Positions 1-64,000 of a DNA stretch of 64,000 bases are shown here, piece by piece. A model generated the notes under the pieces. The model had not been told where the DNA came from, searched no databases, and saw only the letters and a list, made by a program, of their open reading frames with translations. Each line of letters starts with the position of its first letter. Positions within the stretch are counted from its first letter, which is position 1. This DNA comes from Streptomyces sp. HSG2 (lineage in GTDB: Bacteria > Actinomycetota > Actinomycetes > Streptomycetales > Streptomycetaceae): assembly GCF_016598575.1 (NCBI RefSeq), contig NZ_CP066801.1, positions 4,816,501 through 4,880,500 on the forward strand. The letters are read 5' to 3'. Position numbers and translations under genes: made by a program.

Positions 1-20
1 GACCGCGACCGCGCGCCGCC

Positions 21-1445
21 TCAGAGCCGCGCCGACCGCCCCGAGCCGTCCTGGGAACGGACCTCGACGACCGGCAGCAACCTGCGCAGGGCGGCGTTCT
101 CCGCCGGATCGAGCAGGGCGTGCTGGACACAGGCCGGGACGAGGGTGCCGTCCGAGGGATGGGCCATCGTGTAGTGACAGGCCGCCAGTCGCTCCTGGGC
201 CTCACGGATGTGGGGCGGCCTCGCCCGCTCCCCACGCCGGGTCGCCGCCCAGGCCTCGGCGACGACGTCCGCGTCCATGAACTGGTGCATCACGAAGGTC
301 ACCGGCCGGACGCGCATCCGGTGACGACACAACCGGCCGACGCCGACCCGGCGTACGGCGCGGACCAGCCACCCCAGCGCCGTCACGACCGTCGAGGGGT
401 GCCGGGCCACCACCCGCAGAATCCGGGCGACGAGCAGGGCCGGCGGCGTGCCGGTGAAGGTCGTCCGGCCGAAGTACCGGAAGAACGCGTCCCTGACGCC
501 CAGGTCGCGTGGGTCGTCGCCGTCGAGGACCGGGTACCACCGCCCGCCCACGAAGAAGCCGTAGGCCGTGCGGTTGCAGCGCACGTCCCCGTGCTCCAGT
601 ACCCGGTGGTCGAGACGCGCGCCGGCCCCGCGCTCGATCTCCGCCCACACCGCGTCCGGCGTGGCCTCGCGGAACCGCTGCCGCCACCGGCGTTCGTCGC
701 CGAGGAAGGCCGCGGGTTGGAAGGAGAACATCCGGTAGCCCATGGCGTGGCAGTCACGGATCACCCCGGCGATCTCGTCGAGGTTCCCGGGTGTCACGGT
801 CATGTTGTGGGCGAGGAAGAACCGCACGCCGTGCTCCTTCCGGAGCCGGTGGAACATGGCGGCGAATCTCTCGCGGTACGGGTTGAGGGAGCGCTCGTCC
901 GGGGGCCGTTCGATGCCGCGCCGACCGTACATGAACCTGTCGAAGTGGGCGGCGAAGGAAAGCCTCCGGAACCGGGGGACCCCGTCGTGGTCGAGGGCGA
1001 GGCGGGAGAGGTACTCGGCGTCGAAGTCACCGTGGGTGAAGCTCATCGGCTCCCGACCGTGGTCGCGCATGATCCGCAGGGCCGCCGCGTGGTCGTCCGG
1101 GGCGAGCAGGCTCACCTCCCCGCCGATGAGTTGGGCGTGCGCGCGAGGGCCCCGCGAGGCTCTCAGCACGCCCAGCTGGGCGGCCACCTGCTCTCGCGTG
1201 TGAGGGCCGTCGACGCGCACCCGGTTGGCGTCGCGCGAGTGGTAGCAGGGAGCGCACTTGAGGTCGCACTTGGGGAAGACGCCGTGGGTTCCCTCACAAC
1301 CGACCCCGTGACGCCCGAGGACCTGCCCGGGAGTCCTGGCCGTCTCGGGTAGCTCGGCCCACCGGCGCTCCATGGCCTCGGCGAACTCGACGTCGTACGG
1401 GCGGGTGGCTCGTTCCAGTGCGCGCAGGGCGCGGCCGATGCGCAT
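21..1445 (-). CDS. Radical SAM protein
   Basis: A 474-residue radical SAM enzyme of unknown substrate. The cluster motif is visible as C60-x3-C64-x2-C67, the arrangement that binds the [4Fe-4S] cluster which cleaves S-adenosylmethionine; another Cys lies at residue 50. Further on, segments such as AHAQLIGGEVSLL and RFFLAHNMTVTP fit strands of the TIM-barrel core. Reading could begin further upstream, but the chosen ATG has AGGAGG nine bases before it and the upstream 28 residues are Arg/Pro-rich and unlike a protein. It follows, in the same direction, a flavoprotein and a CDP-alcohol phosphatidyltransferase, with gaps of 163 and 245 bases, so co-expression is possible but tight coupling is not shown. 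The family assignment is firm; the reaction is not known to me. Confidence 0.85.
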   Translation of the reverse strand: MRIGRALRALERATRPYDVEFAEAMERRWAELPETARTPGQVLGRHGVGCEGTHGVFPKCDLKCAPCYHSRDANRVRVDGPHTREQVAAQLGVLRASRGPRAHAQLIGGEVSLLAPDDHAAALRIMRDHGREPMSFTHGDFDAEYLSRLALDHDGVPRFRRLSFAAHFDRFMYGRRGIERPPDERSLNPYRERFAAMFHRLRKEHGVRFFLAHNMTVTPGNLDEIAGVIRDCHAMGYRMFSFQPAAFLGDERRWRQRFREATPDAVWAEIERGAGARLDHRVLEHGDVRCNRTAYGFFVGGRWYPVLDGDDPRDLGVRDAFFRYFGRTTFTGTPPALLVARILRVVARHPSTVVTALGWLVRAVRRVGVGRLCRHRMRVRPVTFVMHQFMDADVVAEAWAATRRGERARPPHIREAQERLAACHYTMAHPSDGTLVPACVQHALLDPAENAALRRLLPVVEVRSQDGSGRSARL

Positions 1446-1608
1446 CGGGGCGTTCCTCCTCGGACGGAAGCGGATGGGACGGGCCCCGGACCCGGAGCGC
1501 CCGGCGAGGCGCACTCCCCCCGGGCCCACGACGCGGGGCGCGGGCGTCGTCGCGGACGCTCGCGGGGAAGGCGCCCCGAGCGACGCCGGATCCCGGGGAC
1601 CGGCCCCG

Positions 1609-3018
1609 TCACCGGAACACCCGTGCGCGCGCCCTCAACAGGGAGCCGACGAGCCCCCTGCCGCGATCCAGCCTGCGGTGCACGTCGGCGAGCGCGGCGT
1701 GCCAGGGACCGTCGGCGTAGGTGGGGTACGGGTGGGTGGTGCGTGCGTACTCCGAGGGGGTCCACCCCAGGCGCACCGCCGCGGCCAGGTGTCCGATGGT
1801 CTCGCCGGCCCTCGGCGCCACCACCGTCGCCCCGACGATCCGCCCGCGTGGCCCCAGCACCAGCGTGGTGAAGCCCTCGGTCCGGCCGTCGGCGACCGCG
1901 CGGTCGACCCGGTCGTTCGCCAGGGTGTGGACGCGCGTGGTGCCGCCGTACCGCTCCCGGGCGGCCGTCGTGGTCAGACCCACCCTCGCGATCTCGGGGT
2001 CGGTGTAGGTCACGTGGGGGACCGCGCGGTAGTCGATGGGCCGGCGCGCCCCGAGCAGCGCGTCGGCCGCGGCGGCGGCGCCCTGCGTACCACCCAGATG
2101 AGTGAACGCCGAGCGGCCGGTGACGTCTCCGGCGGCGTAGATCCGATGGTTGGTGGTGCGAAGTCTCCCGTCGGTCCGCACGGCGCCGCCGGCGGACCGT
2201 GCCACGCCCGCCGCCGACGTGCCCAGCCCCCGGGTGGCCGCGCGGCGACCCGTCACGGCCAGCAACGCGTCGTAGGGCAGAGGGCCGTCGGGTCCGAGGA
2301 CCGTGCCGGAGTCGACCCGTTCGGCGCGGTGGCCGGTGCGCACGGTGACCCCCTCGCCTTCGAGCCGGGCCCGCAGTACCCGGGAGGCCTCCGGTTCCTC
2401 ACCGGGGATCAGGCGTTCCTCGGCCTCCAGGATCGTGACCCGTGAGCCGAGGCGGGAGAACGCCTGCCCCAGCTCGCAGCCGACCGCGCCGCCCCCCATC
2501 ACCACCAACCGGTCCGGCAGTTCCGTCAGATCCCAGACGGTGTCGCTCGTCAGCGGCCGGGACTCGGCCAGACCCGGGACCGGCGCGAGGTCGGGGGAGG
2601 ACCCGGTGGCGATCACCGCGTACCGGAAGGAGACCTCCCGTCCGGCCACAGTCAGGGAACGTGGACCGGTGAAGGCGGCCGTGCCGTGCTCCACCTCGAC
2701 CCCGTGGGACGCGAGCGTCTCGGCGGAGTCGTGCGGCTCGATCGCCCGCACGGCCCGTGTGACCTCACGCATGACCGCCGTCAGGTCGGCGGCCCCGGCG
2801 ACGGGGGCGAACCCGTACACCTCGGCGCGCCGGGCCGCCCGGACCTCCGCGGCCACGCTCAACAGCGCCTTGCTGGGCACGCAGCCGGTCCACAGGCAGT
2901 CCCCACCGAGGCGGTCGCGTTCCACCAGAAGGGCGCGTGCGCCGAAGCGGCCCGCCGTGCGGGCGGCGGTCAGGCCGGCGCTTCCTCCGCCGACGACCAC
3001 CAGGTCGTACCCATTCAA
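1609..3018 (-). CDS. Pyridine nucleotide-disulfide oxidoreductase (mercuric reductase-like FAD enzyme)
   Basis: A 469-residue cytoplasmic class I flavoprotein disulfide reductase. The N-terminal FAD-binding motif GGGSAG is at residues 10-15, the redox Cys pair is C41-x4-C46 in GGDCLWTGCVPSK, a second dinucleotide fold starts at VVMGGGAVGCELG, and the GD box that contacts FAD reads YAAGDVTG. The C-terminus ends its dimer domain with HPYPT where lipoamide dehydrogenase has HxHPT, so the usual catalytic His is replaced by Tyr, as in mercuric-reductase-like relatives. The start is TTG, chosen because GGGAGG lies eight bases upstream and the protein then begins directly at the Rossmann strand; no in-frame ATG is near. 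Substrate unknown. It lies between the radical SAM gene and the phosphatidyltransferase gene on the same strand. Confidence 0.88.
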   Translation of the reverse strand: MNGYDLVVVGGGSAGLTAARTAGRFGARALLVERDRLGGDCLWTGCVPSKALLSVAAEVRAARRAEVYGFAPVAGAADLTAVMREVTRAVRAIEPHDSAETLASHGVEVEHGTAAFTGPRSLTVAGREVSFRYAVIATGSSPDLAPVPGLAESRPLTSDTVWDLTELPDRLVVMGGGAVGCELGQAFSRLGSRVTILEAEERLIPGEEPEASRVLRARLEGEGVTVRTGHRAERVDSGTVLGPDGPLPYDALLAVTGRRAATRGLGTSAAGVARSAGGAVRTDGRLRTTNHRIYAAGDVTGRSAFTHLGGTQGAAAAADALLGARRPIDYRAVPHVTYTDPEIARVGLTTTAARERYGGTTRVHTLANDRVDRAVADGRTEGFTTLVLGPRGRIVGATVVAPRAGETIGHLAAAVRLGWTPSEYARTTHPYPTYADGPWHAALADVHRRLDRGRGLVGSLLRARARVFR

Positions 3019-3263
3019 CGGGGTTGCCTCCCAGCTGTTGGTGGTCGCACGAGAACGGAACGGGGGACAGGGTGAACCCTCCCACGGGCCGACTCTCCTC
3101 GCCGTCCGCCCGTGATCCCGTGTCTGCCCGCGACCGGGTCGCGACCACCCGCGGCCACCGCTCCCTGACGACCCGCGTTCCCCCGACACAGGGGTGGATC
3201 CGCGCGGTGTCGTGACGTCGGGGTGGCCGAGCGCCTCACGGTCGTCGCCACCGTGTGGCCCGG

Positions 3264-3881
3264 TCAGCGCAGCCGCCGGTATCCGGTCGCGACGCGGTGG
3301 GCGGCGGTCACGCCCACCGCCCCGGCCCAGAACCAGGCGATGCCGTGCGCGTGAGCCGGGAACACGCACCAGAGCAGGTGCACGAGAACGGTCTCGGTGC
3401 CCTCGGCCAGGCCGCCCAGGAAGCTCAGCGAGCGCCCCCGGGACAGATCGTCGTCGGGCACGCGGCCGGTGCGTTCGGCGATCGAGGAGAAGGCGAGGAA
3501 GACGGTGCCGTTGACGTAGTAGGCGAGCAGGACGAGCAGGAACGGCAAGGCCGGACCGCCCACGCCGACGGCGACGCCCACGACGAAGGAGCCGTAGACC
3601 AGGAAGTCGGCGCTGATGTCGAGAAAGCCTCCCGCGCCGCTGTCTTCGGCCGTACCCCTGCGGCGCGCCAGCGGCCCGTCCAGGCCGTCGGCGAGTCGGG
3701 AGAGCACCCACAGCGCGGCGGCGGTCGCCCACCAACCCACCGCGGCGAGCCCGGCGGCGGCCACCCCGGTCAGCGCACCGACCACGGTCAGACCGGCGGG
3801 GGTGATCCCCGGGCGGTCCAGGATCGAGGCGGCGCGCGCCAACGGGCCGCTCAGCGCCTGTCTCACTCGCACGTCCAGCAT
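3264..3881 (-). CDS. CDP-alcohol phosphatidyltransferase family protein
   Basis: A 205-residue integral membrane enzyme of the family that transfers a phosphatidyl or similar group from a CDP-alcohol to a second alcohol. The family motif is readable as D68-G69-x2-A72-R73 followed by G84-x3-D88-x3-D92, the four-Asp metal site; the middle spacer is slightly longer than the consensus. About six hydrophobic helices are visible. The internal ATG giving MLDVRVRQ is preferred over one nine codons upstream because GGAGGG lies just before it. It is divergent from the YnjB-type lipoprotein gene. E. coli YnjF is a protein of the same family and similar length that sits beside ynjBCD, so the pairing with this importer looks conserved across phyla. 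Lipid product unknown. Confidence 0.85.
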   Translation of the reverse strand: MLDVRVRQALSGPLARAASILDRPGITPAGLTVVGALTGVAAAGLAAVGWWATAAALWVLSRLADGLDGPLARRRGTAEDSGAGGFLDISADFLVYGSFVVGVAVGVGGPALPFLLVLLAYYVNGTVFLAFSSIAERTGRVPDDDLSRGRSLSFLGGLAEGTETVLVHLLWCVFPAHAHGIAWFWAGAVGVTAAHRVATGYRRLR

Positions 3882-4033
3882 CGTTCGCTCCCTCCACCAC
3901 TCCGGCACCGTACCGGCGGGCGGGCGAGGAGGACCGTGTGCCCCACGTCGAACCCTCTTTCCCCGGAGGGATGTTCACGCGACCCGGTGGAGGGGAAGCG
4001 ACATCCGAGTAGCCGGCCGAAGGAGCGGGACGC

Positions 4034-5305
4034 ATGCGGACACGGACACGGACGCGGCACGGCGGGAGGCTCGCTCACCCCACCACCAGGTCCCTGGTCG
4101 CGGGCGTCGCGGCGGTCGTCCTGGCGACCGGAGCCTGCTCCGCCCCCGGCACCGCCTCGCCGCCGGAGAAGGACTGGGACCTGCTGCGCGAAGCGGCGAG
4201 AGGCCAGAGCGTCAACCTCTTCATGTACGGCGGCGACCGCGGTGCCAACGCCCACGTGGACGACGAGGTCGTCCCGGCCGCGAGGGCGTTGGGCATCACC
4301 GTCGAACGCGTCCCCGTGGCCGACACCCAGGACGCCGTGCAGAAGATCCTCGGCGACCAGCGGGCCGGCAAGGACAGCGGCGGGGCGGTGGACCTGGTCT
4401 GGGTGAACGGGGAGAACTTCCGCGCGGGCAAGGAGGCGGACGCGTGGCTGTGCGGCTACACCCCACTGATGCCGAACCGGAAGTACCTCGACCCCGACGA
4501 CCCGACGCTCGCCCGTGACTTCGGCATCGATATCGACGACTGCGAAACCCCCTGGAGCCGCGCCCGGTTCGCGTTCGTCCACGACTCGGCCAGGCTCCCC
4601 GAGCCTCCCCGCACCACCGCCGAGCTGCTGGAGTGGATCGAGACGAACCCGGGGCGCTTCACCTATCCCGCTCCGCCGGACTTCACCGGGTCGGCCTTCG
4701 TCCGGCACATGTTCCTGACCTCCCTCCCCGAGGGGACCCGCACTCCGCCCGCCTTCGGAGAGCAGGCCTACGAAGTGCTCACGCCGCCCTTGTGGCGGCG
4801 ACTGAACGCGCTCACCCCCTCGCTCTGGCGCGGGGGGACCACCTATCCCAGGGACCGGGCGGCACTCGACGAACTGTTCGCCGACGGTGAGGTCGACATG
4901 ACCATGACCTACAACCCGGCCGAGGTGCCGGCGCTCGTGGAACGGGGCGTGTTTCCCCCGGAAACCAGGGTCTTCGTGCCCGAGGAGGGATCTCTCGGCA
5001 ACACCAGCCACCTCGCCGTCCCCAAGAACGCCGCCCACCGCGAGGCGGCGCTGGTGCTGTCGGACCTGATGCTCTCGCCCGAACTCCAGTACGCGAAGGC
5101 GCGACCCGGAGGCTGGGGCGCGTACACGGTCCTGGACCGGGACCGGCTGCCCGAGCCCTGGAAGCGGAGGTTCGCCTCCCTGACCACCCCGGAGACCACC
5201 ATCCCGGCCGAGGACCTCTCCGTCGGCGCCCTCCCGGAGCCGGGCGGCGACTGGGTGACGCCCCTGGACAAGGGATGGAAACGAGAAGTCGCCGGCGCCT
5301 CGTGA
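4034..5305 (+). CDS. YnjB-like ABC transporter substrate-binding lipoprotein
   Basis: A 423-residue extracellular solute-binding protein. It starts with a basic N-region, a hydrophobic core and a lipobox-like ATGAC around residue 37, so it should be lipid-anchored outside the membrane. The stretch VDLVWVNGENFRAGKEADAW is characteristic of the YnjB family, distant relatives of iron, thiamine and polyamine binders. AAGGAG precedes the ATG by about ten bases. It is the first gene of an operon whose following genes overlap it and each other, giving two permeases and an ATPase. The transported compound is unknown for the E. coli homologue as far as I recall. Confidence 0.88.
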   Translation: MRTRTRTRHGGRLAHPTTRSLVAGVAAVVLATGACSAPGTASPPEKDWDLLREAARGQSVNLFMYGGDRGANAHVDDEVVPAARALGITVERVPVADTQDAVQKILGDQRAGKDSGGAVDLVWVNGENFRAGKEADAWLCGYTPLMPNRKYLDPDDPTLARDFGIDIDDCETPWSRARFAFVHDSARLPEPPRTTAELLEWIETNPGRFTYPAPPDFTGSAFVRHMFLTSLPEGTRTPPAFGEQAYEVLTPPLWRRLNALTPSLWRGGTTYPRDRAALDELFADGEVDMTMTYNPAEVPALVERGVFPPETRVFVPEEGSLGNTSHLAVPKNAAHREAALVLSDLMLSPELQYAKARPGGWGAYTVLDRDRLPEPWKRRFASLTTPETTIPAEDLSVGALPEPGGDWVTPLDKGWKREVAGAS

Positions 5306-6174
5306 AGCGCTTCGCCCCCTCTCCCGGCCGGCGGGGCCTGCTCCTGACCGCTCCGGCGCTCGCCGTCGTCGCCGCCGCCGTCGCCGCGCTGCTGTCGGCC
5401 GCGCGCGGCGGCCTCACCGACGACCTCGGGCACGGCTGGTCACTCTCCGCCTACACCGACCTACGACACCGTCCGGCGCTCCTCGAAGCCCTCCTCCTCA
5501 GCCTGCGGATCGCCACGCTGAGCACCCTGGCGTCGGCCGTGCTCGCCCTGGCCGCCGTGACCGCGGCGGGAGCCACACGCCGAGGGCGGGTCCTCCTGGA
5601 CATCACCGCCCGTGCCACGCTCGCCGTCCCGCACCTGCTCGCCGCCGCCGCGTTCGGGACACTGCTCGCCGGGTCGGGGCTCCTCTCCCGCCTCGCCCAC
5701 GCCACCGGCCTGAGCGACGGACCGGCGGACTTCCCCGCGTTCGTCGGTGCTCCCACGCCCACCGCCGTGCTCCTCGCCTACGCCTGGAAGGAGACCCCCT
5801 TCGTCGTCGTCATGCTCCTCGCGGCGTACACCCCGGCCGTGCGCGACCTGGAGGACGCGGCGCGAACCCTGGGCGCCGGGCGGTCGAGCCGGTTGCGTCA
5901 CGTCACCCTGCCGCTGCTCGCCCCGGCTCTCACCGAGGCGTGTCTGCTGGTCTTCGCCTTCACCTTCGCCGCCTACGAGGTACCGGCGCTGCTCGGGGCC
6001 ACCTCGCCCCGCGCTCTCCCGGTGGAAGCCGTGGACGCCTACCGGTCGATCGAAGCGGGCGACCGCCCGACCGCCCTCGCCCTGGCCACGGTGATCGGGC
6101 TGGTGGTCGCCCTGGCGGCGAGCGCCGCCGCGGTCGTCTCACGTCGGTTGCCGCGAGCCGGGGGGCCGCGTTGA
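5275..6174 (+). CDS. ABC transporter permease 1 (YnjC N-terminal half-like)
   Basis: A binding-protein-dependent transport permease of about 299 residues with six or so hydrophobic segments. The cytoplasmic EAA-type loop that docks to the ATPase is visible as DLEDAARTLGAGRSSRLRHV near residue 200. The start is uncertain: the ATG given overlaps the previous gene by 31 bases, while a GTG at 5302 would give the four-base GTGA overlap that is typical here and would remove nine residues. In E. coli YnjC both permease domains are one polypeptide; here they are two adjacent genes. Confidence 0.85.
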   Translation: METRSRRRLVKRFAPSPGRRGLLLTAPALAVVAAAVAALLSAARGGLTDDLGHGWSLSAYTDLRHRPALLEALLLSLRIATLSTLASAVLALAAVTAAGATRRGRVLLDITARATLAVPHLLAAAAFGTLLAGSGLLSRLAHATGLSDGPADFPAFVGAPTPTAVLLAYAWKETPFVVVMLLAAYTPAVRDLEDAARTLGAGRSSRLRHVTLPLLAPALTEACLLVFAFTFAAYEVPALLGATSPRALPVEAVDAYRSIEAGDRPTALALATVIGLVVALAASAAAVVSRRLPRAGGPR

Positions 6175-7010
6175 GCCGGCTCCTCGGCGCGGTGGGTTTC
6201 GCCGCCGCGGCCGTGTGGACCGCGGCGCCCCTCCTGCCCCTGCTGCTCTGGGCGTTCGCGGGTCGGTGGGTGTACCCGGCGCTCCTGCCCCAGGAGATCT
6301 CGGCGCGGGAGTGGAGCCGCGTCGCCGACCCCGAGGCACCGGTGATCACCGCGTTGGGCACATCCCTGGGCCTCGCGCTGACCACCGCCGCGGGCGCCAC
6401 CCTTCTGGGCGCCCTGGCCGCCCGGGGGCTCGTCCTGCACCGGCCACCCGCTTCGGACGCGATACGGCTCGCGCTGCTCGCCCCGGTCCTGGTGCCGCCG
6501 TTCGCCCTGGCGGTCGGCGTCCAGGAGGTGTTCGTCAGGGTCGGGCTCTCCGACCACCTCGCCGGGGTCGCGCTCGTCCACCTGGTGCCCGCCCTTCCCT
6601 ACGCGGTCCTCGTCCTGCTCGGCGCCCACGCCACCTACGACCCCCGAGAGGAGCAGGCGGTCAGGACGCTCGGCGCCTCGCGGGCGGCCGTCCTCCGCCA
6701 CGTCACCCTGCCCGCCCTCGCCCCGGCGCTGACGGCGGCGGCGACTCTGGCGTTCCTGGTCTCGTGGAGCGAGTACCTGATGACCGTGTTGGTCGGCGGG
6801 GGCGTCGTCACCACCCTGCCCCTCCTGCTCTTCTCCACCGCCGCCGGCAGCGGCAACCGGACCGCGACCGCCGTCCTCGGACTCCTCGTCGTCGTCCCGC
6901 CTGTCCTGCTCTTCACCGGGGCCTCGGCGCTGCTCCGCCGACACCGGACGCTCCGCGTCGCCTCCGGTCCCGGACCGACGCCGTCGCCGCCCGAAGGCAC
7001 CAGCGGATGA
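6171..7010 (+). CDS. ABC transporter permease 2 (YnjC C-terminal half-like)
   Basis: The second membrane subunit of the importer, 279 residues from a TTG that overlaps the stop of the preceding permease (TTGA). No better start exists near the first transmembrane helix. The EAA loop reads REEQAVRTLGASRAAVLRHV around residue 160, and the C-terminus is a Pro/Arg tail. With the neighbouring permease it should form the heterodimeric channel energised by the ATPase encoded next. Confidence 0.85.
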   Translation: MSRLLGAVGFAAAAVWTAAPLLPLLLWAFAGRWVYPALLPQEISAREWSRVADPEAPVITALGTSLGLALTTAAGATLLGALAARGLVLHRPPASDAIRLALLAPVLVPPFALAVGVQEVFVRVGLSDHLAGVALVHLVPALPYAVLVLLGAHATYDPREEQAVRTLGASRAAVLRHVTLPALAPALTAAATLAFLVSWSEYLMTVLVGGGVVTTLPLLLFSTAAGSGNRTATAVLGLLVVVPPVLLFTGASALLRRHRTLRVASGPGPTPSPPEGTSG

Positions 7011-8083
7011 CGCCCCCACCTCCGGACCGTCCCGCCGGCCTCCGCCTGGAGGGTGTGACGGCCGTCTACCGCGACCACCCGAATCCGGTGCTGGACGGTC
7101 TCGATCTCGCCGCCGACGACGGGCGACTGCTGGCGTTGCTGGGCCCCTCCGGATGCGGCAAGACGACCGTCGTCCGCGTCGCCTCCGGCCTCCTCGCACC
7201 CGCCCGCGGCACGGTCCGCCTCCGCGGCGCCGACGTGACCCGAATCCCACCGGAACGTCGTGGCGTCGCCGTGGTCTTCCAGCGACCGATGCTCCTTCCC
7301 CACCGCACGGCGCTCGACAACGTGGCGCTGCCTCTCCGGTTGCGCGGTCGGTCGCGTCGAGCGGCCCGCGCGGGTGCCCTGGTCCACCTGGATCGGGTCG
7401 GCCTGGCACCCCTCGCCGACCGACACCCCCGCCGGCTCTCCGGCGGGCAGGCCCAACGCGTGGCCCTCGCCCGCGCCCTGGCGGCCGAACCGGCCGTGCT
7501 GCTCCTGGACGAACCCTTCAGCGCACTCGACCGGGAGTTGCGACACGCCATGGGCGACCTGCTCGTCGCGGTCCAGCGCGAACTGGGGGTGACGACCCTT
7601 CTGGTCACCCACGATCAGACGGAGGCCGCCGCCGTCGCCGACGATGTCGCCCTGCTCGACGCCGGCGCGATCCTCCAACAGGCCCCGCCCACCGAACTGT
7701 ACGCCCACCCCGTCTCAGTGGCGGTGGCCCGGTTCCTGGGCTGTGCCACGGCGCTCCCCGGGCACGTCACATCCGGAGGGCGCTTCGCGTGCCCGCTGGG
7801 GGAACTCGCCCTGCCCGATTCCGTCACCCATCGTGGCCCCGGGCATCTCGTGATCCGGCCGGAGGTCGTCTCACTCGGCACCGGGCCGGAGACGGTGACC
7901 GGCGTGGTCCTGGGCCTCCGGCCGGAGGGCGCCTTCACCGCCCTCACGGCCGCCACGGCCGCCGGAACCGTCCACGCGCTGCTCCCACCGGGCGCGCGGC
8001 CCGCCCCGGGGGAGCGGGTCGGGCTCCACCTGCCGCTCGCGCGGCGCTGGGTGGTCCCTCGTGCCTCCGGCGAACCCGTCTGA
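7007..8083 (+). CDS. ABC transporter ATP-binding protein (YnjD-like)
   Basis: A 358-residue nucleotide-binding subunit. Walker A is GPSGCGKTT, the Q-loop is VVFQRPM, the signature is LSGGQAQR, Walker B is VLLLDEPF and the switch is VTHDQ, so all motifs needed for ATPase activity are present. The last hundred residues form a TOBE-like regulatory domain as in polyamine and sulfate importers. The ATG overlaps the stop of the preceding permease (ATGA), making translational coupling likely. It is the last gene of the four-gene operon beginning at 4034. Confidence 0.92.
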   Translation: MTPPPPDRPAGLRLEGVTAVYRDHPNPVLDGLDLAADDGRLLALLGPSGCGKTTVVRVASGLLAPARGTVRLRGADVTRIPPERRGVAVVFQRPMLLPHRTALDNVALPLRLRGRSRRAARAGALVHLDRVGLAPLADRHPRRLSGGQAQRVALARALAAEPAVLLLDEPFSALDRELRHAMGDLLVAVQRELGVTTLLVTHDQTEAAAVADDVALLDAGAILQQAPPTELYAHPVSVAVARFLGCATALPGHVTSGGRFACPLGELALPDSVTHRGPGHLVIRPEVVSLGTGPETVTGVVLGLRPEGAFTALTAATAAGTVHALLPPGARPAPGERVGLHLPLARRWVVPRASGEPV

Positions 8084-8219
8084 ATCCCCGACATCTCCTC
8101 CGAAGGCCCTGGGCCCCGCTGTCGGGAGACTCTACCGCCCCGCGAACACACAGCGTGATGGCGGCAGGAAGCCCGCGGAAGTCAGGCGCGGACGGGCGCC
8201 CGGCCGTGGCTTCGGGAGG

Positions 8220-9649
8220 TCAGGCCTGGCAGGGCACCGTGGCGGGTCGGACCGCCAGGTGCCGCCGGAGGAATTCCAGTTGGTGCCCCAGCAGCCGGGC
8301 GAACGTGTCGTCGGTCGGTGCGGCATGGGCCATTCCGCTCAGCGGAAGTACCTCGTGGGGCTTCCCGGCTGCCAGCAGAGCGTCGGAGAGCCGGAGCGTA
8401 TTGGCCACGGAGACGTTGTCGTCCGCCATCCCGTGCGTCAGCAGCAGCGGACGGCCGAGTCTCGGAGCGTCGGCGAGCAGCGAGGACATCTCATAGTGCT
8501 CCGGGTATCGGGTCGGCGGGCCCAGAAAGCGCTCTTTCCAGCAGGCGTCGTAGAGCCGCTGATCGATGAGTGGTGCTCCGGCCACCGCTGCGTGGAAGGC
8601 GTCGTGACCGGCGTACCGCCGATGCTCAGGTGGCGGGTCTCGTCACGGTCGAGGTAGTCGACGAGCAGCCCGGTGGATGTCCGCGCGGGGACTCCGGGTA
8701 CCAGCAACTCCACCCAGCGCTCGTCGTGCCGCTCGGCCAGGAGGCTGGTCGTACCGTCCGTCGGGTCGACGGCAAGAACCTGGAGCGTGCGCTGGTCGCG
8801 GCTGAGGACGGCGGCGAACGGACCGTGCCTGTCCCAGCCGGCGGCGGGCAGGTACTCGAAGGCCGCCCGGTCCCAGCGGACCTCCGTGCGGTTGCCCACC
8901 AGATCGGCGATCCAGAGTGTGACCTCGGCGTTGGCGGTACCAACCCGCGGATAGCGCATGGTGCGCGGCGGCTTGGCGGGGTCCGCCGGATCGGCGAGGT
9001 ACCAGAGAGCGACCCCCCGGTTGTCGACCCTGGTGGTAAGCAGCCGCTCCCCGTCCGGTGCCCACCAGTACGCCCTGTGGCGGTCCATCGACTCGCTCGC
9101 CACATGCTCCGGAAGGCCGAAGAAGACATCCGGACCTTCCGCCGACTCAGGCGCGGCCACTGCTCGGTCGCCACCACCGTCGGCGCCGATCACCCGGAGC
9201 GCGCCACCGGATACGTAGGCGATGTACCGGCCGTCCGGCGACGGGCGCGGGTCCACTACCGGCCGGCGGGCGGGCAACTGCCGGACGGCGCCGGAGTCCG
9301 TATCCACCGTCCACAGCCGCCCGGCGAGGGCGAAGGCGGCCATCCGGGCGGCCGTGTCGGTGGCGTAGTCGGTGATCCCGGAGGCCTGCTGCCGGGCGCG
9401 CTCTCGCCGGATGCGCTCCTCTTCCGGCACTTCATCGGCCGTGTCACCGAGCAGCACGGTGGGGTCGGCCAGCAGGTGCTCCGAACCGGTCGCCAGGTCG
9501 AGCCTCCACAGGCAGCCGACCGGATCGTCCCCGGCCTTGCTGCGCAGGAACAGGACACCGGTGCCCTCCGGTGCCACGGAGAAGCGGGCGGGTGCGCCGA
9601 GGGTGAAGCCTCGGGTGCGGGCGAGCCGGCGCAGAAGTGGGGAAGTCAC
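8220..9649 (-). pseudogene. S9 (prolyl oligopeptidase/DPP IV) peptidase, internally deleted
   Basis: Remnant of a serine peptidase of the S9 family. Reading starts at a GTG with AGGAGG before it and gives a DPP IV-type beta-propeller (VTSPLLRRLARTRGFTLGAP onward, for example RPSPDGRYIAYVSGGALRV). At about 8600-8606 the propeller breaks off after the words LSIGGTPV, and in another frame the sequence resumes with DAFHAAVAGAPLIDQRLYD, which is the tail of the alpha/beta-hydrolase domain. The Asp (HGMADDN) and His (SGMAHAA) of the triad remain, but the GWSFGG-type nucleophile and roughly 250-280 residues around it are gone. The frame also changes at the seam. It cannot encode an active peptidase. 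Confidence 0.85.
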
Positions 9650-9667
9650 CTGATGCCTCCTGGGGTG

Positions 9668-9687
9668 CCCCGGCCTTCGGGCCGGGG
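9668..9687. terminator. GC hairpin with TTCG loop
   Basis: An eight-base perfect stem, CCCCGGCC and GGCCGGGG, closed by the very stable TTCG tetraloop. It lies between the ABC exporter fragment and the peptidase pseudogene, both read leftwards, so it could end transcripts from the former. There is no run of T, as is common in this GC range. Confidence 0.4.
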
Positions 9688-9760
9688 AGGAATCGGACCC
9701 CCGCGCTGCGGGGCGAGGAAAGAGCGATCGCGGTCGGGGCGATCGGTCGTCTGACGACGC

Positions 9761-10126
9761 GCCCTGGAAGCCGGCCCCCCTCAGGGTCCAGCCGAGTGCC
9801 TCGATGCGCGCGGCGCGCATGCGCTGCCGGAAGGACTCGTGCGCCGCGGTGAGAACACGGTCGCTCTCCCAGGTCTCGGAACGGCTCGCCTTCACGGTAC
9901 GGATCGCCCTCAGAGCACCCTCCAGAATGCCGCCCAGCCGGCCGATCGCCGCTTGAGCCTCCTGCTGGGCCGCCGTGAGCGGGCGCATGACCAAGCCGAT
10001 CACAGCCGCGATCGCGATGATCGCACCGGCCATGACGGCCGGCAACACCCAGTCGAGCGTCGCCATCAGGGCGAGCGAGCCGAGGATGGTGATCACCGCG
10101 CTGAAGAAGTCCATACGAACAGGCAC
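9761..10126 (-). pseudogene. ABC exporter transmembrane-domain fragment
   Basis: About 122 codons matching the middle of an ABC exporter membrane domain: two hydrophobic helices (SAVITILGSLALMATLDWVL and PAVMAGAIIAIAAVIGLVM) followed by the helical coupling segment IRTVKASRSETWESDR. The first part of the domain is missing upstream, where a stop precedes the frame, and the sequence loses similarity after LRGAGFQG, so the rest of the domain and the whole nucleotide-binding domain are absent. It continues without a stop into the peptidase pseudogene, which is a fusion by decay and not a real polyprotein. Confidence 0.65.
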
Positions 10127-10168
10127 CTGGCGGAGGCGTCACAACAGCCTGGTCGGCGCGGAAGCAAA

Positions 10169-10213
10169 GGCAGGGAGCCTTCTCCTCGTGGAGAGGCGAT
10201 GTTCCTCAAGATC
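10169..10213 (+). repeat. Degenerate third copy of the panD leader and start (tentative)
   Basis: GGCAGGGAGCC with a C/T-rich follow-on, then ATGTTC and CAAGATC, in the same order as in the truncated panD copy about 100 bases downstream, but with the middle shortened. The best-matching part is the 11-base GGCAGGGAGCC, also found at 10271, with ten of its bases at 16842. It may be the scar of an earlier event at the same site. Short and therefore uncertain. Confidence 0.3.
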
Positions 10214-10249
10214 GTCGACTTCGACGCGTGCCCGTCTAGAGTGAAGAAC

Positions 10250-10332
10250 GCCCTTGACCTGCAGAAAGTAGGCAGGGAGCCGTCTTCCGGGAGTCCGAAG
10301 TGCTGCGTACCATGTTCAAGTCCAAGATCTAG
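10250..10332 (+). pseudogene. panD: Truncated panD: leader plus first ten codons
   Basis: From the GTG at 10300 the frame reads V-L-R-T-M-F-K-S-K-I and then TAG. These ten residues are the N-terminus of actinobacterial aspartate decarboxylase, as in the intact copy whose N-terminus is [10 protein letters not shown] at 16873. The leader is also homologous: GCCCTTGACC, an A-rich stretch, GGCAGGGAGC and CGGGAGT occur in the same order before both copies. The body of the gene is missing here and is found joined to the second 5' end 6.57 kb to the right. If the intervening DNA is removed at the shared block, this leader and the downstream body rebuild one normal panD with N-terminus beginning [17 protein letters not shown]. 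Confidence 0.8.
10316..10329 (+). repeat. Putative attL core inside panD
   Basis: TCAAGTCCAAGATC, identical to 16889-16902. To the left the two copies are homologous but diverged; to the right they are unrelated. This is the pattern of a crossover core at the boundary of an integrated element. Confidence 0.6.
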
Positions 10333-10736
10333 TATTTGGGTGTTTTTGCAGGTCAGAAGCTTGATGGCCCCGCTCGGGTCAGCAAACGGTCAGCATCGGG
10401 CGCGGGAGCGTCCCAGCTTGCTGGCCAGGCGGCCGCCATGACGGGTGACCTCGACAGACCTCTGGCTCCCACCAGGCCGCAGCCGGACCCACCGCGGCGG
10501 TTCTCCGCGTGACCTGCTGCGTCATGATCGCCCGCGCCCACGATCGGGGCTGGTTCCGGGTCTGCAGGGCTGCCGGTTGCCGCGCGACCCGGGGGCCGGC
10601 GCGGGTAGGCGATGTTGTGCCAAGCGCCCACTGGGCCAGATGTCCGAGTGAAAGGCGGGCGGCCGCCCGACCCGTACGTACGACAGGGGCCCCCGCATCC
10701 GCCATGCCGCCGCCTCTCAGCAGCGATACTGGATGC
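10333..10736. other. 404-base non-coding left end of the element
   Basis: No convincing coding frame. It starts with an AT-richer stretch right after the truncated panD stop and contains the left copy of the 19-bp direct repeat. At its right end, GATACT lies seven bases before the ATG of the next gene, so that gene may be expressed from a leaderless transcript. Confidence 0.5.
10378..10396 (+). repeat. 19-bp direct repeat, left copy
   Basis: GTCAGCAAACGGTCAGCAT. It differs at one base from 16739-16757 and has the same orientation. Each copy is itself a tandem pair of GTCAGCA at 11-base spacing. The placement near both element ends suggests binding sites for a recombinase or accessory protein. 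Confidence 0.7.
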
Positions 10737-11099
10737 ATGGACGCGACGATCACCGCCCCCCGCGCCGAAGTGCTGCGGGACCGCTACCGCAGCCGACTGC
10801 CCGAGCGCTTGCAGGAGCTGGCCGGCCCCGTCGAGGGCGGCGTGGACCTGCCGCTCCACATCGTCTGGTCCGGGCGGACGAGCTACAGCCTGGACCGTCC
10901 GAAGTCCCGCATGACGCTCTACCGGACCGTCCTCGCCGAAGGACTGCGCGAGGACCTGATGACCCTCCTGCACCACCGACTGCTCGCCGAGCAGTGGCCC
11001 GTGCTGCGGCGCTTGATCAGTCCCTACATCCGCGAGGTCTGGGAGGACGCCTTCCCCGAGCTGCTCCGCAGCGCTCCGGCCGACACGACCGCCGCGTGA
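10737..11099 (+). CDS. Hypothetical protein, partner of nucleotidyltransferase
   Basis: A 120-residue, mostly helical, charged protein without signal or membrane segment. I do not recognise its family. The ATG was chosen because the protein has a normal composition from there on and the frame upstream is Ala/Arg-rich. There is no good ribosome binding site, and GATACT seven bases upstream would fit a leaderless start. Its stop overlaps the GTG of the nucleotidyltransferase gene (GTGA), so the two are translated together; the order small gene then toxin-like gene suggests an antitoxin or regulatory role, but that is inference. Confidence 0.75.
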   Translation: MDATITAPRAEVLRDRYRSRLPERLQELAGPVEGGVDLPLHIVWSGRTSYSLDRPKSRMTLYRTVLAEGLREDLMTLLHHRLLAEQWPVLRRLISPYIREVWEDAFPELLRSAPADTTAA

Positions 11100-11755
11100 A
11101 GCTCACTCCGCTCCACGAGCGTCTCCTCGCCGACATCCTCGACCTCGGCTCCCCCTACCCTCTGGTCCTCACCGGCGGATACGCCGTGCAGGCCCACGGC
11201 CTGGTCGAACGCTTCAGCCGCGACCTCGACGTCGCCACCGAGAACCCTGCTCCGATGCAGGAGATCGTCGCCTCACTCACAGCCGGCCTCGGCGCGCGCG
11301 GATGGAGGACCACGCACGTCCAGACCGATCCGCTCAGCGGCCGGTTCCTCGTCACCGATCCGGACACCGGCGAGGAGTGCGAGGTCGACGTCCTCAAGGA
11401 GGCGTTCTGGGCTCCGCCTGCCCAGACCCCCTACGGCCCCGTTCTCTCCCTCGACGACGTGATCGGCACCAAGGTCCGTGCCCTCGCCGACCGCGGCACC
11501 GTCCGCGACCTCATCGACGTCCAGGCTGCCTCCCGCCACCGCTCCACCGCCGACCTCGAATCCCTGGGCCGCCGTCGCGCCCACGACGAGTTCAGCCTCG
11601 AAGACCTCCGGGACCGGCTGATCGGCGCGGACTGGTACGAGGATGAGGACTACACCGCGTACGGGCTCACCCCCCGACAGATCGAAGAACTCAAGGCGTG
11701 GGCGCTGGAGTGGGCGGAGGACCTGGGCGCCCGGATTCATGACGAGAACGCCTGA
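11096..11755 (+). CDS. AbiEii/MenT-like nucleotidyltransferase
   Basis: A 219-residue protein of the nucleotidyltransferase fold used by AbiEii and MenT toxins. The signature is visible near the N-terminus as LTGGYAVQAHG followed by RFSRDLDVA, giving the GG/S motif and the two metal-binding Asp residues; a third acidic residue may be in EECEVDVL. A later motif DVIGTKVRALADRGTVRDLIDV is the conserved Lys and Arg/Asp region of this family. Known members transfer nucleotides, for MenT to tRNA ends, and inhibit growth or abort phage infection. It is the second gene of a translationally coupled pair within the panD element. Active-site residues appear intact. Confidence 0.82.
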   Translation: MKLTPLHERLLADILDLGSPYPLVLTGGYAVQAHGLVERFSRDLDVATENPAPMQEIVASLTAGLGARGWRTTHVQTDPLSGRFLVTDPDTGEECEVDVLKEAFWAPPAQTPYGPVLSLDDVIGTKVRALADRGTVRDLIDVQAASRHRSTADLESLGRRRAHDEFSLEDLRDRLIGADWYEDEDYTAYGLTPRQIEELKAWALEWAEDLGARIHDENA

Positions 11756-11910
11756 GCCTCGATCCACCGTGTGAGTTCTGATCACGGGTGTCGGGCGGGC
11801 TCCGGGTGTTCCTTCGGGTTGCGGGCAGCGGTGAGTGCCGGGTGGCCGTCCGGTGTGGGGTCTCCGAGGTTCCTCCGGGTCGTGGGCGGACAGGGTGGTC
11901 GCGTGGGTCA

Positions 11911-12655
11911 GGTGACCATGCGTTGTCCGGTTGCGGCCCACAGGTCGGTGAAGTCGTCTTCCCAGCGCCAGTGTTGGGGCAGGTGGAGGGTGAGGCGGCG
12001 GGCGCCGGTGGCGATCCGGGCAGGCGTGTCGATCAGGTGGCGGCGGATCGTTCCGGTACGGGCTCTGGCGTGGAAGACGGAGGCGAGGTGGCCGGCCGCG
12101 CGGGTGAGGTTGTAGGCGGTGGCGGCGAGGGTGAGCCAGGCGGCGTTCGCGGTGAACTTGCCCGACGGCAGGTGGGCGAGCGCGGGTCCTCCAGGTCGGC
12201 GAAGACCTGCTCGACCTGGGCGTGTTCGCGGTGCATGGGTTCGGCCTGGGCGAGAACGAACGGGCTGTCGGTGAAGATGACGTGGTGGCGCCAGACGCCG
12301 AACAGTTCGGCCTGTCCCTCGGGCACGGACTTGGGGTTCAGGCGTTTCACGCGGCGCACGATCAGCCGGGGGTGGTGTGGAACGCCTTCTTCTTGCTGGT
12401 GAACGCGGTGAAGGGGACTTCGGAGATCTCGGCGTCGGAGATCCGGCGTTCCTCGTCGGCGTCCCAGATGGCGGCGGCGTACTTGATCGGTGTCCAGGCG
12501 TCCTCGGGGATGGCGGCGATGGTCTCGCGGATCTTCTTCCTGACCGCGACGGCGAGGGAGAAGCGTGCGCCGGCCTTGCGGCAGCCTGAGTTCCACAGTT
12601 GGTGGTGTCGGGTAGGGAACGGAAACGTGGGTTGACCTGCGGAAATGCCTGTGAG
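11911..12655 (-). pseudogene. IS1380-family transposase remnant
   Basis: Three frames are needed to follow this transposase. Reading leftwards, the part with AWTPIKYAAAIWDADEERR is in one frame, RLNPKSVPEGQAELFGVWRHHVIFTDSPF and AEPMHREHAQVEQVFADL in another, and the ending LTLHLPQHWRWEDDFTDLWAAT in a third. The last words are typical of the IS1380 C-terminus. The N-terminal half with the first catalytic Asp residues is not present. At least two frameshifts and a 5' truncation make it inactive. Confidence 0.75.
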
Positions 12656-12673
12656 CACGCCGAGATGGCGTGT

Positions 12674-14469
12674 CACTAGGCGGGGGGATAGTGCCTGGTC
12701 AGCGGCCTGTGGTCAGATCGATGATCTTCTTGGGCGGGGTGACGTTCAGGGCGGTGAAGATGTCGCGCTGGGGCTTGGTGAGGTCGGTGGACTGACGGAA
12801 GGTCCCGGCCGGGCCGGTGTAGGTGACCGCGTGCAGGCGCTGGAGTTCGGCGCGCAGGCGGTTCCAGGTCTGGCCGGTGGAGGTCTCGGCGACGCGGATC
12901 AGGAGCAGGGCGAGCCAGCACAGCAGGACGTGGGCGCGGATGCGGTCTTCGCGGCGGTGGTAGACGGGGCGGAGATCGAGAATTTGCTTCATATCGCGCC
13001 AGCCGCGCTCGACTTCCAGGAGCTGTTTGTACCCCAGCGCGATGTCCTCGGCCGCCAGCTTCGGATCGGAGGAGCGCAGGAGGTACTTCCCGTCGAGGTT
13101 GGCCTCGGCGGCGATCTTCTTCTTGTCCACCCGCAGCAGCCCGCCCGGGGTGGTGCGCAAGAACCGTTTCAGGCCGGGCTTGGTGGACAACATCCCGGCC
13201 AGCTTGTCGCGTTCGGGCCTGGCTAGCTTGTCAGTGCCCTCGATCGCCTCGGTGAGCTGGGCGACCATCCGCTGACGGATCGCGGCGTCGCGGGTGGCCT
13301 GGTCGGGGTTGAAGCAGATCACGAACCGGTCGTCGGTTCCGATGTTGACCTCCTTGACCTGGAGGTTGTCGCGCACGGTCGCATAGCGGCCCTGTCGTGA
13401 GAGGGCGGCGCGGACTTCGGGTGATCCGGTGCGGAGTTTCTCGCCGATGATGTAGCCGCCGCCTCCGCGCATCAGCGCCCGGCGGTTGGCGGCGGAGGTG
13501 AAGCCGCGGTCGGCGACCCACACGATCTTCGACAGCGTCCACTCGCGCAGGTCGTCGCGGACCTGCCGGATCAGGGCCTGGTCACCGGTGTTGCCGGGCC
13601 AGGACCACACGCGCACCGGGATCCCGTCCCGGGTGACGGCCATGCCGATGACGACCTGGGGCAGATCGTCGCGGGAGTCCTTGGACCTGCCGTGGGTGCG
13701 GAACCCGTCGTGCCGCACCGCGTCTTCGGCCGTCGCGTCGGCGGCCAGGCGCTCGCCGCGGTCGTCGCGGACGACAGGATCGTCGGCGTCCTCGGTCTCG
13801 AAGTACGTGGAGGTGGTGTCGAAGAACAGCAGGTCCACCTCCAGGTTGAGCAGGTCGGTGACCTGGAAGCACGCCTCCTTGGCCAGGGCCGGTTCGATGG
13901 CCAGCAGGTAATCCATGGCCCGGTAGCAGGCTTCGTCACCGATCGCCTCCAGGCCGTCTATGTGGACGTCGTCGGCGATCCACTCGGTCGCGGCGAGCTT
14001 GCTGGAGGCGGCCAATGCCCGGTTGGCGACCAGCGCGAACAGCACCCGCTCGACGCGCGGATCCAGCCGCCGCCCGGCCAGTTGGCGGTGCACGACAGCG
14101 TCGAGGCCGAGCCGGTGCCACAGTCCGTCCAGCGCGTGCACCCCGCCCCACGGCCTGGAACCGATCAGTGACAGGTCTGTCGAGCCGGTAGCCGACAGCG
14201 CGGACGCGGGGTCCAGCAGCTTCGACAGCGCGCCGACCAGTCGGCGCACCGCCTCGCGGTCGAGTTCGTCCTCCCGGCCGAAGGAGTGCAGCACCTTCGT
14301 ACGCGAACGCCCCACGGCCGGGTCCCACTCGTTGTGGGCCAGCTGCAGATACCGGACCGTCTGCCCGTCCTTGTTCCGCCGGGACGTCGTCTTCACGTAC
14401 ATGCCGCTAGACGATACGCACATCATTGCAGGTCGCAGACATGGGGTCACCACATCGTGCCACTAGGCG
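12674..14469 (-). mobile_element. IS1634-family insertion sequence
   Basis: An element of about 1.8 kb around a complete transposase gene. CACTAGGCG occurs in direct orientation at 12674-12682 and 14461-14469, which could be a target duplication or the outermost element bases. I could not define clean terminal inverted repeats by eye, so the exact ends are uncertain. It sits between the IS1380 remnant and the IS3 fragment. Confidence 0.6.
12699..14402 (-). CDS. IS1634-family transposase
   Basis: A 567-residue DDE transposase that appears intact. It begins with MYVKTTSRRNKDGQTVRYLQLAHN, typical of this family. Candidate catalytic acids are in LLFFDTTSTYF, WVADRGF and the RGWRDMKQ region near the C-terminus. 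The frame could be extended upstream by 17 codons, but the chosen ATG matches the usual N-terminus. No frameshift or internal stop is present, so it is the only insertion sequence in the window that might still move. Confidence 0.88.
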   Translation of the reverse strand: MYVKTTSRRNKDGQTVRYLQLAHNEWDPAVGRSRTKVLHSFGREDELDREAVRRLVGALSKLLDPASALSATGSTDLSLIGSRPWGGVHALDGLWHRLGLDAVVHRQLAGRRLDPRVERVLFALVANRALAASSKLAATEWIADDVHIDGLEAIGDEACYRAMDYLLAIEPALAKEACFQVTDLLNLEVDLLFFDTTSTYFETEDADDPVVRDDRGERLAADATAEDAVRHDGFRTHGRSKDSRDDLPQVVIGMAVTRDGIPVRVWSWPGNTGDQALIRQVRDDLREWTLSKIVWVADRGFTSAANRRALMRGGGGYIIGEKLRTGSPEVRAALSRQGRYATVRDNLQVKEVNIGTDDRFVICFNPDQATRDAAIRQRMVAQLTEAIEGTDKLARPERDKLAGMLSTKPGLKRFLRTTPGGLLRVDKKKIAAEANLDGKYLLRSSDPKLAAEDIALGYKQLLEVERGWRDMKQILDLRPVYHRREDRIRAHVLLCWLALLLIRVAETSTGQTWNRLRAELQRLHAVTYTGPAGTFRQSTDLTKPQRDIFTALNVTPPKKIIDLTTGR

Positions 14470-14560
14470 TTTTCGGCCTTTCGCACTAGACGCAACCGTC
14501 TGACCTGCACCGATGCCCTGCCGCACCCCCGAGAACCCCGCTCAACTGTGGAACGCAGGC

Positions 14561-14800
14561 GTTCGCCTTCCTGACCTCGGCCAGCTCACGGCACAGGCGC
14601 CGAAGCTCGTCACGCTCATCGCTGGTCAGCGCGCCCGTGGGCCCCTCGCCCCGGTCGATCCGCGCCTGCTTCACCCAGCCGCGGAGCCCTTGGGGGCTGA
14701 CCCCCAGTTCCCGGGCGATCTCGGTGACGTTCCGATGCGGCGATGAACGTACGAGCGAGATCGCGTCGCGCTTGAACTCGGCCGTGTACCGCTTGCTCAT
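14561..14800 (-). pseudogene. IS3-family OrfA fragment
   Basis: Eighty codons starting MSKRYTAEFKRDAISLV, a helix-turn-helix of the IS3 OrfA type (REIARELGVSPQGLRGWVKQ-like segment), then the start of the leucine-zipper region DELRRLCRELAEVRKAN. Similarity stops there and the catalytic OrfB is absent. The bases around 14863-14880 (CTGTCCACTTCAGTGGGGG) resemble an IS3 terminal repeat, so the left end of the element relative to its gene may be preserved and to abut the next transposase remnant. Confidence 0.7.
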
Positions 14801-14881
14801 GTTGCTCTTGCCACTCAACCTGGACTGCTTCCTCCGGGACGATCCGTCCCAGTATCAGGCTGTCCACTTCAGTGGGGGAAC

Positions 14882-15433
14882 TTCAGCACGAAGGGCACCC
14901 GCGAGTACGACTGGGCCTGGCTCGATGTTCGCCCCGACGACACTCCCGACGAGAACCGCAACGAGGAGCAGGCCGGGACAAGTGTGCTGGTGGCGCGGCG
15001 GCACCGCTACACCAGCGAGGTGTCCTACTTCCGCTGCTGGGCACCCGGCGACGTCTCGCTCGGCGCGCTGGTGGAGGTGATCTGTCGCAGGTGGCGGATC
15101 GAGGAAACCTTCCAGCTCGCCAAGGGTTTCACCGGACTCGACCAGGGCCAGGTGACCTGCTGGAACTCCTGGACGCGCTGGTCACTGTTCTCCCTGATCG
15201 CCGCCGCCGTCCTCGCCCTCACGGCCACCGCCGTCCACGACGCCGCCGAACACGAGCCCGCGCTCGTCCCGCTGAGCCGCCCCGAGCTCATCCGGCTCCT
15301 GCGAGCCCTCGTGCTGCCGCCACCCCTCCGCGACCGCGAGCACGTCCTGCACTGGACCGCCTGGCGACGCCATCACCAAGCCGTCGCGACCGCCTGCCAC
15401 CAGCAACGACACCACCGTCACGACCAACCGTGA
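14882..15433 (+). pseudogene. IS701-like transposase C-terminal fragment
   Basis: About 183 codons from the C-terminal half of a DDE transposase: EYDWAWLDVRPDD, then VARRHRYTSEVSYFRCWAPGDVSLGALVEVICRRWRIEETFQLAKGFTGLDQGQV, with the Glu of the RWRIEETFQLAK motif as the likely third catalytic residue. The N-terminal portion is missing; the sequence joins the end of the IS3 fragment just upstream. The remaining frame is open to its natural stop. Confidence 0.7.
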
Positions 15434-15483
15434 TCAAGAACTACAGCTGCCGTGATTGAGGCTCAGAAACCGCTGCCCAGCGT

Positions 15484-16603
15484 GTGAAAGGGACCTGGAA
15501 CGCGTGGATGGCCGCGCTGGATCCGGTCTCTCGCTGGATGTTCGGTTATCGGCCAGCAGATTTGACCGTTGACGCCCAACTTGATGGTCCGACTTTGTCG
15601 GCCCATCTGCTGCAGAGAGACGAGGACACCGTCCCCGGACTGGCCGTTCCATTCGCGAAGCGATACGCGCGAGACTACGGACCGGCGCGTAATTCCTGTT
15701 CGGGCATTTCACGGAACAGTCGCAATTGACTATGGTGCATGGTCTTGGCAGTGGCCTCTGACACAAATATCCAGCGCGCTGGACTGGGTGTGTGAGGCTC
15801 AAGTTCTGAGAGTTTCAGGATGCCCTTCTTATGATGCCGAGCGAACCTGGGTCGTCGGGAAGGCCCTCCTCAATCAATACGCAACGAACCACACTCCGCT
15901 ACCGGCAGAGCAGGTCCTTGAGGTATTGCGTCAGCGTCTGAGGCTGTTCAAGACCACGACCCCGCCCGTTCGCTCCACCATCAATGGGGTGGACGCCAGT
16001 GGGGAGGAGCTGATCCGTCTAGCCGACCAGTTGGAGGAAGGTTGCTGGATAAAGCCCGACGGTTATATTCACCGCCCGTACGTAATGCCCGACTGTGATC
16101 GGATGTACATCGACTGGATCTGGGAACATTACAGCCCTGACCAGCGCAGGTTGCTGACGGACCAGGTCTTGACCGCAGCCTTGGAAATCTACACCGGTTT
16201 GGTTGAACAGTGGTTCCCAGCACTGCGTCTGACCCTCGGCCTCGCCAGTATCACGCCCGTCTGTATCGATGGAAATCTCCTGGTATCCCGTGCATCTGGA
16301 TATGACCAGGCCCCCACTCTTCACGTGCGACTGGAACCGCGACTCCAGCACGTCAATCGAGTCAATCTGCGACTTGTCACAGCCGAGGGCCTCCGCACGT
16401 ACCAGCCGGAATTCGACCTGGGAGCGCGAAATGTCCGCCCTCTCGAAAATGGAAGCTGGGGTCGCCCATGCACGGCGGTTGTCGAGTCAGAGCCGCAGGT
16501 CTTCAGGAACACGCCGGCCATCGACTACGCATATGAGTGGCTTCATCAGGACCTTTCCCATCTCCACCTTGCGCGCAGGCGCCCCTGGGATGCTGGCCTC
16601 TGA
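15484..16603 (+). pseudogene. Frameshifted hypothetical gene of lower GC
   Basis: Two frames together look like one protein. From the GTG at 15484 the frame reads KGTWNAWMAALDPVSRWMFGY and continues naturally to RYARDYGPA, then hits a stop at 15727-15729. From about 15690 the next frame carries PVRAFHGTVAIDYGAWSWQWPL and continues for some 300 residues to 16603. The start of that second frame (from 15569) is Cys/Arg-rich and unlike protein. A single one-base shift near 15690 would unite them into about 370 residues. GC is visibly lower than in neighbouring genes, indicating foreign origin. No family recognised. Two separate genes remain possible. Confidence 0.55.
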
Positions 16604-16738
16604 AAGTCCCGCCTTGTCTGGAGGCGGCCAGGCCGATGTCTTCTACCCCCGAGCATGTCCTCGACCGGTCGTCGTTACGGGAGGTAGTCGAAGGGATGTG
16701 GGTGAGTCACCACACCCTACTGACGGTGCGTCGGAAGA

Positions 16739-16757
16739 GTCAGCAATCGGTCAGCAT
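16739..16757 (+). repeat. 19-bp direct repeat, right copy
   Basis: GTCAGCAATCGGTCAGCAT, one base different from 10378-10396 and in the same orientation. It lies 131 bases before the right 14-bp block; the left copy lies 48 bases after the left block. Confidence 0.7.
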
Positions 16758-16820
16758 GAGTCCTGAAAGACCCGGGGAAAGCTGACCGAACATGCGAATC
16801 GTTGTAGGGTGCCGGAGACA

Positions 16821-16872
16821 GCCCTTGACCCGAAAAAAGTGGGCAGGGAGCGGATATTTCGGGAGTATTGTC
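16821..16872 (+). promoter_or_regulatory. Replacement panD leader
   Basis: Homologous to 10250-10299. TTGACC at 16825 may be a -35 element; no clear -10 at standard spacing was found. GGGAG nine bases before the ATG is the ribosome binding site. If the element hypothesis is right, this is element-borne DNA now driving panD. Confidence 0.45.
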
Positions 16873-17292
16873 ATGTTTCGTACGATGATCAAGTCCAAGA
16901 TCCACCGTGCCACCGTGACCCAGGCCGACCTGCACTACGTCGGGTCGGTGACCATCGACGCCGATCTGCTGGAGGCAGCCGATCTCCTGCCCGGTGAGCT
17001 GGTCCACATCGTCGACATCACCAACGGTGCTCGCTTGGAGACCTACGTCATCGAGGGTGAGCGGGGCTCCGGCGTGGTCGGGATCAACGGTGCCGCCGCA
17101 CACCTCGTGCACCCCGGCGACCTCGTGATCATCATCAGCTACGTCCAGGTCGACGACGCCGAGGCGAGGTCGCTTCGACCTCGTGTCGTGCACGTGGACC
17201 GGGACAACCGGATCGCCGCCCTGGGGTCGGACCCGTCGGAGCCGGTGCCGGGGTCGGACCAGCAGCGTGCCCCGCGATCCGCGGCGGGCTGA
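16873..17292 (+). CDS. panD: Aspartate 1-decarboxylase (PanD)
   Basis: Makes beta-alanine from L-aspartate for pantothenate and coenzyme A synthesis. The 139-residue proenzyme has the self-cleavage site G24-S25 in HYVGSVTID, where Ser25 becomes the pyruvoyl cofactor. Other family landmarks are [19 protein letters not shown] and [19 protein letters not shown]. The frame is open upstream, but the ATG with GGGAG before it gives the normal N-terminus. The first ten codons differ slightly ([10 protein letters not shown]) from the truncated copy at 10300 (VLRTMFKSKI), and only that part and the leader are duplicated. The C-terminal 20 residues are a disordered Asp/Pro/Gln tail. Confidence 0.95.
16889..16902 (+). 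repeat. Putative attR core inside panD
   Basis: TCAAGTCCAAGATC, identical to 10316-10329, covering part of panD codons 6-10. It marks the right boundary of the proposed element. Confidence 0.6.
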
Positions 17293-17475
17293 GCCCACCG
17301 CCTGCTCCCGGCGAGACCGCTCCCACGGGGCGCGGGGTGGACGGGGCCTGCCGGACCGGAGCCGCAGGGCGGTGCCTGCCCGAACGGCCCTTGCGAGGGT
17401 GCGTGAGGCCGGTGGGGCCGGGTAGGCGAGAGTGGTAGCGCAGAGTCGACGTCCGACTGTTCGGAGGCAGGCTCC

Positions 17476-17691
17476 ATGATCACCGCGAACCGGGCCCGCC
17501 TGCCGGTGTCCCCCTCGGCAGGCGAGGCCCGCCGTCCCGATCCGCCGCCGGGCCCCACGCCGCCGCCCGAACCTCCGGGACCGGTCCCTCGGCCGCCGCC
17601 GAGTCCGGGCCCGCCCGGGCCCTCTCCCTCGCCGGTGCCCCCGGACCCCGAGCCCGTGCCTCGGCCGGAACCGGGACCACCCCTGACGTGA
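17476..17691 (+). CDS. Small proline-rich protein
   Basis: A 71-residue frame. The first 20 residues are ordinary, the rest is a Pro/Gly repeat-like tail (PPPGPTPPPEPPGP). GGAGG stands about nine bases before the ATG, which is the main reason to accept it. No signal peptide or membrane segment is seen. Proline-rich frames arise easily in such GC-rich DNA, so it could be spurious. Confidence 0.4.
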   Translation: MITANRARLPVSPSAGEARRPDPPPGPTPPPEPPGPVPRPPPSPGPPGPSPSPVPPDPEPVPRPEPGPPLT

Positions 17692-17771
17692 CCCCCCCCC
17701 GCCGGAGACCGGGGCATCGACCGGTCGCCCGGCTCCGGCCGGCGGGGCTCCGTCTCAGCAGGGACGGTCCC

Positions 17772-19211
17772 TCACGCCGGCACTTCGGACCGGTCCCCGC
17801 CCCACAGGGTGTGGTAGGAACCGTCTCGGTCCGTCCGTCGGTAGGTGTGGGCGCCGAAGTAGTCCCGCTGTCCCTGTGTCAGGGCTGCGGGCAGCCGCTC
17901 GGCGCGCAGGGCGTCGTAGTAGGCGAGGGCGGCCGAGAAGCCGGGGGTGGGGACCCCCTGCCGGGTCGCAGTGACCACGACCTCGCGCCAGTCGTCCTGC
18001 GCGGCGGCGATCTCCTGGGCGAAGGTGTCGTCGGCGAGCAGGCTCGGCAGTTCCGGCCGGGAGTCGTAGGCGGCGCGGATGCGGTCCAGGAAGGCCGCGC
18101 GAATGATGCACCCGCCGCGCCAGAGGGCCGCCACCGCGCCGGGGTCGACCCGCCATCCGTACTCGTCGCCGCCCGCCGCGATCTCGTGGAAGCCCTGCGT
18201 GTAGGAGACGATCTTCGAGGCGTACAGTGCCTGCTCCACCCGGTCGGCGAAGGCGGCGGCTCGGGTCTCGTCCAGGGGGGTGGCGCGCGGCCCCGCCAGT
18301 CCTCGCGCCGCGCGGCGCAGCGCGTCGTGGCCCGAGAGCGACCGGGCGAAGACCGCCTCGGCGATGCCGGACACCGGAACCCCCAGGTCGAGGGCGATCT
18401 GGACCGTCCAACGACCCGTGCCCTTCTGCTCGGCCTGGTCCAGTACGACGTCGACGAACGGCTTGCCGGTCGCGGCGTCCACGTGGGCGAGGACCTCGGC
18501 CGTGATCTCGATGAGGTACGAGTCGAGTCGCCCGGTGTTCCAGGTGCGGAAGATCTCCGCGATCCGGGCGGGCGAGTACCCCGCGACGTCCCGGAGCAGT
18601 TGGTACGCCTCACCGATCAGCTGCATGTCGGCGTACTCGATGCCGTTGTGCACCATCTTGACGAAGTGCCCGGCACCGTCCGGCCCGACGTGGCTCACGC
18701 AGGGGGCCCCGTCGGCGGCCTTGGCGGAGATCCTCTCCAGCATGGGGCCGAGCGAGGCGTACGACTCCTCCGACCCGCCCGGCATGATGCTCGGCCCGTT
18801 CAGCGCGCCCTCCTCGCCTCCGGAGATTCCCGCGCCCACGAAGTGGATCCCCGTCTCGCGCAGGTCGCGTTCCCGGCGTCGGGTGTCGGCGAAGTGCGCG
18901 TTGCCACCGTCGATGATCATGTCGCCGGGCTCCAGCAGCGGCGCGAACTCCCGGATCACCGCGTCGGTCGGTTCACCGGCCTTCACCATGATCACCAGAC
19001 GGCGTGGGCGTTCCAGCGCCGCGACGAACTCCTCCGCGCTCTCGGCGGCGACGAAGGCGCCCTCCTCGCCGAACTCCTTCACCAGCGCGTGCGTGCGGGA
19101 CGCGGTCCGGTTGTGCACCGCGACCGTGTAGCCGTTGCGGGCGAAGTTGCGGGCCAGGTTGCGGCCCATGACCGCGAGGCCCGTGACCCCGATCTGCGCT
19201 GTAGTGCTCAT
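17772..19211 (-). CDS. gndA: 6-phosphogluconate dehydrogenase, decarboxylating
   Basis: Oxidises 6-phosphogluconate to ribulose 5-phosphate and CO2 in the pentose phosphate pathway, yielding NADPH. At 479 residues it is the long dimeric type. The cofactor fold begins GVTGLAVMGRNLARNFA with NRT a little later, consistent with NADP. The substrate region IIDGGNAHFADTRRR, the signature GAGISGGEEGALNGPSIMPGG and the catalytic Lys/Asn segment HFVKMVHNGIEYADMQ are all present. GAGGAG lies before the ATG. Monocistronic in appearance. Confidence 0.95.
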   Translation of the reverse strand: MSTTAQIGVTGLAVMGRNLARNFARNGYTVAVHNRTASRTHALVKEFGEEGAFVAAESAEEFVAALERPRRLVIMVKAGEPTDAVIREFAPLLEPGDMIIDGGNAHFADTRRRERDLRETGIHFVGAGISGGEEGALNGPSIMPGGSEESYASLGPMLERISAKAADGAPCVSHVGPDGAGHFVKMVHNGIEYADMQLIGEAYQLLRDVAGYSPARIAEIFRTWNTGRLDSYLIEITAEVLAHVDAATGKPFVDVVLDQAEQKGTGRWTVQIALDLGVPVSGIAEAVFARSLSGHDALRRAARGLAGPRATPLDETRAAAFADRVEQALYASKIVSYTQGFHEIAAGGDEYGWRVDPGAVAALWRGGCIIRAAFLDRIRAAYDSRPELPSLLADDTFAQEIAAAQDDWREVVVTATRQGVPTPGFSAALAYYDALRAERLPAALTQGQRDYFGAHTYRRTDRDGSYHTLWGGDRSEVPA

Positions 19212-19690
19212 TGCCTTGGCTCCTCATGGCCTCGGTGACGGTGGTGCCGTTCGGTGACCGCGGGCGGCCCCACCCGCCAGTATCACTCTCGATCATCCTG
19301 GCGCGCCGGTGGGCCCGGCCGCGCATCACCGCCCGCGGGCGCGCCGCGGACGAGTGCTGTGCCGTCAGGTACGGATCGGGGAGCCCGCCGACTCAGCCGG
19401 TTCGGCGCGGCGTCTCGGTGGTCCCGGCCGGACGGTGCGTGCGGCGGCGGAGGTCGACGGGGCTTCGTGGGCTCTCGGCCGGCGTCGCCCCGACGCTTCG
19501 GCGGCTCGATGCCGTGGTGCGATCGAAGTCGACTGATTCGGCATGCCTGGTGTCCGTGTTCGACTTTTCCGGTCAACCAGGAGGGATTATCGGCCAGATG
19601 GCGCGGTCCTCGGGGCCGATCGCGCCCTTGTCATGGCTCGTTACCGGCGCATACTTTTGCCCCTCCTGACGGATGTCGAGGGAGATGGTC
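19212..19690. other. Intergenic region upstream of the wall hydrolase
   Basis: 479 bases between divergent genes, with no credible coding frame. The part from about 19530 to 19680 is less GC-rich and probably holds the promoter and leader of the hydrolase gene. I looked for the ydaO-type c-di-AMP riboswitch known before Streptomyces rpf genes and could not confirm it by eye. Confidence 0.5.
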
Positions 19691-20905
19691 ATGGCCGCAC
19701 GCGGTCGACACCGCCGGTACCAGCCGAACAGGTTCAACCGTGCCTCGCTCACCGTCACCGCGAGCGGGGCCGGCATGGCGATTCCCCTCGTGGGCACCGC
19801 TGGTGCCCACGCCGCGGACACCGACGCCTGGGAGCGCGTGGCCGAGTGCGAGTCCGGCGGGGAATGGGGCGTCGACTCCGGCAACGGCCACTACGGCGGG
19901 CCGCGGTTCACCCAGTCGACCTGGGAGGCCTTCGGGGGCACGCGGTACGCGCCGCGAGCCGATGCCGCCTCCCGCGCCGAACAGACGGCCGTCACGGAGC
20001 GGGTTGTCGACGGCCAGTGGCCGGGAGCCTGGCCGGTCTGCTCCGGGCGAGCCGGACCGACCCGGGGCGAGACCGGAGGGGACGCCCGTTCGCCGGCTTC
20101 CGCAGAGGATGAGGCCGCCGGCGGGAGCGAGAGTTCGGCCCGGAAGACCCGCGCCCGTGATTCCGGCCCCGACGTCCGTCCACAGACCACCCCGCAGTCC
20201 CGGGCCGGGACGACGCGGACGTACACGGTGGTCGCCGGCGACACGCTGTCCGGCATCGCCGGAAGCCGCGAGGTTCGGGGAGGGTGGCAGCGGTTGTACG
20301 CGGCGAACCGCGCGATCGTCGGCGAGGACCCGGACCGGATCCTCCCCGGACAGCGTCTGCGGCTGGACACCGACGCCGCGCCCGGCGCATCGGGGCCCTC
20401 CGCCGAGGGAGCCGATCGCTCCAAGACGCCCGACCGCGAGGACGCGGGGTCCGCCTCCCGGACGGCGCCACGCGAGGCGAGCGGAGGCGCCTCCGCCGGG
20501 GCTTCGCTGGTCAGTCCTGTCGAAGCGGCCACGGGAACCCCCTATCACCAGGCGGGGTCGGCCTGGTCGAAGGGCTACCACACGGGTGTGGACTTCCCGG
20601 TGCCCACCGGTAGTGCCGTACGGGCGGTGGGCGCGGGTCGGGTCGTCTCCGCCGGGTGGGCGGGGTCCTTCGGCTACCAGGTGGTGATCCGGCACTCCGA
20701 CGGGCGCTACAGCCAATACGCCCACCTTTCGGCCATCTCCGTGCGGGAAGGGCAGGGCGTCGAGGCCGGCCGGCGCATCGGCCGCTCGGGATCCACCGGC
20801 AACAGCACGGGCCCGCACCTCCATTTCGAGGTACGGACGGGCCCGGGGTTCGGCAGCGACATCGACCCGGTGGCCTATCTGAGAGCGGGCGGGGTCAGGA
20901 TCTGA
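19691..20905 (+). CDS. Secreted wall hydrolase: Rpf-like transglycosylase, LysM, M23 peptidase
   Basis: A 404-residue secreted peptidoglycan enzyme with three domains. After a signal peptide ending near AHAAD, residues about 42-120 form an Rpf-like lysozyme domain with the catalytic Glu in WERVAECESGGEW. A LysM domain at about 180-230 starts TYTVVAGDTLSGIA and binds glycan. The C-terminal M23 (LytM) domain carries the zinc ligands in GYHTGVDFPVPTG and HLHFEV. Long polar linkers separate the domains. The third in-frame ATG is chosen because GGGAG precedes it suitably. Enzymes of this kind act in spore germination and wall remodelling. Its 3' end overlaps the convergent transporter gene by 11 bases. 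Confidence 0.9.
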   Translation: MAARGRHRRYQPNRFNRASLTVTASGAGMAIPLVGTAGAHAADTDAWERVAECESGGEWGVDSGNGHYGGPRFTQSTWEAFGGTRYAPRADAASRAEQTAVTERVVDGQWPGAWPVCSGRAGPTRGETGGDARSPASAEDEAAGGSESSARKTRARDSGPDVRPQTTPQSRAGTTRTYTVVAGDTLSGIAGSREVRGGWQRLYAANRAIVGEDPDRILPGQRLRLDTDAAPGASGPSAEGADRSKTPDREDAGSASRTAPREASGGASAGASLVSPVEAATGTPYHQAGSAWSKGYHTGVDFPVPTGSAVRAVGAGRVVSAGWAGSFGYQVVIRHSDGRYSQYAHLSAISVREGQGVEAGRRIGRSGSTGNSTGPHLHFEVRTGPGFGSDIDPVAYLRAGGVRI

Positions 20906-21995
20906 CTCCCTCCCGGTGCGAGGCGGGCGGCACCGGTGCGGTGTGGGGTGGCCGGTTGCTTCGGGCCCGGTCCGGCCTCGGTGCCCGTGGGGGCGCGCCG
21001 CTGCCCGCGCTCCGTGCGGGGCCCCGCTGGGCCGGCGGGGTGGCGAGGGGCGCGGGCCGGCGGCAGGGTTGCCGGACCGTCGTGGGCGCGGTCGTCCGGG
21101 CGTTCGACGTCGCTTCCCGCGACCTCGGCCCGCCGCCGGGGCCCGGTACCTCGGCGTGGCTTTCGTCCGCGCTCCGCCGCCGGGCCGTGAGCGAGGCCAG
21201 TCCCCCCGCCGCGACCAGTCCGCTGACCACGGCCAGCGTGGCCCCTTGGGCGCCGTGGCGGAAGCCCTCGCCGAAGGACGCCACACCGACTGCCGAGGCC
21301 ACCACGGGGTTGGCCACCGTGAGCGTGGCCAGTGGGGCGGCGAGCCCGGCGCCGCGGTAGGCGGCCTGGGAGAGCAGAACACCGGAGGTGGCGAGGACAC
21401 CGATCACGGTGAGGGAGGCCAGTCCCGTCGCCGTGATCCCCTCGGACCAGCCGACCGTGACCGTCTTGGTGAAGACCGACGCGATGCCGAAGGCGACGCC
21501 GGCGGCGAGAGCCAGAACCATGGAGCGAGCCGCGGGCCGTCCCCTCAGGGCACGTGCGGTGATCATCAGGGTCAGGACGGCGCAGACGGTGACGGCGGCC
21601 GTGCCCGCGCGCTCCGCCGCGGCGGGGGCGCGCGTTCCCGTCCCGTCGACCAGGGCCAGCAGCCCGACCAGGCCGAGGGTCGCGGTGGCGCAACCGCGCC
21701 AGGCGCCGGCGTCCGCCCTCGCGCCGGCGAACAGCCGCGACATCGGCAGAGCCAGGACGATCGTCAGCGCGCCCAGCGGCTGCACCACGCTCAACGGACC
21801 GTAGGAGAGGGCGGCCACGTGCAGGAGGGCGCCGACGCCGTGCAGGCCCACCGCCACCCACCAGCGCCTCTGGCGCACGGGAGCGAAGCGGGGGGCGCCC
21901 GTGGTGGCCGCCACCCGCTCCTGAGCGACGGCACCGGCCGCGTACGCCACCGCGGAGGCAAGCGAGAGCAGTACGGACCACGCGAGCGCGCTCAT
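20895..21995 (-). CDS. DMT-superfamily transporter
   Basis: A 366-residue membrane protein with about ten hydrophobic helices in two EamA-like halves (for example LSLASAVAYAAGAVAQERV and LTLMITARALRG...VLALAAGVAFGIASVF) and an 80-residue Arg/Pro-rich cytoplasmic tail. GGAG stands eight bases before the ATG. Substrate unknown. The tail, which overlaps the stop of the convergent hydrolase gene, may be a read-through extension of an originally shorter gene. Confidence 0.8.
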   Translation of the reverse strand: MSALAWSVLLSLASAVAYAAGAVAQERVAATTGAPRFAPVRQRRWWVAVGLHGVGALLHVAALSYGPLSVVQPLGALTIVLALPMSRLFAGARADAGAWRGCATATLGLVGLLALVDGTGTRAPAAAERAGTAAVTVCAVLTLMITARALRGRPAARSMVLALAAGVAFGIASVFTKTVTVGWSEGITATGLASLTVIGVLATSGVLLSQAAYRGAGLAAPLATLTVANPVVASAVGVASFGEGFRHGAQGATLAVVSGLVAAGGLASLTARRRSADESHAEVPGPGGGPRSREATSNARTTAPTTVRQPCRRPAPLATPPAQRGPARSAGSGAPPRAPRPDRARSNRPPHTAPVPPASHREGVRS

Positions 21996-22570
21996 CGGCG
22001 ACTCCGTCGTGGTCGACGGTCGTGAGCGGCGCCGCGCTCGGGCGTGCGCGGCGGGAGACGATCGATTGCCATGGCATCACCTTGCCGCGCCGGTCCGCGC
22101 CCGTCGTCGTCCCCGAGGACCCCGCCTGTCCTACCGCCGATGGAGGAGTGCCGGGACGGGGTCGTCCCATGGGAGGGGTGGGGGAGCGGCTCGGGTCGGG
22201 GTCGGAAGGTTGCCGAAGCCTCGGGGTCGGGCTCTCGGGTTCCCTCGGCGGGCGTGTTCAGACCCGGGGCGGCCCGCGCGGGCCGCCGCATCGGGGAAGC
22301 GGTCCCGGTCGGTCCCTCGTCGTGACCGGCGCACCCCGCGGGTGGCGGGCGGGTGCGCGGCGGCGCGGTCGGAGTACGGCCGTACGGGTGGCTGATGCTT
22401 GGGACGGCATCGCCTCTGACCTGGGCGGACCGCCGCTCCGTCCGGTGTCGACCGGGCGTCGGGCGCCGGGTGCGATCCCCTCCGGTGGGCGACGGTCAGT
22501 AGCCTGATCGTACTTGACCGTGACCGGAGGCGATCATCGGCCGCCGGTTCCCCGCTCGCGAGGCACGCCC
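21996..22570. other. 575-base intergenic region
   Basis: Lies between divergent genes. Frames here are all Arg/Gly/Pro-rich with no ribosome binding site or recognisable domain, so I see no gene. It should contain the promoters of the DMT transporter and the acyltransferase. Confidence 0.5.
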
Positions 22571-23914
22571 TTGACTTCCGAACTGCTCGCCCCGCTCGAC
22601 TTGGCGTTCTGGAACCTCGAGTCCGCCGAGCATCCCATGCACCTTGGTGCCCTGGGGGTCTTCGAGGCCGACTCCCCGGCCTCGGCGGCCCGGGCGGCGG
22701 ATCTTCTCGCCGCCCGCGCCGCCGGCGTGCCCGGTCTGCGCATGCGCATCCGGGACGTGTGGCGCCCCCCGTCTCCCGAGCGTCGCCCGTTCTCCTTCGG
22801 CGGCGCCACCCGGGAGCCCGATCCCGGGTTCGATCCCCTCGACCACGTCCGCCTGCACGCGCCGGTCGACGAGTTCCAGGGGGCGGCGGGGCGGCTCATG
22901 GAGCGCCCGCTGGCGCGGTGTCGGCCTCCCTGGGAGGCGCACGTGCTGCCGAGGACGGCCGGCGGGTCCTTCGCCGTGCTGTTCAAGTTCCACCACGCCC
23001 TCGCGGACGGGTTGAGGGCGCTCACCCTCGCGGCCGGCGTCCTCGACCCCGTCGATCTGCCCACCGGTCGCCCCCGGCCGCCAGAGGGGTCCCGCGCCAC
23101 CGGGTTGCCCGATGTGCGACGGCTGCCGGAGATGTTGCGCGGCGCGCTCTCGGACGCGGGTCGCGCTCTCGACATCGGCGCGGCGGCGGCCCTGTCCGGG
23201 CTGGACGTCCGCTCCTCGCCCGCGCTGGTCGCCGAACCCTCCGGCACCCGCCGCACCGCCGGGGTCGTCCTGGACCTCGACGACGTCCACCGCGTCCGCA
23301 AGGCCGAGGGCGGCACCGTCAACGACGTGCTCATCGCCGTGGTCGCCGGGGCGCTGCGTCGGTGGTTGGAGGGGCGGGGCGACGACAGCGACGGCCTCGC
23401 CCCCCGGGCGTTGATCCCCGTGTCCAAGCGTCGCCCGCGTGGTGCCGAGCCGCCCGGCAACCGCCTCTCCGGCTACTTGATACGACTCCCGGTGGGAGAC
23501 CCCGACCCGCTGGGTCGCCTGGGCGCGGTCCGCACCGCCATGGACCGCAACAAGGACGCCGGGCCGGGGCGCGGCGCCGGCGCCGTCGCGCTGCTGGCCG
23601 ACCACATCCCGGCTCTGGGACACCGGCTCGGCGGGCCGCTGGTCGGCGGGGCCGCGCGGCTCTGGTTCGACGTCCTGGTCACCAGCGTCCCGCTCCCCGG
23701 GATCGGGCTTCGCCTCGGAGGGACGCCGCTCACGGAGGTCTACCCGTTCGCCCCCCTGGCCCGCGGGCACTCCCTCGCGGTCGCGGTCTCCACCTACCGA
23801 GGCCGGGTCCACTACGGCCTGGTCGCCGACGGACGCGCCGTACCGGACCTGGGTCTGCTCGCCGCCGCCCTGTCGACCGAACTGGCGGAGTTGATCGCCG
23901 TGTGCGAGCGATGA
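22571..23914 (+). CDS. WS/DGAT-type acyltransferase
   Basis: A 447-residue acyltransferase of the wax ester synthase/diacylglycerol acyltransferase family, which esterifies acyl-CoA to alcohols or diacylglycerol for storage lipid. The active-site motif HHxxxDG is present as FHHALADG near residue 140, and the second conserved Asn region as GGTVNDVLIAVVAGALRRWL. The TTG start is chosen because it gives the family's N-terminus (ELLAPLDLAFWNLE) and has GAGG in front; an upstream TTG at 22514 would add 19 unlikely residues. No operon partner. Confidence 0.85.
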   Translation: MTSELLAPLDLAFWNLESAEHPMHLGALGVFEADSPASAARAADLLAARAAGVPGLRMRIRDVWRPPSPERRPFSFGGATREPDPGFDPLDHVRLHAPVDEFQGAAGRLMERPLARCRPPWEAHVLPRTAGGSFAVLFKFHHALADGLRALTLAAGVLDPVDLPTGRPRPPEGSRATGLPDVRRLPEMLRGALSDAGRALDIGAAAALSGLDVRSSPALVAEPSGTRRTAGVVLDLDDVHRVRKAEGGTVNDVLIAVVAGALRRWLEGRGDDSDGLAPRALIPVSKRRPRGAEPPGNRLSGYLIRLPVGDPDPLGRLGAVRTAMDRNKDAGPGRGAGAVALLADHIPALGHRLGGPLVGGAARLWFDVLVTSVPLPGIGLRLGGTPLTEVYPFAPLARGHSLAVAVSTYRGRVHYGLVADGRAVPDLGLLAAALSTELAELIAVCER

Positions 23915-24017
23915 ACGGGCCGTGGTGCCGGTGGGAGGCGTCGCTCGCGTAAAATCCTGCGTTCGACCGCGGACGCGAGACGGCGCGCCGCGACGGACGA
24001 GCAGGAACGGCAGCGCG

Positions 24018-25502
24018 ATGACGGTGACACAGGACGGCCCGGCCGGCACGGACGGCGCCACCGATTCCGGATTCGGGCCCGGCATCGACCCGGACCGTCT
24101 GGCCGTCTGCCTGGAGGTGCTGCGGGAGCTCGACGGGCTGGAGGTCGACCACCCGGACGCGGTGCGGGTGCGGCGGGCCACCTCGCACATCTACCGCATG
24201 GTGAAGCAGCGCCGTCGACAGGAGCGGCGGGCCGCCAAGACCGCGCACGACAAGGCCGTCACGGAGGCGACCGCGACGGGTTCGGCCGAGCGGATCGACG
24301 ACGAGACCGAGGGCGTCCTGCCCTCGTCCCGCACCGAGGCGGGCACCCTCGCGGGCATACTCCAGCGCCCCCGTTCCTGCTATGTCTGCAAGCGACGCTA
24401 CGTCGAGGTCGACTACTTCTACCACCAGCTCTGCCGTGACTGCGCGGCGACCAACCGCGCGCGCCGGGAGGCCCGGACCGACCTCACCGGCAGGCGGGCG
24501 CTCCTCACCGGGGGCCGCGCCAAGATCGGTATGTACATCGCGCTGCGTCTGCTCCGCGACGGCGCCCACACGACGATCACCACGCGGTTCCCGGCCGACG
24601 CGGTCCGCCGCTTCAAGGCCCAGCCCGACAGCGACGAGTGGATCCACCGGCTGAAGATCGTCGGGATCGATCTGCGGGACCCGGCTCAGGTCGTGGCCCT
24701 GGCCGACTCGGTGGCCGCGGAGGGCGACCTGGACATCCTGATCAACAACGCGGCGCAGACGGTCCGGCGGTCGCCCGGGGCCTACCGCGAACTGGTCGCC
24801 GCGGAGTCGGGGCCGCCGCCCGTCGGTGAACTCCCCGCCACGGAGGTGATCGGAGTCTTCGGTTCGGGGGCCGTGGCGCAGCTCCCGGTCGCCGCCGGCG
24901 CGTCGCTCGACGCGCGGGAGGTCACCGACCTCGCGCTGGTCTCCGGATCCGCCTCCCCGGCGCGCATTTCGGCGGGTACCGCCATCGACGCGGGCGGGCT
25001 GGTCCCCGACCTGCACGACACCAACAGCTGGATCCAGACGGTGGAGGAGGTCACCCCGGTCGAACTGTTGGAGGTCCAGCTCTGCAATTCCACGGCGCCC
25101 TTCATCCTCATCGGCCGGCTTCGCCCGGTGATGGCCGCCGCCGCGGCCCGGCGCGCCTACATCGTCAACGTCTCCGCGATGGAGGGTGTCTTCGAGCGTG
25201 GCTACAAGGGCGCGGGACACCCGCACACCAACATGGCCAAGGCCGCGTTGAACATGCTCACGCGGACCAGCGCCCAGGAGATGTTCGACAAGGACGGCAT
25301 CCTGATGACCGCCGTCGACACGGGCTGGATCACCGACGAGCGCCCCCACCCGGACAAGATGCGGCTCGCCGAGGCCGGTTTCCACGCCCCCCTCGACCTG
25401 GTCGACGGCGCGGCGCGGGTCTACGACCCCATCGTGCGCGGGGAGGCCGGGGAGGACCTGTACGGGGTCTTCCTCAAGGACTACGCGCCGGGGAAGTGGT
25501 AG
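24018..25502 (+). CDS. Atypical SDR oxidoreductase with Cys-rich N-terminal region
   Basis: A 494-residue protein with two parts. Residues 1-155 are charged and helical and end in two CxxC pairs (CYVCKRRY and LCRDCA, starting near residue 120) that would make a small zinc ribbon. The rest is a short-chain dehydrogenase fold: LLTGGRAKIGMYIALRL for cofactor binding, DLDILINNAAQT and NVSAMEGVF. At the place of the usual YxxxK the sequence is HTNMAKAALNM, so the Lys is kept but the catalytic Tyr is Thr. An inserted segment of about 80 residues separates NNAAQT from the active-site strand. Reaction unknown. Confidence 0.85.
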   Translation: MTVTQDGPAGTDGATDSGFGPGIDPDRLAVCLEVLRELDGLEVDHPDAVRVRRATSHIYRMVKQRRRQERRAAKTAHDKAVTEATATGSAERIDDETEGVLPSSRTEAGTLAGILQRPRSCYVCKRRYVEVDYFYHQLCRDCAATNRARREARTDLTGRRALLTGGRAKIGMYIALRLLRDGAHTTITTRFPADAVRRFKAQPDSDEWIHRLKIVGIDLRDPAQVVALADSVAAEGDLDILINNAAQTVRRSPGAYRELVAAESGPPPVGELPATEVIGVFGSGAVAQLPVAAGASLDAREVTDLALVSGSASPARISAGTAIDAGGLVPDLHDTNSWIQTVEEVTPVELLEVQLCNSTAPFILIGRLRPVMAAAAARRAYIVNVSAMEGVFERGYKGAGHPHTNMAKAALNMLTRTSAQEMFDKDGILMTAVDTGWITDERPHPDKMRLAEAGFHAPLDLVDGAARVYDPIVRGEAGEDLYGVFLKDYAPGKW

Positions 25503-25950
25503 GCCGGGCCACCCCGCGCCTTTCGCGGAACCCGAAGCGCGAGTTCCGCGGCGCCCGGGCGCCGGGTCCTGTCACGAGGGGTGGCGCACGCGCTGGGCCG
25601 AACGGGTGAAGGCGCGATGAGTCTGGTGGGACCTACCCGGACGAACCGGGACAGGACGGGGTCGGCGGACGCGGGGGCGCTCCGGGAGACTTGCCGGAAA
25701 CCCGCGGCCCCATAGAGCGGGCCCCCGCTCATTTGGTTAGTCTGATGCCGGCGGGAGGCTTCCACGGGTTCACCCACGCTCGTGGCCCGCCGTGAGGGCG
25801 GCCCGGGGACACCACGGTTCGCCTTCGGCCGAGTTGCCGGCGCCACCGCGTCCGAACTGCTCTTCGTACCGAGACCCGAGCGGGCGCCAGGCTCCGGAGG
25901 ATGGAACGCCGGGCGACGCCCCAGGGTGACCGACACAGAAGGAGTGCGCG
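25503..25950. other. 448-base intergenic region
   Basis: Contains a hairpin just after the SDR gene and no credible gene. A less GC-rich stretch at about 25725-25750 may belong to the promoter of the following small gene. Confidence 0.45.
25524..25550 (+). terminator. Terminator hairpin after SDR gene
   Basis: Perfect eight-base stem CGCGGAAC and GTTCCGCG with an 11-base loop, 21 bases after the stop codon. No T run follows. Confidence 0.55.
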
Positions 25951-26124
25951 GTGACACCGGAGAAGACCGAACGCGAGCAGCGCCCCCAGGACCCCCCGGA
26001 ACCCTCGCCCAGGCCGTCGGGCGCGATCCGGTTCCTCGACGTCTGGGCGCGGTCGGCGCCCATCCGGCTTGCGGGCTACGAGGACGATCTCGCCGAGCCG
26101 CACATCCTGCCCGGCGTGGACTGA
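25951..26124 (+). CDS. Small hypothetical protein, 57 residues
   Basis: Starts at GTG with AAGGAG eight bases upstream. The N-terminal third is charged and Pro-rich; the remainder reads IRFLDVWARSAPIRLAGYEDDLAEPHILPGVD, an ordinary, non-repetitive protein sequence ending in a natural stop. It ends 19 bases before the convergent LacI gene. No family recognised. Confidence 0.6.
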   Translation: MTPEKTEREQRPQDPPEPSPRPSGAIRFLDVWARSAPIRLAGYEDDLAEPHILPGVD

Positions 26125-26143
26125 GGGAGGCGCGCGGGCCGGC

Positions 26144-27184
26144 TCAGGCGGTGGCCGGCCCCGTGCTCTCCCGGGGGATCAGCCGAGGGACCGGCACGCC
26201 GACCGTCCGCGCCGGACCGCCGTCGAGGAGCGCCGTCAGCTCCGACGCGGCGGTGCGCCCGAACCCCACACTGTCCCGGGACAGCGCCGACAGCCAGGGC
26301 TTGACCAGTCGGCAGAGCGCCGAGTCCTCCCACGACACGATCGAGACGTCCCGAGGGACGACCAGGCCCAGTTCCCTGGCGGCCGCGACGCCGGCCACGG
26401 CCATCACGTCGTTGTCGTAGATCAGCGCTGTCGGAGGTTCGCGCTCCTCCAGAACGCGGCGGGTGACGGCGGCGCCCTCGGCGTCGGAGTAGTCGGTCGT
26501 GAGAGATCGGACCTCGGCTCCGTGCCGTGCCGCCTCCCTCCGCAGGGCGCCGATCCGCCTTTCGGTGTGGGCGAGTTCGGGCAGCCCGGCGATGTGCGCG
26601 ATCCTCCGGTGACCCAGCTCGCGCAGACCGGCCACCAGCGCCGCCATGGCGCGCGCGTCGTCCGCGAACACCGTCGACAGCCGAGGGTGGCGCCGGTCCC
26701 GCGCGCCGCCGATCACCACCGCGGGCAGACCCAGTTCGTCCAGCAGACCCGGGCGCGGGTCGTCGGTGCGCGGATCGACCACCAGGACCCCGTCCACCCG
26801 ATGCTCCGCCCACCACCGACGGTAGACGGCGCACTCGTCCTCGATGTCGGACGCCATCTGGAAGAGCAGCCCCAGGTGTCGCTCGGCCAGCACCTGTTGG
26901 ATGCCGGACACCAGTTGGAGGAAGAAGGAGTCCACGCCGAGGGTGTGCGCCGGGCGAGCCAGGACGAGCCCCACCGTGGCCGCCCCCTCGCCGGACAGAG
27001 CCCGTGCCGCGGTGCTCGGCCGCCACCCCAACTGCTCGGCCACTCGGCGCACCCGGTCCCGGGTGGCCTCGGAGACGCCCGGACGGTCGTTCAACGCGAA
27101 GGACACCGCGCTTTCCGAGACCCCGGCGCGCCGTGCGACGTCCTTCATCGTCGGGCGCCGGGCGGAGCCCCGCTCCGTGGGCAT
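26144..27184 (-). CDS. LacI-family transcriptional regulator
   Basis: A 346-residue repressor. The DNA-binding helix-turn-helix is MKDVARRAGVSESAVSFALN at about residues 13-32, followed by the hinge helix region RPSTAARALSG, and a periplasmic-binding-protein-like effector domain with VDGVLVVDPR, LGHRRIAHIAG and ALIYDNDVMAVAG. It is divergent from the sugar ABC operon, with two near-palindromes between them, and so very probably represses that operon and itself until a mannoside-type inducer binds. Confidence 0.92.
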   Translation of the reverse strand: MPTERGSARRPTMKDVARRAGVSESAVSFALNDRPGVSEATRDRVRRVAEQLGWRPSTAARALSGEGAATVGLVLARPAHTLGVDSFFLQLVSGIQQVLAERHLGLLFQMASDIEDECAVYRRWWAEHRVDGVLVVDPRTDDPRPGLLDELGLPAVVIGGARDRRHPRLSTVFADDARAMAALVAGLRELGHRRIAHIAGLPELAHTERRIGALRREAARHGAEVRSLTTDYSDAEGAAVTRRVLEEREPPTALIYDNDVMAVAGVAAARELGLVVPRDVSIVSWEDSALCRLVKPWLSALSRDSVGFGRTAASELTALLDGGPARTVGVPVPRLIPRESTGPATA

Positions 27185-27208
27185 GGGTGCCCCCTTCCCC
27201 GAAGATCA

Positions 27209-27222
27209 CTAAAGCGCTTGAG
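27209..27222. promoter_or_regulatory. LacI-type operator 1
   Basis: CTAAAGCGCTTGAG, an imperfect palindrome with the central CG usual for this regulator family. Its first nine bases are identical to operator 2. Confidence 0.65.
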
Positions 27223-27232
27223 TGGCGGAAGC

Positions 27233-27246
27233 CTAAAGCGCATTAG
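27233..27246. promoter_or_regulatory. LacI-type operator 2
   Basis: CTAAAGCGCATTAG, palindromic except at one pair; starts exactly 24 bases after operator 1. TTGACA follows at 27253 and could be a -35 hexamer. Confidence 0.7.
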
Positions 27247-27321
27247 TTCATCTTGACAACCCCCCTCCCGGCCCCGCTTCCGGGCCGGATCGGTGCGCTC
27301 CGACGAGTTGCCGCCAATCCA

Positions 27322-27351
27322 TTGACTTTCCGCGGAATCGCACGGCAAGGT
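27322..27351 (+). promoter_or_regulatory. Possible promoter of sugar operon
   Basis: TTGACT and CAAGGT separated by 18 bases, 45 bases before the GTG of the first gene. It is a plausible housekeeping promoter but one of two candidates, the other starting at TTGACA, 27253. Confidence 0.4.
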
Positions 27352-27395
27352 CACTGCCGTCCAGTCGCAGACACCGACCAGGGAGAGGTGCCATC

Positions 27396-28688
27396 GTGCC
27401 CGTCTCGCGCAGAACACTCGCCGTCTCCGTCGCCGCCGCCCTCCTGCTCCCGCTGAGCGCCTGCGGTTCCGGCGGCGGCGACGGCGGCTCCGACGACGCC
27501 TCCGGCAAGGTCGAAGGGGACATCACCTTCCAGACCTGGAACCTCCAGGCGGGCTTCAAGGACTACTTCGAAGGCGTGATCGCCGACTTCGAGAAGGAGT
27601 ACCCCGGCACCGACGTCCGGTGGATCGACCAGCCGGCCGAAGGGTATGCCGACAAGATCAGCGCCGACGCCGCCGGCGGCACGCTGCCGGACGTCGTCAA
27701 CGTCGCCCCGGACCTGGTGGCGCCGCTGGCCAAGGCGGGTCTCGCGCTCGACCTGGACGAGGCGGCCCCGCAGTACGAGAAGGAGTACCTGGAGGGCGCC
27801 TGGGCCAGCCACCGGATACCCGGGCTGGAGGGCACCTACGCCTTCCCCTGGTACCTCAACACCGGCCCGCTCTTCTACAACAAGTCGCTCTTCGAGAAGG
27901 CCGGTCTGGACCCGGAGCAGCCGCCCGAGACCTATGACGACCTCTTCGAACAGGCGATGCGGATCACCGAGAGCACCGACGGAGAGGTCGCCACGCTCTC
28001 CAACGTGCCGGCCATCGAGGACTTCGGTCGCTACGGCGTGCCCCTGATGAACGACGCGGGCACCGCCTTCACCTTCAACAACGTCACCGGGGTCGAACTC
28101 CTCACCAAATACAAGGAGTTGTTCGACGCCGGGGCCCTGGACGGGCAGGCGCTCAGCGCCACTCCCGAATCCGCGGGCAAGAAGTTCCTCACCGGCGCCG
28201 TCGCGATGAACCCGGGCAGTGCGCTGGACCTGGAGAAGTTCAAGAAGGAGGCGCCGAGCCTCTACGAGAACATCGGCATCACCGACCAGATCACCAACAC
28301 CGGACTGGCCAACATGTACGTGATGGGCGTGATGGTCAACGCGCAGACCGAACGCAAGCCGGCCGCGATCGCCTTCGCCCACTACGTAACCGACGCGACC
28401 CGGCAGATGGACTTCGCCGAGCAGGTGGCCATCTTCCCGAGCACCGCCGGCTCCCTCGACGAACCGCACTTCACCGAGGAGGACGGCACCGACGAGACGC
28501 GGGTTCGGATCGCCGCCGCCAAGTCCCTGAAGACCGCGGTGAACTACACCCCCGTGCTCTTCAGCGAGCAGATGAAGACCGAGTTGCAGAACGAGGTCGC
28601 CAAGGCGCTCCAAGGCAAGAAGAGCCCCGAAGAGGCGCTCGACGACGCCGCCGAGGCGTGCAACAAGCTGCTCGCGCAGCAGGGCTGA
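27396..28688 (+). CDS. Sugar ABC transporter substrate-binding lipoprotein
   Basis: A 430-residue extracellular solute-binding protein of the oligosaccharide class. The signal peptide ends in the lipobox LSAC near residue 25, followed by a Gly/Ser/Asp linker and then DITFQTWNLQAG. The family sequences GGTLPDVVNVAPD and YAFPWYLNTGPLFYNKSLFEKAGLD are clear. The GTG has GGGAGAGG upstream. First gene of an operon that ends in intracellular glycosidases, so it should capture a mannose-containing oligosaccharide outside the cell. Confidence 0.9.
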   Translation: MPVSRRTLAVSVAAALLLPLSACGSGGGDGGSDDASGKVEGDITFQTWNLQAGFKDYFEGVIADFEKEYPGTDVRWIDQPAEGYADKISADAAGGTLPDVVNVAPDLVAPLAKAGLALDLDEAAPQYEKEYLEGAWASHRIPGLEGTYAFPWYLNTGPLFYNKSLFEKAGLDPEQPPETYDDLFEQAMRITESTDGEVATLSNVPAIEDFGRYGVPLMNDAGTAFTFNNVTGVELLTKYKELFDAGALDGQALSATPESAGKKFLTGAVAMNPGSALDLEKFKKEAPSLYENIGITDQITNTGLANMYVMGVMVNAQTERKPAAIAFAHYVTDATRQMDFAEQVAIFPSTAGSLDEPHFTEEDGTDETRVRIAAAKSLKTAVNYTPVLFSEQMKTELQNEVAKALQGKKSPEEALDDAAEACNKLLAQQG

Positions 28689-28691
28689 CCC

Positions 28692-29597
28692 ATGGCGAGC
28701 ACCACCGTTCCCGGGAAGGCCAAGCGCGTCCGACGGCAACTGCCCCTCAGCCCGTGGCTGTTCGCCGCGCCCGGCCTGGTCGTCGTCGGTATGTTCAGCC
28801 TCTACCCTTTCGTCTCCACCCTGGTCAACGCCTTCACCGACCGCCGTACCCTGGTTCCCGGCGAATTCGTGGGCCTCGCCAACTTCCGTGAACTGCTCCA
28901 CGACGAGATGTTCTGGATCGGGCTGCGCAACAGCACCCTCTACGTCCTGGGTGTCGTCCCCGCCCTGGTGCTGTTGCCGCTGCTGCTGGCCTTGTTGGTG
29001 CGGAAGACCATCCCCGGCATCACCTTCTTCCGCTCCGCCTTCTACACCCCCGTGGTCGCTTCCATCGTCGTGGTGGGACTGATCTGGGTCTGGCTCCTGG
29101 ACGACCGAGGACTGGTCAACAACCTGCTGGAGACGGTGGGCGTGGGACGGATCAGTTTCCTCGGCGACCAGTGGCTGATCCTGCTCAGCGCCATGGCCGT
29201 CACCGTCTGGAAGGGTCTCGGCTACTACATGATCATCTATCTCGCGGCGTTGGCCAACGTCCCGCGGGAGCTGCACGAGGCCGCCGCCGTCGACGGGGCG
29301 GGTCCCGTGCGCAGGTTCCTCACGGTCACCGTGCCGGCCGTGCGCTCCACCATGGTCCTGGTCGGGGCGCTCTCGTCGGTCGCCGCCTTCAAGGTCTTCT
29401 CCGAGGTCTATCTCCTGGCCGGCCCCGGCGGCGGCCCGGCCGGCGAGGACACGACCCTGGTCATGCTCGTGCAGCGGACCGGAACCGGACTGAGCGGGCG
29501 CGTCGGGTACGCCTCCGCCGTGTCGGTGGTGGTGTTCGTCGTCACCGTGGGCCTGATGCTGCTCGTCCTGCGCGCCGACCGGAAGGACGCCTCGTGA
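28692..29597 (+). CDS. Sugar ABC transporter permease (MalF/UgpA type)
   Basis: A 301-residue membrane subunit with six helices. The loop that contacts the ATPase is NVPRELHEAAAVDGAGPVRRFLTVTVP around residue 200. It begins three bases after the lipoprotein gene and overlaps the next permease by GTGA. Confidence 0.92.
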   Translation: MASTTVPGKAKRVRRQLPLSPWLFAAPGLVVVGMFSLYPFVSTLVNAFTDRRTLVPGEFVGLANFRELLHDEMFWIGLRNSTLYVLGVVPALVLLPLLLALLVRKTIPGITFFRSAFYTPVVASIVVVGLIWVWLLDDRGLVNNLLETVGVGRISFLGDQWLILLSAMAVTVWKGLGYYMIIYLAALANVPRELHEAAAVDGAGPVRRFLTVTVPAVRSTMVLVGALSSVAAFKVFSEVYLLAGPGGGPAGEDTTLVMLVQRTGTGLSGRVGYASAVSVVVFVVTVGLMLLVLRADRKDAS

Positions 29598-30502
29598 GCG
29601 CCACACCACCAAGCCGGGCCGACGGCCGCGCCGTGCCCGCCACGAGGCGGGCACGCGTCACCGACGAGGACGGCCGCCGCGTCCGCGGCTGGGAACTGGC
29701 CCTGCGCTACGTCCTCCTCGTCGCCGTGCTGGCCCTCACCATCGGCCCCTTCCTGTGGCAACTGTCCACCTCCCTCAAGGGGCCCACCGAGGACATCTTC
29801 AGCTCCCCGCCGAGGTTCCTGCCGAGCGAGCCGACCCTCCACAACTACGCGCGGGTCACCGACACGATCCCCGTGTGGGACTACGCCCTGAACTCGTTGA
29901 AGGTCGCCGTCGCCAACGTCGTCACCAACTGCGTCGGCGCCGCCCTCGCCGGCTACGCGCTGGCCCGACTGCACTACCGCGGACGGCGCGTCGCCACCGT
30001 CGTCTTCGTGCTGGCCATGCTGGTGCCCGTCGAGGGCATCATCATCGCCCAGTTCACGACGATGCGTGACCTGGGGTTGAACAACACCCTGATCGGCGTG
30101 CTGCTGCCGGCCTGCGTCAGCGCCCTGAACGTGCTGCTGATGCGCAACGCCTTCCTCAACGTGCCCTTCGAGATCGAGGAGGCGGCCTTCGTCGACGGCG
30201 CCAACGTGTGGCAGCGGTTCTTCCGGATCGCCCTGCCCTCCGTGAAGGGAACTCTGGCCGTGGTGGCGATCTTCGCCTTCATGGGGGCGTGGGACGACTT
30301 CCTCTGGCCGCTCATCGTGCTCAGCGACCCGTCCAAGTTCACCCTCACCATCGGCCTCAACTACCTGCACGGCACCTTCGCCAACGACGAACGTCTGGTG
30401 GCCGCCGGGACGATCATCGCGGTGGCACCCCTGATCATCCTCTTCGCCTGTCTCCAGCGCTACTTCTTCCGCGGCGTCGGCGAGGGCGCCGTCAAGGGCT
30501 GA
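29594..30502 (+). CDS. Sugar ABC transporter permease (MalG/UgpE type)
   Basis: A 302-residue partner of the preceding permease, from a GTG that overlaps its stop. The EAA loop reads NVPFEIEEAAFVDGANVWQRFFRIALP. No ATP-binding subunit is encoded in this operon; in Streptomyces such systems are usually energised by the shared ATPase MsiK encoded elsewhere. Confidence 0.92.
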   Translation: MSATPPSRADGRAVPATRRARVTDEDGRRVRGWELALRYVLLVAVLALTIGPFLWQLSTSLKGPTEDIFSSPPRFLPSEPTLHNYARVTDTIPVWDYALNSLKVAVANVVTNCVGAALAGYALARLHYRGRRVATVVFVLAMLVPVEGIIIAQFTTMRDLGLNNTLIGVLLPACVSALNVLLMRNAFLNVPFEIEEAAFVDGANVWQRFFRIALPSVKGTLAVVAIFAFMGAWDDFLWPLIVLSDPSKFTLTIGLNYLHGTFANDERLVAAGTIIAVAPLIILFACLQRYFFRGVGEGAVKG

Positions 30503-30525
30503 CCCCCCACACCCAAGGAAAACCC

Positions 30526-31794
30526 ATGCCCGCTCCCGTGCGCTTCGGCGTCAACTACACCCCAAGCGTGGGGTGGTTCCATCACTGGCTCGACTTCGAC
30601 GAGGACTCCGTCCGCGCCGACCTCGACTCCATCGCCGCACTCGGCATGGACCACGTCCGGGTCTTCCCCCTGTGGCCCTACTTCCAGCCCAACCGCACCC
30701 TGATCCGAGGGAGCGCCGTGGACGACCTGGTCCGTCTGGTGGACGCGGCGGGCGAGCGCGGGCTGGACGTCAACGTCGACGGCCTCCAAGGGCACCTGAG
30801 CAGCTTCGACTTCCTCCCCGCGTGGACCCGCACCTGGCACCGTCGCAACCTGTTCACCGATCCACGGGTCCTGGAAGGGCAGGCCGCGTACCTGCACACC
30901 CTCGCCGCGGCGCTCGCCGACCGCCCCAACTTCCTCGGGATGACCCTGGGCAACGAGATCAACCAGTTCTCCGCGTCCCCCCACCCCGACCCCGACCGGG
31001 CCACCCCCGAGCAGATCGACACCTGGCTGGAGCGGATGCTCGGCGCCTGCGAGAGCGGCGCCCCCGGCCGGGCCCATCTGCACGCCGAGTACGACGCCAC
31101 CTGGTACCAGGACGACCAACCGTTCACGCCCGGCCAGGCCGCCCGCAAAGGCGCCATGACGGCCGTGCACTCCTGGGTCTTCAACGGCACCGCCCAGCGG
31201 CACGGCCGTGCCTCCGTGCCCTCCGAGCACCACGCGGCCTACCTGGTGGAACTGAGCAAGGCCTGGGCCGTCGACCCAGGGCGTCCGGTCTGGCTCCAGG
31301 AGGTGGGCGCCCCCGCCCCCCTCGTCGCGGCCGAGCACGCGGCCGAATTCACCGCGGCGACCGTCGCCAACGTCCTGGACTGCCCCGAACTCTGGGGCAT
31401 CACCTGGTGGTGCTCCCACGACGTCTCCCGTGACCTCGCCGACTTCCCCGAACTGGAGTACGGCCTGGGCGTCCTCACCAACGATCGACGCCCCAAGGAC
31501 ATCGCGCGCGTCCTGGCGGAGGCCGCGCGGGAGGCCAGGGCGCACCCGCGCCGCGCGGCCCCGAGGACGACGGCGCTGGTCGTCCCGGCCGCCTCGGGGG
31601 CGCGGTCGCGCTGCGCCCCCGGCGGTCCCGTCTTCGACGCGTTCTTCGGGCTGGCCGCGGACGGTGCGCGTCCCACCGCCGTCCTGGACGTCCTGGCCGA
31701 CGACGGAGCCCATCTGGCGGCACGTGGCATCACCGACGTCGTCACGCCCGAGCGGGTCCTCGCCACCCGCGCTCGGACCGGCGTGCGGTCGTGA
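30526..31794 (+). CDS. GH5-like glycoside hydrolase
   Basis: A 422-residue TIM-barrel glycosidase without signal peptide, hence cytoplasmic. The acid/base Glu is in FLGMTLGNEINQ and the nucleophile Glu probably in PVWLQEVGAP, matching strands 4 and 7 of clan GH-A. AAGGAA precedes the ATG by six bases. Its place between the transporter and an alpha-mannosidase suggests a beta-mannosidase or related activity on imported oligosaccharides, but the substrate is inferred only. The last 70 residues are outside the barrel and contain a Cys/Pro-rich patch. Confidence 0.85.
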   Translation: MPAPVRFGVNYTPSVGWFHHWLDFDEDSVRADLDSIAALGMDHVRVFPLWPYFQPNRTLIRGSAVDDLVRLVDAAGERGLDVNVDGLQGHLSSFDFLPAWTRTWHRRNLFTDPRVLEGQAAYLHTLAAALADRPNFLGMTLGNEINQFSASPHPDPDRATPEQIDTWLERMLGACESGAPGRAHLHAEYDATWYQDDQPFTPGQAARKGAMTAVHSWVFNGTAQRHGRASVPSEHHAAYLVELSKAWAVDPGRPVWLQEVGAPAPLVAAEHAAEFTAATVANVLDCPELWGITWWCSHDVSRDLADFPELEYGLGVLTNDRRPKDIARVLAEAAREARAHPRRAAPRTTALVVPAASGARSRCAPGGPVFDAFFGLAADGARPTAVLDVLADDGAHLAARGITDVVTPERVLATRARTGVRS

Positions 31795-31938
31795 CGCCGG
31801 CCGGACCGGCGGCCGGACGCGGCCCGCCGCCCCGTACGGTACGCACCGAGTACCGAGGCGGGCACCGCACCCGCCCCGGAGCCCCCGACCTGGTGACCGT
31901 CCAGGCGCCCTCTCGCCCCCGACCCCGGAGCACAACCC

Positions 31939-34900
31939 ATGCATGACGACCGCAAGCTGGTGGAGGCCCGCCTCAAGCGCGTCCTCGACGAGCGGATCCG
32001 GCCCGCCGTTCACCCCGAGTCCGTACCCCTGGACGTGGCGGTCTGGCACGCGCCCGGCGAACCGGTGCCGGTGGAGGAAGGCCTGGCGGCCACCCCCGAG
32101 CCCATCGCGGTGGGCAGCCGCTGGGGCGCGCCCTGGGGGACGAGCTGGTTCCGGGTGACCGGTACCGTGCCGGAGGCGTGGGCGGGGAGGACCGTGGAAG
32201 CCATCCTCGATATCGGCTTCGACGAGAACATGCCCGGCTTCCAGTGCGAGGGGCTGGTGTACCGGCCCGACGGGAGCCCGGTGAAGGGGCTCAACCCCCG
32301 TAACCAGTGGGTCCGGGTCGGCTCGCCGGCGGCGGGCGGGGAGGAGATCCGTCTGCATGTCGAGGCCGCGTCCAACCCGGTCATCCTCGACTACCACCCC
32401 TTCCTGCCCACCGCCCTGGGCGACAAGGAGACCGCGGGCGACGAGCCGCAGTACACGCTGACCCGCATGGACCTCGCCGTCTTCGACGAGACGGTCTGGC
32501 AGCTCGTCGTGGACCTGGAGGTCCTCGGCGAACTCATGGTCGAGCTGCCGGAGGACGCTCCGCGCCGTTGGGAGATCCTTCGCGCGGTCGACAGGGCGCT
32601 GGACGCCGTCGACCTCCAGGACGTGGGGGGCACGGCCGGCGCCGCGCGCGCCGCTTTGACCGACGTCCTGTCCGCTCCCGCCGTCCCCTCGGCACACCGG
32701 ATCAGCGCGGTCGGACACGCGCACATCGACTCGGCATGGCTGTGGCCGCTGCGCGAGACGGTGCGGAAGGTGGCCCGAACCACCTCCAACATGACCGCCC
32801 TCCTGGACGAGTCGCCGGAGTTCGTCTTCGCCATGTCCCAGGCCCAGCAGTGGGCCTGGGTCCGCGACCACCGCCCCGAGGTGTGGGCGCGGGTGAAGGA
32901 GGCTGTCGCCGAGGGGAGGTTCGTGCCCACCGGAGGCATGTGGGTGGAATCCGACACCAACATGCCCGGATCGGAGGCGATGGCCCGTCAGTTCGTGCAC
33001 GGAAAACGCTTTTTCCTCGACGAGTTCGGCATCGAGAACGACGAGGCGTGGCTCCCCGACACCTTCGGCTTCGCGGCCGGGCTGCCGCAGATCATCAAGG
33101 CGGCCGGTGCCAAGTACCTGCTGACACAGAAGATCTCCTGGTCGCAGACGAACCGCTTCCCCCATCACACCTTCCGCTGGGAAGGCATCGACGGCACGCG
33201 CGTCTTCACCCACTTCCCGCCCGTCGACACCTACAACTGCTCGATGAAGGGCTCCGAGATCGCGCACGCCGCGCGGAACTTCAAGGACAAGGGCGTCGCC
33301 CGACACTCGCTGGCGCCCACCGGATGGGGCGACGGAGGTGGCGGCACCACCCGAGAGATGGTCGCCAAGGCGGCTCGGCTCCGGGATCTGGAGGGTTCGG
33401 CGACCGTCACCTGGGAGACCCCCGGGGAGTTCTTCGCGAAGGCCGCCGCCGAGTACCCCGAGCCGCCCGTGTGGGTGGGCGAGCTGTATCTGGAGTTGCA
33501 CCGGGCCACCCTCACCAGCCAGGCGCAGACCAAGCAGGGCAACCGACGCAGCGAACACCTCCTACGGGAAGCCGAGTTGTGGGCCGCGACCGCCGAGGTG
33601 CGCACCGGCCACCCCTACCCTCACGAGGAACTCGACCGGCTGTGGAAGACGGTTCTGCTGCACCAGTTCCACGACATCCTGCCCGGCTCCTCCATCGCCT
33701 GGGTGCACCGTGAGGCGCGCGACACCTACGCGCGGGTGGCGGCCGAGCTCACCGGCATCGTGGAATCCGCCCAGCGGGAGCTCGCCGGTGAGGGGGACGT
33801 CCCGCTCGTCTTCAACGCGGCGCCGCACGGACGGTCCGGTGTCGCCGCCGGCGGCGCCGCACCGGCGGAACCGCCGCGGCGGACGGTCAGGCGCCCCCGG
33901 GACGCCGGGGGGTTCGTCCTGGAGAACGACCTGCTGCGGGTCGAGGTCGACGCGCGCGGGCTCGTCGTCTCCGCCTACGATCTCGCGGCCGACCGGGAGA
34001 CGGTGGCACCCGGAACGGCGGCCAACCTCCTCCAGTTGCACCCCGACTTCCCCAACATGTGGGATGCCTGGGACGTCGACGAGTTCTACCGCCACTCGGT
34101 CACCGACCTCACGGACGTCGAGAGGGTGGCACCGGGAGAGGACGACGCCTCGGTGCGCGTCGAGCGGGCCTTCGGCTCCTCCCGGGTCGTCCAGGTCCTG
34201 ACGCTGGTGCCGGGCGAGCGCAGGCTGGAGATCGACACCGAGGTCGACTGGCACGAGACGGAGAAGTTCCTCAAACTCGCCTTCCCGATCGACGTGCACG
34301 CCGAACGCTACGCCTCCGAGACGCAGTTCGGGCACCATCACCGCCCGACCCACACCAACACCAGTTGGGAGGCAGCCAAGTTCGAGGCGTGCAACCACCG
34401 CTTCGTGCACCTGGAGGAGCCCGGCTGGGGGGTGGCCGTCGTCAACGACTCCACCTACGGCCACGACGTCACACGCACCGTGCGAGAGGACGGCGACGGA
34501 GGCACGACGACCACCGTCAGGGTCTCCCTGCTGCGTGCCCCCCGCTTCCCCGACCCGGAGACGGACCAGGGGGTGCATCGGTTCCGGCACGCGCTGGTGC
34601 CGGGCGCGGGAATCGGCGACGCGGTCCGCGAGGGGTGGCGGATCAACCAGCCAGAGCGGCGCCTCGCCGGCGCCCGGGAGGTGGCCCCGTTGGTGTCGGT
34701 GGACCGGGACGCGGTGGTGATCACCGCCGTGAAACTCGCCGACGACGGCAGCGGCGACGTGGTCGTCCGCTTCCACGAGGCGCACGGGGGACGGAGTCGG
34801 GCGGTGCTCACCGCCTCCTTCCCCGTCGCCGGTGTGACGGAGACGGACCTGTTGGAGCGCCCGCTGTCCGGTGCGGGTGCCGGGATCCGGGTGGACGGGG

Positions 34901-34962
34901 ACCGGGTGGAGGTGCGGTTGCGGCCCTTCCAGTTGACCACCCTGCGCCTGCGGCGCGCGTAG
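31939..34962 (+). CDS. Alpha-mannosidase, GH38
   Basis: A 1007-residue retaining alpha-mannosidase, cytoplasmic. After an N-terminal beta domain of about 250 residues comes the zinc-dependent catalytic domain: the zinc ligands H-x-D in VGHAHIDSAWLWPLRET, the nucleophile Asp in WVESDTNMPGSEA, and WLPDTFGFAAGLPQI. The C-terminal half has the beta-sandwich domains usual in this family. Full length and uninterrupted. GGAG stands ten bases before the ATG; the 144-base gap after the GH5-like gene may hold a secondary promoter. It probably releases mannose from imported oligosaccharides, for example of fungal or glycoprotein origin. Confidence 0.94.
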   Translation: MHDDRKLVEARLKRVLDERIRPAVHPESVPLDVAVWHAPGEPVPVEEGLAATPEPIAVGSRWGAPWGTSWFRVTGTVPEAWAGRTVEAILDIGFDENMPGFQCEGLVYRPDGSPVKGLNPRNQWVRVGSPAAGGEEIRLHVEAASNPVILDYHPFLPTALGDKETAGDEPQYTLTRMDLAVFDETVWQLVVDLEVLGELMVELPEDAPRRWEILRAVDRALDAVDLQDVGGTAGAARAALTDVLSAPAVPSAHRISAVGHAHIDSAWLWPLRETVRKVARTTSNMTALLDESPEFVFAMSQAQQWAWVRDHRPEVWARVKEAVAEGRFVPTGGMWVESDTNMPGSEAMARQFVHGKRFFLDEFGIENDEAWLPDTFGFAAGLPQIIKAAGAKYLLTQKISWSQTNRFPHHTFRWEGIDGTRVFTHFPPVDTYNCSMKGSEIAHAARNFKDKGVARHSLAPTGWGDGGGGTTREMVAKAARLRDLEGSATVTWETPGEFFAKAAAEYPEPPVWVGELYLELHRATLTSQAQTKQGNRRSEHLLREAELWAATAEVRTGHPYPHEELDRLWKTVLLHQFHDILPGSSIAWVHREARDTYARVAAELTGIVESAQRELAGEGDVPLVFNAAPHGRSGVAAGGAAPAEPPRRTVRRPRDAGGFVLENDLLRVEVDARGLVVSAYDLAADRETVAPGTAANLLQLHPDFPNMWDAWDVDEFYRHSVTDLTDVERVAPGEDDASVRVERAFGSSRVVQVLTLVPGERRLEIDTEVDWHETEKFLKLAFPIDVHAERYASETQFGHHHRPTHTNTSWEAAKFEACNHRFVHLEEPGWGVAVVNDSTYGHDVTRTVREDGDGGTTTTVRVSLLRAPRFPDPETDQGVHRFRHALVPGAGIGDAVREGWRINQPERRLAGAREVAPLVSVDRDAVVITAVKLADDGSGDVVVRFHEAHGGRSRAVLTASFPVAGVTETDLLERPLSGAGAGIRVDGDRVEVRLRPFQLTTLRLRRA

Positions 34963-35005
34963 CTCCGCCGACCGGGGCGGTCGCAGGCCCGGGGACCCGC
35001 GTGGT

Positions 35006-35031
35006 CCGCCGGGCCCTCGCCGCCCCGGCGG
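35006..35031 (+). terminator. Possible terminator after mannosidase
   Basis: CCGCCGGG and CCCGGCGG pair across a ten-base loop, 44 bases after the stop codon of the operon's last gene. Confidence 0.45.
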
Positions 35032-35167
35032 GAGAGCCTCCGCACGGGGCGCGGAGCCCGACCGGGCATGCCGGCGGTCCGGACCGAGGTTGAACTTCGG
35101 ACATTCCGCACCGTCGAACGCCCGGAACGAGTCGAGAAATGGTCCGAGTCCTGGCATGGTGGGGCTC

Positions 35168-37255
35168 ATGGCTGATCGGGGAGCGAGCGCCCTCCCACTC
35201 CCGGAGGATTGGCCCGCCCACCCGGACCCGATCCTCGCGCTCAACGGCATGGGAGGCTTCGCCTGGGACCTTGACACCGGTGTTCTCCGCATGGACGCCC
35301 GGGCCCACGACGTCCTCGACGTGCGCCCCGACGAGTTCGACGGACGTCCCGAGAGCCTCGCGCATCGCGTGCCCCCGGACGAGGCGCGGCGTATGGACCT
35401 GCGTGTCGCGCAGGCGATGAAGGACGGCAGCGAGCACTACAGCCTCTACTTCCCGGTCCGGCGCCGGGACGGCTCGACGCGCTGGACCCATACGCAAGGC
35501 CACATCGGTCGTGACGCCTCCGGCCGTCCTCGGTGGATCGTCGGTGTCGTCCGCGCCGCCGGCGGGGACCTGCGCGAGATCGCGGCCCGCCGCGACGAGG
35601 CCACCCAGGAGCGGACCCGCCGCCGACAGACCGGCGTGGTGCAGCTCGCCACCACCGCCCTGGCGCACGCCCGTACGGTCGAGGAGGTCGTGGCGGTCCT
35701 GAAGGACATCAAGGGACTGAGCCGACTGGGGGCGGCCAGCATCGTCCTGGGACTCGTCGAGGCGGACCGCATCAGGCTGGCCGCCGAAGGCCCCCACGGC
35801 AGTTTCGTGCCCGGAACCGACATCACCAGGATCAGCGACGACTACCCGATGAGCGAGGCCGTCCGGACGCTCACCCCGTGCTTCATCGAGTCCGCGGAGG
35901 AGTTCGCCGAGCGCTTCCCGGCGCTGTGGCCGCACATCGTCGATCTCCGCATCACCTCGGCGGCGTATCTCCCCCTGATCGCCCAGGCCCGCCCGATCGG
36001 CGCCCTCGGACTGCTCTACGACGACCGGGACGGGTTCACCCCGGAGGAGCGCGACGTCCTGGTCGCGTTGGGCAGCAGCATCGCCCAGAGCCTGCAGCGG
36101 GCCATGCTCTACGAGCAGGAGATGGACCTCGCCGCCGGACTCCAGCAGGCCATGCTGCCGCGAAGCATCCCCAGCGTCCCCGGGTGCGATGTCGCCGTAC
36201 GGTACCGCGCCGCCACCATCGGCGGCGCGGTGGGACGCGACATCGGCGGCGACTGGTACGACCTGATTCCGCTGCCCGGCGGCCGGGTCGGCGCCGTCAT
36301 CGGAGACGTCCAGGGGCACGACACCCACGCGGCCGCGGTCATGGGGCAGCTGCGGATCGTCCTGCGGGCCTACGCCGCCGAGGGACACACCCCCGAGACC
36401 GTGATGGCGCGGGCCTCGGTCTTCCTCCACGAGCTGGACACCGATCGCTTCGCCACCTGTCTCTACGCCGAGGTCGATCTGGGAACCGGCGCCGTCCAGG
36501 TGGTGCGCGCCGGGCACATCGACCCACTTCTCCGGGGCCCGGACGGCACCTGTCGGCGGGTCTCGGCCGAGGGCGGCCTGCCGCTCGGGCTGTCGGTCGA
36601 GTTCGGGCGGCTCGCCTATCCGGTCACCAGGCTCGAACTCGGCGCCGGCTCCACCCTGGTGCTGTGCACCGACGGGATGGTGGAGCAGCCGGGCGCCGAC
36701 CTCGGGGACGGCACCCGTGCCCTGGCCGCGCTGATCTCGGACGGCCCCGTCGAGGTGCGGGAACTCGCCGACCGGCTGATCGAGGAGGCCGAGCGCAAGG
36801 GGGGCGAGGACGACGTGGCGCTGCTGCTGCTGCGTCGACACGCCCGGCGGTCGGCCCGGTCCGGGGCGCGCCTCCAACAGCACGTCGTGCCGGGAGATCC
36901 GGCCGCGCTGATCGAGGCCCGCCACATGATCAGGGCGGCGGTCCGCACCTGGGGTGTGGAGGAGCAGGCCGACGCCGTCGAACTGGTCGCCGACGAACTC
37001 GTCACCAACGCCCTCATGCACACCGAGGGCTCCGCGGTGGTCACCCTCCGGGTGCTGCCCGGAGTCGAGCGCCGCCTGCGGGTGGAGGTCGAGGACTCCT
37101 CCAGCGCCCTGCCCCGGCGGCGAGAGACCGGGGAGTCCGGGGTCTCCGGTCGGGGCCTGCTGCTCGTGGACACCCTCGCGGACGTCTGGGGGGTCGAGGC
37201 GCGCGGAGGCGGCAAGTGCGTGTGGTCGGAGTTCGTCGTGCCGGCGGAGGACTGA
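35168..37255 (+). CDS. PAS-GAF-PP2C-HATPase regulatory protein (SpoIIE-type phosphatase)
   Basis: A 695-residue cytoplasmic regulator. Residues about 20-130 are a PAS domain (ILALNGMGGFAWDLDTGVLRM), about 150-320 a GAF domain, about 345-560 a SpoIIE-type PP2C phosphatase with metal ligands in GGDWYD, GDVQGHD, CTDGMVE and GGEDDVALL, and the end a HATPase of the anti-sigma kinase type with the N-box ELVADELVTNALMHT. Such fusions control sigma factors by dephosphorylating anti-anti-sigma proteins and phosphorylating them with the other domain. Start uncertain by four codons: the ATG at 35168 with GTGGGG upstream is preferred over 35156. Abundant class in Streptomyces. Confidence 0.9.
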   Translation: MADRGASALPLPEDWPAHPDPILALNGMGGFAWDLDTGVLRMDARAHDVLDVRPDEFDGRPESLAHRVPPDEARRMDLRVAQAMKDGSEHYSLYFPVRRRDGSTRWTHTQGHIGRDASGRPRWIVGVVRAAGGDLREIAARRDEATQERTRRRQTGVVQLATTALAHARTVEEVVAVLKDIKGLSRLGAASIVLGLVEADRIRLAAEGPHGSFVPGTDITRISDDYPMSEAVRTLTPCFIESAEEFAERFPALWPHIVDLRITSAAYLPLIAQARPIGALGLLYDDRDGFTPEERDVLVALGSSIAQSLQRAMLYEQEMDLAAGLQQAMLPRSIPSVPGCDVAVRYRAATIGGAVGRDIGGDWYDLIPLPGGRVGAVIGDVQGHDTHAAAVMGQLRIVLRAYAAEGHTPETVMARASVFLHELDTDRFATCLYAEVDLGTGAVQVVRAGHIDPLLRGPDGTCRRVSAEGGLPLGLSVEFGRLAYPVTRLELGAGSTLVLCTDGMVEQPGADLGDGTRALAALISDGPVEVRELADRLIEEAERKGGEDDVALLLLRRHARRSARSGARLQQHVVPGDPAALIEARHMIRAAVRTWGVEEQADAVELVADELVTNALMHTEGSAVVTLRVLPGVERRLRVEVEDSSSALPRRRETGESGVSGRGLLLVDTLADVWGVEARGGGKCVWSEFVVPAED

Positions 37256-37298
37256 GACTCCGGCGGCGCCGGCGTGCCGGAGCCGGCAGCCTGGGAGA

Positions 37299-38159
37299 AT
37301 GCCCGAACTTCCCGAGGTCGAGGCGCTGCGGGGGTTCCTGGCCGAGCGGACGGTCGGCAGGATGGTCGTCCGCGTCCTGCCGGTGGCCGTCAGCGCGCTG
37401 AAGACCCACCGCCCGCCGCTCCGGGCCCTGGAGGGCCGTGAGGTCGCCGCCGTCCGCAGGCACGGCAAGTACCTGGAGGTCGTGACCGTCGACGGGCCGT
37501 CCCTGGTGGCCCACCTTGCCCGGGGCGGTCGGCTGCGCTGGCGAGACCCGCTCCCGGACGGTCCTCCCCGGCCCGGCGGCGGGCTGGCCCTACGGGTGGC
37601 CTTGGAGAACGGCGCCGGATTCGACCTCGCCGAGGCCGGCTCGCACAAACGACTGGCGGTGTACGTCGTGGACGGCCCGGAGAAGGTACCCGGAGTTGCC
37701 AGGCTCGGCCCCGACCCGCTGGCCGACGACTTCGATCGGCGACGGCTCGGGCAACTCCTGCGGGGGGAGCGGCACCGGCTGAAGGGCGCCCTTCGCGACC
37801 AGACACTGATCGCCGGAATCGGGAACGCCTACAGCGACGAGATCCTGCACGCGGCACGGCTGTCGCCCTACAAGCCCGCCTCCAGCCTGACCGCCGCGGA
37901 GACGGAACGACTCCACACGGCGCTGCGTGACACGCTCTTCGAAGCGCTGGAACGCGCCAAGGCGTCGACCCCGGACCGGCTCAAGGCGGCCAAGCGGGCC
38001 GGTACGCGGGTACACGGTCGCACCGGGGAGCCCTGCCCCGTCTGTGGGGACACCGTCCGGGAGGTGTCCTTCAGCGATTCCTCCCTCCAGTACTGTCCGA
38101 CCTGCCAGACCGGTGGCAGGATCCTGGCCGACCGCAGACGCTCCCGCTTCCTCAGGTAG
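37299..38159 (+). CDS. Fpg/Nei-family DNA glycosylase
   Basis: A 286-residue base-excision repair enzyme that removes oxidised bases and nicks the abasic site. It starts PELPEVE after Met, giving the catalytic Pro2 and Glu3; the helix-two-turn-helix contains LIAGIGNAYSDEILHAARLSP; the C-terminal zinc finger is CPVCG and CPTCQ. Which of the several actinobacterial paralogues it is cannot be decided by eye, so no symbol is given. GGGAG lies directly before the ATG. It follows the phosphatase gene by 43 bases in the same direction. Confidence 0.92.
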   Translation: MPELPEVEALRGFLAERTVGRMVVRVLPVAVSALKTHRPPLRALEGREVAAVRRHGKYLEVVTVDGPSLVAHLARGGRLRWRDPLPDGPPRPGGGLALRVALENGAGFDLAEAGSHKRLAVYVVDGPEKVPGVARLGPDPLADDFDRRRLGQLLRGERHRLKGALRDQTLIAGIGNAYSDEILHAARLSPYKPASSLTAAETERLHTALRDTLFEALERAKASTPDRLKAAKRAGTRVHGRTGEPCPVCGDTVREVSFSDSSLQYCPTCQTGGRILADRRRSRFLR

Positions 38160-38213
38160 GACGACCGGCCGCGGCCCGGACGTCGTGGTGATCGCCCCAC
38201 GCCCTGCCCTGGG

Positions 38214-38873
38214 CTACGCGGGTGGGGTCAGGGAGATCACCGGATCGCCGTCCGCCCCGCGTACCTCGTAGCGGGCGATCTCCTGCGGGTGCAGGGCCGC
38301 GGCCCCCCGCAGGAGACCGACGGTCTCGTCGCCGTCCGGCATGGTCCAGTTCGTGATCGTCTGCTCCGAGCCGTCCAGTCCCACGGCGACCAGGTGGCAG
38401 GTGCGCGACGCGGCGGCGTTTCGTACGCGCAGCGCGATGTCGCTGCCCCAGTCCCGGTCCGTGCTGGTCAGCTCGGCCCACACGCCGGTGCGCGGATCCG
38501 TGCCGGCGATCGGCGTCGCCCCCGCCGCCTCCGGGCGGGCGGCGGCCAGGACGACGGCGGGGCCGACCACGACGCAGACCAGCGAGGCGGCGACGGCGAG
38601 CCACAGCCGTCTCCTGCCGATCCGTCGGCGCGTCGACACCTGGCGCAGCAGTCGGTCCAGCAGCGCGGGGTCGAGCCGGGGCGCCGCGGGGACGGCTCGC
38701 GGGGTCGCGTCGCGGTAGAGCATCAGCTGGCGGGTGGCCGCTCCCAGCTCGGTGACCTCGACGGCACACCGCCGGCACTGGGCGAGGTGGTCCTCGAACC
38801 GGAAGGCGTCCGCCTCGTCCAGCACGCCGAGCGCGTACGCGCCGACGTCGCGATGCCTCTCCAGGGACCTCAT
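38214..38873 (-). CDS. Zinc-finger anti-sigma factor, no sigma gene beside it
   Basis: A 219-residue membrane-anchored regulator. Residues about 1-50 carry the putative zinc-finger of ECF anti-sigma factors, with the H-x3-C-x2-C motif in EDHLAQCRRC. One hydrophobic helix (LWLAVAASLVCVVVGPAVVLAA) follows at about 105-125, then an outside domain of the RskA C-terminal type with VWAELTSTDRDWGSDIALRV. GAGGAAG stands before the ATG. The usual ECF sigma gene immediately upstream is missing; the next gene on that side is an unrelated hypothetical. Confidence 0.85.
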   Translation of the reverse strand: MRSLERHRDVGAYALGVLDEADAFRFEDHLAQCRRCAVEVTELGAATRQLMLYRDATPRAVPAAPRLDPALLDRLLRQVSTRRRIGRRRLWLAVAASLVCVVVGPAVVLAAARPEAAGATPIAGTDPRTGVWAELTSTDRDWGSDIALRVRNAAASRTCHLVAVGLDGSEQTITNWTMPDGDETVGLLRGAAALHPQEIARYEVRGADGDPVISLTPPA

Positions 38874-39152
38874 GCGAACTTCCTCGTGCCGTTGGGTGCG
38901 GGTGGGGTCGCGTCGTGCTCCCACCCGTACGCACCGGAACGGCGAAACACTCAAGCCACGCCCGAGAATCCCGGCGACGGCCGCCCCGGGGCGCTCCGGT
39001 CGGCGGATCGGTCGATACCGGGACAGGGCGTCACGCCGCGCGACGCCCTGGGCCCCGGGCCCCGGTGGTTCCCCGGCCACCCACCGCCCCGCCCGACCCC
39101 GAGGCGCCGTTCGCGGGTGCCCGAAGAGGTCCCTCGCCGCGTCGCACGCACC

Positions 39153-39662
39153 TCAGAAGAGGTGGATGGCCAGGTGGCCCAAGGGCAGGCCCAGCTGCCA
39201 GGCAGGCGTCCAGACCTGGGGCCCCTCTTCCTCGCCGGTGCCGCCCACGGCCCCTCCGGGCACCGCGTTCAGGTCGGGCGCGAGCAGTTCGGTCTCCTGG
39301 AGCCAGCGCCAGGCCGCGCGTGCCAGCTCCTCGTCCGGGCCCCCGGCGTCAGGGGTCGCCGCGAGTTCGGCGAACCGCCGACGCACCCAGTCGTGCCACT
39401 GTCGGTCGTAGGCGGTGAGCGACAGCCACGTCTCCAGTTGGGTGACGACGCGGATGCCGCCCAGCTCCCCCTCGGTGTCGGCCAGAAAGGCGGTCAGCGC
39501 CAGGGCCTCACGGCCGGCGCGAAACTCCACGGAGGTGGGCGGCATCAGCTCGCCGGACCGCAGCAGTTCCTCGGCGATGTACTCGGCGTAGAACCACGCC
39601 ATCGGGACGGCGGGTCCCTCCTCGCCGTCCTCCGGGCTCCCCTGACTCCTTCTGTGCAGCAT
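39153..39662 (-). CDS. Hypothetical protein, 169 residues
   Basis: A soluble protein with no signal peptide. The well-formed part starts at MAWFYAEYIAEELLRSGEL (an internal ATG at 39602) and is rich in Trp and aromatic residues, ending LPLGHLAIHLF. The longer frame has GGAGG upstream. No family recognised. Neighbours give no clear role; an orphan anti-sigma factor follows in the same direction. Confidence 0.7.
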   Translation of the reverse strand: MLHRRSQGSPEDGEEGPAVPMAWFYAEYIAEELLRSGELMPPTSVEFRAGREALALTAFLADTEGELGGIRVVTQLETWLSLTAYDRQWHDWVRRRFAELAATPDAGGPDEELARAAWRWLQETELLAPDLNAVPGGAVGGTGEEEGPQVWTPAWQLGLPLGHLAIHLF

Positions 39663-39987
39663 TCCTGCCCGCCTTCCTCCGGTGCGTGCGCGACGCCCGT
39701 GCCGGGCCCCCTTCCTGAGGGCCCCGTCCGCAACACGGATGAGGACAGCCGATTACCCAACCGGGGTCCACGGCAAGGCGCTTTGCCGAGCCTTGACCCA
39801 TGCTCCGGTTTCCTCGCAGGTCGGGAGCGTGGTCCCGGGAGGGGTGGGCGGCGGACCTCGGCGCGTGGGTGGTCGGCCGTCGGATCGGGTGCCGAACAGG
39901 TGGCGGGGGTGGGCCGGTCGGGTGGATTCCCGCCGCCGCTCCGGTGCGTCGCGCGGACCGGGACGGTCGCCAGGCGAGTGATTAATC
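39663..39987. other. 325-base intergenic region
   Basis: Divergent promoter region. It includes a GGGCCC-based inverted repeat around 39704-39724 and an AT-rich TGATTAATC just before the next ATG. No gene seen. Confidence 0.45.
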
Positions 39988-40821
39988 ATGAAAGAAGACA
40001 ATCGGATCACGCGGCGACGGTTGTTGATCGCCGGCGCCGCCGCGGTCGGCGCGGCAGGCGCGGCGGGCGTCCTCGGGGCGTTCCCGAGTGGGGAGCCTCC
40101 CCCCGCGCCGGGTCCCGCGGCCGGAGCCGGGACCCTTCCCACGCGTCCTTCCGCCCCTCGGTTGCGTCCTCTGGCCGGACACGGCGCTCCGGGCGTCGCT
40201 CCCCTCCGCGCGCCGGTCCGGCGCGAACCCCTCCTGCGCGTCGAGGGGCACCGCGACGCCATGGTGCTGACCTTCGACGACGGTCCCGACCCCCGCCACA
40301 CACCGGAGATCCTGGACATCCTCGCCGCGTACGAGGTGCCCGCCATGTTCTTCGTCTGCGGCGAGATGGCCGCCGCACACCCCGATCTGATGGCCCGAAT
40401 GGCGGACGACGGGCACGTGGTGGGCAACCACACCTGGTCCCACCCCCTCCTCACCCGCCTGGACCGGAGCAGGATCCGCATCGAGATCGAACGCACCTGC
40501 GAGATCATCGACCGCAGTCACGGGGCGCCGCCCCTCTGGTTCCGGGCGCCCTACGGGGCGTGGAACCGCGCCGCCTTCCAACTCGGGGCCGAGATGGGCA
40601 TGGAGCCGCTCGCCTGGACCCTCGACACGCTCGACTGGACCACCCCCGGCACCGGGACCATCGTCGAGCGGGTACGGGAAGGCGCCGGCCCGGGGGTCGT
40701 GGTGCTCTCCCACGACGCCGGGGGCGACCGTTCGCAGAGCGTGCGCGCGCTCCGCACCTACCTTCCCCAACTGCTGGACTCCGGGCACCGCCTCACCGTC
40801 CCCCGCCGGCGCTACCTGTGA
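39988..40821 (+). CDS. Secreted polysaccharide deacetylase, CE4 (NodB)
   Basis: A 277-residue exported deacetylase of N-acetylglucosamine polymers such as peptidoglycan or chitin. The N-terminus RITRRRLLIAGAAAVG looks like a Tat signal, followed by a Pro-rich linker. The NodB domain has the metal and base Asp in LTFDDGPD, the His pair in GNHTWSHP, the RAPYG motif and the C-terminal SHD motif. A good ribosome binding site is lacking. It is convergent with the sortase gene, 27 bases apart. Confidence 0.9.
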   Translation: MKEDNRITRRRLLIAGAAAVGAAGAAGVLGAFPSGEPPPAPGPAAGAGTLPTRPSAPRLRPLAGHGAPGVAPLRAPVRREPLLRVEGHRDAMVLTFDDGPDPRHTPEILDILAAYEVPAMFFVCGEMAAAHPDLMARMADDGHVVGNHTWSHPLLTRLDRSRIRIEIERTCEIIDRSHGAPPLWFRAPYGAWNRAAFQLGAEMGMEPLAWTLDTLDWTTPGTGTIVERVREGAGPGVVVLSHDAGGDRSQSVRALRTYLPQLLDSGHRLTVPRRRYL

Positions 40822-40848
40822 GACGGGCCGTCCGAGGTCGGGATCGGA

Positions 40849-41508
40849 TCAGCCGGTCCCGACGAGGCGGGCGAACGCGACGACGTTCCCGGTGTACCCG
40901 TCCCGCTCGGTGAACCCGCCGCCACAGGTGATCACTCGCAGTTCCGGGCGGCCCGTGGGCGCGTACACCCGATCGCCCGGAAAGTCCTGCTTGTCGAAGA
41001 CCTCGTTGGCGTAGACCTCGAATACCGCCGTCGTCCCGTCGTGTCGGGACACCTCCACCCGGTTGCCGGTTCCCAGCGCCCCCAGGGTGTAGAACACGGC
41101 CGGGCCGTGCGCGTTGTCGACATGACCGACCACCACCGCGGTGCCGTCCTCCCCGGGCGTCACGGCCCCGGTGAACCAACCGGCCAGGTCGGGGTTGCCC
41201 GCGGGCGGCGCGTCCACCCACCCGTCCGCGTCCAGACCCACGGGTACGAGGGGAGCGTCGACCCGGATCGCCGGGATCCGCACACGGCCCGGTGCCGAGC
41301 GGGGCAACGGCGCGGCTCCCGGAGCCCCGTCGGGCCCCAGGTCGTTGCCCCGCGCCGTTGCCGAGGCCGGCTGTGGAGGCCCGGGGGCCGACTCTCCCGA
41401 ACCGTTGCGGATCAGCGCCAGACCGGTGAGGAGCACCAGGGCGATCACCCCCCAGGGGGCGGGGCGGCGAGGCCGCGCTCCCTCTTCCTCGGTCTCCGAC
41501 GCGGCCAT
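40849..41508 (-). CDS. Class F-type sortase
   Basis: A 219-residue membrane-bound transpeptidase that would attach surface proteins to the wall. One N-terminal transmembrane helix (PWGVIALVLLTGLALI) is followed by a linker and the sortase barrel from VRIPAIRVDAPLVPVGLD. The catalytic His is in VVVGHVDN, the Cys in LRVITCGGGF and the Arg probably in AFARLVG. The internal ATG with GAGGGG upstream is chosen instead of one 36 codons earlier. The gene just upstream encodes a candidate surface protein. Confidence 0.9.
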   Translation of the reverse strand: MAASETEEEGARPRRPAPWGVIALVLLTGLALIRNGSGESAPGPPQPASATARGNDLGPDGAPGAAPLPRSAPGRVRIPAIRVDAPLVPVGLDADGWVDAPPAGNPDLAGWFTGAVTPGEDGTAVVVGHVDNAHGPAVFYTLGALGTGNRVEVSRHDGTTAVFEVYANEVFDKQDFPGDRVYAPTGRPELRVITCGGGFTERDGYTGNVVAFARLVGTG

Positions 41509-41663
41509 CGGGCATCCCCTCTCGACACGGCCGATACCACACTCCGCGCGCACCGGACACGCCGGACGCTCTGGGGGCGGGTCCCGGCCCCCCGGGGAGA
41601 CCGGGCGGTCGGTCACGGGCCCGGATCGTCCGAGCGGCCCGCCGTCAGCGCCGGGCCGGGTGG

Positions 41664-42218
41664 TCAGCCGCCGTTCGCTCCGCCGCGGCGCCGGGCCAGG
41701 TGGTAGGCGGCGCCCACCGAGCCCGCCACGAGCGCGGCGCCCAGGCCGATCTCGCCGAGGTCGAAGCCGCCGAGGCTGCCCCCCTCGCCCGCGTGCACGC
41801 CCTTGTCCGGGTAGTCGGACCGCTGATCGTGTCCGCCGTCGCCGGGCCAGGGCTTGTGCGTGGGTTCGTGACGGCCCTCGATGGTCAGGTCGGTGGTTCC
41901 GGTGCGGTCGTCACAGGTGAACGTCACCCGGTACACGGCGCCGGGCTTGGCGTCCCGGTCCACCGTCGTCTTCGCCCACGACTCGCGCCGGGGGATGGTG
42001 ACGGTGTCGAACACCGGCGAGGAGACCGTGACGCGGCCCTTGCACTTGCCGTCGTTGCGGTCCACACGCAGCACGACCTCGCCACCGGGCGGGACGGTGG
42101 AGGGCAGCACACTGAATTCGAACGGGGTGACGTCGTCGATGGCCGCGCTGGCCGGTACACAGGCGGACAGGGCGCAGGCCCCCAGCAATGCGACCGAGGC
42201 GACGGATATCGCGCGCAT
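41664..42218 (-). CDS. Secreted surface protein with C-terminal anchor, sortase neighbour
   Basis: A 184-residue exported protein. A signal peptide (VASVALLGACALSACVPASA) is followed by an immunoglobulin-like beta domain (FEFSVLPSTVPPGGEVVLRVDRNDGKCKG) with a Cys pair. The C-terminus has a Gly/Asp-rich stretch, a hydrophobic helix (LGEIGLGAALVAGSVGAAYHLA) and RRR, the layout of a wall-sorting signal but without a recognisable LPxTG. GGAGGA precedes the ATG. Same direction as the sortase gene, 155 bases upstream of it. Confidence 0.8.
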   Translation of the reverse strand: MRAISVASVALLGACALSACVPASAAIDDVTPFEFSVLPSTVPPGGEVVLRVDRNDGKCKGRVTVSSPVFDTVTIPRRESWAKTTVDRDAKPGAVYRVTFTCDDRTGTTDLTIEGRHEPTHKPWPGDGGHDQRSDYPDKGVHAGEGGSLGGFDLGEIGLGAALVAGSVGAAYHLARRRGGANGG

Positions 42219-42391
42219 GGTGGATCCTCCGGGTCCCGAGGCGCGGCCGCGGATCTCTTCCGCTCGGGTTCCACATGCGCCTCGATGTCCCAAACGCTAA
42301 GAACGCGGGGGCCGTCCCGCTAGCTCAGTCGGGCGAATGGGGCATGGTGCCCACGACCGCCGCCCGATCCGCCCGCCGCGCTGTCGGAACC

Positions 42392-42431
42392 CCGCCTCGG
42401 AGCCGGCAGCCCTGCCCCGGCTCCGAGGCGG
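42392..42431 (-). terminator. Strong hairpin terminator
   Basis: Fifteen-base perfect stem (42392-42406 with 42417-42431) and a ten-base loop, placed after the end of the DUF4239 gene on the minus strand. Confidence 0.7.
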
Positions 42432-42497
42432 TGAGCCGGCGGGCGGCGCGCGAGCCGCCCGCTCTCCGGGCGTGGCGAGGGCCGCTCGGACGTCTCG

Positions 42498-43265
42498 TCA
42501 GCCCCGGCTCTGCGGGAAGAGGGTCAGGAACGGCTCCGCCGTCACGCCGATGCTCCGACCGAACGGGGCGTCGAATCCCCAGATCAAGTAGAGCAGGAAG
42601 GCGATGAGCGCGGAGAACACACCGGCGACGACCAGTTCGCGCGTGGTACGGCGGATCTGCAGCGCGAAGACCATGCCGATGGTCACGAAGGCCCCGACGA
42701 TCAGCCCGAACCACACCACTCCCGGCATGGTCTCGCCGGCCGAGTCCGCCCGCGCGGAGCGCGCCTGGTCGGCCGCCGCCACTTGGTCGACCAACGGCTG
42801 GTACGCCTGTGCCTCGAAGTCGGAGCGCGGCTCGTAGTCGGTGACGTCGGCCCGGAGCCGGTCCAGGAGCGTGTCTCCGCGCTCGGTCAGCTCTCCTTCC
42901 TCCGCCATGGTCTTCCACTCGGTTCCGATGACGTGTCCGACATAGACCCGCACGTCGTCGCGAATGCGATCCCGCACCTCGGGAGGGTAGACCCGGACCC
43001 GTTCGCCGACCTCGTGGAGGGCGATCGCCTCCGCCCTCACCTGGTCCTCCGCGGCGCTGCGGGCCTCCCAGGCGCCGGCGATGGCCAGACCCAGCACGAT
43101 CGCGTAGACGACACCGATCCACATCGTCATGTACTCCACGACGTCCGGTGTCTCGGTGACGTCCTCGTCGGCCGAGGCCGTGCGGTGCCTTACCAGGACG
43201 ATGGCGACGACCACGGCGCAGGCCGCCAGCATCGCCAGGGTGAGAACAAGCCATTCCGTCAACAC
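42498..43265 (-). CDS. DUF4239 membrane protein
   Basis: A 255-residue membrane protein with four hydrophobic segments: one at the N-terminus, one at YMTMWIGVVYAIVLGLAIAGAW, and a pair near the C-terminus. The central 100 residues are a charged helical domain. This is the architecture of the DUF4239 family, whose function is unknown. GTG start with GGAG five bases upstream. It begins 13 bases after the gene for a Pro-rich anchored protein and is likely in one operon with it. Confidence 0.8.
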   Translation of the reverse strand: MLTEWLVLTLAMLAACAVVVAIVLVRHRTASADEDVTETPDVVEYMTMWIGVVYAIVLGLAIAGAWEARSAAEDQVRAEAIALHEVGERVRVYPPEVRDRIRDDVRVYVGHVIGTEWKTMAEEGELTERGDTLLDRLRADVTDYEPRSDFEAQAYQPLVDQVAAADQARSARADSAGETMPGVVWFGLIVGAFVTIGMVFALQIRRTTRELVVAGVFSALIAFLLYLIWGFDAPFGRSIGVTAEPFLTLFPQSRG

Positions 43266-43278
43266 GGTTCTCCAGACA

Positions 43279-43911
43279 TCAGCGTGGGCGCAGCGCGGCG
43301 ACGACGACCACCGCGGGAACGGCGATCAGCAGGACGAAAACGAGGGGGGCCGTGGTGCGTCCGGCGCGACGGGGCGGCGGGGGCGCGGAGCGGTACTCCG
43401 GGTAGCGCACCGGGGACAGGCGAGCGTGGGGCGTCGGCTCCGCCGCACGACGCGGTGCGGGCGATGGTGGGGTCGGCGCTCGTGGGGAGGGGGCCGCCGA
43501 GGGCGGTGGCGGGACCGGCCGCGGCCTCGGGGGGCGTTCGCGGGGCGAGGGGGCTGCTGGTGCCTCGGGAGGGGACGGCGCGAGCGCCGACGGGGTGGGC
43601 GACGGGTTCGGGGTGGTCGACGGAGAGGGAGTCGGCGTGGGGGTCGGTGCGGGGGGAGGGGGCTCCGGAGCGGGGGAGGGATCGGGCGGCGGCGTCGTCG
43701 GTGGGCAGGGCGGGAGTGTGGGCCAGGCCAGGGAGCCCGCCACGGCCACCGCCTCGATCCCGGACGGGCCGGTCGAGGCGTAGGCGCAGGCGTCCGCCGC
43801 GGCGCCGCCGGCCGGTATGCCGAGGAGTGCGGAGACGAGCGCGGTCAGCGTCAACGCGCGTGCTCCGTGAGGGAGTCGGGTCGGTACGGGTCCATGCACG
43901 TCGCCGATCAT
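43279..43911 (-). CDS. Pro-rich secreted protein with C-terminal membrane anchor
   Basis: A 210-residue protein with a signal peptide (LTLTALVSALLGIPAGGAAA), a short head with two Cys (DACAYAS and LPPCPP), about 110 residues of Pro/Ser/Thr/Ala repeats, and a final hydrophobic helix ending in LRPR. The repeats would extend the head through the cell wall. The start is not certain because no good ribosome binding site is seen. No LPxTG motif. Followed by the DUF4239 gene. Confidence 0.65.
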   Translation of the reverse strand: MIGDVHGPVPTRLPHGARALTLTALVSALLGIPAGGAAADACAYASTGPSGIEAVAVAGSLAWPTLPPCPPTTPPPDPSPAPEPPPPAPTPTPTPSPSTTPNPSPTPSALAPSPPEAPAAPSPRERPPRPRPVPPPPSAAPSPRAPTPPSPAPRRAAEPTPHARLSPVRYPEYRSAPPPPRRAGRTTAPLVFVLLIAVPAVVVVAALRPR

Positions 43912-44104
43912 GGAGGTTGCCGTCGCCCCGCGCGGCGCGGTGTCCTTCGATTGCCCCGAAGGGGGGAGGGGTGCGTACGCGCGTCTGGAGCCCCGCGTCC
44001 GACGAATTCCCGGGCCCGTTGAACACCGAGGGGGATCGTGCCCGTACCCAGTGTCGTGCGGCGGCCCAACGGGGGCTGCATCGTGACACATCGGGGAGTT
44101 GACG

Positions 44105-45046
44105 ATGAAGACCTCCTGGCGGAGCGCCTCACTCGTGGTGGGCGCCGTGGCCGTGCTTGCGCTGACGACGGCGTGCGGTCAGGGCGGCGGCACGACGGCG
44201 GACAGTCAGAACGTCGGCGCCACGGCGGCGCCGGGCGACATCGGGGACACCGAGGCGGGCGCCGCGGGGGTGGACGAGGAGAGGGCCGATTCCGACGAAG
44301 CGGGCGGGGAGTTGAAGGTCTCCGAGGCCGCCGGACTCGGCCCGATCGTCACCGACGGAGCCGGGTTCACGCTCTACCGATTCGACCAGGACACGGCGGA
44401 ACCCCCCAAGTCGACCTGCGAGGGCGACTGTGCCACCGCGTGGCCGCCCGTCCTCGCCGGCGACGCGGAGGCGGGGGAAGGCCTCGACCCGGACTCGCTG
44501 GGCGAGGTGGAGCGTGAGGACGGCGACAAGCAGCTCACCATCGGCGGTTGGCCGGCCTACCGGTACGCGAAGGACACCGCCGCCGGAGACGTCAACGGTC
44601 AAGGTGTGGGGGACACGTGGTTCGCGCTCGCCCCGGACGGCGCGAAGGCGGGAGGCGACACGTCGGCGAGCGACCGACCCGGTCTCTCCACCCGCGAGGA
44701 CCCCGACCTCGGGGAGATCGTCGTCGACAAGGATGGCATGACGGTCTACCGCTTCCTCAAGGACGAGGCGTGGCCCGAGCCGGTGTCGGCCTGCACCGAC
44801 GAGTGTCTGGAGAAATGGCCGGTTGTGGCCCCTGTCGACCCGGACGGCACCGAGGGGGTGGTGAAGGAGGACCTGATGACCTTCACCCGCCCCGACGGCG
44901 TCGAGCAGCAGACGGTCGACTGCTGGCCCGTCTACACCTTCGTCGGGGACGAGGAGCCCGGCGATACCAACGGTCAGGGCGTGGGCGGCACGTGGTTCGT
45001 CGTCGCGCCCGACGGAAAGCCGGTCGGCGCGCCGGCGAGCGAGTGA
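44105..45046 (+). CDS. Lipoprotein with two COG4315-type repeats
   Basis: A 313-residue lipoprotein. The signal ends in the lipobox-like LTTAC near residue 24. Two homologous halves follow, each with the sequence L/VYRF-x2-D (LYRFDQD and VYRFLKD), a Cys pair with TAWPPV or EKWPVV, and NGQGVG-x-TWF-x2-APDG. These Yx(F/W/Y)xxD-motif proteins are widespread and of unknown function. GGGGAG stands eight bases before the ATG. A long hairpin follows the gene. Confidence 0.88.
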   Translation: MKTSWRSASLVVGAVAVLALTTACGQGGGTTADSQNVGATAAPGDIGDTEAGAAGVDEERADSDEAGGELKVSEAAGLGPIVTDGAGFTLYRFDQDTAEPPKSTCEGDCATAWPPVLAGDAEAGEGLDPDSLGEVEREDGDKQLTIGGWPAYRYAKDTAAGDVNGQGVGDTWFALAPDGAKAGGDTSASDRPGLSTREDPDLGEIVVDKDGMTVYRFLKDEAWPEPVSACTDECLEKWPVVAPVDPDGTEGVVKEDLMTFTRPDGVEQQTVDCWPVYTFVGDEEPGDTNGQGVGGTWFVVAPDGKPVGAPASE

Positions 45047-45085
45047 GGCGACCTCCCCAGGGCAGCCCTCGGCGCGTCGGACCAC

Positions 45086-45122
45086 GGGCCGTTCCCTCCG
45101 CCCCCAGCGGAGGGAACGGCCC
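45086..45122 (+). terminator. Strong hairpin terminator
   Basis: Perfect 16-base stem (45086-45101 with 45107-45122) and a five-base loop, 40 bases after the lipoprotein stop. One of the clearest terminators in the window. Confidence 0.8.
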
Positions 45123-45253
45123 GCCGACGTGCCGGCATGTGCCCTGGGCAGTGACCGGTAACGGACTATCAATTTCCGTTTGAACTCGCTCGTTTGGCGA
45201 CCGATCAGTAGCCTCACCTCGAACACCGGATCGCGGACGCCTTGGAGACATCG

Positions 45254-46066
45254 ATGGAGCGACCCGCCTGGGCCCCACGGGGCATCGACATGACGGTGCC
45301 GAGCGTGTCCCGGATGTACGACTACTACCTCGGCGGCTCGCACAACTTCGAGGTCGACCGGCAGGCGGCCCGCAAGGCGATGGAGTTCATCCCCGGCCTG
45401 CCCAAGATCATGCAGGCCAACCGGGCCTTCCTGCGCCGTGCGGTCCGTCATGCCGCGGGGGAGGGGATCGGGCAGTTCCTCGACGTCGGCTCCGGCATCC
45501 CCACCTTCGGCAACGTGCACGAGGTGGCCCGCGGCGCGATGCCGGGGGCGCGGGTCGCCTACGTCGACCACGACCCCGTCGCAGTGGCGCACGGACAGGC
45601 GATGCTCGCGGACCGGGACGACGCGGACGCCGTCGCCGGAGACCTTCGGGAGCCGGCGGGCATCCGGTCCCACCCGGCGGTGCGTCGCCTGATCGACTTC
45701 GACCGGCCCGTGGCGGTGCTCCTCGTCGCCGTCCTGCACTTCGTCACGGACGCCGACGATCCCTGGGCGGCGGTGGCCGAGTTGTGCGCGGGCCTCGCCC
45801 GGGGGAGCCTGCTGGTGATATCCCACGCGTCGTACGAGGGCATCCCGGTCCCTGCCGAGCGGGCCCGGGGGACGGTCGACGTGTACGAGGAGATCCGCAG
45901 CCCGCTGGTCATGCGGGACAGGGCCGACATCGAGCGCTTCTTCCGGGGGTTCCCGATGGTGGAGCCGGGGCTGGTGCCGACGGCGCGCTGGCGACCCGAC
46001 GGCGACCCGGAGGACGAGGACCCCTACGCGTTCTCTGGCTTCGCGGGCGTGGGGCGTGCCGAGTGA
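45254..46066 (+). CDS. SAM-dependent methyltransferase, DUF574 family
   Basis: A 270-residue cytoplasmic methyltransferase. The family N-terminus VPSVSRMYDYYLGGSHNFEVDRQAA is clear, and the S-adenosylmethionine site is FLDVGSGIPTFGNVHEVA with YVDHDPVAV downstream. The group is strongly expanded in actinomycetes and its substrates are unknown. GGAG is eight bases before the ATG. Its stop overlaps the GTG of a GGDEF-EAL gene, so the two are translationally coupled. Confidence 0.9.
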   Translation: MERPAWAPRGIDMTVPSVSRMYDYYLGGSHNFEVDRQAARKAMEFIPGLPKIMQANRAFLRRAVRHAAGEGIGQFLDVGSGIPTFGNVHEVARGAMPGARVAYVDHDPVAVAHGQAMLADRDDADAVAGDLREPAGIRSHPAVRRLIDFDRPVAVLLVAVLHFVTDADDPWAAVAELCAGLARGSLLVISHASYEGIPVPAERARGTVDVYEEIRSPLVMRDRADIERFFRGFPMVEPGLVPTARWRPDGDPEDEDPYAFSGFAGVGRAE

Positions 46067-48201
46067 CCGAGGAACCGGACGGTCCGGAAGACCGACTGCG
46101 TCGCTTCGCGACGATCTGGAGCCGCGCGGTGTTCCCCGTGACGTCCACGTCGGCCACCCGGCCCGAGTTCGAGCGGGAGTTGCTGCCCTTGGCGCGCGCG
46201 CTCAGCGAGGCCCTGCGGGCACGCGCGTTCGACGCCGAGACCGGCCGGACGGTCGGCGCCGCCCTGGTCGACGCCCACTGCACCGCGCCCGAGGCCCTGG
46301 AGCGCACGCTGGACTGTGTCGACGCCTATCTGGTGCTCTACTGCGGCGGAGAGGGCGACCAAGAGGGCCTGCGAGCCCGCTCGGCGCGGCTGGGGCACGC
46401 GATGGCCGCCGGCTTCGCCGGTGCGCTGCGGGACCGGACTCTCGCCGAGCAGGAGGCCATCGCCCAGGCCGCGTTGGAGGCCCAGGGTGCGGTGGCGAGG
46501 GCGCTGCACGCCAGCGAGGCGCGCTTCCGCGCGGTCTTCGAGGGGGCGGCCATCGGCATCGGCATCGCCGACCTCGACGGTCGCGTCCTCCAGGTCAACG
46601 GGGCGATGACCCGCATGTTCGGGTTGGGCGAGCAGACGCTGCGCCGGGGCAACGTACGCGACTGGGCCCACCCGGACGACGCCCCGCAGACCTGGCGGCT
46701 CTACGACGAACTGGTGCGGGGGGAGCGCGACCACTTCCACTTGGAGAAGGCGTTCTCCCGCCCCGACGGTACGGTGCTGTGGACGAACCTCACCGTCTCC
46801 CTGCTGCGGGACGCCGACGGTACCCCCCGCTACCAGCTCGCCCTCATGGAGGACACCACCGAACGCCGTCTGCTGAACCTGAGGTTGCGCTACGAGGCCA
46901 CCCACGACGCGCTGACCGGCCTGCCCAACCGGACCTTCTTCTTCGAGCGCCTGGAGAAGGCCCTCAAGTCCGGAGGCGACCGGCGCTTCGGCCTGTGCTA
47001 CCTCGATCTCGACGGGTTCAAGACCGTCAACGACAGTCTCGGACACGCGGCCGGCGACCGGCTGCTCGTCGAGGTCGCGGACCGGCTTCAGGCCTGTGTC
47101 ACCGGACCCGGCGAGATGGTGGCGCGGCTGGGGGGAGACGAGTTCGTGGCCCTCACCACGGGCCTGGCCGCGGACCGCGGGGTGGACGAGTTGGCCGGGC
47201 GGATCATGAACGCCCTGCACGCTCCGATCGGGGTCGACGGGCGAGACCTGACCGTGCGCGGCAGCGTCGGTGTCGTCGAGGGGCCGTCCGGGGCGTGCGG
47301 CCCGGAGGAGGTGTTGCGCAGCGCCGACATCACGATGTACCGGGCCAAGTCGGCGGGCGGCAACCGCTTCGAGATCGCCGACCCAGAGGCCGACGCCCGC
47401 GCCATCACCCGTCACGGGCTGACCACCGCGTTGCCCGCGGCGCTGGAGGGCGGCGAGTTCTTCATCGAGTACCAACCGCTGGTCCGACTCGCCGACGGCG
47501 GTGTCCGGGGCGCCGAGGCCTTGGTTCGCTGGCTGCATCCGCAGCACGGGGTGCTCGGTCCGGATCGCTTCATCCCCCTCGCCGAGCACACCGGGCTCAT
47601 CGTGCCGCTGGGCCGGTGGGTGCTGGAGCAGGCGGTACGGCAGGCCCGTGCCTGGCGTGAGGAGCCGCGGGCGGTCTCGGGGCCGCCCCGTGTGAACGTC
47701 AACCTCTCGCCCTGCCAACTGCACCATCCGGGCCTCGTGCAGGACACCGTGGAGATCCTCGAACGAGCCGGGGTCGAGCCGGACGTCCTCTGCCTGGAGG
47801 TGACCGAGTCGGCCCTGATCGGTGCCGACGACGGGCTGCTGCGGCCGTTGCACCGGCTGGCCGAGATGGGCGTCGACATAGCCTTGGACGACTTCGGCAC
47901 CGGGTACTCCAACCTGGCCAACCTGCGCAGGTTGCCGGTCAGCGTCCTGAAGCTGGACCGCTCCTTCACCGAGAGCATGCAGCGCTTCCCCGCGAACCCC
48001 GTCGACCTCAAGATCGTCGAGGGTATCGTCTCGCTCGCGCACAGCCTGGACCTCACGGTCACCGTGGAGGGCGTCGAGACCGCAGCCCAGGCGGAGCAGT
48101 TGCGCGTACTGGGGTGCGACACGGCCCAGGGCTGGTACTACGCCCGGCCGGGCCCGCCGGAGCGGTTGCACGACCTCGCCCGGGTGGACGCGCGGGTCTG
48201 A
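46063..48201 (+). CDS. PAS-GGDEF-EAL cyclic di-GMP enzyme
   Basis: A 712-residue soluble protein that could both make and degrade cyclic di-GMP. An N-terminal helical region of about 150 residues precedes a PAS domain (SEARFRAVFEGAAIGIGIADLDGRV). The cyclase domain has DLDGFKTVND and RLGGDEF near residue 356. The phosphodiesterase domain has AEALVRW near 484, NVNLSP, LEVTES, DDFGTGYSN, LKLDRSF and VEGVET, so all catalytic residues look intact in both. The layout and lack of membrane helices resemble RmdA of Streptomyces; identity not proven. Coupled to the methyltransferase gene by GTGA. Confidence 0.92.
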   Translation: MTEEPDGPEDRLRRFATIWSRAVFPVTSTSATRPEFERELLPLARALSEALRARAFDAETGRTVGAALVDAHCTAPEALERTLDCVDAYLVLYCGGEGDQEGLRARSARLGHAMAAGFAGALRDRTLAEQEAIAQAALEAQGAVARALHASEARFRAVFEGAAIGIGIADLDGRVLQVNGAMTRMFGLGEQTLRRGNVRDWAHPDDAPQTWRLYDELVRGERDHFHLEKAFSRPDGTVLWTNLTVSLLRDADGTPRYQLALMEDTTERRLLNLRLRYEATHDALTGLPNRTFFFERLEKALKSGGDRRFGLCYLDLDGFKTVNDSLGHAAGDRLLVEVADRLQACVTGPGEMVARLGGDEFVALTTGLAADRGVDELAGRIMNALHAPIGVDGRDLTVRGSVGVVEGPSGACGPEEVLRSADITMYRAKSAGGNRFEIADPEADARAITRHGLTTALPAALEGGEFFIEYQPLVRLADGGVRGAEALVRWLHPQHGVLGPDRFIPLAEHTGLIVPLGRWVLEQAVRQARAWREEPRAVSGPPRVNVNLSPCQLHHPGLVQDTVEILERAGVEPDVLCLEVTESALIGADDGLLRPLHRLAEMGVDIALDDFGTGYSNLANLRRLPVSVLKLDRSFTESMQRFPANPVDLKIVEGIVSLAHSLDLTVTVEGVETAAQAEQLRVLGCDTAQGWYYARPGPPERLHDLARVDARV

Positions 48202-48234
48202 CCCCACAGGGGGACGGGGCGCGGCCCGCGCGGT

Positions 48235-49119
48235 TCACCGGTCCAGCAGCATGCGTTGCAGCTCCCGGGCCGCCCGGGGCGGGGCCACGTCGCTGCGGTG
48301 GGCCAGGGCGATCGTCCGGTGCAGCCCCGGACGGGCCAGCGGGGTCACCCGCAGTCCGCGAGCGTCCTTCGCCGCGACCATCCGCGGGACCACCGCCACC
48401 CCCAACCCGGCCCCGACGAAGCCGAGCACCGCGTCCATCTCCCCGCCCTCCACGGCGAACTCCGGCTCGAACCCCTCCGAGCGGCAGGCGGCCACCGTCA
48501 GTTCCCGCAGGTCGTACCCGTGCCGGAACATCACCAGTCGCTCGCCCTCCAGATCGGCGACCCGCACCGACCGCCGCCCCCCACCAGGGGCGGGCTGGTC
48601 CCGGGCCGACACCACGACGAGGTCCTCGCGCAGCAGCTCCAGGGTGGTCAGCGCCGGCGCCGGGGAGGGCAACGGAAGGACGACCAGTGCCAGGTCGAGG
48701 GCGCCGCGCGCCAGTTCCCGGACCAGGTCGTGGGAGCCGCCCTCCTCGACCGACAGTCGGACCCCGGGGTAGCGGTCGTGGAAGGCGCGCAACACCTCGG
48801 GCAGCAGGCCGGTGCAGACGCTCGGCGTCGCGCCGAGTCTGACCCGCCCGCCACGCAGCCCGACGAGCTCCCGCACCTCGTGTCGCGCGGTGTCGGCGTC
48901 GGCGAGGATGCGACGGGCCAAGGGCAGGAGCGCCTCTCCGGCGTCGGTCAGGGTGATGTTCCCGCGCGCCCGCTGGAAGAGATCGGCGCCCAGATCCCGC
49001 TCCAAGGCCCGGACCTGCTGGGAGAGCGAGGGCTGCGCGACATGGACGGCCTCGGCGGCCCGGGTGAAGTGGCGTGTCTCGGCCACGGCGACGAAGTACC
49101 GGAGTTGCTGGAACTGCAT
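48235..49119 (-). CDS. LysR-family transcriptional regulator
   Basis: A 294-residue regulator. The winged helix-turn-helix is MQFQQLRYFVAVAETRHFTRAAEAVHVAQPSLSQQVRALE at the N-terminus, followed by the effector domain from GRVRLGATPSVC. It is divergent from the succinate dehydrogenase operon with 82 bases between the start codons and a LysR-type box there, so it probably controls that operon and itself. Confidence 0.93.
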   Translation of the reverse strand: MQFQQLRYFVAVAETRHFTRAAEAVHVAQPSLSQQVRALERDLGADLFQRARGNITLTDAGEALLPLARRILADADTARHEVRELVGLRGGRVRLGATPSVCTGLLPEVLRAFHDRYPGVRLSVEEGGSHDLVRELARGALDLALVVLPLPSPAPALTTLELLREDLVVVSARDQPAPGGGRRSVRVADLEGERLVMFRHGYDLRELTVAACRSEGFEPEFAVEGGEMDAVLGFVGAGLGVAVVPRMVAAKDARGLRVTPLARPGLHRTIALAHRSDVAPPRAARELQRMLLDR

Positions 49120-49127
49120 GCCTCATC

Positions 49128-49142
49128 ATAGCTGTGAACTAT
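49128..49142. promoter_or_regulatory. Probable LysR binding site
   Basis: ATAGCTGTGAACTAT: the arms ATAG and CTAT are inverted and contain the T-N11-A core of LysR-type operators. It lies eight bases upstream of the regulator's own start and 59 bases before the sdhC-like start. Confidence 0.6.
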
Positions 49143-49163
49143 GGAATCGAGGCATTTCATGTC

Positions 49164-49194
49164 TTGGACCGATCGGTTGGGTGCGGCCTACCGT
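49164..49194 (+). promoter_or_regulatory. Promoter for leaderless sdh transcript
   Basis: TTGGAC and TACCGT with a 19-base spacer. Only seven bases separate the second hexamer from the ATG at 49202, and no ribosome binding site is present, so transcription would begin at or next to the start codon. Confidence 0.5.
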
Positions 49195-49201
49195 CGATCC
49201 C

Positions 49202-49909
49202 ATGGCTCTGGCAACGCGGACGGACCGCGGATTCCCGAGGGTGCGCGCGGCGTGGAGGTCGACCGTCGGCAAGAAGACGGTGATGGCCGTCAGCGGGCTT
49301 GTCATGTTGCTCTACCTGGTCTCCCACATGATCGGGAACCTGAAGATCTTCTTCGGCCCGGAGGAGTTCGATCACTACGCCCACTGGCTGCGCACCCTCG
49401 GGGAGCCGGTGATGCGGTACGAGTGGACGCTCTGGGTCTTCCGGTTCGTGCTGGTCGTCTCCGTCGTGGCCCACGCCGTCTCCGCCCACCAGCTCAGCCG
49501 TCGCGACATCCGGGCCAGGCCCCGGCCGTACGTCCACCGCAAGGCCCGCACGAGCTACGCGACGCGCACCATGCGGTGGGGCGGGATCATCCTGGGCCTC
49601 TTCGTCGTCTGGCACATCCTGGACCTGACCACCGGCACCGTCCACGCCGGCGACTTCGAGTCCGGCGCTCCGTACCGGAACGTCGTGGGCACCTTCTCCA
49701 CCTGGTACGGGAACGTCGTCTACATCGCCGCCGTGTCCGCGCTCGGCCTGCACGTCCGGCACGGCTTCTGGAGCGCCGCGCAGACCCTCGGCGTCGGTGG
49801 TCCGACCCGGGACCGAGCCCTGCGGATCGGGGCCGACCTCCTCGCCCTGCTGCTCACGGCCGGTTTCATCGCCGTGCCCGTGGCCGTCATGACCGGAGTG
49901 GTGAGCTGA
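49202..49909 (+). CDS. sdhC: Succinate dehydrogenase/fumarate reductase cytochrome b subunit
   Basis: A 235-residue membrane subunit with five helices, of the single-polypeptide b558 type. Candidate haem-ligand His residues lie in [26 protein letters not shown] and LGLHVRHGF. It anchors the flavoprotein and iron-sulfur subunits encoded next and passes electrons to menaquinone. No ribosome binding site is seen, consistent with a leaderless message. Confidence 0.88.
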
Positions 49910-49911
49910 CC

Positions 49912-51861
49912 ATGACCCCCTACACCCGATACACCACCGGCGAACCCGTCCTCGACACCCGGGCGCCGGAGGGCCCGATCGCCGATCGGTGGGACCGACG
50001 CCGCTTCGAGGCGCGCCTCGTCAACCCGGCCAACCGGCGCAAACACACCGTCATCGTCGTCGGGACGGGCCTGGCCGGCGGATCGGCCGGGGCCACGCTC
50101 GCGGAGCAGGGCTACCGAGTGATCCAGTTCTGCTACCAGGACTCCCCGCGCCGCGCTCACTCCATCGCCGCCCAGGGCGGCATCAACGCGGCGAAGAACT
50201 ACCGCAACGATGGCGACTCGGTCCACCGTCTCTTCTACGACACCGTCAAGGGCGGCGACTTCCGCGCCCGGGAGTCCAACGTCCACCGGCTCGCGCAGAT
50301 CTCCGTCGAGATCATCGACCAGTGCGTGGCACAGGGCGTTCCGTTCGCCCGCGAGTACGGTGGCCTGCTCGACACCCGCTCCTTCGGCGGGGTCCAGGTG
50401 TCGCGGACCTTCTACGCCCGAGGCCAGACCGGCCAGCAACTCCTGCTCGGCGCCTACCAGGCGCTGTCCCGGCAGATCGCCGCCGGGAACGTGGAGATTC
50501 ACCCACGCACCGAGATGCTCGACCTGGTGGTGGTGGACGGCCGGGCCCGCGGCATCGTCGCCCGCGACCTGGTCACCGGACGGATCGACACCCACTTCGC
50601 GGACGCCGTGGTGTTGGCGAGCGGTGGCTACGGCAACGTCTTCCACCTCTCCACGAACGCCATGAACTCCAACGCCACCGCTGTGTGGCGAGCCCACCGG
50701 CGAGGCGCCCTCTTCGCCAACCCGTGCTTCACCCAGATCCACCCGACGTGCATCCCGAGGAGTGGCGACCACCAGTCCAAGCTGACCCTGATGAGCGAGT
50801 CGCTGCGCAACGACGGTCGCATCTGGGTGCCGAAGAACAAGGGCGACGACCGCGCCCCCGACCGCGTTCCCGAGGACGAACGCGACTACTACCTGGAGCG
50901 CGTCTACCCCGCCTTCGGCAACCTCGTGCCCCGCGACATCGCCTCGCGTGCGGCGAAGAGCGTCTGCGACGAGGGACGAGGGGTGGGACCCGGCGGTCAG
51001 GGCGTCTACCTGGACTTCGCCGACGCCATCGCCCGGATGGGGCGGGATGCGGTGGAGGCCCGGTACGGGAACCTCTTCGAGATGTACCGGCGGATCACGG
51101 ACGAGGACCCCTACCGCGTCCCCATGCGCATCTATCCCGCCGTGCACTACACGATGGGCGGCCTGTGGGTCGACTACGACCTGCGGACCACCGTGCCGGG
51201 CCTGTTCGCCATCGGCGAGGCCAACTTCTCCGACCACGGGGCCAACCGCCTCGGCGCGTCCGCGTTGATGCAGGGGCTCGCCGACGGCTACTTCGTCCTC
51301 CCCACCACCCTCAACGACTACCTCGCCCGGACCCCGGACCCGGTCCCGGTCACCGACGACCACCCGGCCGTCCGAGAGGTGGTCGCCGCCACCCGGGAGC
51401 GGCTGGACCTGCTTCTCTCCGTCGACGGAGACCGTACCCCCGACTCCTTCCACCGCGAACTCGGCGAGCTGATGTGGGAGTTCTGCGGCATGTCCCGCAC
51501 GGAGTCCGGCCTGCGCGAGGCGCTCGAACGGATCCCGAGGCTCCGCGAGGAGTTCTGGCGACGCGTCAAGGTCCCGGGCACCGGCGAGGAACTCAACCAG
51601 GCGCTGGAGAAGGCCAACCGCGTGGTCGACTACCTCGAACTCGCGGAGTTGATGTGCCTGGACGCGTTGCACCGGGCCGAGTCCTGCGGAGGCCACTTCC
51701 GCGAGGAGTCGCAGACCCCGGACGGCGAGGCGGCCCGCCGGGACGACGCCTTCTCCTACGTCGCCGCCTGGGAGTTCACCGGCACCGGCGCGCCGCCCGT
51801 GCTGCGCCGGGAGGACCTGGTCTTCGAGTACGTCCACCCCACCCAGCGGAGCTACGCATGA
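49912..51861 (+). CDS. sdhA: Succinate dehydrogenase/fumarate reductase flavoprotein subunit
   Basis: The catalytic subunit, 649 residues, interconverting succinate and fumarate. The FAD fold begins [23 protein letters not shown]; the His that bonds FAD covalently is in [15 protein letters not shown]; the substrate region HPTCIPRSG and the active-site Arg region [25 protein letters not shown] are present. It starts two bases after the cytochrome gene's stop and overlaps the iron-sulfur gene by ATGA. The length and cytochrome type are those of the non-classical actinobacterial enzyme (Sdh1-like). Confidence 0.93.
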
Positions 51862-52607
51862 GGCTCACCCTGCGGGTCTGGCGCCAGCGGAACGCCGACG
51901 CCGACGGCGCCATGACCACCTACCGGGTCGACGGCGTCTCACCCGACATGTCCTTCCTGGAGATGCTCGACACCCTGAACGAGGAGTTGATCCTCGCGGG
52001 CGACGACCCCGTCGCCTTCGACCACGACTGCCGGGAGGGCATCTGTGGCGCGTGCTCGCTCGTCATCGACGGCGAGGCCCACGGTCCCGAACGCACCACC
52101 GCCTGCCAACTGCACATGCGATCCTTCGACGACGGCGACACCATCGACGTCGAACCGTGGCGGGCCGCTGCCTTCCCGGTCGTCAAGGATCTGGTCGTCG
52201 ACCGCTCCGCCCTGGACCGGGTCGTCCAGGCGGGCGGCTTCGTCACCGTCCCCACGGGTTCCGCGCCCGAGGCCCACGCCACCCCGGTCCCCAAGCCCGA
52301 CGCCGATCTCGCCTTCGAGTACGCCGAGTGCATCGGCTGCGGCGCCTGCGTCGCCGCCTGCCCCAACGGCGCGGCGATGCTGTTCACCTCGGCCAAGGTC
52401 AACCACCTCAACGTCCTGCCGCAGGGGGCGCCCGAGCGGGAGACCAGGGTGCTGGACATGGTGGCGCGGATGGACGACGAGGGCTTCGGAGGCTGCACCC
52501 TCGCAGGGGAGTGCGCCACCGCGTGCCCGAAGGGCATCCCCCTGACCTCCATCACCGCGATGAACCGGGAGTGGCTCCGCGCCATTCGGAAGGCTCCCCG
52601 CCGGTAA
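51858..52607 (+). CDS. sdhB: Succinate dehydrogenase/fumarate reductase iron-sulfur subunit
   Basis: A 249-residue electron-transfer subunit. The [2Fe-2S] ligands are in [15 protein letters not shown] with a later Cys in TTACQLH; the second domain carries [14 protein letters not shown] and CATACPKG for the two further clusters. Last gene of the operon, followed by a strong hairpin. Confidence 0.93.
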
Positions 52608-52642
52608 CGGGGCTCGGACGTTCGCCGACAGGTGCGGACGGG

Positions 52643-52674
52643 CGGGACCGGGAGAGGTGCTCCTCCCGGTCCCG
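52643..52674 (+). terminator. Terminator of sdh operon
   Basis: Twelve-base perfect stem (52643-52654 with 52663-52674), eight-base loop, 35 bases after the sdhB stop. Confidence 0.75.
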
Positions 52675-52793
52675 TCTCGCTTGTCCCGAATAGCCCGACA
52701 CCTCGCGCTCCCGCGGCACGCCGGGTCCGCCCCGCGACACCCCGCCGCCCGGCCGGGGCGCGGGCGCGCACCGACGTCGTGGCCCGCCCCGCC

Positions 52794-53009
52794 TCAGTCC
52801 GCGTCCTCCAGCCGGAACCCGACCTTCAGGCCGACCTGCCAGTGCGCGACGCGACCACCCTCTATCTGACCGCGAACCTGGGTCACCTCGAACCAGTCCA
52901 GGTTGCGCAGGGTGCTCGAAGCGCGGGACACGCCGTTGCGCACCGCCTGTTCCACGCCGTCCGGCGAGGTGCCGACGATCTCGGTGACCCGATAGGTGTG
53001 GTTCGACAT
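52794..53009 (-). CDS. Dodecin family protein
   Basis: A 71-residue flavin-storage protein that assembles as a dodecamer. [21 protein letters not shown] and [17 protein letters not shown] match the family, with the Trp that stacks on flavin in LDWFEV. GAGGAG stands six bases before the ATG. It lies 163 bases downstream of egtD in the same direction. Confidence 0.92.
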
Positions 53010-53172
53010 GGGTGCTCCTCTCCGCGGGCGACCGACCCGCATGGGCCGCGCACCTTCCACGGTGCCCCAGGCGGCGGCGCCGCGCGAGGCGTCCACCGCA
53101 CGCCCGGGCCGGCCGGGCACCGTCCGTCGGTCGCCGGCGGTGTCCGCAGGCCGCATCGACCGGGGACGTCGC

Positions 53173-54135
53173 TCAACCGGCCACGCTCAGCGACAGGGCG
53201 AAGCGTTCGGCGGAGTCGGTCCACCACCCGGTCGTCTCCCAACCCGCGGCGGAGAGTTCGGCGGCGACGCTCTCACGGCGGAACTTCGACGACACCTCGG
53301 TCCGCATCTCCTCGCCCGCCGCGAAGTCCACGACGGTGCCGAGGGCGGGGATCTTGACCGTTTGCGCGGTCAGGGCGCGCAACCGCATCTCGATCCACTC
53401 GTGCCGGGGATCCCACCGCGCCACGTGCCCGAAGGCCGCGGGTTCGAAGTCCGCGCCCAACTCCCTGTTGATCACCGTGAGGACGTTCTTGTTGAACGCG
53501 GCGGTCACCCCGGTCTCGTCGTCGTACGCCCTGATCAGCGTCCGCTCGTCCTTGACGAGGTCGGTGCCGAGCAGCAACGCGTCCCCCGGCGCGAGCGCCT
53601 CGCGGACCGAGCGCAGGAACGCCGAACGCTCGTCCGGCAGCAGGTTGCCCACGGTGCCGCCGAGGAACGCCACCAGGCGGGGTCCGGGGGTCCGCGGAAG
53701 GGCCAGGCCCGCCGTGAAGTCGGCGATCAGCGCGTGCACGTCGAGGCCCGGGCGTTCGGCGGCGAGCGTCTCGCCCGCACGCGCCAGCGCGCTGCCGCTC
53801 ACGTCCACCGGCACGTAAACGCGCAGTCCCGCCAAGGCGTCGAGCAGGTGTCCGGTCTTCTCCGACGAGCCGGAACCCAGCTCGATCAGCGTGCGGGCCT
53901 CGACCAACTGGGCGATCTCTTCGGCCCGGGCGATCAGGATCTCCCGCTCGGCGCGGGTCGGGTAGTACTCGGGAAGCCGGGTGATCTCGTCGAACAGGTC
54001 GCTTCCCCGCGCGTCGTAGAACCACTTGGGTGGCAGGGTCTTCGGTGCGCCGGTCAGTCCTGCCAGCACGTCGGCCCGCAGCGCGGCGTCCGTCGCGTTC
54101 TCGGGAAGGGTGCGGGTGATGCGGAAAGAGCTCAC
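53173..54135 (-). CDS. egtD: L-histidine N(alpha)-methyltransferase (EgtD)
   Basis: Trimethylates histidine to hercynine, the first step of ergothioneine synthesis. The 320-residue protein has the family N-terminus [32 protein letters not shown], the S-adenosylmethionine site [19 protein letters not shown], and the later [16 protein letters not shown] start with GAGGAG upstream, overlapping the egtC stop (GTGA). Last gene of egtABCD in the order of transcription. Confidence 0.95.
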
Positions 54136-54953
54136 GGGCGGTGCTCCTCGGCTGGTGCGGGGACGGTGGTCAAGGGGTCGGCGGACTCGTGCGTCCCGCT
54201 CGGCGCGATCTCTCCGATCGGGACGCTCCGCACTCCGGCGCGGTCGGCCACCAACAGCGTCCGGTCGGGCACCGCACGCCACTCCGGCGTGTCGTCGAAC
54301 GGCTCCGAGGCCACCACGGTGCCGCCTTCCGGCGTGGACCGACACCAGAGGCTATCGCCCCACGCCGTGGCGGTGATCGTCGCACCGTCGGTGAGCAGCA
54401 GGTTCAACCGGGACGCGGGCGCTGCCGAGGCGACCTCGCGCACGGTCTCCGCCATCGCCGCGCCCGGCTCGCGGCCGGCCCGCAGGCGGGCCAGGAGCAG
54501 AGCCCACACGAACGCGGAGTCGTTCCTGGCCTCCAGGGTCAGCAGGGCCTCCCCTGGAAGCGATCGCGCCGACCTCGACAAGGAGGCCGGCCACCCGGAC
54601 ACCGCGCCGTTGTGGCTGAACAGCCACATGTCGGCGGCGAACGGCGCAGCCGCGGCCTCGCCGTCGGCGCTCGCGACCGTGGCGTCGCGCACAGCGGCCA
54701 GCAGTGCCCCGGTCCGCACCACGCGGGCCAGATCGGCGAAGGACCCGTCCGCCCAGATCGGCCCGGACCTGCGGTATCGGGCCGGGACGGCGTCTTCCTC
54801 GGCGTACCATCCAACGCCGAAACCGTCGGCGTTGACGGTGCCGAACCGCTGCCTGCGGGGAGCCCAGGACTGCCGGTAGAGGCCGTGGACGGGCGTGACC
54901 AGCAGGCGCTCCAACGGCACTCGCGTTCCCACGTAGGCGATATGACGACACAT
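54132..54953 (-). CDS. egtC: Gamma-glutamyl-hercynylcysteine sulfoxide hydrolase (EgtC)
   Basis: A 273-residue Ntn-type amidohydrolase that removes glutamate from gamma-glutamyl-hercynylcysteine sulfoxide. Cys2 (MCRHIAYVG) becomes the N-terminal nucleophile after Met removal; GTVNADGFGVGWY and WLFSHNGAVSGW are the class II glutamine amidotransferase-like motifs. It overlaps egtB by one base (TGATG) and egtD by four. Confidence 0.95.
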   Translation of the reverse strand: MCRHIAYVGTRVPLERLLVTPVHGLYRQSWAPRRQRFGTVNADGFGVGWYAEEDAVPARYRRSGPIWADGSFADLARVVRTGALLAAVRDATVASADGEAAAAPFAADMWLFSHNGAVSGWPASLSRSARSLPGEALLTLEARNDSAFVWALLLARLRAGREPGAAMAETVREVASAAPASRLNLLLTDGATITATAWGDSLWCRSTPEGGTVVASEPFDDTPEWRAVPDRTLLVADRAGVRSVPIGEIAPSGTHESADPLTTVPAPAEEHRP

Positions 54954-56269
54954 CAGGCGACCTCCGACCGGGCCGTGCGGAACCCCGAGAAGATCTGGCG
55001 CCGGACCGGGTAGTCCCAGTTGCGGAAGGTGCCGCGACAGACGACCGGATCGACGGCGAAGGAACCACCGCGCAGCACCTTGTGATCGGCGCCGAAGAAC
55101 ACCTCCGAGTACTCCCGGTAGGGGAAGGCGCGAAAGCCCGGGTAGGGCCGGAAGTCGTCCGCCGTCCACTCCCACACGTCGCCGACGAGTTGGTGGACGC
55201 CCAGTGGCGAGGCGCCCGCCGGGTAGCTGCCCACCGGGGCCGGGCGGAGATGCCGCTGACCGAGGTTGGCGTGCTCCGGGCCCGGGTCGGCGTCGCCCCA
55301 GGGGTAGCGCGTGGAGCGGTCCCCGGACGGGTCGTGGCGCGCGGCCTTCTCCCACTCCGCTTCCGTGGGCAGTCGCCGTCCGGCCCATCGGGCGTAGGCG
55401 TCCGCCTCGTACCAGGACACGTGGACCACCGGCTCCCGGGACGGCACGCGCTCGGTCACGCCGAAGCGCCGGCGCATCCACCGGGTCCCGTCGCGCCACC
55501 AGTGGAGAGGGGCCCGGATGGAGCTCCGACAAATCCGCTCGAAGCCCTCCGGCGCCCACCACCGGGGGTCGGTGTACCCGCCGTCCTCGATGAACTCGGC
55601 GTAGGCGCCGTTGGTCACCGGGGTGGTGTCGATGAAGAAGGGGGCCACCTCCCGGCGGTGCGCCGGTCGCTCGTTGTCCAGGGCCCACGGCTCGGTGGAC
55701 GTGCCCATGGTGAACTCCCCGCCGGGCACGAGGACCTCGGCGGGCCCGTCGAAGGGCGGTGCGGGAGGCGGGTCGGATGCGGCGAGGACCGCGGGGCCCC
55801 GGCGCGACTGATGGGTGATCAACATCGTCTCGTCGTGCTGCTGCTCGTGCTGGGCGATCATCCCGAAGGCGAACCCGGCCTCGGTCAGCCGTGCTCCGTC
55901 GAAGGCGGTGTGCTCCAGCACGTCCAGCGCGCGAGCGCGCACCTCCGCCGCGTAGCGGCGTGCCTCGTCCGGAGGGAGCAGGGGCAGCTTCGGCCGCTCC
56001 GCCCGAGGGTGCTCGAACGCGTCGTACAGGCCGTCGATGTCGGGGCGCAGCGGCTCCTGGCCGGCGACGGCCCGGAGCAGCCAGAGTTCCTCCTGGTTGC
56101 CGATGTGGGCGAGATCCCACACCAGCGGGGACATCAGCGGCGAGTGCTGCGCGACGAGGTCCGGGTCGTCGACGCAGCCGGTCAGCAGCTCGGTGCGCTC
56201 GCGGGCGGCGACCAGGGTGGCCAGCGCCCTCTCCCGCAGGAAGCTGGGGTCCCGCGCGGTCTCGGTCAT
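54953..56269 (-). CDS. egtB: Hercynine oxygenase (EgtB)
   Basis: A 438-residue iron enzyme that joins gamma-glutamylcysteine to hercynine with O2, making the C-S bond and the sulfoxide. The N-terminal DinB-like domain supplies the iron ligands in LAHIGNQEELW and AQHEQQHDETM; the C-terminal formylglycine-enzyme-like domain reads VPGGEFTMG through LRGGSFAVDP and GFRTARSE. Its ATG overlaps the egtA stop (ATGA). Confidence 0.95.
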   Translation of the reverse strand: MTETARDPSFLRERALATLVAARERTELLTGCVDDPDLVAQHSPLMSPLVWDLAHIGNQEELWLLRAVAGQEPLRPDIDGLYDAFEHPRAERPKLPLLPPDEARRYAAEVRARALDVLEHTAFDGARLTEAGFAFGMIAQHEQQHDETMLITHQSRRGPAVLAASDPPPAPPFDGPAEVLVPGGEFTMGTSTEPWALDNERPAHRREVAPFFIDTTPVTNGAYAEFIEDGGYTDPRWWAPEGFERICRSSIRAPLHWWRDGTRWMRRRFGVTERVPSREPVVHVSWYEADAYARWAGRRLPTEAEWEKAARHDPSGDRSTRYPWGDADPGPEHANLGQRHLRPAPVGSYPAGASPLGVHQLVGDVWEWTADDFRPYPGFRAFPYREYSEVFFGADHKVLRGGSFAVDPVVCRGTFRNWDYPVRRQIFSGFRTARSEVA

Positions 56270-57627
56270 CGTGGGGCGCCCTTTCCGTGACGCGTGGCGG
56301 TGGTCCGCTCGGCGGAGTCCGGTCTCGGGAGGAGGGGACCGGTGCCGTCCGCCCGGTCCAGCAGGTCGTCGGCGGGGCAGCGTCCTCGGAGGGTGTGCCG
56401 CTCCAGATAGGCCGCGACCGCGCCGGTGACCTCGTCGGTGGCCCCCAGCCGAGGCAGCGCCGCGAGCGCCGCCTCGAAGCAGACCACCGCGGCCTCGCGA
56501 AGCTCCCGGTCCGCCAGCCCCGATCGGGCCGCGTCGCGCCACAGGGGGTTGTGCGGAGCCGGTAGTCCCAACGTGCGTTCGGCCAGCGGCTTGACCGTAC
56601 GGTAGGCGGTCTCCGCGGCCTCCGCGTCGTCGAACAGCGCCGTCGTCACCGCCAGCGGCACCATCCAGCCGTCCTCCCCGGGCTGTGCGTCGATCATGCG
56701 CAGCTCCAGGTGGCCGCGAGGGCGCACCGGGGGAAACAGCGTCGTGAGGTGGTAGTCGAGATCGTCGCGGTCGGGGGGTCTGCGCGGGCCCGATCCGCTG
56801 CGGACCCAGTCCCGGAAGGTCAGCGCTTCCGGCACCTCCCAGGGCTCCCGACCGCCCGCGCGGACGCACATGACGGGGGACTCCAGCACGTGGCGGGCCC
56901 AGCTGCCGCGAGGGTCGGTGTCCAGGGGAGGGCCGCCCGCGCGTGCCGTGCCGATCTGGGTCCAGCGCAGCTGGCGGGTGGAGAGCCAACCGGAGGGGCG
57001 CCGGCCCGCCAGCGGCGAGTTCGCGAACGCGGCGACCAGGACCGCGCCCAGGAGGTGCGCCAGCCACCAGCGGCGCACGTGTCCGAGAGGCCCGGGCTCC
57101 TCGTATCCGGCGTCCAGGCAGACCTGCACGGACGCGGAGGCGCACATCATGGCCCGGCCGGCCGGACCGGTGCGGTCCAGGCACGCCTCCATGGCGTCGT
57201 AGCGGGGTCTGCGAAGGACGCGCCGAGGGGAGTGCCAGGGTTCGTGCCCCAGGCCCACCAGGGCCAGCCCGCCGGTTCGCAGGGACGCGCGGACGGCGGC
57301 GAGATCGGCGGAGACGGCGTCCACGCATCGCATGAGCGACTCGGCCGGCGGCGAACTCAGCTCCAGTTGGCCGCCGGGTTCGACGGTCAACGCGGACCGC
57401 AGGGGCAGGGTGCGAAGAGCGCCGTAGGCCGCCTCCAGACGCGCCGGGTGCACGGGGCCGCCCGGCCCGCCCACCTCGTGGACGAGCCATTCCACCTCGA
57501 CGCCGACGCGCCGCGGAGGGCCCGTCTTGAAGCAGATGCCGTGCACCAGGGCCTCTACCTCCGCCTCGGTCAGCGGTGTGGGAGGCCGGCACGGGCCGGC
57601 CTCCGTCGCGGTGGGTCTGTCCGACAT
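56266..57627 (-). CDS. egtA: Glutamate-cysteine ligase (EgtA)
   Basis: Provides gamma-glutamylcysteine for ergothioneine synthesis. The 453-residue protein has GVEVEWLVHE and LTVEPGGQLELSSPP, the ATP and glutamate sites of the actinobacterial glutamate-cysteine ligase family, and HLELRMIDAQPG. The ATG at 57627 has GGAGG about nine bases upstream. First gene of the egtABCD operon; the desulfurase EgtE is not encoded here. Confidence 0.93.
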   Translation of the reverse strand: MSDRPTATEAGPCRPPTPLTEAEVEALVHGICFKTGPPRRVGVEVEWLVHEVGGPGGPVHPARLEAAYGALRTLPLRSALTVEPGGQLELSSPPAESLMRCVDAVSADLAAVRASLRTGGLALVGLGHEPWHSPRRVLRRPRYDAMEACLDRTGPAGRAMMCASASVQVCLDAGYEEPGPLGHVRRWWLAHLLGAVLVAAFANSPLAGRRPSGWLSTRQLRWTQIGTARAGGPPLDTDPRGSWARHVLESPVMCVRAGGREPWEVPEALTFRDWVRSGSGPRRPPDRDDLDYHLTTLFPPVRPRGHLELRMIDAQPGEDGWMVPLAVTTALFDDAEAAETAYRTVKPLAERTLGLPAPHNPLWRDAARSGLADRELREAAVVCFEAALAALPRLGATDEVTGAVAAYLERHTLRGRCPADDLLDRADGTGPLLPRPDSAERTTATRHGKGAPR

Positions 57628-58388
57628 CACGTGGTCCTCCTGACGCAGGGACGTGGCACACCCCGCTCGTCGGGGTGACGTGCTCGTTCCACCCAAGCCG
57701 CCGTCGCCGGGCGACACAAGGGCGCATTTCGGGCCATTTCCGGATCGAAGGGTACGGGTCGCCCTGGGGGCCGTGTGGGCCTCCTCGAACGTCTGCCCGT
57801 TCCGAAAACCCTTTGCACCGCCGGACCAGCATCACTCAGGATGCCTATCCGGGCACGGGGGACGAGCCCGGGTGGGGCCATGGCACACACGGGGGTGGTG
57901 CCAGGGCCCCGCGCCTCCGCGTGGCGCCGCCGGACGGGTCGTCGAGGCCCTCCGAGCCGGTTCCCGGCCGCGCGCGTCCTCGCGGCCCCCGGTGTCGCCG
58001 ACGCGGTCCGATCGGGTGACGACGGCGAAACCCGCGCCGGGAATCGGGAGGGTTCGGCGGGAGCCGTCCGCTCTCCCGTCCACCGGCGCGGTCCGGCGTC
58101 CCGGAATTCCCCGCCCCTCGCGGATCGTGGGCCGCTTCTCGGCCTCACGACGGGTCCACCGTGTTTACGTCCCCGCATCCGGGCAACGCGGCGCACACGG
58201 GGGCGTCCGCCCGGGCGATCCCGCCGGCGCGGCGTCGCGGGAGGCCGGGCGACCGCGTCACGACCGTGCCGCGCCTCGGGGCGGCATCCGGTCGCCCCGC
58301 GCCCCGAGAGGAGACGAACCCCGGTCGTTCCGTCCCGCGCACCGCGCCCGCCCTCCGCCGGGCGGCCCGCAGCCACCGAGGAGGCCCC
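57628..58388. other. 761-base intergenic region
   Basis: Between egtA and the next gene on the opposite strand. Several long open frames exist but all are Arg/Pro/Gly-rich, lack ribosome binding sites and overlap each other; I see no gene. The part near 57720-57850 is less GC-rich and may contain the egtA promoter. Confidence 0.5.
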
Positions 58389-58709
58389 ATGTCCGGCCGA
58401 CACCGACGGGAGCCGGTACCCCGGTCGAGGTCCGGCGCCTTCGGTCGCCGCTTCCCGCGCACCGGCACCGAACCGCTCACCGCGCAGAGCCCGCTGCGGC
58501 TGCGGCTGCTGCTGTCGGCGCTGTTCCTGCCCCTGTTCGTCGCGGCGGCCGTGCTCTTCGGCCTGTGGGCCGCTCGGGTCGAGGCGGGAGACGAGCCCGG
58601 CCGCGGCGCCCTCGTCGCCGTCGCCGCCATCAGCGCCGCCGCGGCGCTGATGGCGGCGGCCGACCTGGTGACCGTGGTCCGCCGACTGCGTCGGGAGCGC
58701 GGGGCGTGA
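58389..58709 (+). CDS. Small membrane protein, 106 residues
   Basis: A basic N-terminal 35 residues followed by two hydrophobic helices (LRLLLSALFLPLFVAAAVLFGLWAA and ALVAVAAISAAAALMAAADLVTVV) and an Arg-rich end. GAGGAGG stands six bases before the ATG. Family not recognised. Confidence 0.75.
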   Translation: MSGRHRREPVPRSRSGAFGRRFPRTGTEPLTAQSPLRLRLLLSALFLPLFVAAAVLFGLWAARVEAGDEPGRGALVAVAAISAAAALMAAADLVTVVRRLRRERGA

Positions 58710-58871
58710 GCGCGGTCGGGTCCGTCGTGTTCCCCCCGGCGGCCGCGGCCCGAACCGGGGGGCCTCCGGGCCGTCCCGGCACCGGAGGGTCGTCGAAGCC
58801 GGCCCTCGCGTCGCCGGAGCGGGACAGCCGGACGGCACCGACGTCTCGCGGTCGGAGGGGGCCGCTCCGCC

Positions 58872-59525
58872 GTGCGGTTCCGTGACCGGGCCCAGGCCGG
58901 ACGTGCCCTCGCCGTCGACCTGCGCGACCTGCGGGATCGGGGCGGGCTCCCCGATCCCGTCGTGGTGCTCGGCCTGGCGCGGGGTGGTGTCGAGGTGGCC
59001 GCGGAGGTCGCCCGCGAGCTGGCGGCCCCACTCGACGCGCTCGTGGTACGGAAGATCGGCGCGCCGTTCCACGAGGAGTACGGCATCGGCGCGGTCGTGG
59101 GCGACGACGAGCCCCTCCTCGACCGCCGGGCCGTGACCGCGCTGGGGCTGACCGAGTCCGATCTCGCGCCGGCGGTGGCCCGGGAGCGAGCCGAGATCCG
59201 TCGCCGCGAACGGCTCTACCGCCGCGGGCGTCCGGCGCCCGACCCGGCGGGGCGCACGGTCGTCGTGGTGGACGACGGGCTGGCGACCGGGTCCACGGCT
59301 CGCGCGGCACTGCGCGCGCTCCGCCGGCGACGCCCCGGCCTGTTGGTGCTGGCGGTCCCGGTGGGGGCGCCTGACACGGTGGAGCGGATGCGCGAGGAGG
59401 CCGACGTGGTGCGCTGCCTAGCCACGCCGACGGCCTTCACCGCCGTGGGCCTCTGGTACGAGGAGTTCGAGCAGTTGACCGACGACCAGGTCATCCGCGC
59501 GCTGGAGTCCGGGGGTCCGACCTGA
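58872..59525 (+). CDS. Phosphoribosyltransferase-fold protein
   Basis: A 217-residue type I PRTase. The PRPP-binding loop is VVVVDDGLATGSTARAAL at about 135-152, and the N-terminal part VVLGLARGGVEVAAEVARELAAPLDALVVRKIGAPFHEEYGIGAV is characteristic of a group often found with dienelactone hydrolases or universal-stress genes. Substrate unknown. GTG start, GGAGGG some 14 bases upstream. Convergent with the CoA transferase gene. Confidence 0.88.
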   Translation: MRFRDRAQAGRALAVDLRDLRDRGGLPDPVVVLGLARGGVEVAAEVARELAAPLDALVVRKIGAPFHEEYGIGAVVGDDEPLLDRRAVTALGLTESDLAPAVARERAEIRRRERLYRRGRPAPDPAGRTVVVVDDGLATGSTARAALRALRRRRPGLLVLAVPVGAPDTVERMREEADVVRCLATPTAFTAVGLWYEEFEQLTDDQVIRALESGGPT

Positions 59526-59549
59526 GGGACGGCGGGTCGTTGCGCGCCG

Positions 59550-60737
59550 TCAGATCACGCCGTCCGCCCGGAGTGCCCGGATGTCGTCGGGGGAGTGGCC
59601 CAGCTCGGCGAGGATGGTGTCGGTGTGTTGGCCGCAGGCCGGAACCGGGTCCATCCGGGTGGGAACGCCCACCAGGTCGGCCGGCGGCAGGGTGGCGTCC
59701 ACGCGGGCACCGCCGGGCAGCGTGACCCCGCGCCGACGGTCGCGCTCCGTCAGCACGGGGTGGTCGAGGAAGGCCTCGATGTCGTCGACGCTCGAACAGG
59801 CCACGCCGATCTCCGCCAGCAGCGCGAGCAGTTCGGAGCTGTCGTCGCGGGCGCAGCGCTCGGCGACGACGGTGTCCACGGCTTCGCGGTGCGCCCCCCG
59901 GGCCGGGCCGGTGGAGAAACGCGGATCGTCGGTCAGCTCGGGCCGGCACAGGAACCGCTCGCACAGGGCGGCCCACTCGCGCTCGTTCTGCACGGAGAGG
60001 AGCACGTCCTTGCCGTCGGCGGCCCGGAAGGTGCCGTAGGGGGCGATCGTGGCGTGCCGGGTGCCCAGGCGCGGTGGCGGGCTTCCGCCGTGGCGCGTGT
60101 AGAGGGCTGGCTGGCCCATCCACTCGGCCAGGGCTTCGAAGAGGGAGACCTCCACCGGGTGGGCGGTGCCGGTCGTGGCCCTGGTGTAGAGGGCGGTGAG
60201 GACGCCGCTGTAGGCGTACATCCCGGCCGCGATGTCGGCGACCGGGATGCCGGCGCGCGCGGGCGCCTCCTGGGTCCCGGTGAGCGAGACCAGCCCGGTC
60301 TGGGCCTGCACGAGGAGGTCGTAGGCCTTGCGGTCGGCCCAGGGACCGTCGGTGCCGTAACCCGAGATCGTGCAGGTGATCAGGCGGGGCGACCGCTCCG
60401 CGAGCCGGGCGGTCTCCAGGCCGAGCCGCCGGGCGGCGCCGGGGCCGAGGTTGTGCACGAGCACGTCCGCCTCGTCGAGCAACCGCAGCAGGACCGCCAT
60501 GCCCCTGGGGTCCTTGAGGTCGAGGGTGAGGGACTCCTTGGAGCGGTTCAGCCAGACGAAGTAGCTGGACTCGCCGTGGACCGCGGTGTCGTAGCGGCGA
60601 GCGAAGTCGCCCCCGGGCGGGCGCTCCACCTTGATCACGCGGGCGCCGAGGTCGGCGAGTTGTCGAGTGGCGTAGGGGGCGGCCACCGCCTGCTCCAGAC
60701 CGACCACCGTGACACCTGCCAAGGGGAGCCCGTGCAC
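59550..60737 (-). CDS. Family III CoA transferase (CaiB/BaiF)
   Basis: A 395-residue CoA transferase that moves CoA between carboxylic acids. The N-terminus VTVVGLEQAVAAPYATRQLADLGARVIKVERPPGGD and the segment LNRSKESLTLDLKDPRG are typical; the catalytic Asp is D168 in PVADIAAGMYAYSG. GTG start with GGGAGG nine bases before. Substrate unknown and no pathway partner is adjacent. Confidence 0.92.
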   Translation of the reverse strand: MHGLPLAGVTVVGLEQAVAAPYATRQLADLGARVIKVERPPGGDFARRYDTAVHGESSYFVWLNRSKESLTLDLKDPRGMAVLLRLLDEADVLVHNLGPGAARRLGLETARLAERSPRLITCTISGYGTDGPWADRKAYDLLVQAQTGLVSLTGTQEAPARAGIPVADIAAGMYAYSGVLTALYTRATTGTAHPVEVSLFEALAEWMGQPALYTRHGGSPPPRLGTRHATIAPYGTFRAADGKDVLLSVQNEREWAALCERFLCRPELTDDPRFSTGPARGAHREAVDTVVAERCARDDSSELLALLAEIGVACSSVDDIEAFLDHPVLTERDRRRGVTLPGGARVDATLPPADLVGVPTRMDPVPACGQHTDTILAELGHSPDDIRALRADGVI

Positions 60738-61020
60738 CTTGTCGCCTCCCGGGGTCCGACGGGGCCGGTGGGACCCGTTCCCGGAGAGGTTTCTACGGAG
60801 TGGTGCCTCGGGTTGTCAACGGGGCGGCTTTCGGAGGTGAGTGCCGCGCCGGCTCGCCTCGCCCGCCGTCGGGGCGGGGTCGGGGCGGCGGACGGTGGTC
60901 CGGGATCGCCGAGCAGGGATCCGGGACGCGTTCGTTGAACATTCTACCATCTCCTTCCCGGACTCCCACACCCGTCCCGGTCGGCCGCGGGTCTCCGAGG
61001 GGCGTCGCCCCGGTACGGGG

Positions 61021-61389
61021 TCACTCGGCCCGCTGCTCTGCCACCGCCTTGCGTACCTCGTCCATGTCCAGGGCGCGCGCCTGGCCGATCACGTCGGTCA
61101 GGGCGGTCTCCGGAAGCGCCCCGGGCTGCGCGAAGACCGCCACCTGGTCCCGGACGATCATCAGAGTGGGGATGGACTGGATGTTGAAGGCCGAGGCCAA
61201 CTCGGGCTGGGCCTCGGTGTCCACCTTGCCGAAGACGAGGTCCGGGTTCTGCTCGGCGGCCCGCTCGTACACGGGTGCGAACTGTCGGCACGGTCCGCAC
61301 CACGCCGCCCAGAAGTCGATGAGCACGAAGCCGTTGTCCGAGACCGTCCGGTCGAAGTTCTCCTTGGTCAGCTCCACGGTGTGGGTCAT
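61021..61389 (-). CDS. trxA: Thioredoxin
   Basis: A 122-residue disulfide reductant. The active site is WCGPC with C31 and C34, preceded by FVLIDFWAAW; the cis-Pro loop is IQSIPTLMIV. GAGGG stands about 11 bases before the ATG. It is divergent from a disulfide-type flavoprotein with 194 bases between starts. The extended C-terminus (DMDEVRKAVAEQRAE) is some 12 residues longer than the minimal fold. Confidence 0.95.
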   Translation of the reverse strand: MTHTVELTKENFDRTVSDNGFVLIDFWAAWCGPCRQFAPVYERAAEQNPDLVFGKVDTEAQPELASAFNIQSIPTLMIVRDQVAVFAQPGALPETALTDVIGQARALDMDEVRKAVAEQRAE

Positions 61390-61583
61390 CGTGGTCGTCC
61401 CTCTTCCTGCGATCGTGGGCGTATGGCGTGTCTCGGGAACGCGCCGGAAAGACGCCGGTATTCCACGAGAGCGGGTCCACCCGAGCGAGTTCCCACCAAC
61501 GGGCCCGACCCACCGGCGCGCCCCGGCGACCGCCCCGCCCCGCCCGCGTGGCGCGGGTCGGGGCAGGCCAGCAGACTGACCCC

Positions 61584-63014
61584 ATGACCGAAACGGACCC
61601 CCGGGAGTACGACGTCGTCGTGGTCGGAGCGGGTCCGGTCGGCGAGAACGTCGCCGACCGGACCCGCGCGGCCGGCCTAGCCACCGCGATCGTGGAGAGC
61701 GAACTGGTCGGCGGAGAGTGCTCGTACTGGGCGTGCATGCCCAGCAAAGCACTGCTGAGGCCGGCCATCACGCGCGCGGACGCCCGCCGGACGCCCGGCG
61801 TGATGGGTGGGCTCTCCGACGCGCTCGACGTCCGCGCGGTCCTCGCGCATCGTGACGCCTACGCCTCGCACTGGGAGGACGACGGCCAGCGTCGGTGGGT
61901 CGAGGGTATCGGCGCCGACCTGTACCGCGGCCACGGTCGGCTCGCCGGTCCTCTGGTCGTGGAGGTCACCGGCGCCGACGACGAACGGCACACCCTCACC
62001 GCCCGGAACGCCGTGGCCGTCTGCACCGGCAGCCGGGCGCTCCTGCCCGACCTGCCGGGTCTCGCCGAGGCGCGACCCTGGACCAGCCGGGAGGCCACCA
62101 GCGCCACGTCGGCGCCCGAGCGGTTGATCGTGGTCGGAGGTGGCGTCGTCGCCGTCGAGATGGCCACCGCCTGGCAGGCCCTGGGCTCACGGGTCACCCT
62201 GTTGGTCAGGGGCGACGGCCTGCTGCGCCGTATGGAGCCGTTCGCCGGGGAACTCCTCGCCGAGTCCCTCGCCGAGGCCGGGGTCGACATCCGCACCGGC
62301 GCCGCCGTCGTCTCCGTCTCCCGCGCCCACGGGACGGTCGTCGCCGTCACCGACGCGGGGGACCGCTTCGAGGCGGACGAGATCCTGTTCGCCACCGGAC
62401 GCGCCCCCCGGACGGACGATCTCGGACTGGAGACGGTCGGGCTGGAACCGGGTTCCTGGCTGCGCGTCGACGACACCCTCCGGGTGCCCGACCGGGACTG
62501 GCTCTACGCGGTGGGCGACGTCAACCACCGGGCACTGCTCACTCACCAGGGGAAGTATCAGGCCCGGATCGCCGGCGACGCCATCGCGGCCCGGGCGGCC
62601 GGCCCGACGCCGGGAAGCGCCGTCGGTGAGGTGCCCACCGCGGTGGCGGACCGCGGGGCCGTGCCGCAGGTGATTTTCTCCGACCCGGAGGCGGCCTCGG
62701 TCGGTCTGTCGCTGGCCGAGGCGGAGAAGGCGGGCCACCGGGTCCGGGCCGTCGACGTCGACTTGTCCACGGTGGCGGGCGCGGGCCTGTTTCGCGAGGG
62801 CTACCGGGGGCAGGCTCGCATGGTCGTCGATCTGGACGACGAGACGCTGCGCGGCGTGACCTTCGTCGGTCCCGGTGTGGGAGAGCTGCTGCACTCGGCC
62901 ACCGTCGCGGTGGCGGGCCGGGTACCCATCGGCCGGCTGTGGCACGCGGTGCCGTCCTACCCGACGCTGAGCGAGGTCTGGCTGCGGCTTCTGGAGACCT
63001 ACCGGGACGACTGA
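61584..63014 (+). CDS. Pyridine nucleotide-disulfide oxidoreductase without the usual catalytic His
   Basis: A 476-residue class I flavoprotein. FAD site GAGPVG at 15-20, redox pair C46-x4-C51 in GGECSYWACMPSK, NAD(P) site VVGGGVVAVEMATAWQ and the GD box YAVGDVN are present. At the C-terminus it has AVPSYPT in place of HxHPT, so the base that activates the thiolate in lipoamide dehydrogenase is Ser here, although the preceding His is kept. Substrate unknown. Divergent from trxA, which may share regulation. Confidence 0.88.
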   Translation: MTETDPREYDVVVVGAGPVGENVADRTRAAGLATAIVESELVGGECSYWACMPSKALLRPAITRADARRTPGVMGGLSDALDVRAVLAHRDAYASHWEDDGQRRWVEGIGADLYRGHGRLAGPLVVEVTGADDERHTLTARNAVAVCTGSRALLPDLPGLAEARPWTSREATSATSAPERLIVVGGGVVAVEMATAWQALGSRVTLLVRGDGLLRRMEPFAGELLAESLAEAGVDIRTGAAVVSVSRAHGTVVAVTDAGDRFEADEILFATGRAPRTDDLGLETVGLEPGSWLRVDDTLRVPDRDWLYAVGDVNHRALLTHQGKYQARIAGDAIAARAAGPTPGSAVGEVPTAVADRGAVPQVIFSDPEAASVGLSLAEAEKAGHRVRAVDVDLSTVAGAGLFREGYRGQARMVVDLDDETLRGVTFVGPGVGELLHSATVAVAGRVPIGRLWHAVPSYPTLSEVWLRLLETYRDD

Positions 63015-63032
63015 GGGCGGCCCCCCCACGCG

Positions 63033-63080
63033 CGACCGCGTGGAGACGCATCGAGCACCCCCCCCGTCTCCGCGCGGTCG
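63033..63080. terminator. Bidirectional terminator hairpin
   Basis: Sixteen-base arms (63033-63048 and 63065-63080) with one mismatch and a 16-base loop containing a C run. It lies between two convergent genes and could serve both. Confidence 0.6.
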
Positions 63081-63097
63081 AGTGGTCGGTCCCGCCG

Positions 63098-63292
63098 TCA
63101 GCCGATCTCGTGGGTGACCGCCGCGCCGCCGATGCCGACCACGGCGATCAGGGTGAGGCAGATCGCCACGCTCGCGGCGATGGCGACGGGCGGAGCGTCC
63201 ACGCCGAAGCGTCCCCGAGCGTCCTCGGTCAGCGCGGTCGTCGCCTCGGCCGAAAGCCGGCGGGCGATGCTGTCGTTGCCTGTCGTGGCCAT
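63098..63292 (-). CDS. Small single-pass membrane protein, 64 residues
   Basis: A soluble N-terminal helix rich in Ala/Thr/Glu followed by one transmembrane helix (PPVAIAASVAICLTLIAVVGIGGAAV) and THEIG. The second of two Met codons is chosen because GAGGG lies six bases before it. The sequence is not repetitive and looks like a true protein. Family not recognised. Confidence 0.65.
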   Translation of the reverse strand: MATTGNDSIARRLSAEATTALTEDARGRFGVDAPPVAIAASVAICLTLIAVVGIGGAAVTHEIG

Positions 63293-63543
63293 CTTCATCC
63301 CTCTGTCTCGACGGCGTGACTCCGTGGTCGGACGGTCTTCTCACACGATGCCGAGAGGGGGGGGAGGGCCACCTCCCCCGGGTGGCCCCACTCGTGGGGG
63401 AAGGACCTCCCCCCGATCAGGGGAGCGCTCCGGCAGGGCCGTGGGGCCGCCGGGCTCCCGGGACAGGGCCGGGCGGCCCGTGCGCCGACCGAGGGGGCGT
63501 GGCACTTTGGAGAAAGCACCCCTGCGGCGGAGGGCGACCAGTA

Positions 63544-64000
63544 TGCGAGCTCACCTGGGAGACCACCTCGTCGTCGAAGGCCCGTCGACCGGAGCGACCG
63601 GGCGTGACGGCGAGATCGTCGGTCTGCGTCACGAGGACGGCACCCCTCCCTACGACGTGCGGTGGTCGGACACGGACGAGGTCACCCTGGTGTTTCCCGG
63701 GCCCGACGCGCACATCCGACCCCAGACCGACGGCGGGCGGTCCGCCGCCGCCCCCGGGGGCCGGCACGGGCGCCGCGGAGGGACGGCGGGCGCCCTAACC
63801 GACATCGGCAGGCGCATCGCCGTCGAGCGCCGCAGGCGGGGACTGAGCAGGGAGGAGACGGCCCGCCGCGCGCGGATGGCACCCGGCTACCTCGCCTACC
63901 TGGAGGAGCGTCCCGCCGACCCCAGCGTGGCGACCCTCATCCGGCTCGCCGACGCCCTGGAGACCACCGTCGGCGAATTGCGCGGCGGCGGTGCCGACCT
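63544..64000 (+). CDS. DUF1918 plus XRE-type HTH protein, cut by window edge
   Basis: The frame is open from the ATG to the end of the window, 152 codons so far. Residues 1-60 are a DUF1918 barrel (MRAHLGDHLVVEGPSTGATGR, YDVRWSDTDEVTLVFPGPDA). After a Gly/Arg linker comes an XRE-type helix-turn-helix (LTDIGRRIAVERRRRGLSREETARRARMAPGYLAYLEERPADPSVATLIRLADAL). In Streptomyces such proteins often continue into a pyridoxamine 5'-phosphate oxidase-like domain, which would lie beyond the window. GGAGGG precedes the ATG. Confidence 0.85.

Follow-up and report, generated by a model that had tools for sequence, protein, structure and literature searches.

Archaea use the radical enzyme tetraether lipid synthase (Tes) to fuse lipid tails, and this type of chemistry, demonstrated for the archaeal enzyme, has been proposed for homologues from bacteria as well. 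For TrsS, a radical SAM (seleno)protein (NF045646), we know of no function, and to our knowledge no function has been settled for the ynjABCD genes and ynjF of Escherichia coli either. In E. coli K-12, the genes follow the order ynjB-ynjC-ynjD-ynjE-ynjF, with ynjF on the opposite strand. The first-pass annotation of the DNA studied here had placed ynjB, ynjC, ynjD and ynjF side by side: they do belong to one cluster, with ynjE intervening. According to the excerpt of a study of genetic interactions (PMC3930520), ynjABCDEFI group with the Suf Fe-S genes. In the open-access literature, we found no paper with both ynjB and ynjF, none combining TVP38, CDP-alcohol phosphatidyltransferase and radical SAM, and none with three of TVP38, CDP-alcohol phosphatidyltransferase, mercuric reductase and ABC transporter substrate-binding.

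A YnjB-type importer gene cluster in Streptomyces

We have analysed a stretch of 64,000 nucleotides from Streptomyces sp. HSG2 (the window). Seven open frames occupy positions 21 to 8083, and both the frames and their family matches confirm the initial description as three minus-strand genes divergent from a four-gene ABC importer (Table 1). Successive genes on the plus strand overlap by 31, 28 and 4 bases, the minus-strand genes are separated by 245 and 163 bases, and the divergent spacer comprises 125 bases. Scanning the window for Rfam families and tRNAs gave no matches.

Table 1. Features of the gene cluster; positions are those of the window.
Feature	Position	Strand	Properties
Radical SAM enzyme	21-1445	-	474 aa; longest frame begins at 1529; Tes/TrsS-like core and C-terminal cysteine region, without rubredoxin or N-cluster motif
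Flavoprotein, MerA-like pyridine nucleotide-disulphide oxidoreductase	1609-3018	-	469 aa; CLWTGC redox disulphide; TTG start preceded by GGGAGG
YnjF-type CDP-alcohol phosphatidyltransferase (CDP-PT)	3264-3908	-	214 aa; intact DxxDGxxAR...GxxxDxxxD
YnjB-family solute-binding protein (NF008633)	4034-5305	+	423 aa
ABC permease 1	5275-6174	+	BPD_transp_1 (Pfam)
ABC permease 2	6147-7010	+	BPD_transp_1 (Pfam)
ABC ATPase	7007-8083	+	Walker A GPSGCGKT and LSGGQ both present

As in the E. coli ydjXYZ-ynjABCD-ynjE-ynjF cluster, a YnjB-type protein, a permease, an ATPase and a YnjF-type CDP-PT are encoded together: Over 206 residues, the window CDP-PT and YnjF share 41% identity, and the solute-binding protein shares 35% identity with YnjB over 369 residues. 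In contrast, E. coli has one fused permease (YnjC) whereas the window has two, and the E. coli cluster as annotated contains neither a radical SAM enzyme nor a MerA-like flavoprotein. Instead, it encodes the DedA/VTT proteins YdjX and YdjZ, the AhpD-like protein YnjA and the sulfurtransferase YnjE; no VTT gene was detected in the window by tblastn.

The importer was assigned with 451.6 bits for the solute-binding protein (NF008633, cut-off 203), which has a TGAC lipobox-like site close to its N terminus, 43.7 and 45.3 bits for the permeases (BPD_transp_1) and 111 bits for the ATPase (ABC_tran). The CDP-PT, with its motif at residue 74, matches CDP-OH_P_transf (PF01066) with 34.0 bits (gathering 22). 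We rejected the more specific labels archaetidylinositol-P synthase (NF040950, 46.6 bits, cut-off 180) and phosphatidylinositol-P synthase (NF045883, 31.8 bits, cut-off 170). The flavoprotein scores 199.9 bits with Pyr_redox_2 and shares the Pyr_redox fold with CX4C with MerA and with VTT-fused FAD oxidoreductases, whose flavoprotein part is 37-40% identical to it in the loci L011, L013 and L014. It differs from MerA in that it reaches 346 bits in the mercuric reductase model (TIGR02053), under the cut-off of 454.45, and has cysteines at positions 41, 46 and 181 only; mercuric reductase was thus rejected as a label.

Likeness of the radical SAM enzyme to tetraether lipid synthase

The CX3CX2C motif of the radical SAM enzyme (C60, C64, C67) is invariant in 21 of 21 sequences, and this motif together with the top fold matches, all radical SAM enzymes, places the protein in the superfamily, even though it scores 22.5 bits with Pfam Radical_SAM, below the gathering threshold of 29.5. 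Our data suggest that it looks like a shortened relative of Tes, and this Tes-like character of the enzyme in the cluster appears to be new. A profile of nine family members found Tes (PDB 7tol) as its best PDB match (E 3e-6), although the profile takes in a Burkholderia relative whose sequence may drive this match. The predicted structure pointed in the same direction: By VIA-align, it matched 7tol with Z 17.0 over 315 residues and 7tom with 16.5, as compared to Z 11.9 over 205 residues for the best non-Tes family; in this model, residues 52-66, the SAM-cluster loop, are of low confidence. Foldseek with the same model returned nothing at E <= 0.001 and no Tes among the top 50. The hhalign match to Tes-like proteins was modest (57.6%, E 1e-4), and that to one ArsS was 1.3%. 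At the level of residues, C290, C423, C439 and D391 align with nine of nine bacterial Tes/TrsS-type proteins and M390 with five of nine, and the CX3CX2C motif, the mid-protein cysteine, F-M/Q-D and C...PxC are ordered as in these proteins.

Among the curated models, TrsS was matched weakly by seven of the nine family members and Tes by five, all below cut-off, and viperin was matched by five as well. The best TrsS score, 106 bits, belongs to the Burkholderia relative, as compared to a cut-off of 490 bits, and the window protein itself did not match TrsS. Indeed, it has no NCBIfam match at E <= 0.01, including the Tes model NF045702 (cut-off 450 bits) and the ArsS model TIGR04167 (cut-off 300 bits), and a single-sequence PDB search retrieved no radical SAM enzyme at E <= 1, the sole match being a glucanase (E 0.97). 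The N-terminal rubredoxin motif and N-cluster cysteines described for Tes in the excerpt of PMC9433317 are absent, the first cysteine being C50. Since the Tes model failed and these N-terminal metal motifs are absent, we conclude that the window protein is not a Tes; nor does its genome contain a match to NF045702 at E <= 1e-25. For the related enzyme of genome G346, a reported TGA had suggested selenocysteine; this was dropped as the extracted frame is open over 460 residues.

Recurrence of the gene set

The association named beforehand as decisive, i. e. a link of YnjB with the other families beyond the genus, was indeed observed: YnjB, the CDP-PT and the flavoprotein were found together again in further families and phyla, and in Actinomycetota the radical SAM enzyme joins this set. 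In an even sample of 396 actinomycetotal genomes, YnjB was present in 36, the CDP-PT in 28 and both in 21 (Fisher p 1e-19, kinship ignored). The radical SAM enzyme was found in ten genomes; six of these have YnjB (p 6e-5) and six the CDP-PT (p 1e-5), again with kinship ignored. For these counts, 22 of 58 genomes with a YnjB match were left out as under the cut-off, and so were the five weaker of 15 genomes with a radical SAM match (E 4.5e-15 to 5.4e-4). One of the former, G257, carries a YnjB fragment 3 kb from a CDP-PT, and the radical SAM match of G240, one of the latter, is probably a real fragment. In 15 of the 21 genomes having both, from six families, YnjB and the CDP-PT lie within 10 kb of each other, as compared to an expectation of roughly 0.7% per genome for a span of 20 kb in 3 Mb; in the other six they are apart, in five of them on different contigs. 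The corresponding neighbourhood table covers 33 loci, leaving aside G241, G428 and the window, and eight of these are shorter than 12 kb.

Among the nearest 80 YnjB loci, which are the best 80 of at least 594 relatives and thus favour close kin, ten carry the radical SAM gene, nine of them with the CDP-PT and nine with the flavoprotein. Judged by their length, five contigs are common to the two locus sets (L032/L154, L038/L139, L044/L133, L045/L134, L065/L159). Gene order differs among the loci carrying the module. In a tree of 119 YnjB rows, with L016 and L013 on long branches, switching between the states "module" and "alone" takes 16 to 18 changes, and well-supported branches enforce 13 of these; the marker thresholds behind these labels were set by the analyst, and some "alone" labels are unsure owing to contig ends (L133). 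The radical SAM enzyme also occurs elsewhere: In G341, a genome lacking any YnjB match, it adjoins a CDP-PT of weaker score (67 bits), and in G157, G438, G200, G346, G427, G197, G040, G050 and G051 the stretch taken contains neither CDP-PT nor YnjB. The enzyme is rare, being found in none of 36 other genomes of the same genus.

The association of YnjB and CDP-PT was repeated in some Pseudomonadota, Bacillota and Chloroflexota. A YnjF-like CDP-PT is present in 19 of 25 genomes picked by locus, near YnjB in eight and apart in 11, ten of the latter being alphaproteobacteria; the eight of these separate CDP-PT loci that were taken (seven alphaproteobacterial, one from Bacillota) contain no YnjB. 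A VTT-flavoprotein is encoded near the separate CDP-PT locus L197 of Devosia. On plasmids, 205 records have YnjB relatives (74 at 80% cover), and of seven examined among the 60 listed, four have the CDP-PT and four the MerA-like flavoprotein; in three plasmid clusters, counterparts of the flavoprotein are fused to a VTT/TVP38 domain. Plasmid relatives of the radical SAM enzyme occur in 47 records, all below 60% identity and 45 from Burkholderia; viral contigs yielded none.

A possible lipid pathway and its alternatives

With slightly less than even confidence, we favour the idea that the cluster is a module for the assembly or modification of a membrane lipid. The CDP-PT, the family and motif of which are clear, would join the phosphatidyl group of CDP-diacylglycerol to a polar alcohol, and the YnjB-type importer may take up a polar precursor or a salvaged head-group compound. 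The radical SAM protein, as a shortened Tes-type enzyme, would direct a 5'-deoxyadenosyl radical at a hydrophobic chain, either of this lipid product or of a related lipid; judging from the predicted fold and the conserved residues, a putative C-terminal Fe-S cluster (C290, C423, C439 and mostly M390) would sit close to the chain that reacts, as it does in Tes. The flavoprotein, which is assigned to its family and has the CX4C disulphide, may be an NAD(P)H-dependent dithiol reductase supplying electrons at thiol level to a partner. In many relatives, a VTT-domain protein, which either stands alone or is a fusion partner of the flavoprotein, would move the lipid across the membrane, as its family suggests. 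It is tempting, though the idea is unlikely to hold, to speculate about an undescribed membrane lipid of some actinomycetes: A minimal Tes-type enzyme would functionalise or cross-couple its acyl chain, working with a YnjF-type CDP-PT and with an importer dedicated to the head group, and in its ynj genes E. coli would then have a reduced form of the same pathway lacking the radical SAM step. The recurring link to the CDP-PT and the Tes-fold enzyme of actinomycetes offer a testable pathway for E. coli ynjABCD and ynjF, and if the radical SAM enzyme acts on lipid chains, Tes-type chemistry would extend to soil actinomycetes.

The first-pass annotation had likewise proposed that an imported alcohol or head-group precursor is placed into a lipid. 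The Tes likeness supports the lipid idea, whereas the import of a head group is weakened by the structural model of YnjB, by the many module-free YnjB loci with nucleoside hydrolase genes and by the separation of CDP-PT and YnjB in ten alphaproteobacteria. It is possible, if somewhat doubtful, that the CDP-PT makes a lipid while the cargo of YnjB is a nutrient or salvaged compound resembling a sugar, a nucleoside or a glycerophosphodiester, the two being linked by regulation or membrane stress. The AF2 model of YnjB tied among binders of maltose, glycerophosphodiesters (UgpB), sulfoquinovosyl-glycerol and dinucleotides (Z 26.5-27.6), and we abandoned the assignment of a substrate from structure. 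Gene clustering of 125 stretches placed nucleoside hydrolases of one family in 19 loci and of another in five, DhaK in eight and DhaL in nine (named from one representative each in Pfam, the second hydrolase by annotation), none of them among the module loci listed. Moreover, 59 of the 119 YnjB rows, each from a stretch of at least 12 kb, lack CDP-PT, flavoprotein and radical SAM enzyme above the set thresholds. Against this idea, the CDP-PT of Actinomycetota adjoins YnjB much more often than chance would predict, and the gene order varies.

Two further explanations seem improbable to a similar degree. (i) The radical SAM enzyme may be a guest from an organoarsenic or sugar-modification pathway, with the MerA-like flavoprotein and AhpD-like proteins serving detoxification. 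In L160 its gene adjoins TIGR04282 and TIGR04283, arsenosugar biosynthesis glycosyltransferases in NCBIfam whose names rest on context; in L017 and L162 it has similar neighbours, and in Burkholderia glumae a distant relative is encoded three genes away from arsS. However, TIGR04283 is never above cut-off in the window's genome, and the lack of an ArsS match, the marginal hhalign score with ArsS, and the fold and residues pointing to Tes all speak against this origin; arsenosugar enzyme was rejected as a label because the curated cut-off failed. (ii) The genes may form an envelope-stress or redox cassette, co-located through co-regulation and sharing no pathway. An ECF sigma factor gene lies near eight of 80 and two of 33 YnjB loci, and zf-HC2 genes occur in several. 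In the excerpts of the respective studies, E. coli ydjXYZ-ynjABCD is activated by FNR (PMC3688515), and overexpression of BaeR increases ynjA 1.6-fold and ynjB 1.4-fold, perhaps indirectly according to the authors (PMC2731931). Yet the same enzyme classes assemble repeatedly in differing order, which argues against mere co-regulation. A chance neighbourhood is virtually excluded by the co-occurrence and proximity counts, unless kinship explains all of them.

VTT domains are encoded near relatives of these genes, including the E. coli cluster. In favour of a lipid module, single relatives also have neighbours of lipid type, i. e. a lysophospholipid acyltransferase, paraquat-inducible/MlaD lipid-transport-type genes and FA_hydroxylase.

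The locus and its genes

The seven genes lie where the first-pass annotation had placed them, with three minus-strand genes divergent from an importer (see table), in a genome consisting of one contig of 5.28 Mb. The importer genes overlap one another and are separated from the minus-strand set by a gap of 125 bases. The solute-binding protein YnjB reaches 451.6 bits against NF008633 (cut-off 203), and its AlphaFold2 model, built with 40 sequences, is confident (pLDDT 90.6); fold searches with this model were unable to separate candidate ligand classes. Among the best 80 of at least 594 relatives, its nearest named ones are from Streptomyces (72-74% identity).

Genes of the module and other features of the window
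Feature	Position	Strand	Remark
CDP-PT	3264-3908	minus	first in transcription order of the minus set
Flavoprotein	1609-3018	minus	second in transcription order
Radical SAM enzyme	21-1445	minus	third in transcription order
YnjB	4034-5305	plus	first importer gene
Two permeases, then ATPase	ATPase end at 8083	plus	importer genes after YnjB
ABC-exporter membrane and DPPIV_N segments; Peptidase_S9 part	8220-10126	minus	after the importer; first two continuous in one frame, Peptidase_S9 in another; seemingly decayed genes
AbiEii-type nucleotidyltransferase domain (PF08843)	10733-11755	plus	candidate toxin in a toxin-antitoxin system of type IV
DDE transposase domain (PF01609)	12699-14453	minus	
Second disulphide oxidoreductase-like stretch	61689-62975	plus	33% identity to the module flavoprotein

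The YnjF-type CDP-alcohol phosphatidyltransferase (CDP-PT) has an intact catalytic motif and shares 41% identity with E. coli YnjF; its sole PDB match at E 0.01 is the inositol-phosphate transferase 4mnd (E 0.0027). The closest NCBIfam model is archaetidylinositol-phosphate synthase, yet the score is far below the cut-off. The flavoprotein, a MerA-like pyridine nucleotide-disulphide oxidoreductase, carries the CLWTGC disulphide and three cysteines in total; it scores below the MerA cut-off and was not accepted as MerA. Its counterparts (37-40% identity) in three plasmid YnjB clusters are, by annotation or domain test, fusions with a TVP38/DedA-type membrane domain (VTT). The window itself yielded no VTT gene; the best match in the genome lies about 48 kb before it (35% identity). 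In L019, the stretch of a Streptomyces relative, a VTT-like gene (7223-7960, plus) stands between flavoprotein and CDP-PT, which is not so in the window. A search of the 16 kb preceding the window revealed no module markers. About 180 bases past the radical SAM gene, outside the window, a frame on the same strand looks by eye like a cold-shock protein.

Association of YnjB with the other families

The association of YnjB with the module is general within limits. YnjB, CDP-PT and the radical SAM enzyme were searched for in one even sample of 396 Actinomycetota genomes: YnjB was above the cut-off in 36 genomes, 23 of them from one family, CDP-PT was present at E <= 1e-15 in 28, and the radical SAM enzyme was reported in 15, of which the ten strong cases were counted. 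Of the genomes, 21 contain both YnjB and CDP-PT (Fisher p 1e-19), six contain YnjB and the radical SAM enzyme (p 6e-5), and six contain CDP-PT and the radical SAM enzyme (p 1e-5); the p-values take no account of kinship. YnjB and CDP-PT lie within 10 kb in 15 of the 21 genomes, from six families, as compared to about 0.7% expected per genome. Of the 33 YnjB loci fetched from this sample, 13 had CDP-PT nearby, 15 had the flavoprotein, 15 had a VTT protein and two had the radical SAM enzyme. In the 80 nearest YnjB loci, the best of at least 594 relatives and thus a biased set, the respective numbers were 20, 17, 15 and 10, and nine of the ten radical SAM loci had CDP-PT, as nine had the flavoprotein.

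The set recurs in other families and phyla. The radical SAM gene accompanies YnjB, in variable gene order, in Blastococcus, Promicromonospora, Modestobacter, Kineosporia, Paraconexibacter and Thermoleophilaceae, whereas CDP-PT and flavoprotein occur without it in Salinispora, two Bacillota (L071, L076), a member of the Chloroflexota (L037) and, within the stretch examined, two Streptomyces loci (L018, L050). The radical SAM enzyme was present in none of the 36 other genomes of the genus searched, and the set is thus rare there. CDP-PT and YnjB are also found together in four of the seven plasmid records examined (Roseivivax, Klebsiella, Catenovulum, Falsirhodobacter). On a tree of 119 YnjB proteins (44 with the module, 59 alone, 16 in short stretches), the label requires 16 changes without the short rows and 18 against all rows, 13 of them being forced by supported branches, as compared to about 36 for shuffled labels. 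Because of these changes, we conclude that many gains or losses of the set have taken place.

The pairing does not hold everywhere. When 25 genomes chosen from the 80 nearest loci were searched for YnjF-like CDP-PT at E 1e-8, 19 had the enzyme, but it was near YnjB in only eight and apart in 11 (ten alphaproteobacteria and one Bacillota). None of eight distant CDP-PT loci that were fetched (seven alphaproteobacterial, one Bacillota) contained YnjB; in Devosia (L197), a VTT-type flavoprotein is close by. Many stand-alone YnjB loci carry nucleoside hydrolase and dihydroxyacetone-kinase-type genes. Since CDP-PT is often distant and other genes accompany YnjB at these loci, YnjB is not everywhere a dedicated partner. 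At four loci with CDP-PT apart from YnjB (L189, L190, L191, L192), a second FAD oxidoreductase, of a 360-aa type, lies within about 4 kb. In seven stretches (L016, L049, L052, L059, L061, L063, L077), the importer is joined by nucleoside-hydrolase, DhaK and DhaL genes and another, 483-aa family, as assigned by clustering with one representative of each family tested; these are apparently catabolic clusters for a glycoside or nucleoside.

The radical SAM enzyme and tetraether lipid synthase

The radical SAM enzyme resembles tetraether lipid synthase (Tes), but it is no Tes. Alone, the window protein reached no NCBIfam model at E 0.01, the TrsS, Tes and viperin models included, matched no radical SAM protein in the PDB at E 1 and stayed below the Pfam gathering score. 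A profile of nine members, including a distant Burkholderia relative, matched two PDB sequences at E 0.01, with the archaeal Tes, or GDGT-MAS, 7tol on top (E 3e-6); a second, sub-threshold piece aligns the C-terminal C...PxC stretch. Seven of the nine members matched TrsS, five Tes and five viperin, the TrsS and Tes matches being below cut-off wherever scores were shown. The AlphaFold2 model from ten sequences (pTM 0.82, mean pLDDT 76.8, SAM loop poor) gave no Foldseek match at E <= 0.001; VIA-align on the Foldseek candidates ranked 7tol first (Z 17.0, 315 residues, rmsd 4.9) and gave Z 16.5 for 7tom, and viperin was the next family (Z 11.9 over 205 residues).

Tes homologues of unproven function have been described in many bacterial MAGs (PMC11868695). 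Bacterial Tes/TrsS-type proteins matched at E 1e-25 in 22 of 386 genomes, the window's genome not among them, and none exceeded the Tes cut-off; the sole one tested (L207) scored higher with TrsS than with Tes. In hhalign, the radical SAM family aligned with nine such proteins at a probability of 57.6% (E 1e-4, core residues only), as compared to 2.6% and 1.3% for two other radical SAM groups, one of them a single sequence. In a joint alignment of ten family rows with nine Tes/TrsS-type rows, C50, C60, C64, C67, C290, D391, C423, P437 and C439 are identical throughout, and the M390 column holds M or Q in the Tes/TrsS-type rows. Across 21 family members, none of the seven cysteines varies, and 18 members retain M390. 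The C-terminal 4Fe-4S cluster of Tes, which includes a labile Met439, adjoins a hydrophobic lipid tunnel (PMC9433317), and we infer that C290, M390, C423 and C439 may be the counterparts of its residues. Unlike Tes, the window protein has neither rubredoxin nor N-cluster cysteines.

The enzyme also occurs in other contexts. In six of the ten genomes of the sample with strong matches, its own stretch lacks both CDP-PT and YnjB. In L160 (4695-12005), it adjoins TIGR04282, TIGR04283, an MFS protein and a metallophosphoesterase-radical SAM protein; L162 (3109-10936) and L017 (0.2-5.9 kb) have TIGR04282-/TIGR04283-type genes and the metallophosphoesterase-radical SAM fusion, and of these neighbours L182 and L184 have solely the TIGR04283-like and metallophosphoesterase-radical SAM genes. 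An ECF sigma factor gene is nearby in L160 and L162 and more distant in L017; genes for ECF sigma factors and zf-HC2 proteins are recurrent neighbours of both the ynj module and the TIGR04282/TIGR04283 context. The window's genome has no TIGR04283 protein above the cut-off.

A putative lipid pathway

The first-pass annotation had suggested that the module builds and modifies a lipid, and this idea is strengthened by the Tes-like radical SAM enzyme. The best reading of the families, motifs, predicted fold and linkage observed here is a scheme of five roles, for which we infer all substrates: CDP-PT would make a phospholipid, the radical SAM enzyme would modify a hydrophobic chain, the flavoprotein would keep thiols or a peroxidase-like partner in the reduced state, VTT proteins would move lipid, and the importer would supply a polar precursor. 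In E. coli, FNR activates the ydjXYZ-ynjABCD operon (PMC3688515), and genetic interactions group ynjABCDEFI with the Suf Fe-S genes (PMC3930520); both observations, without naming it, are compatible with a common pathway.
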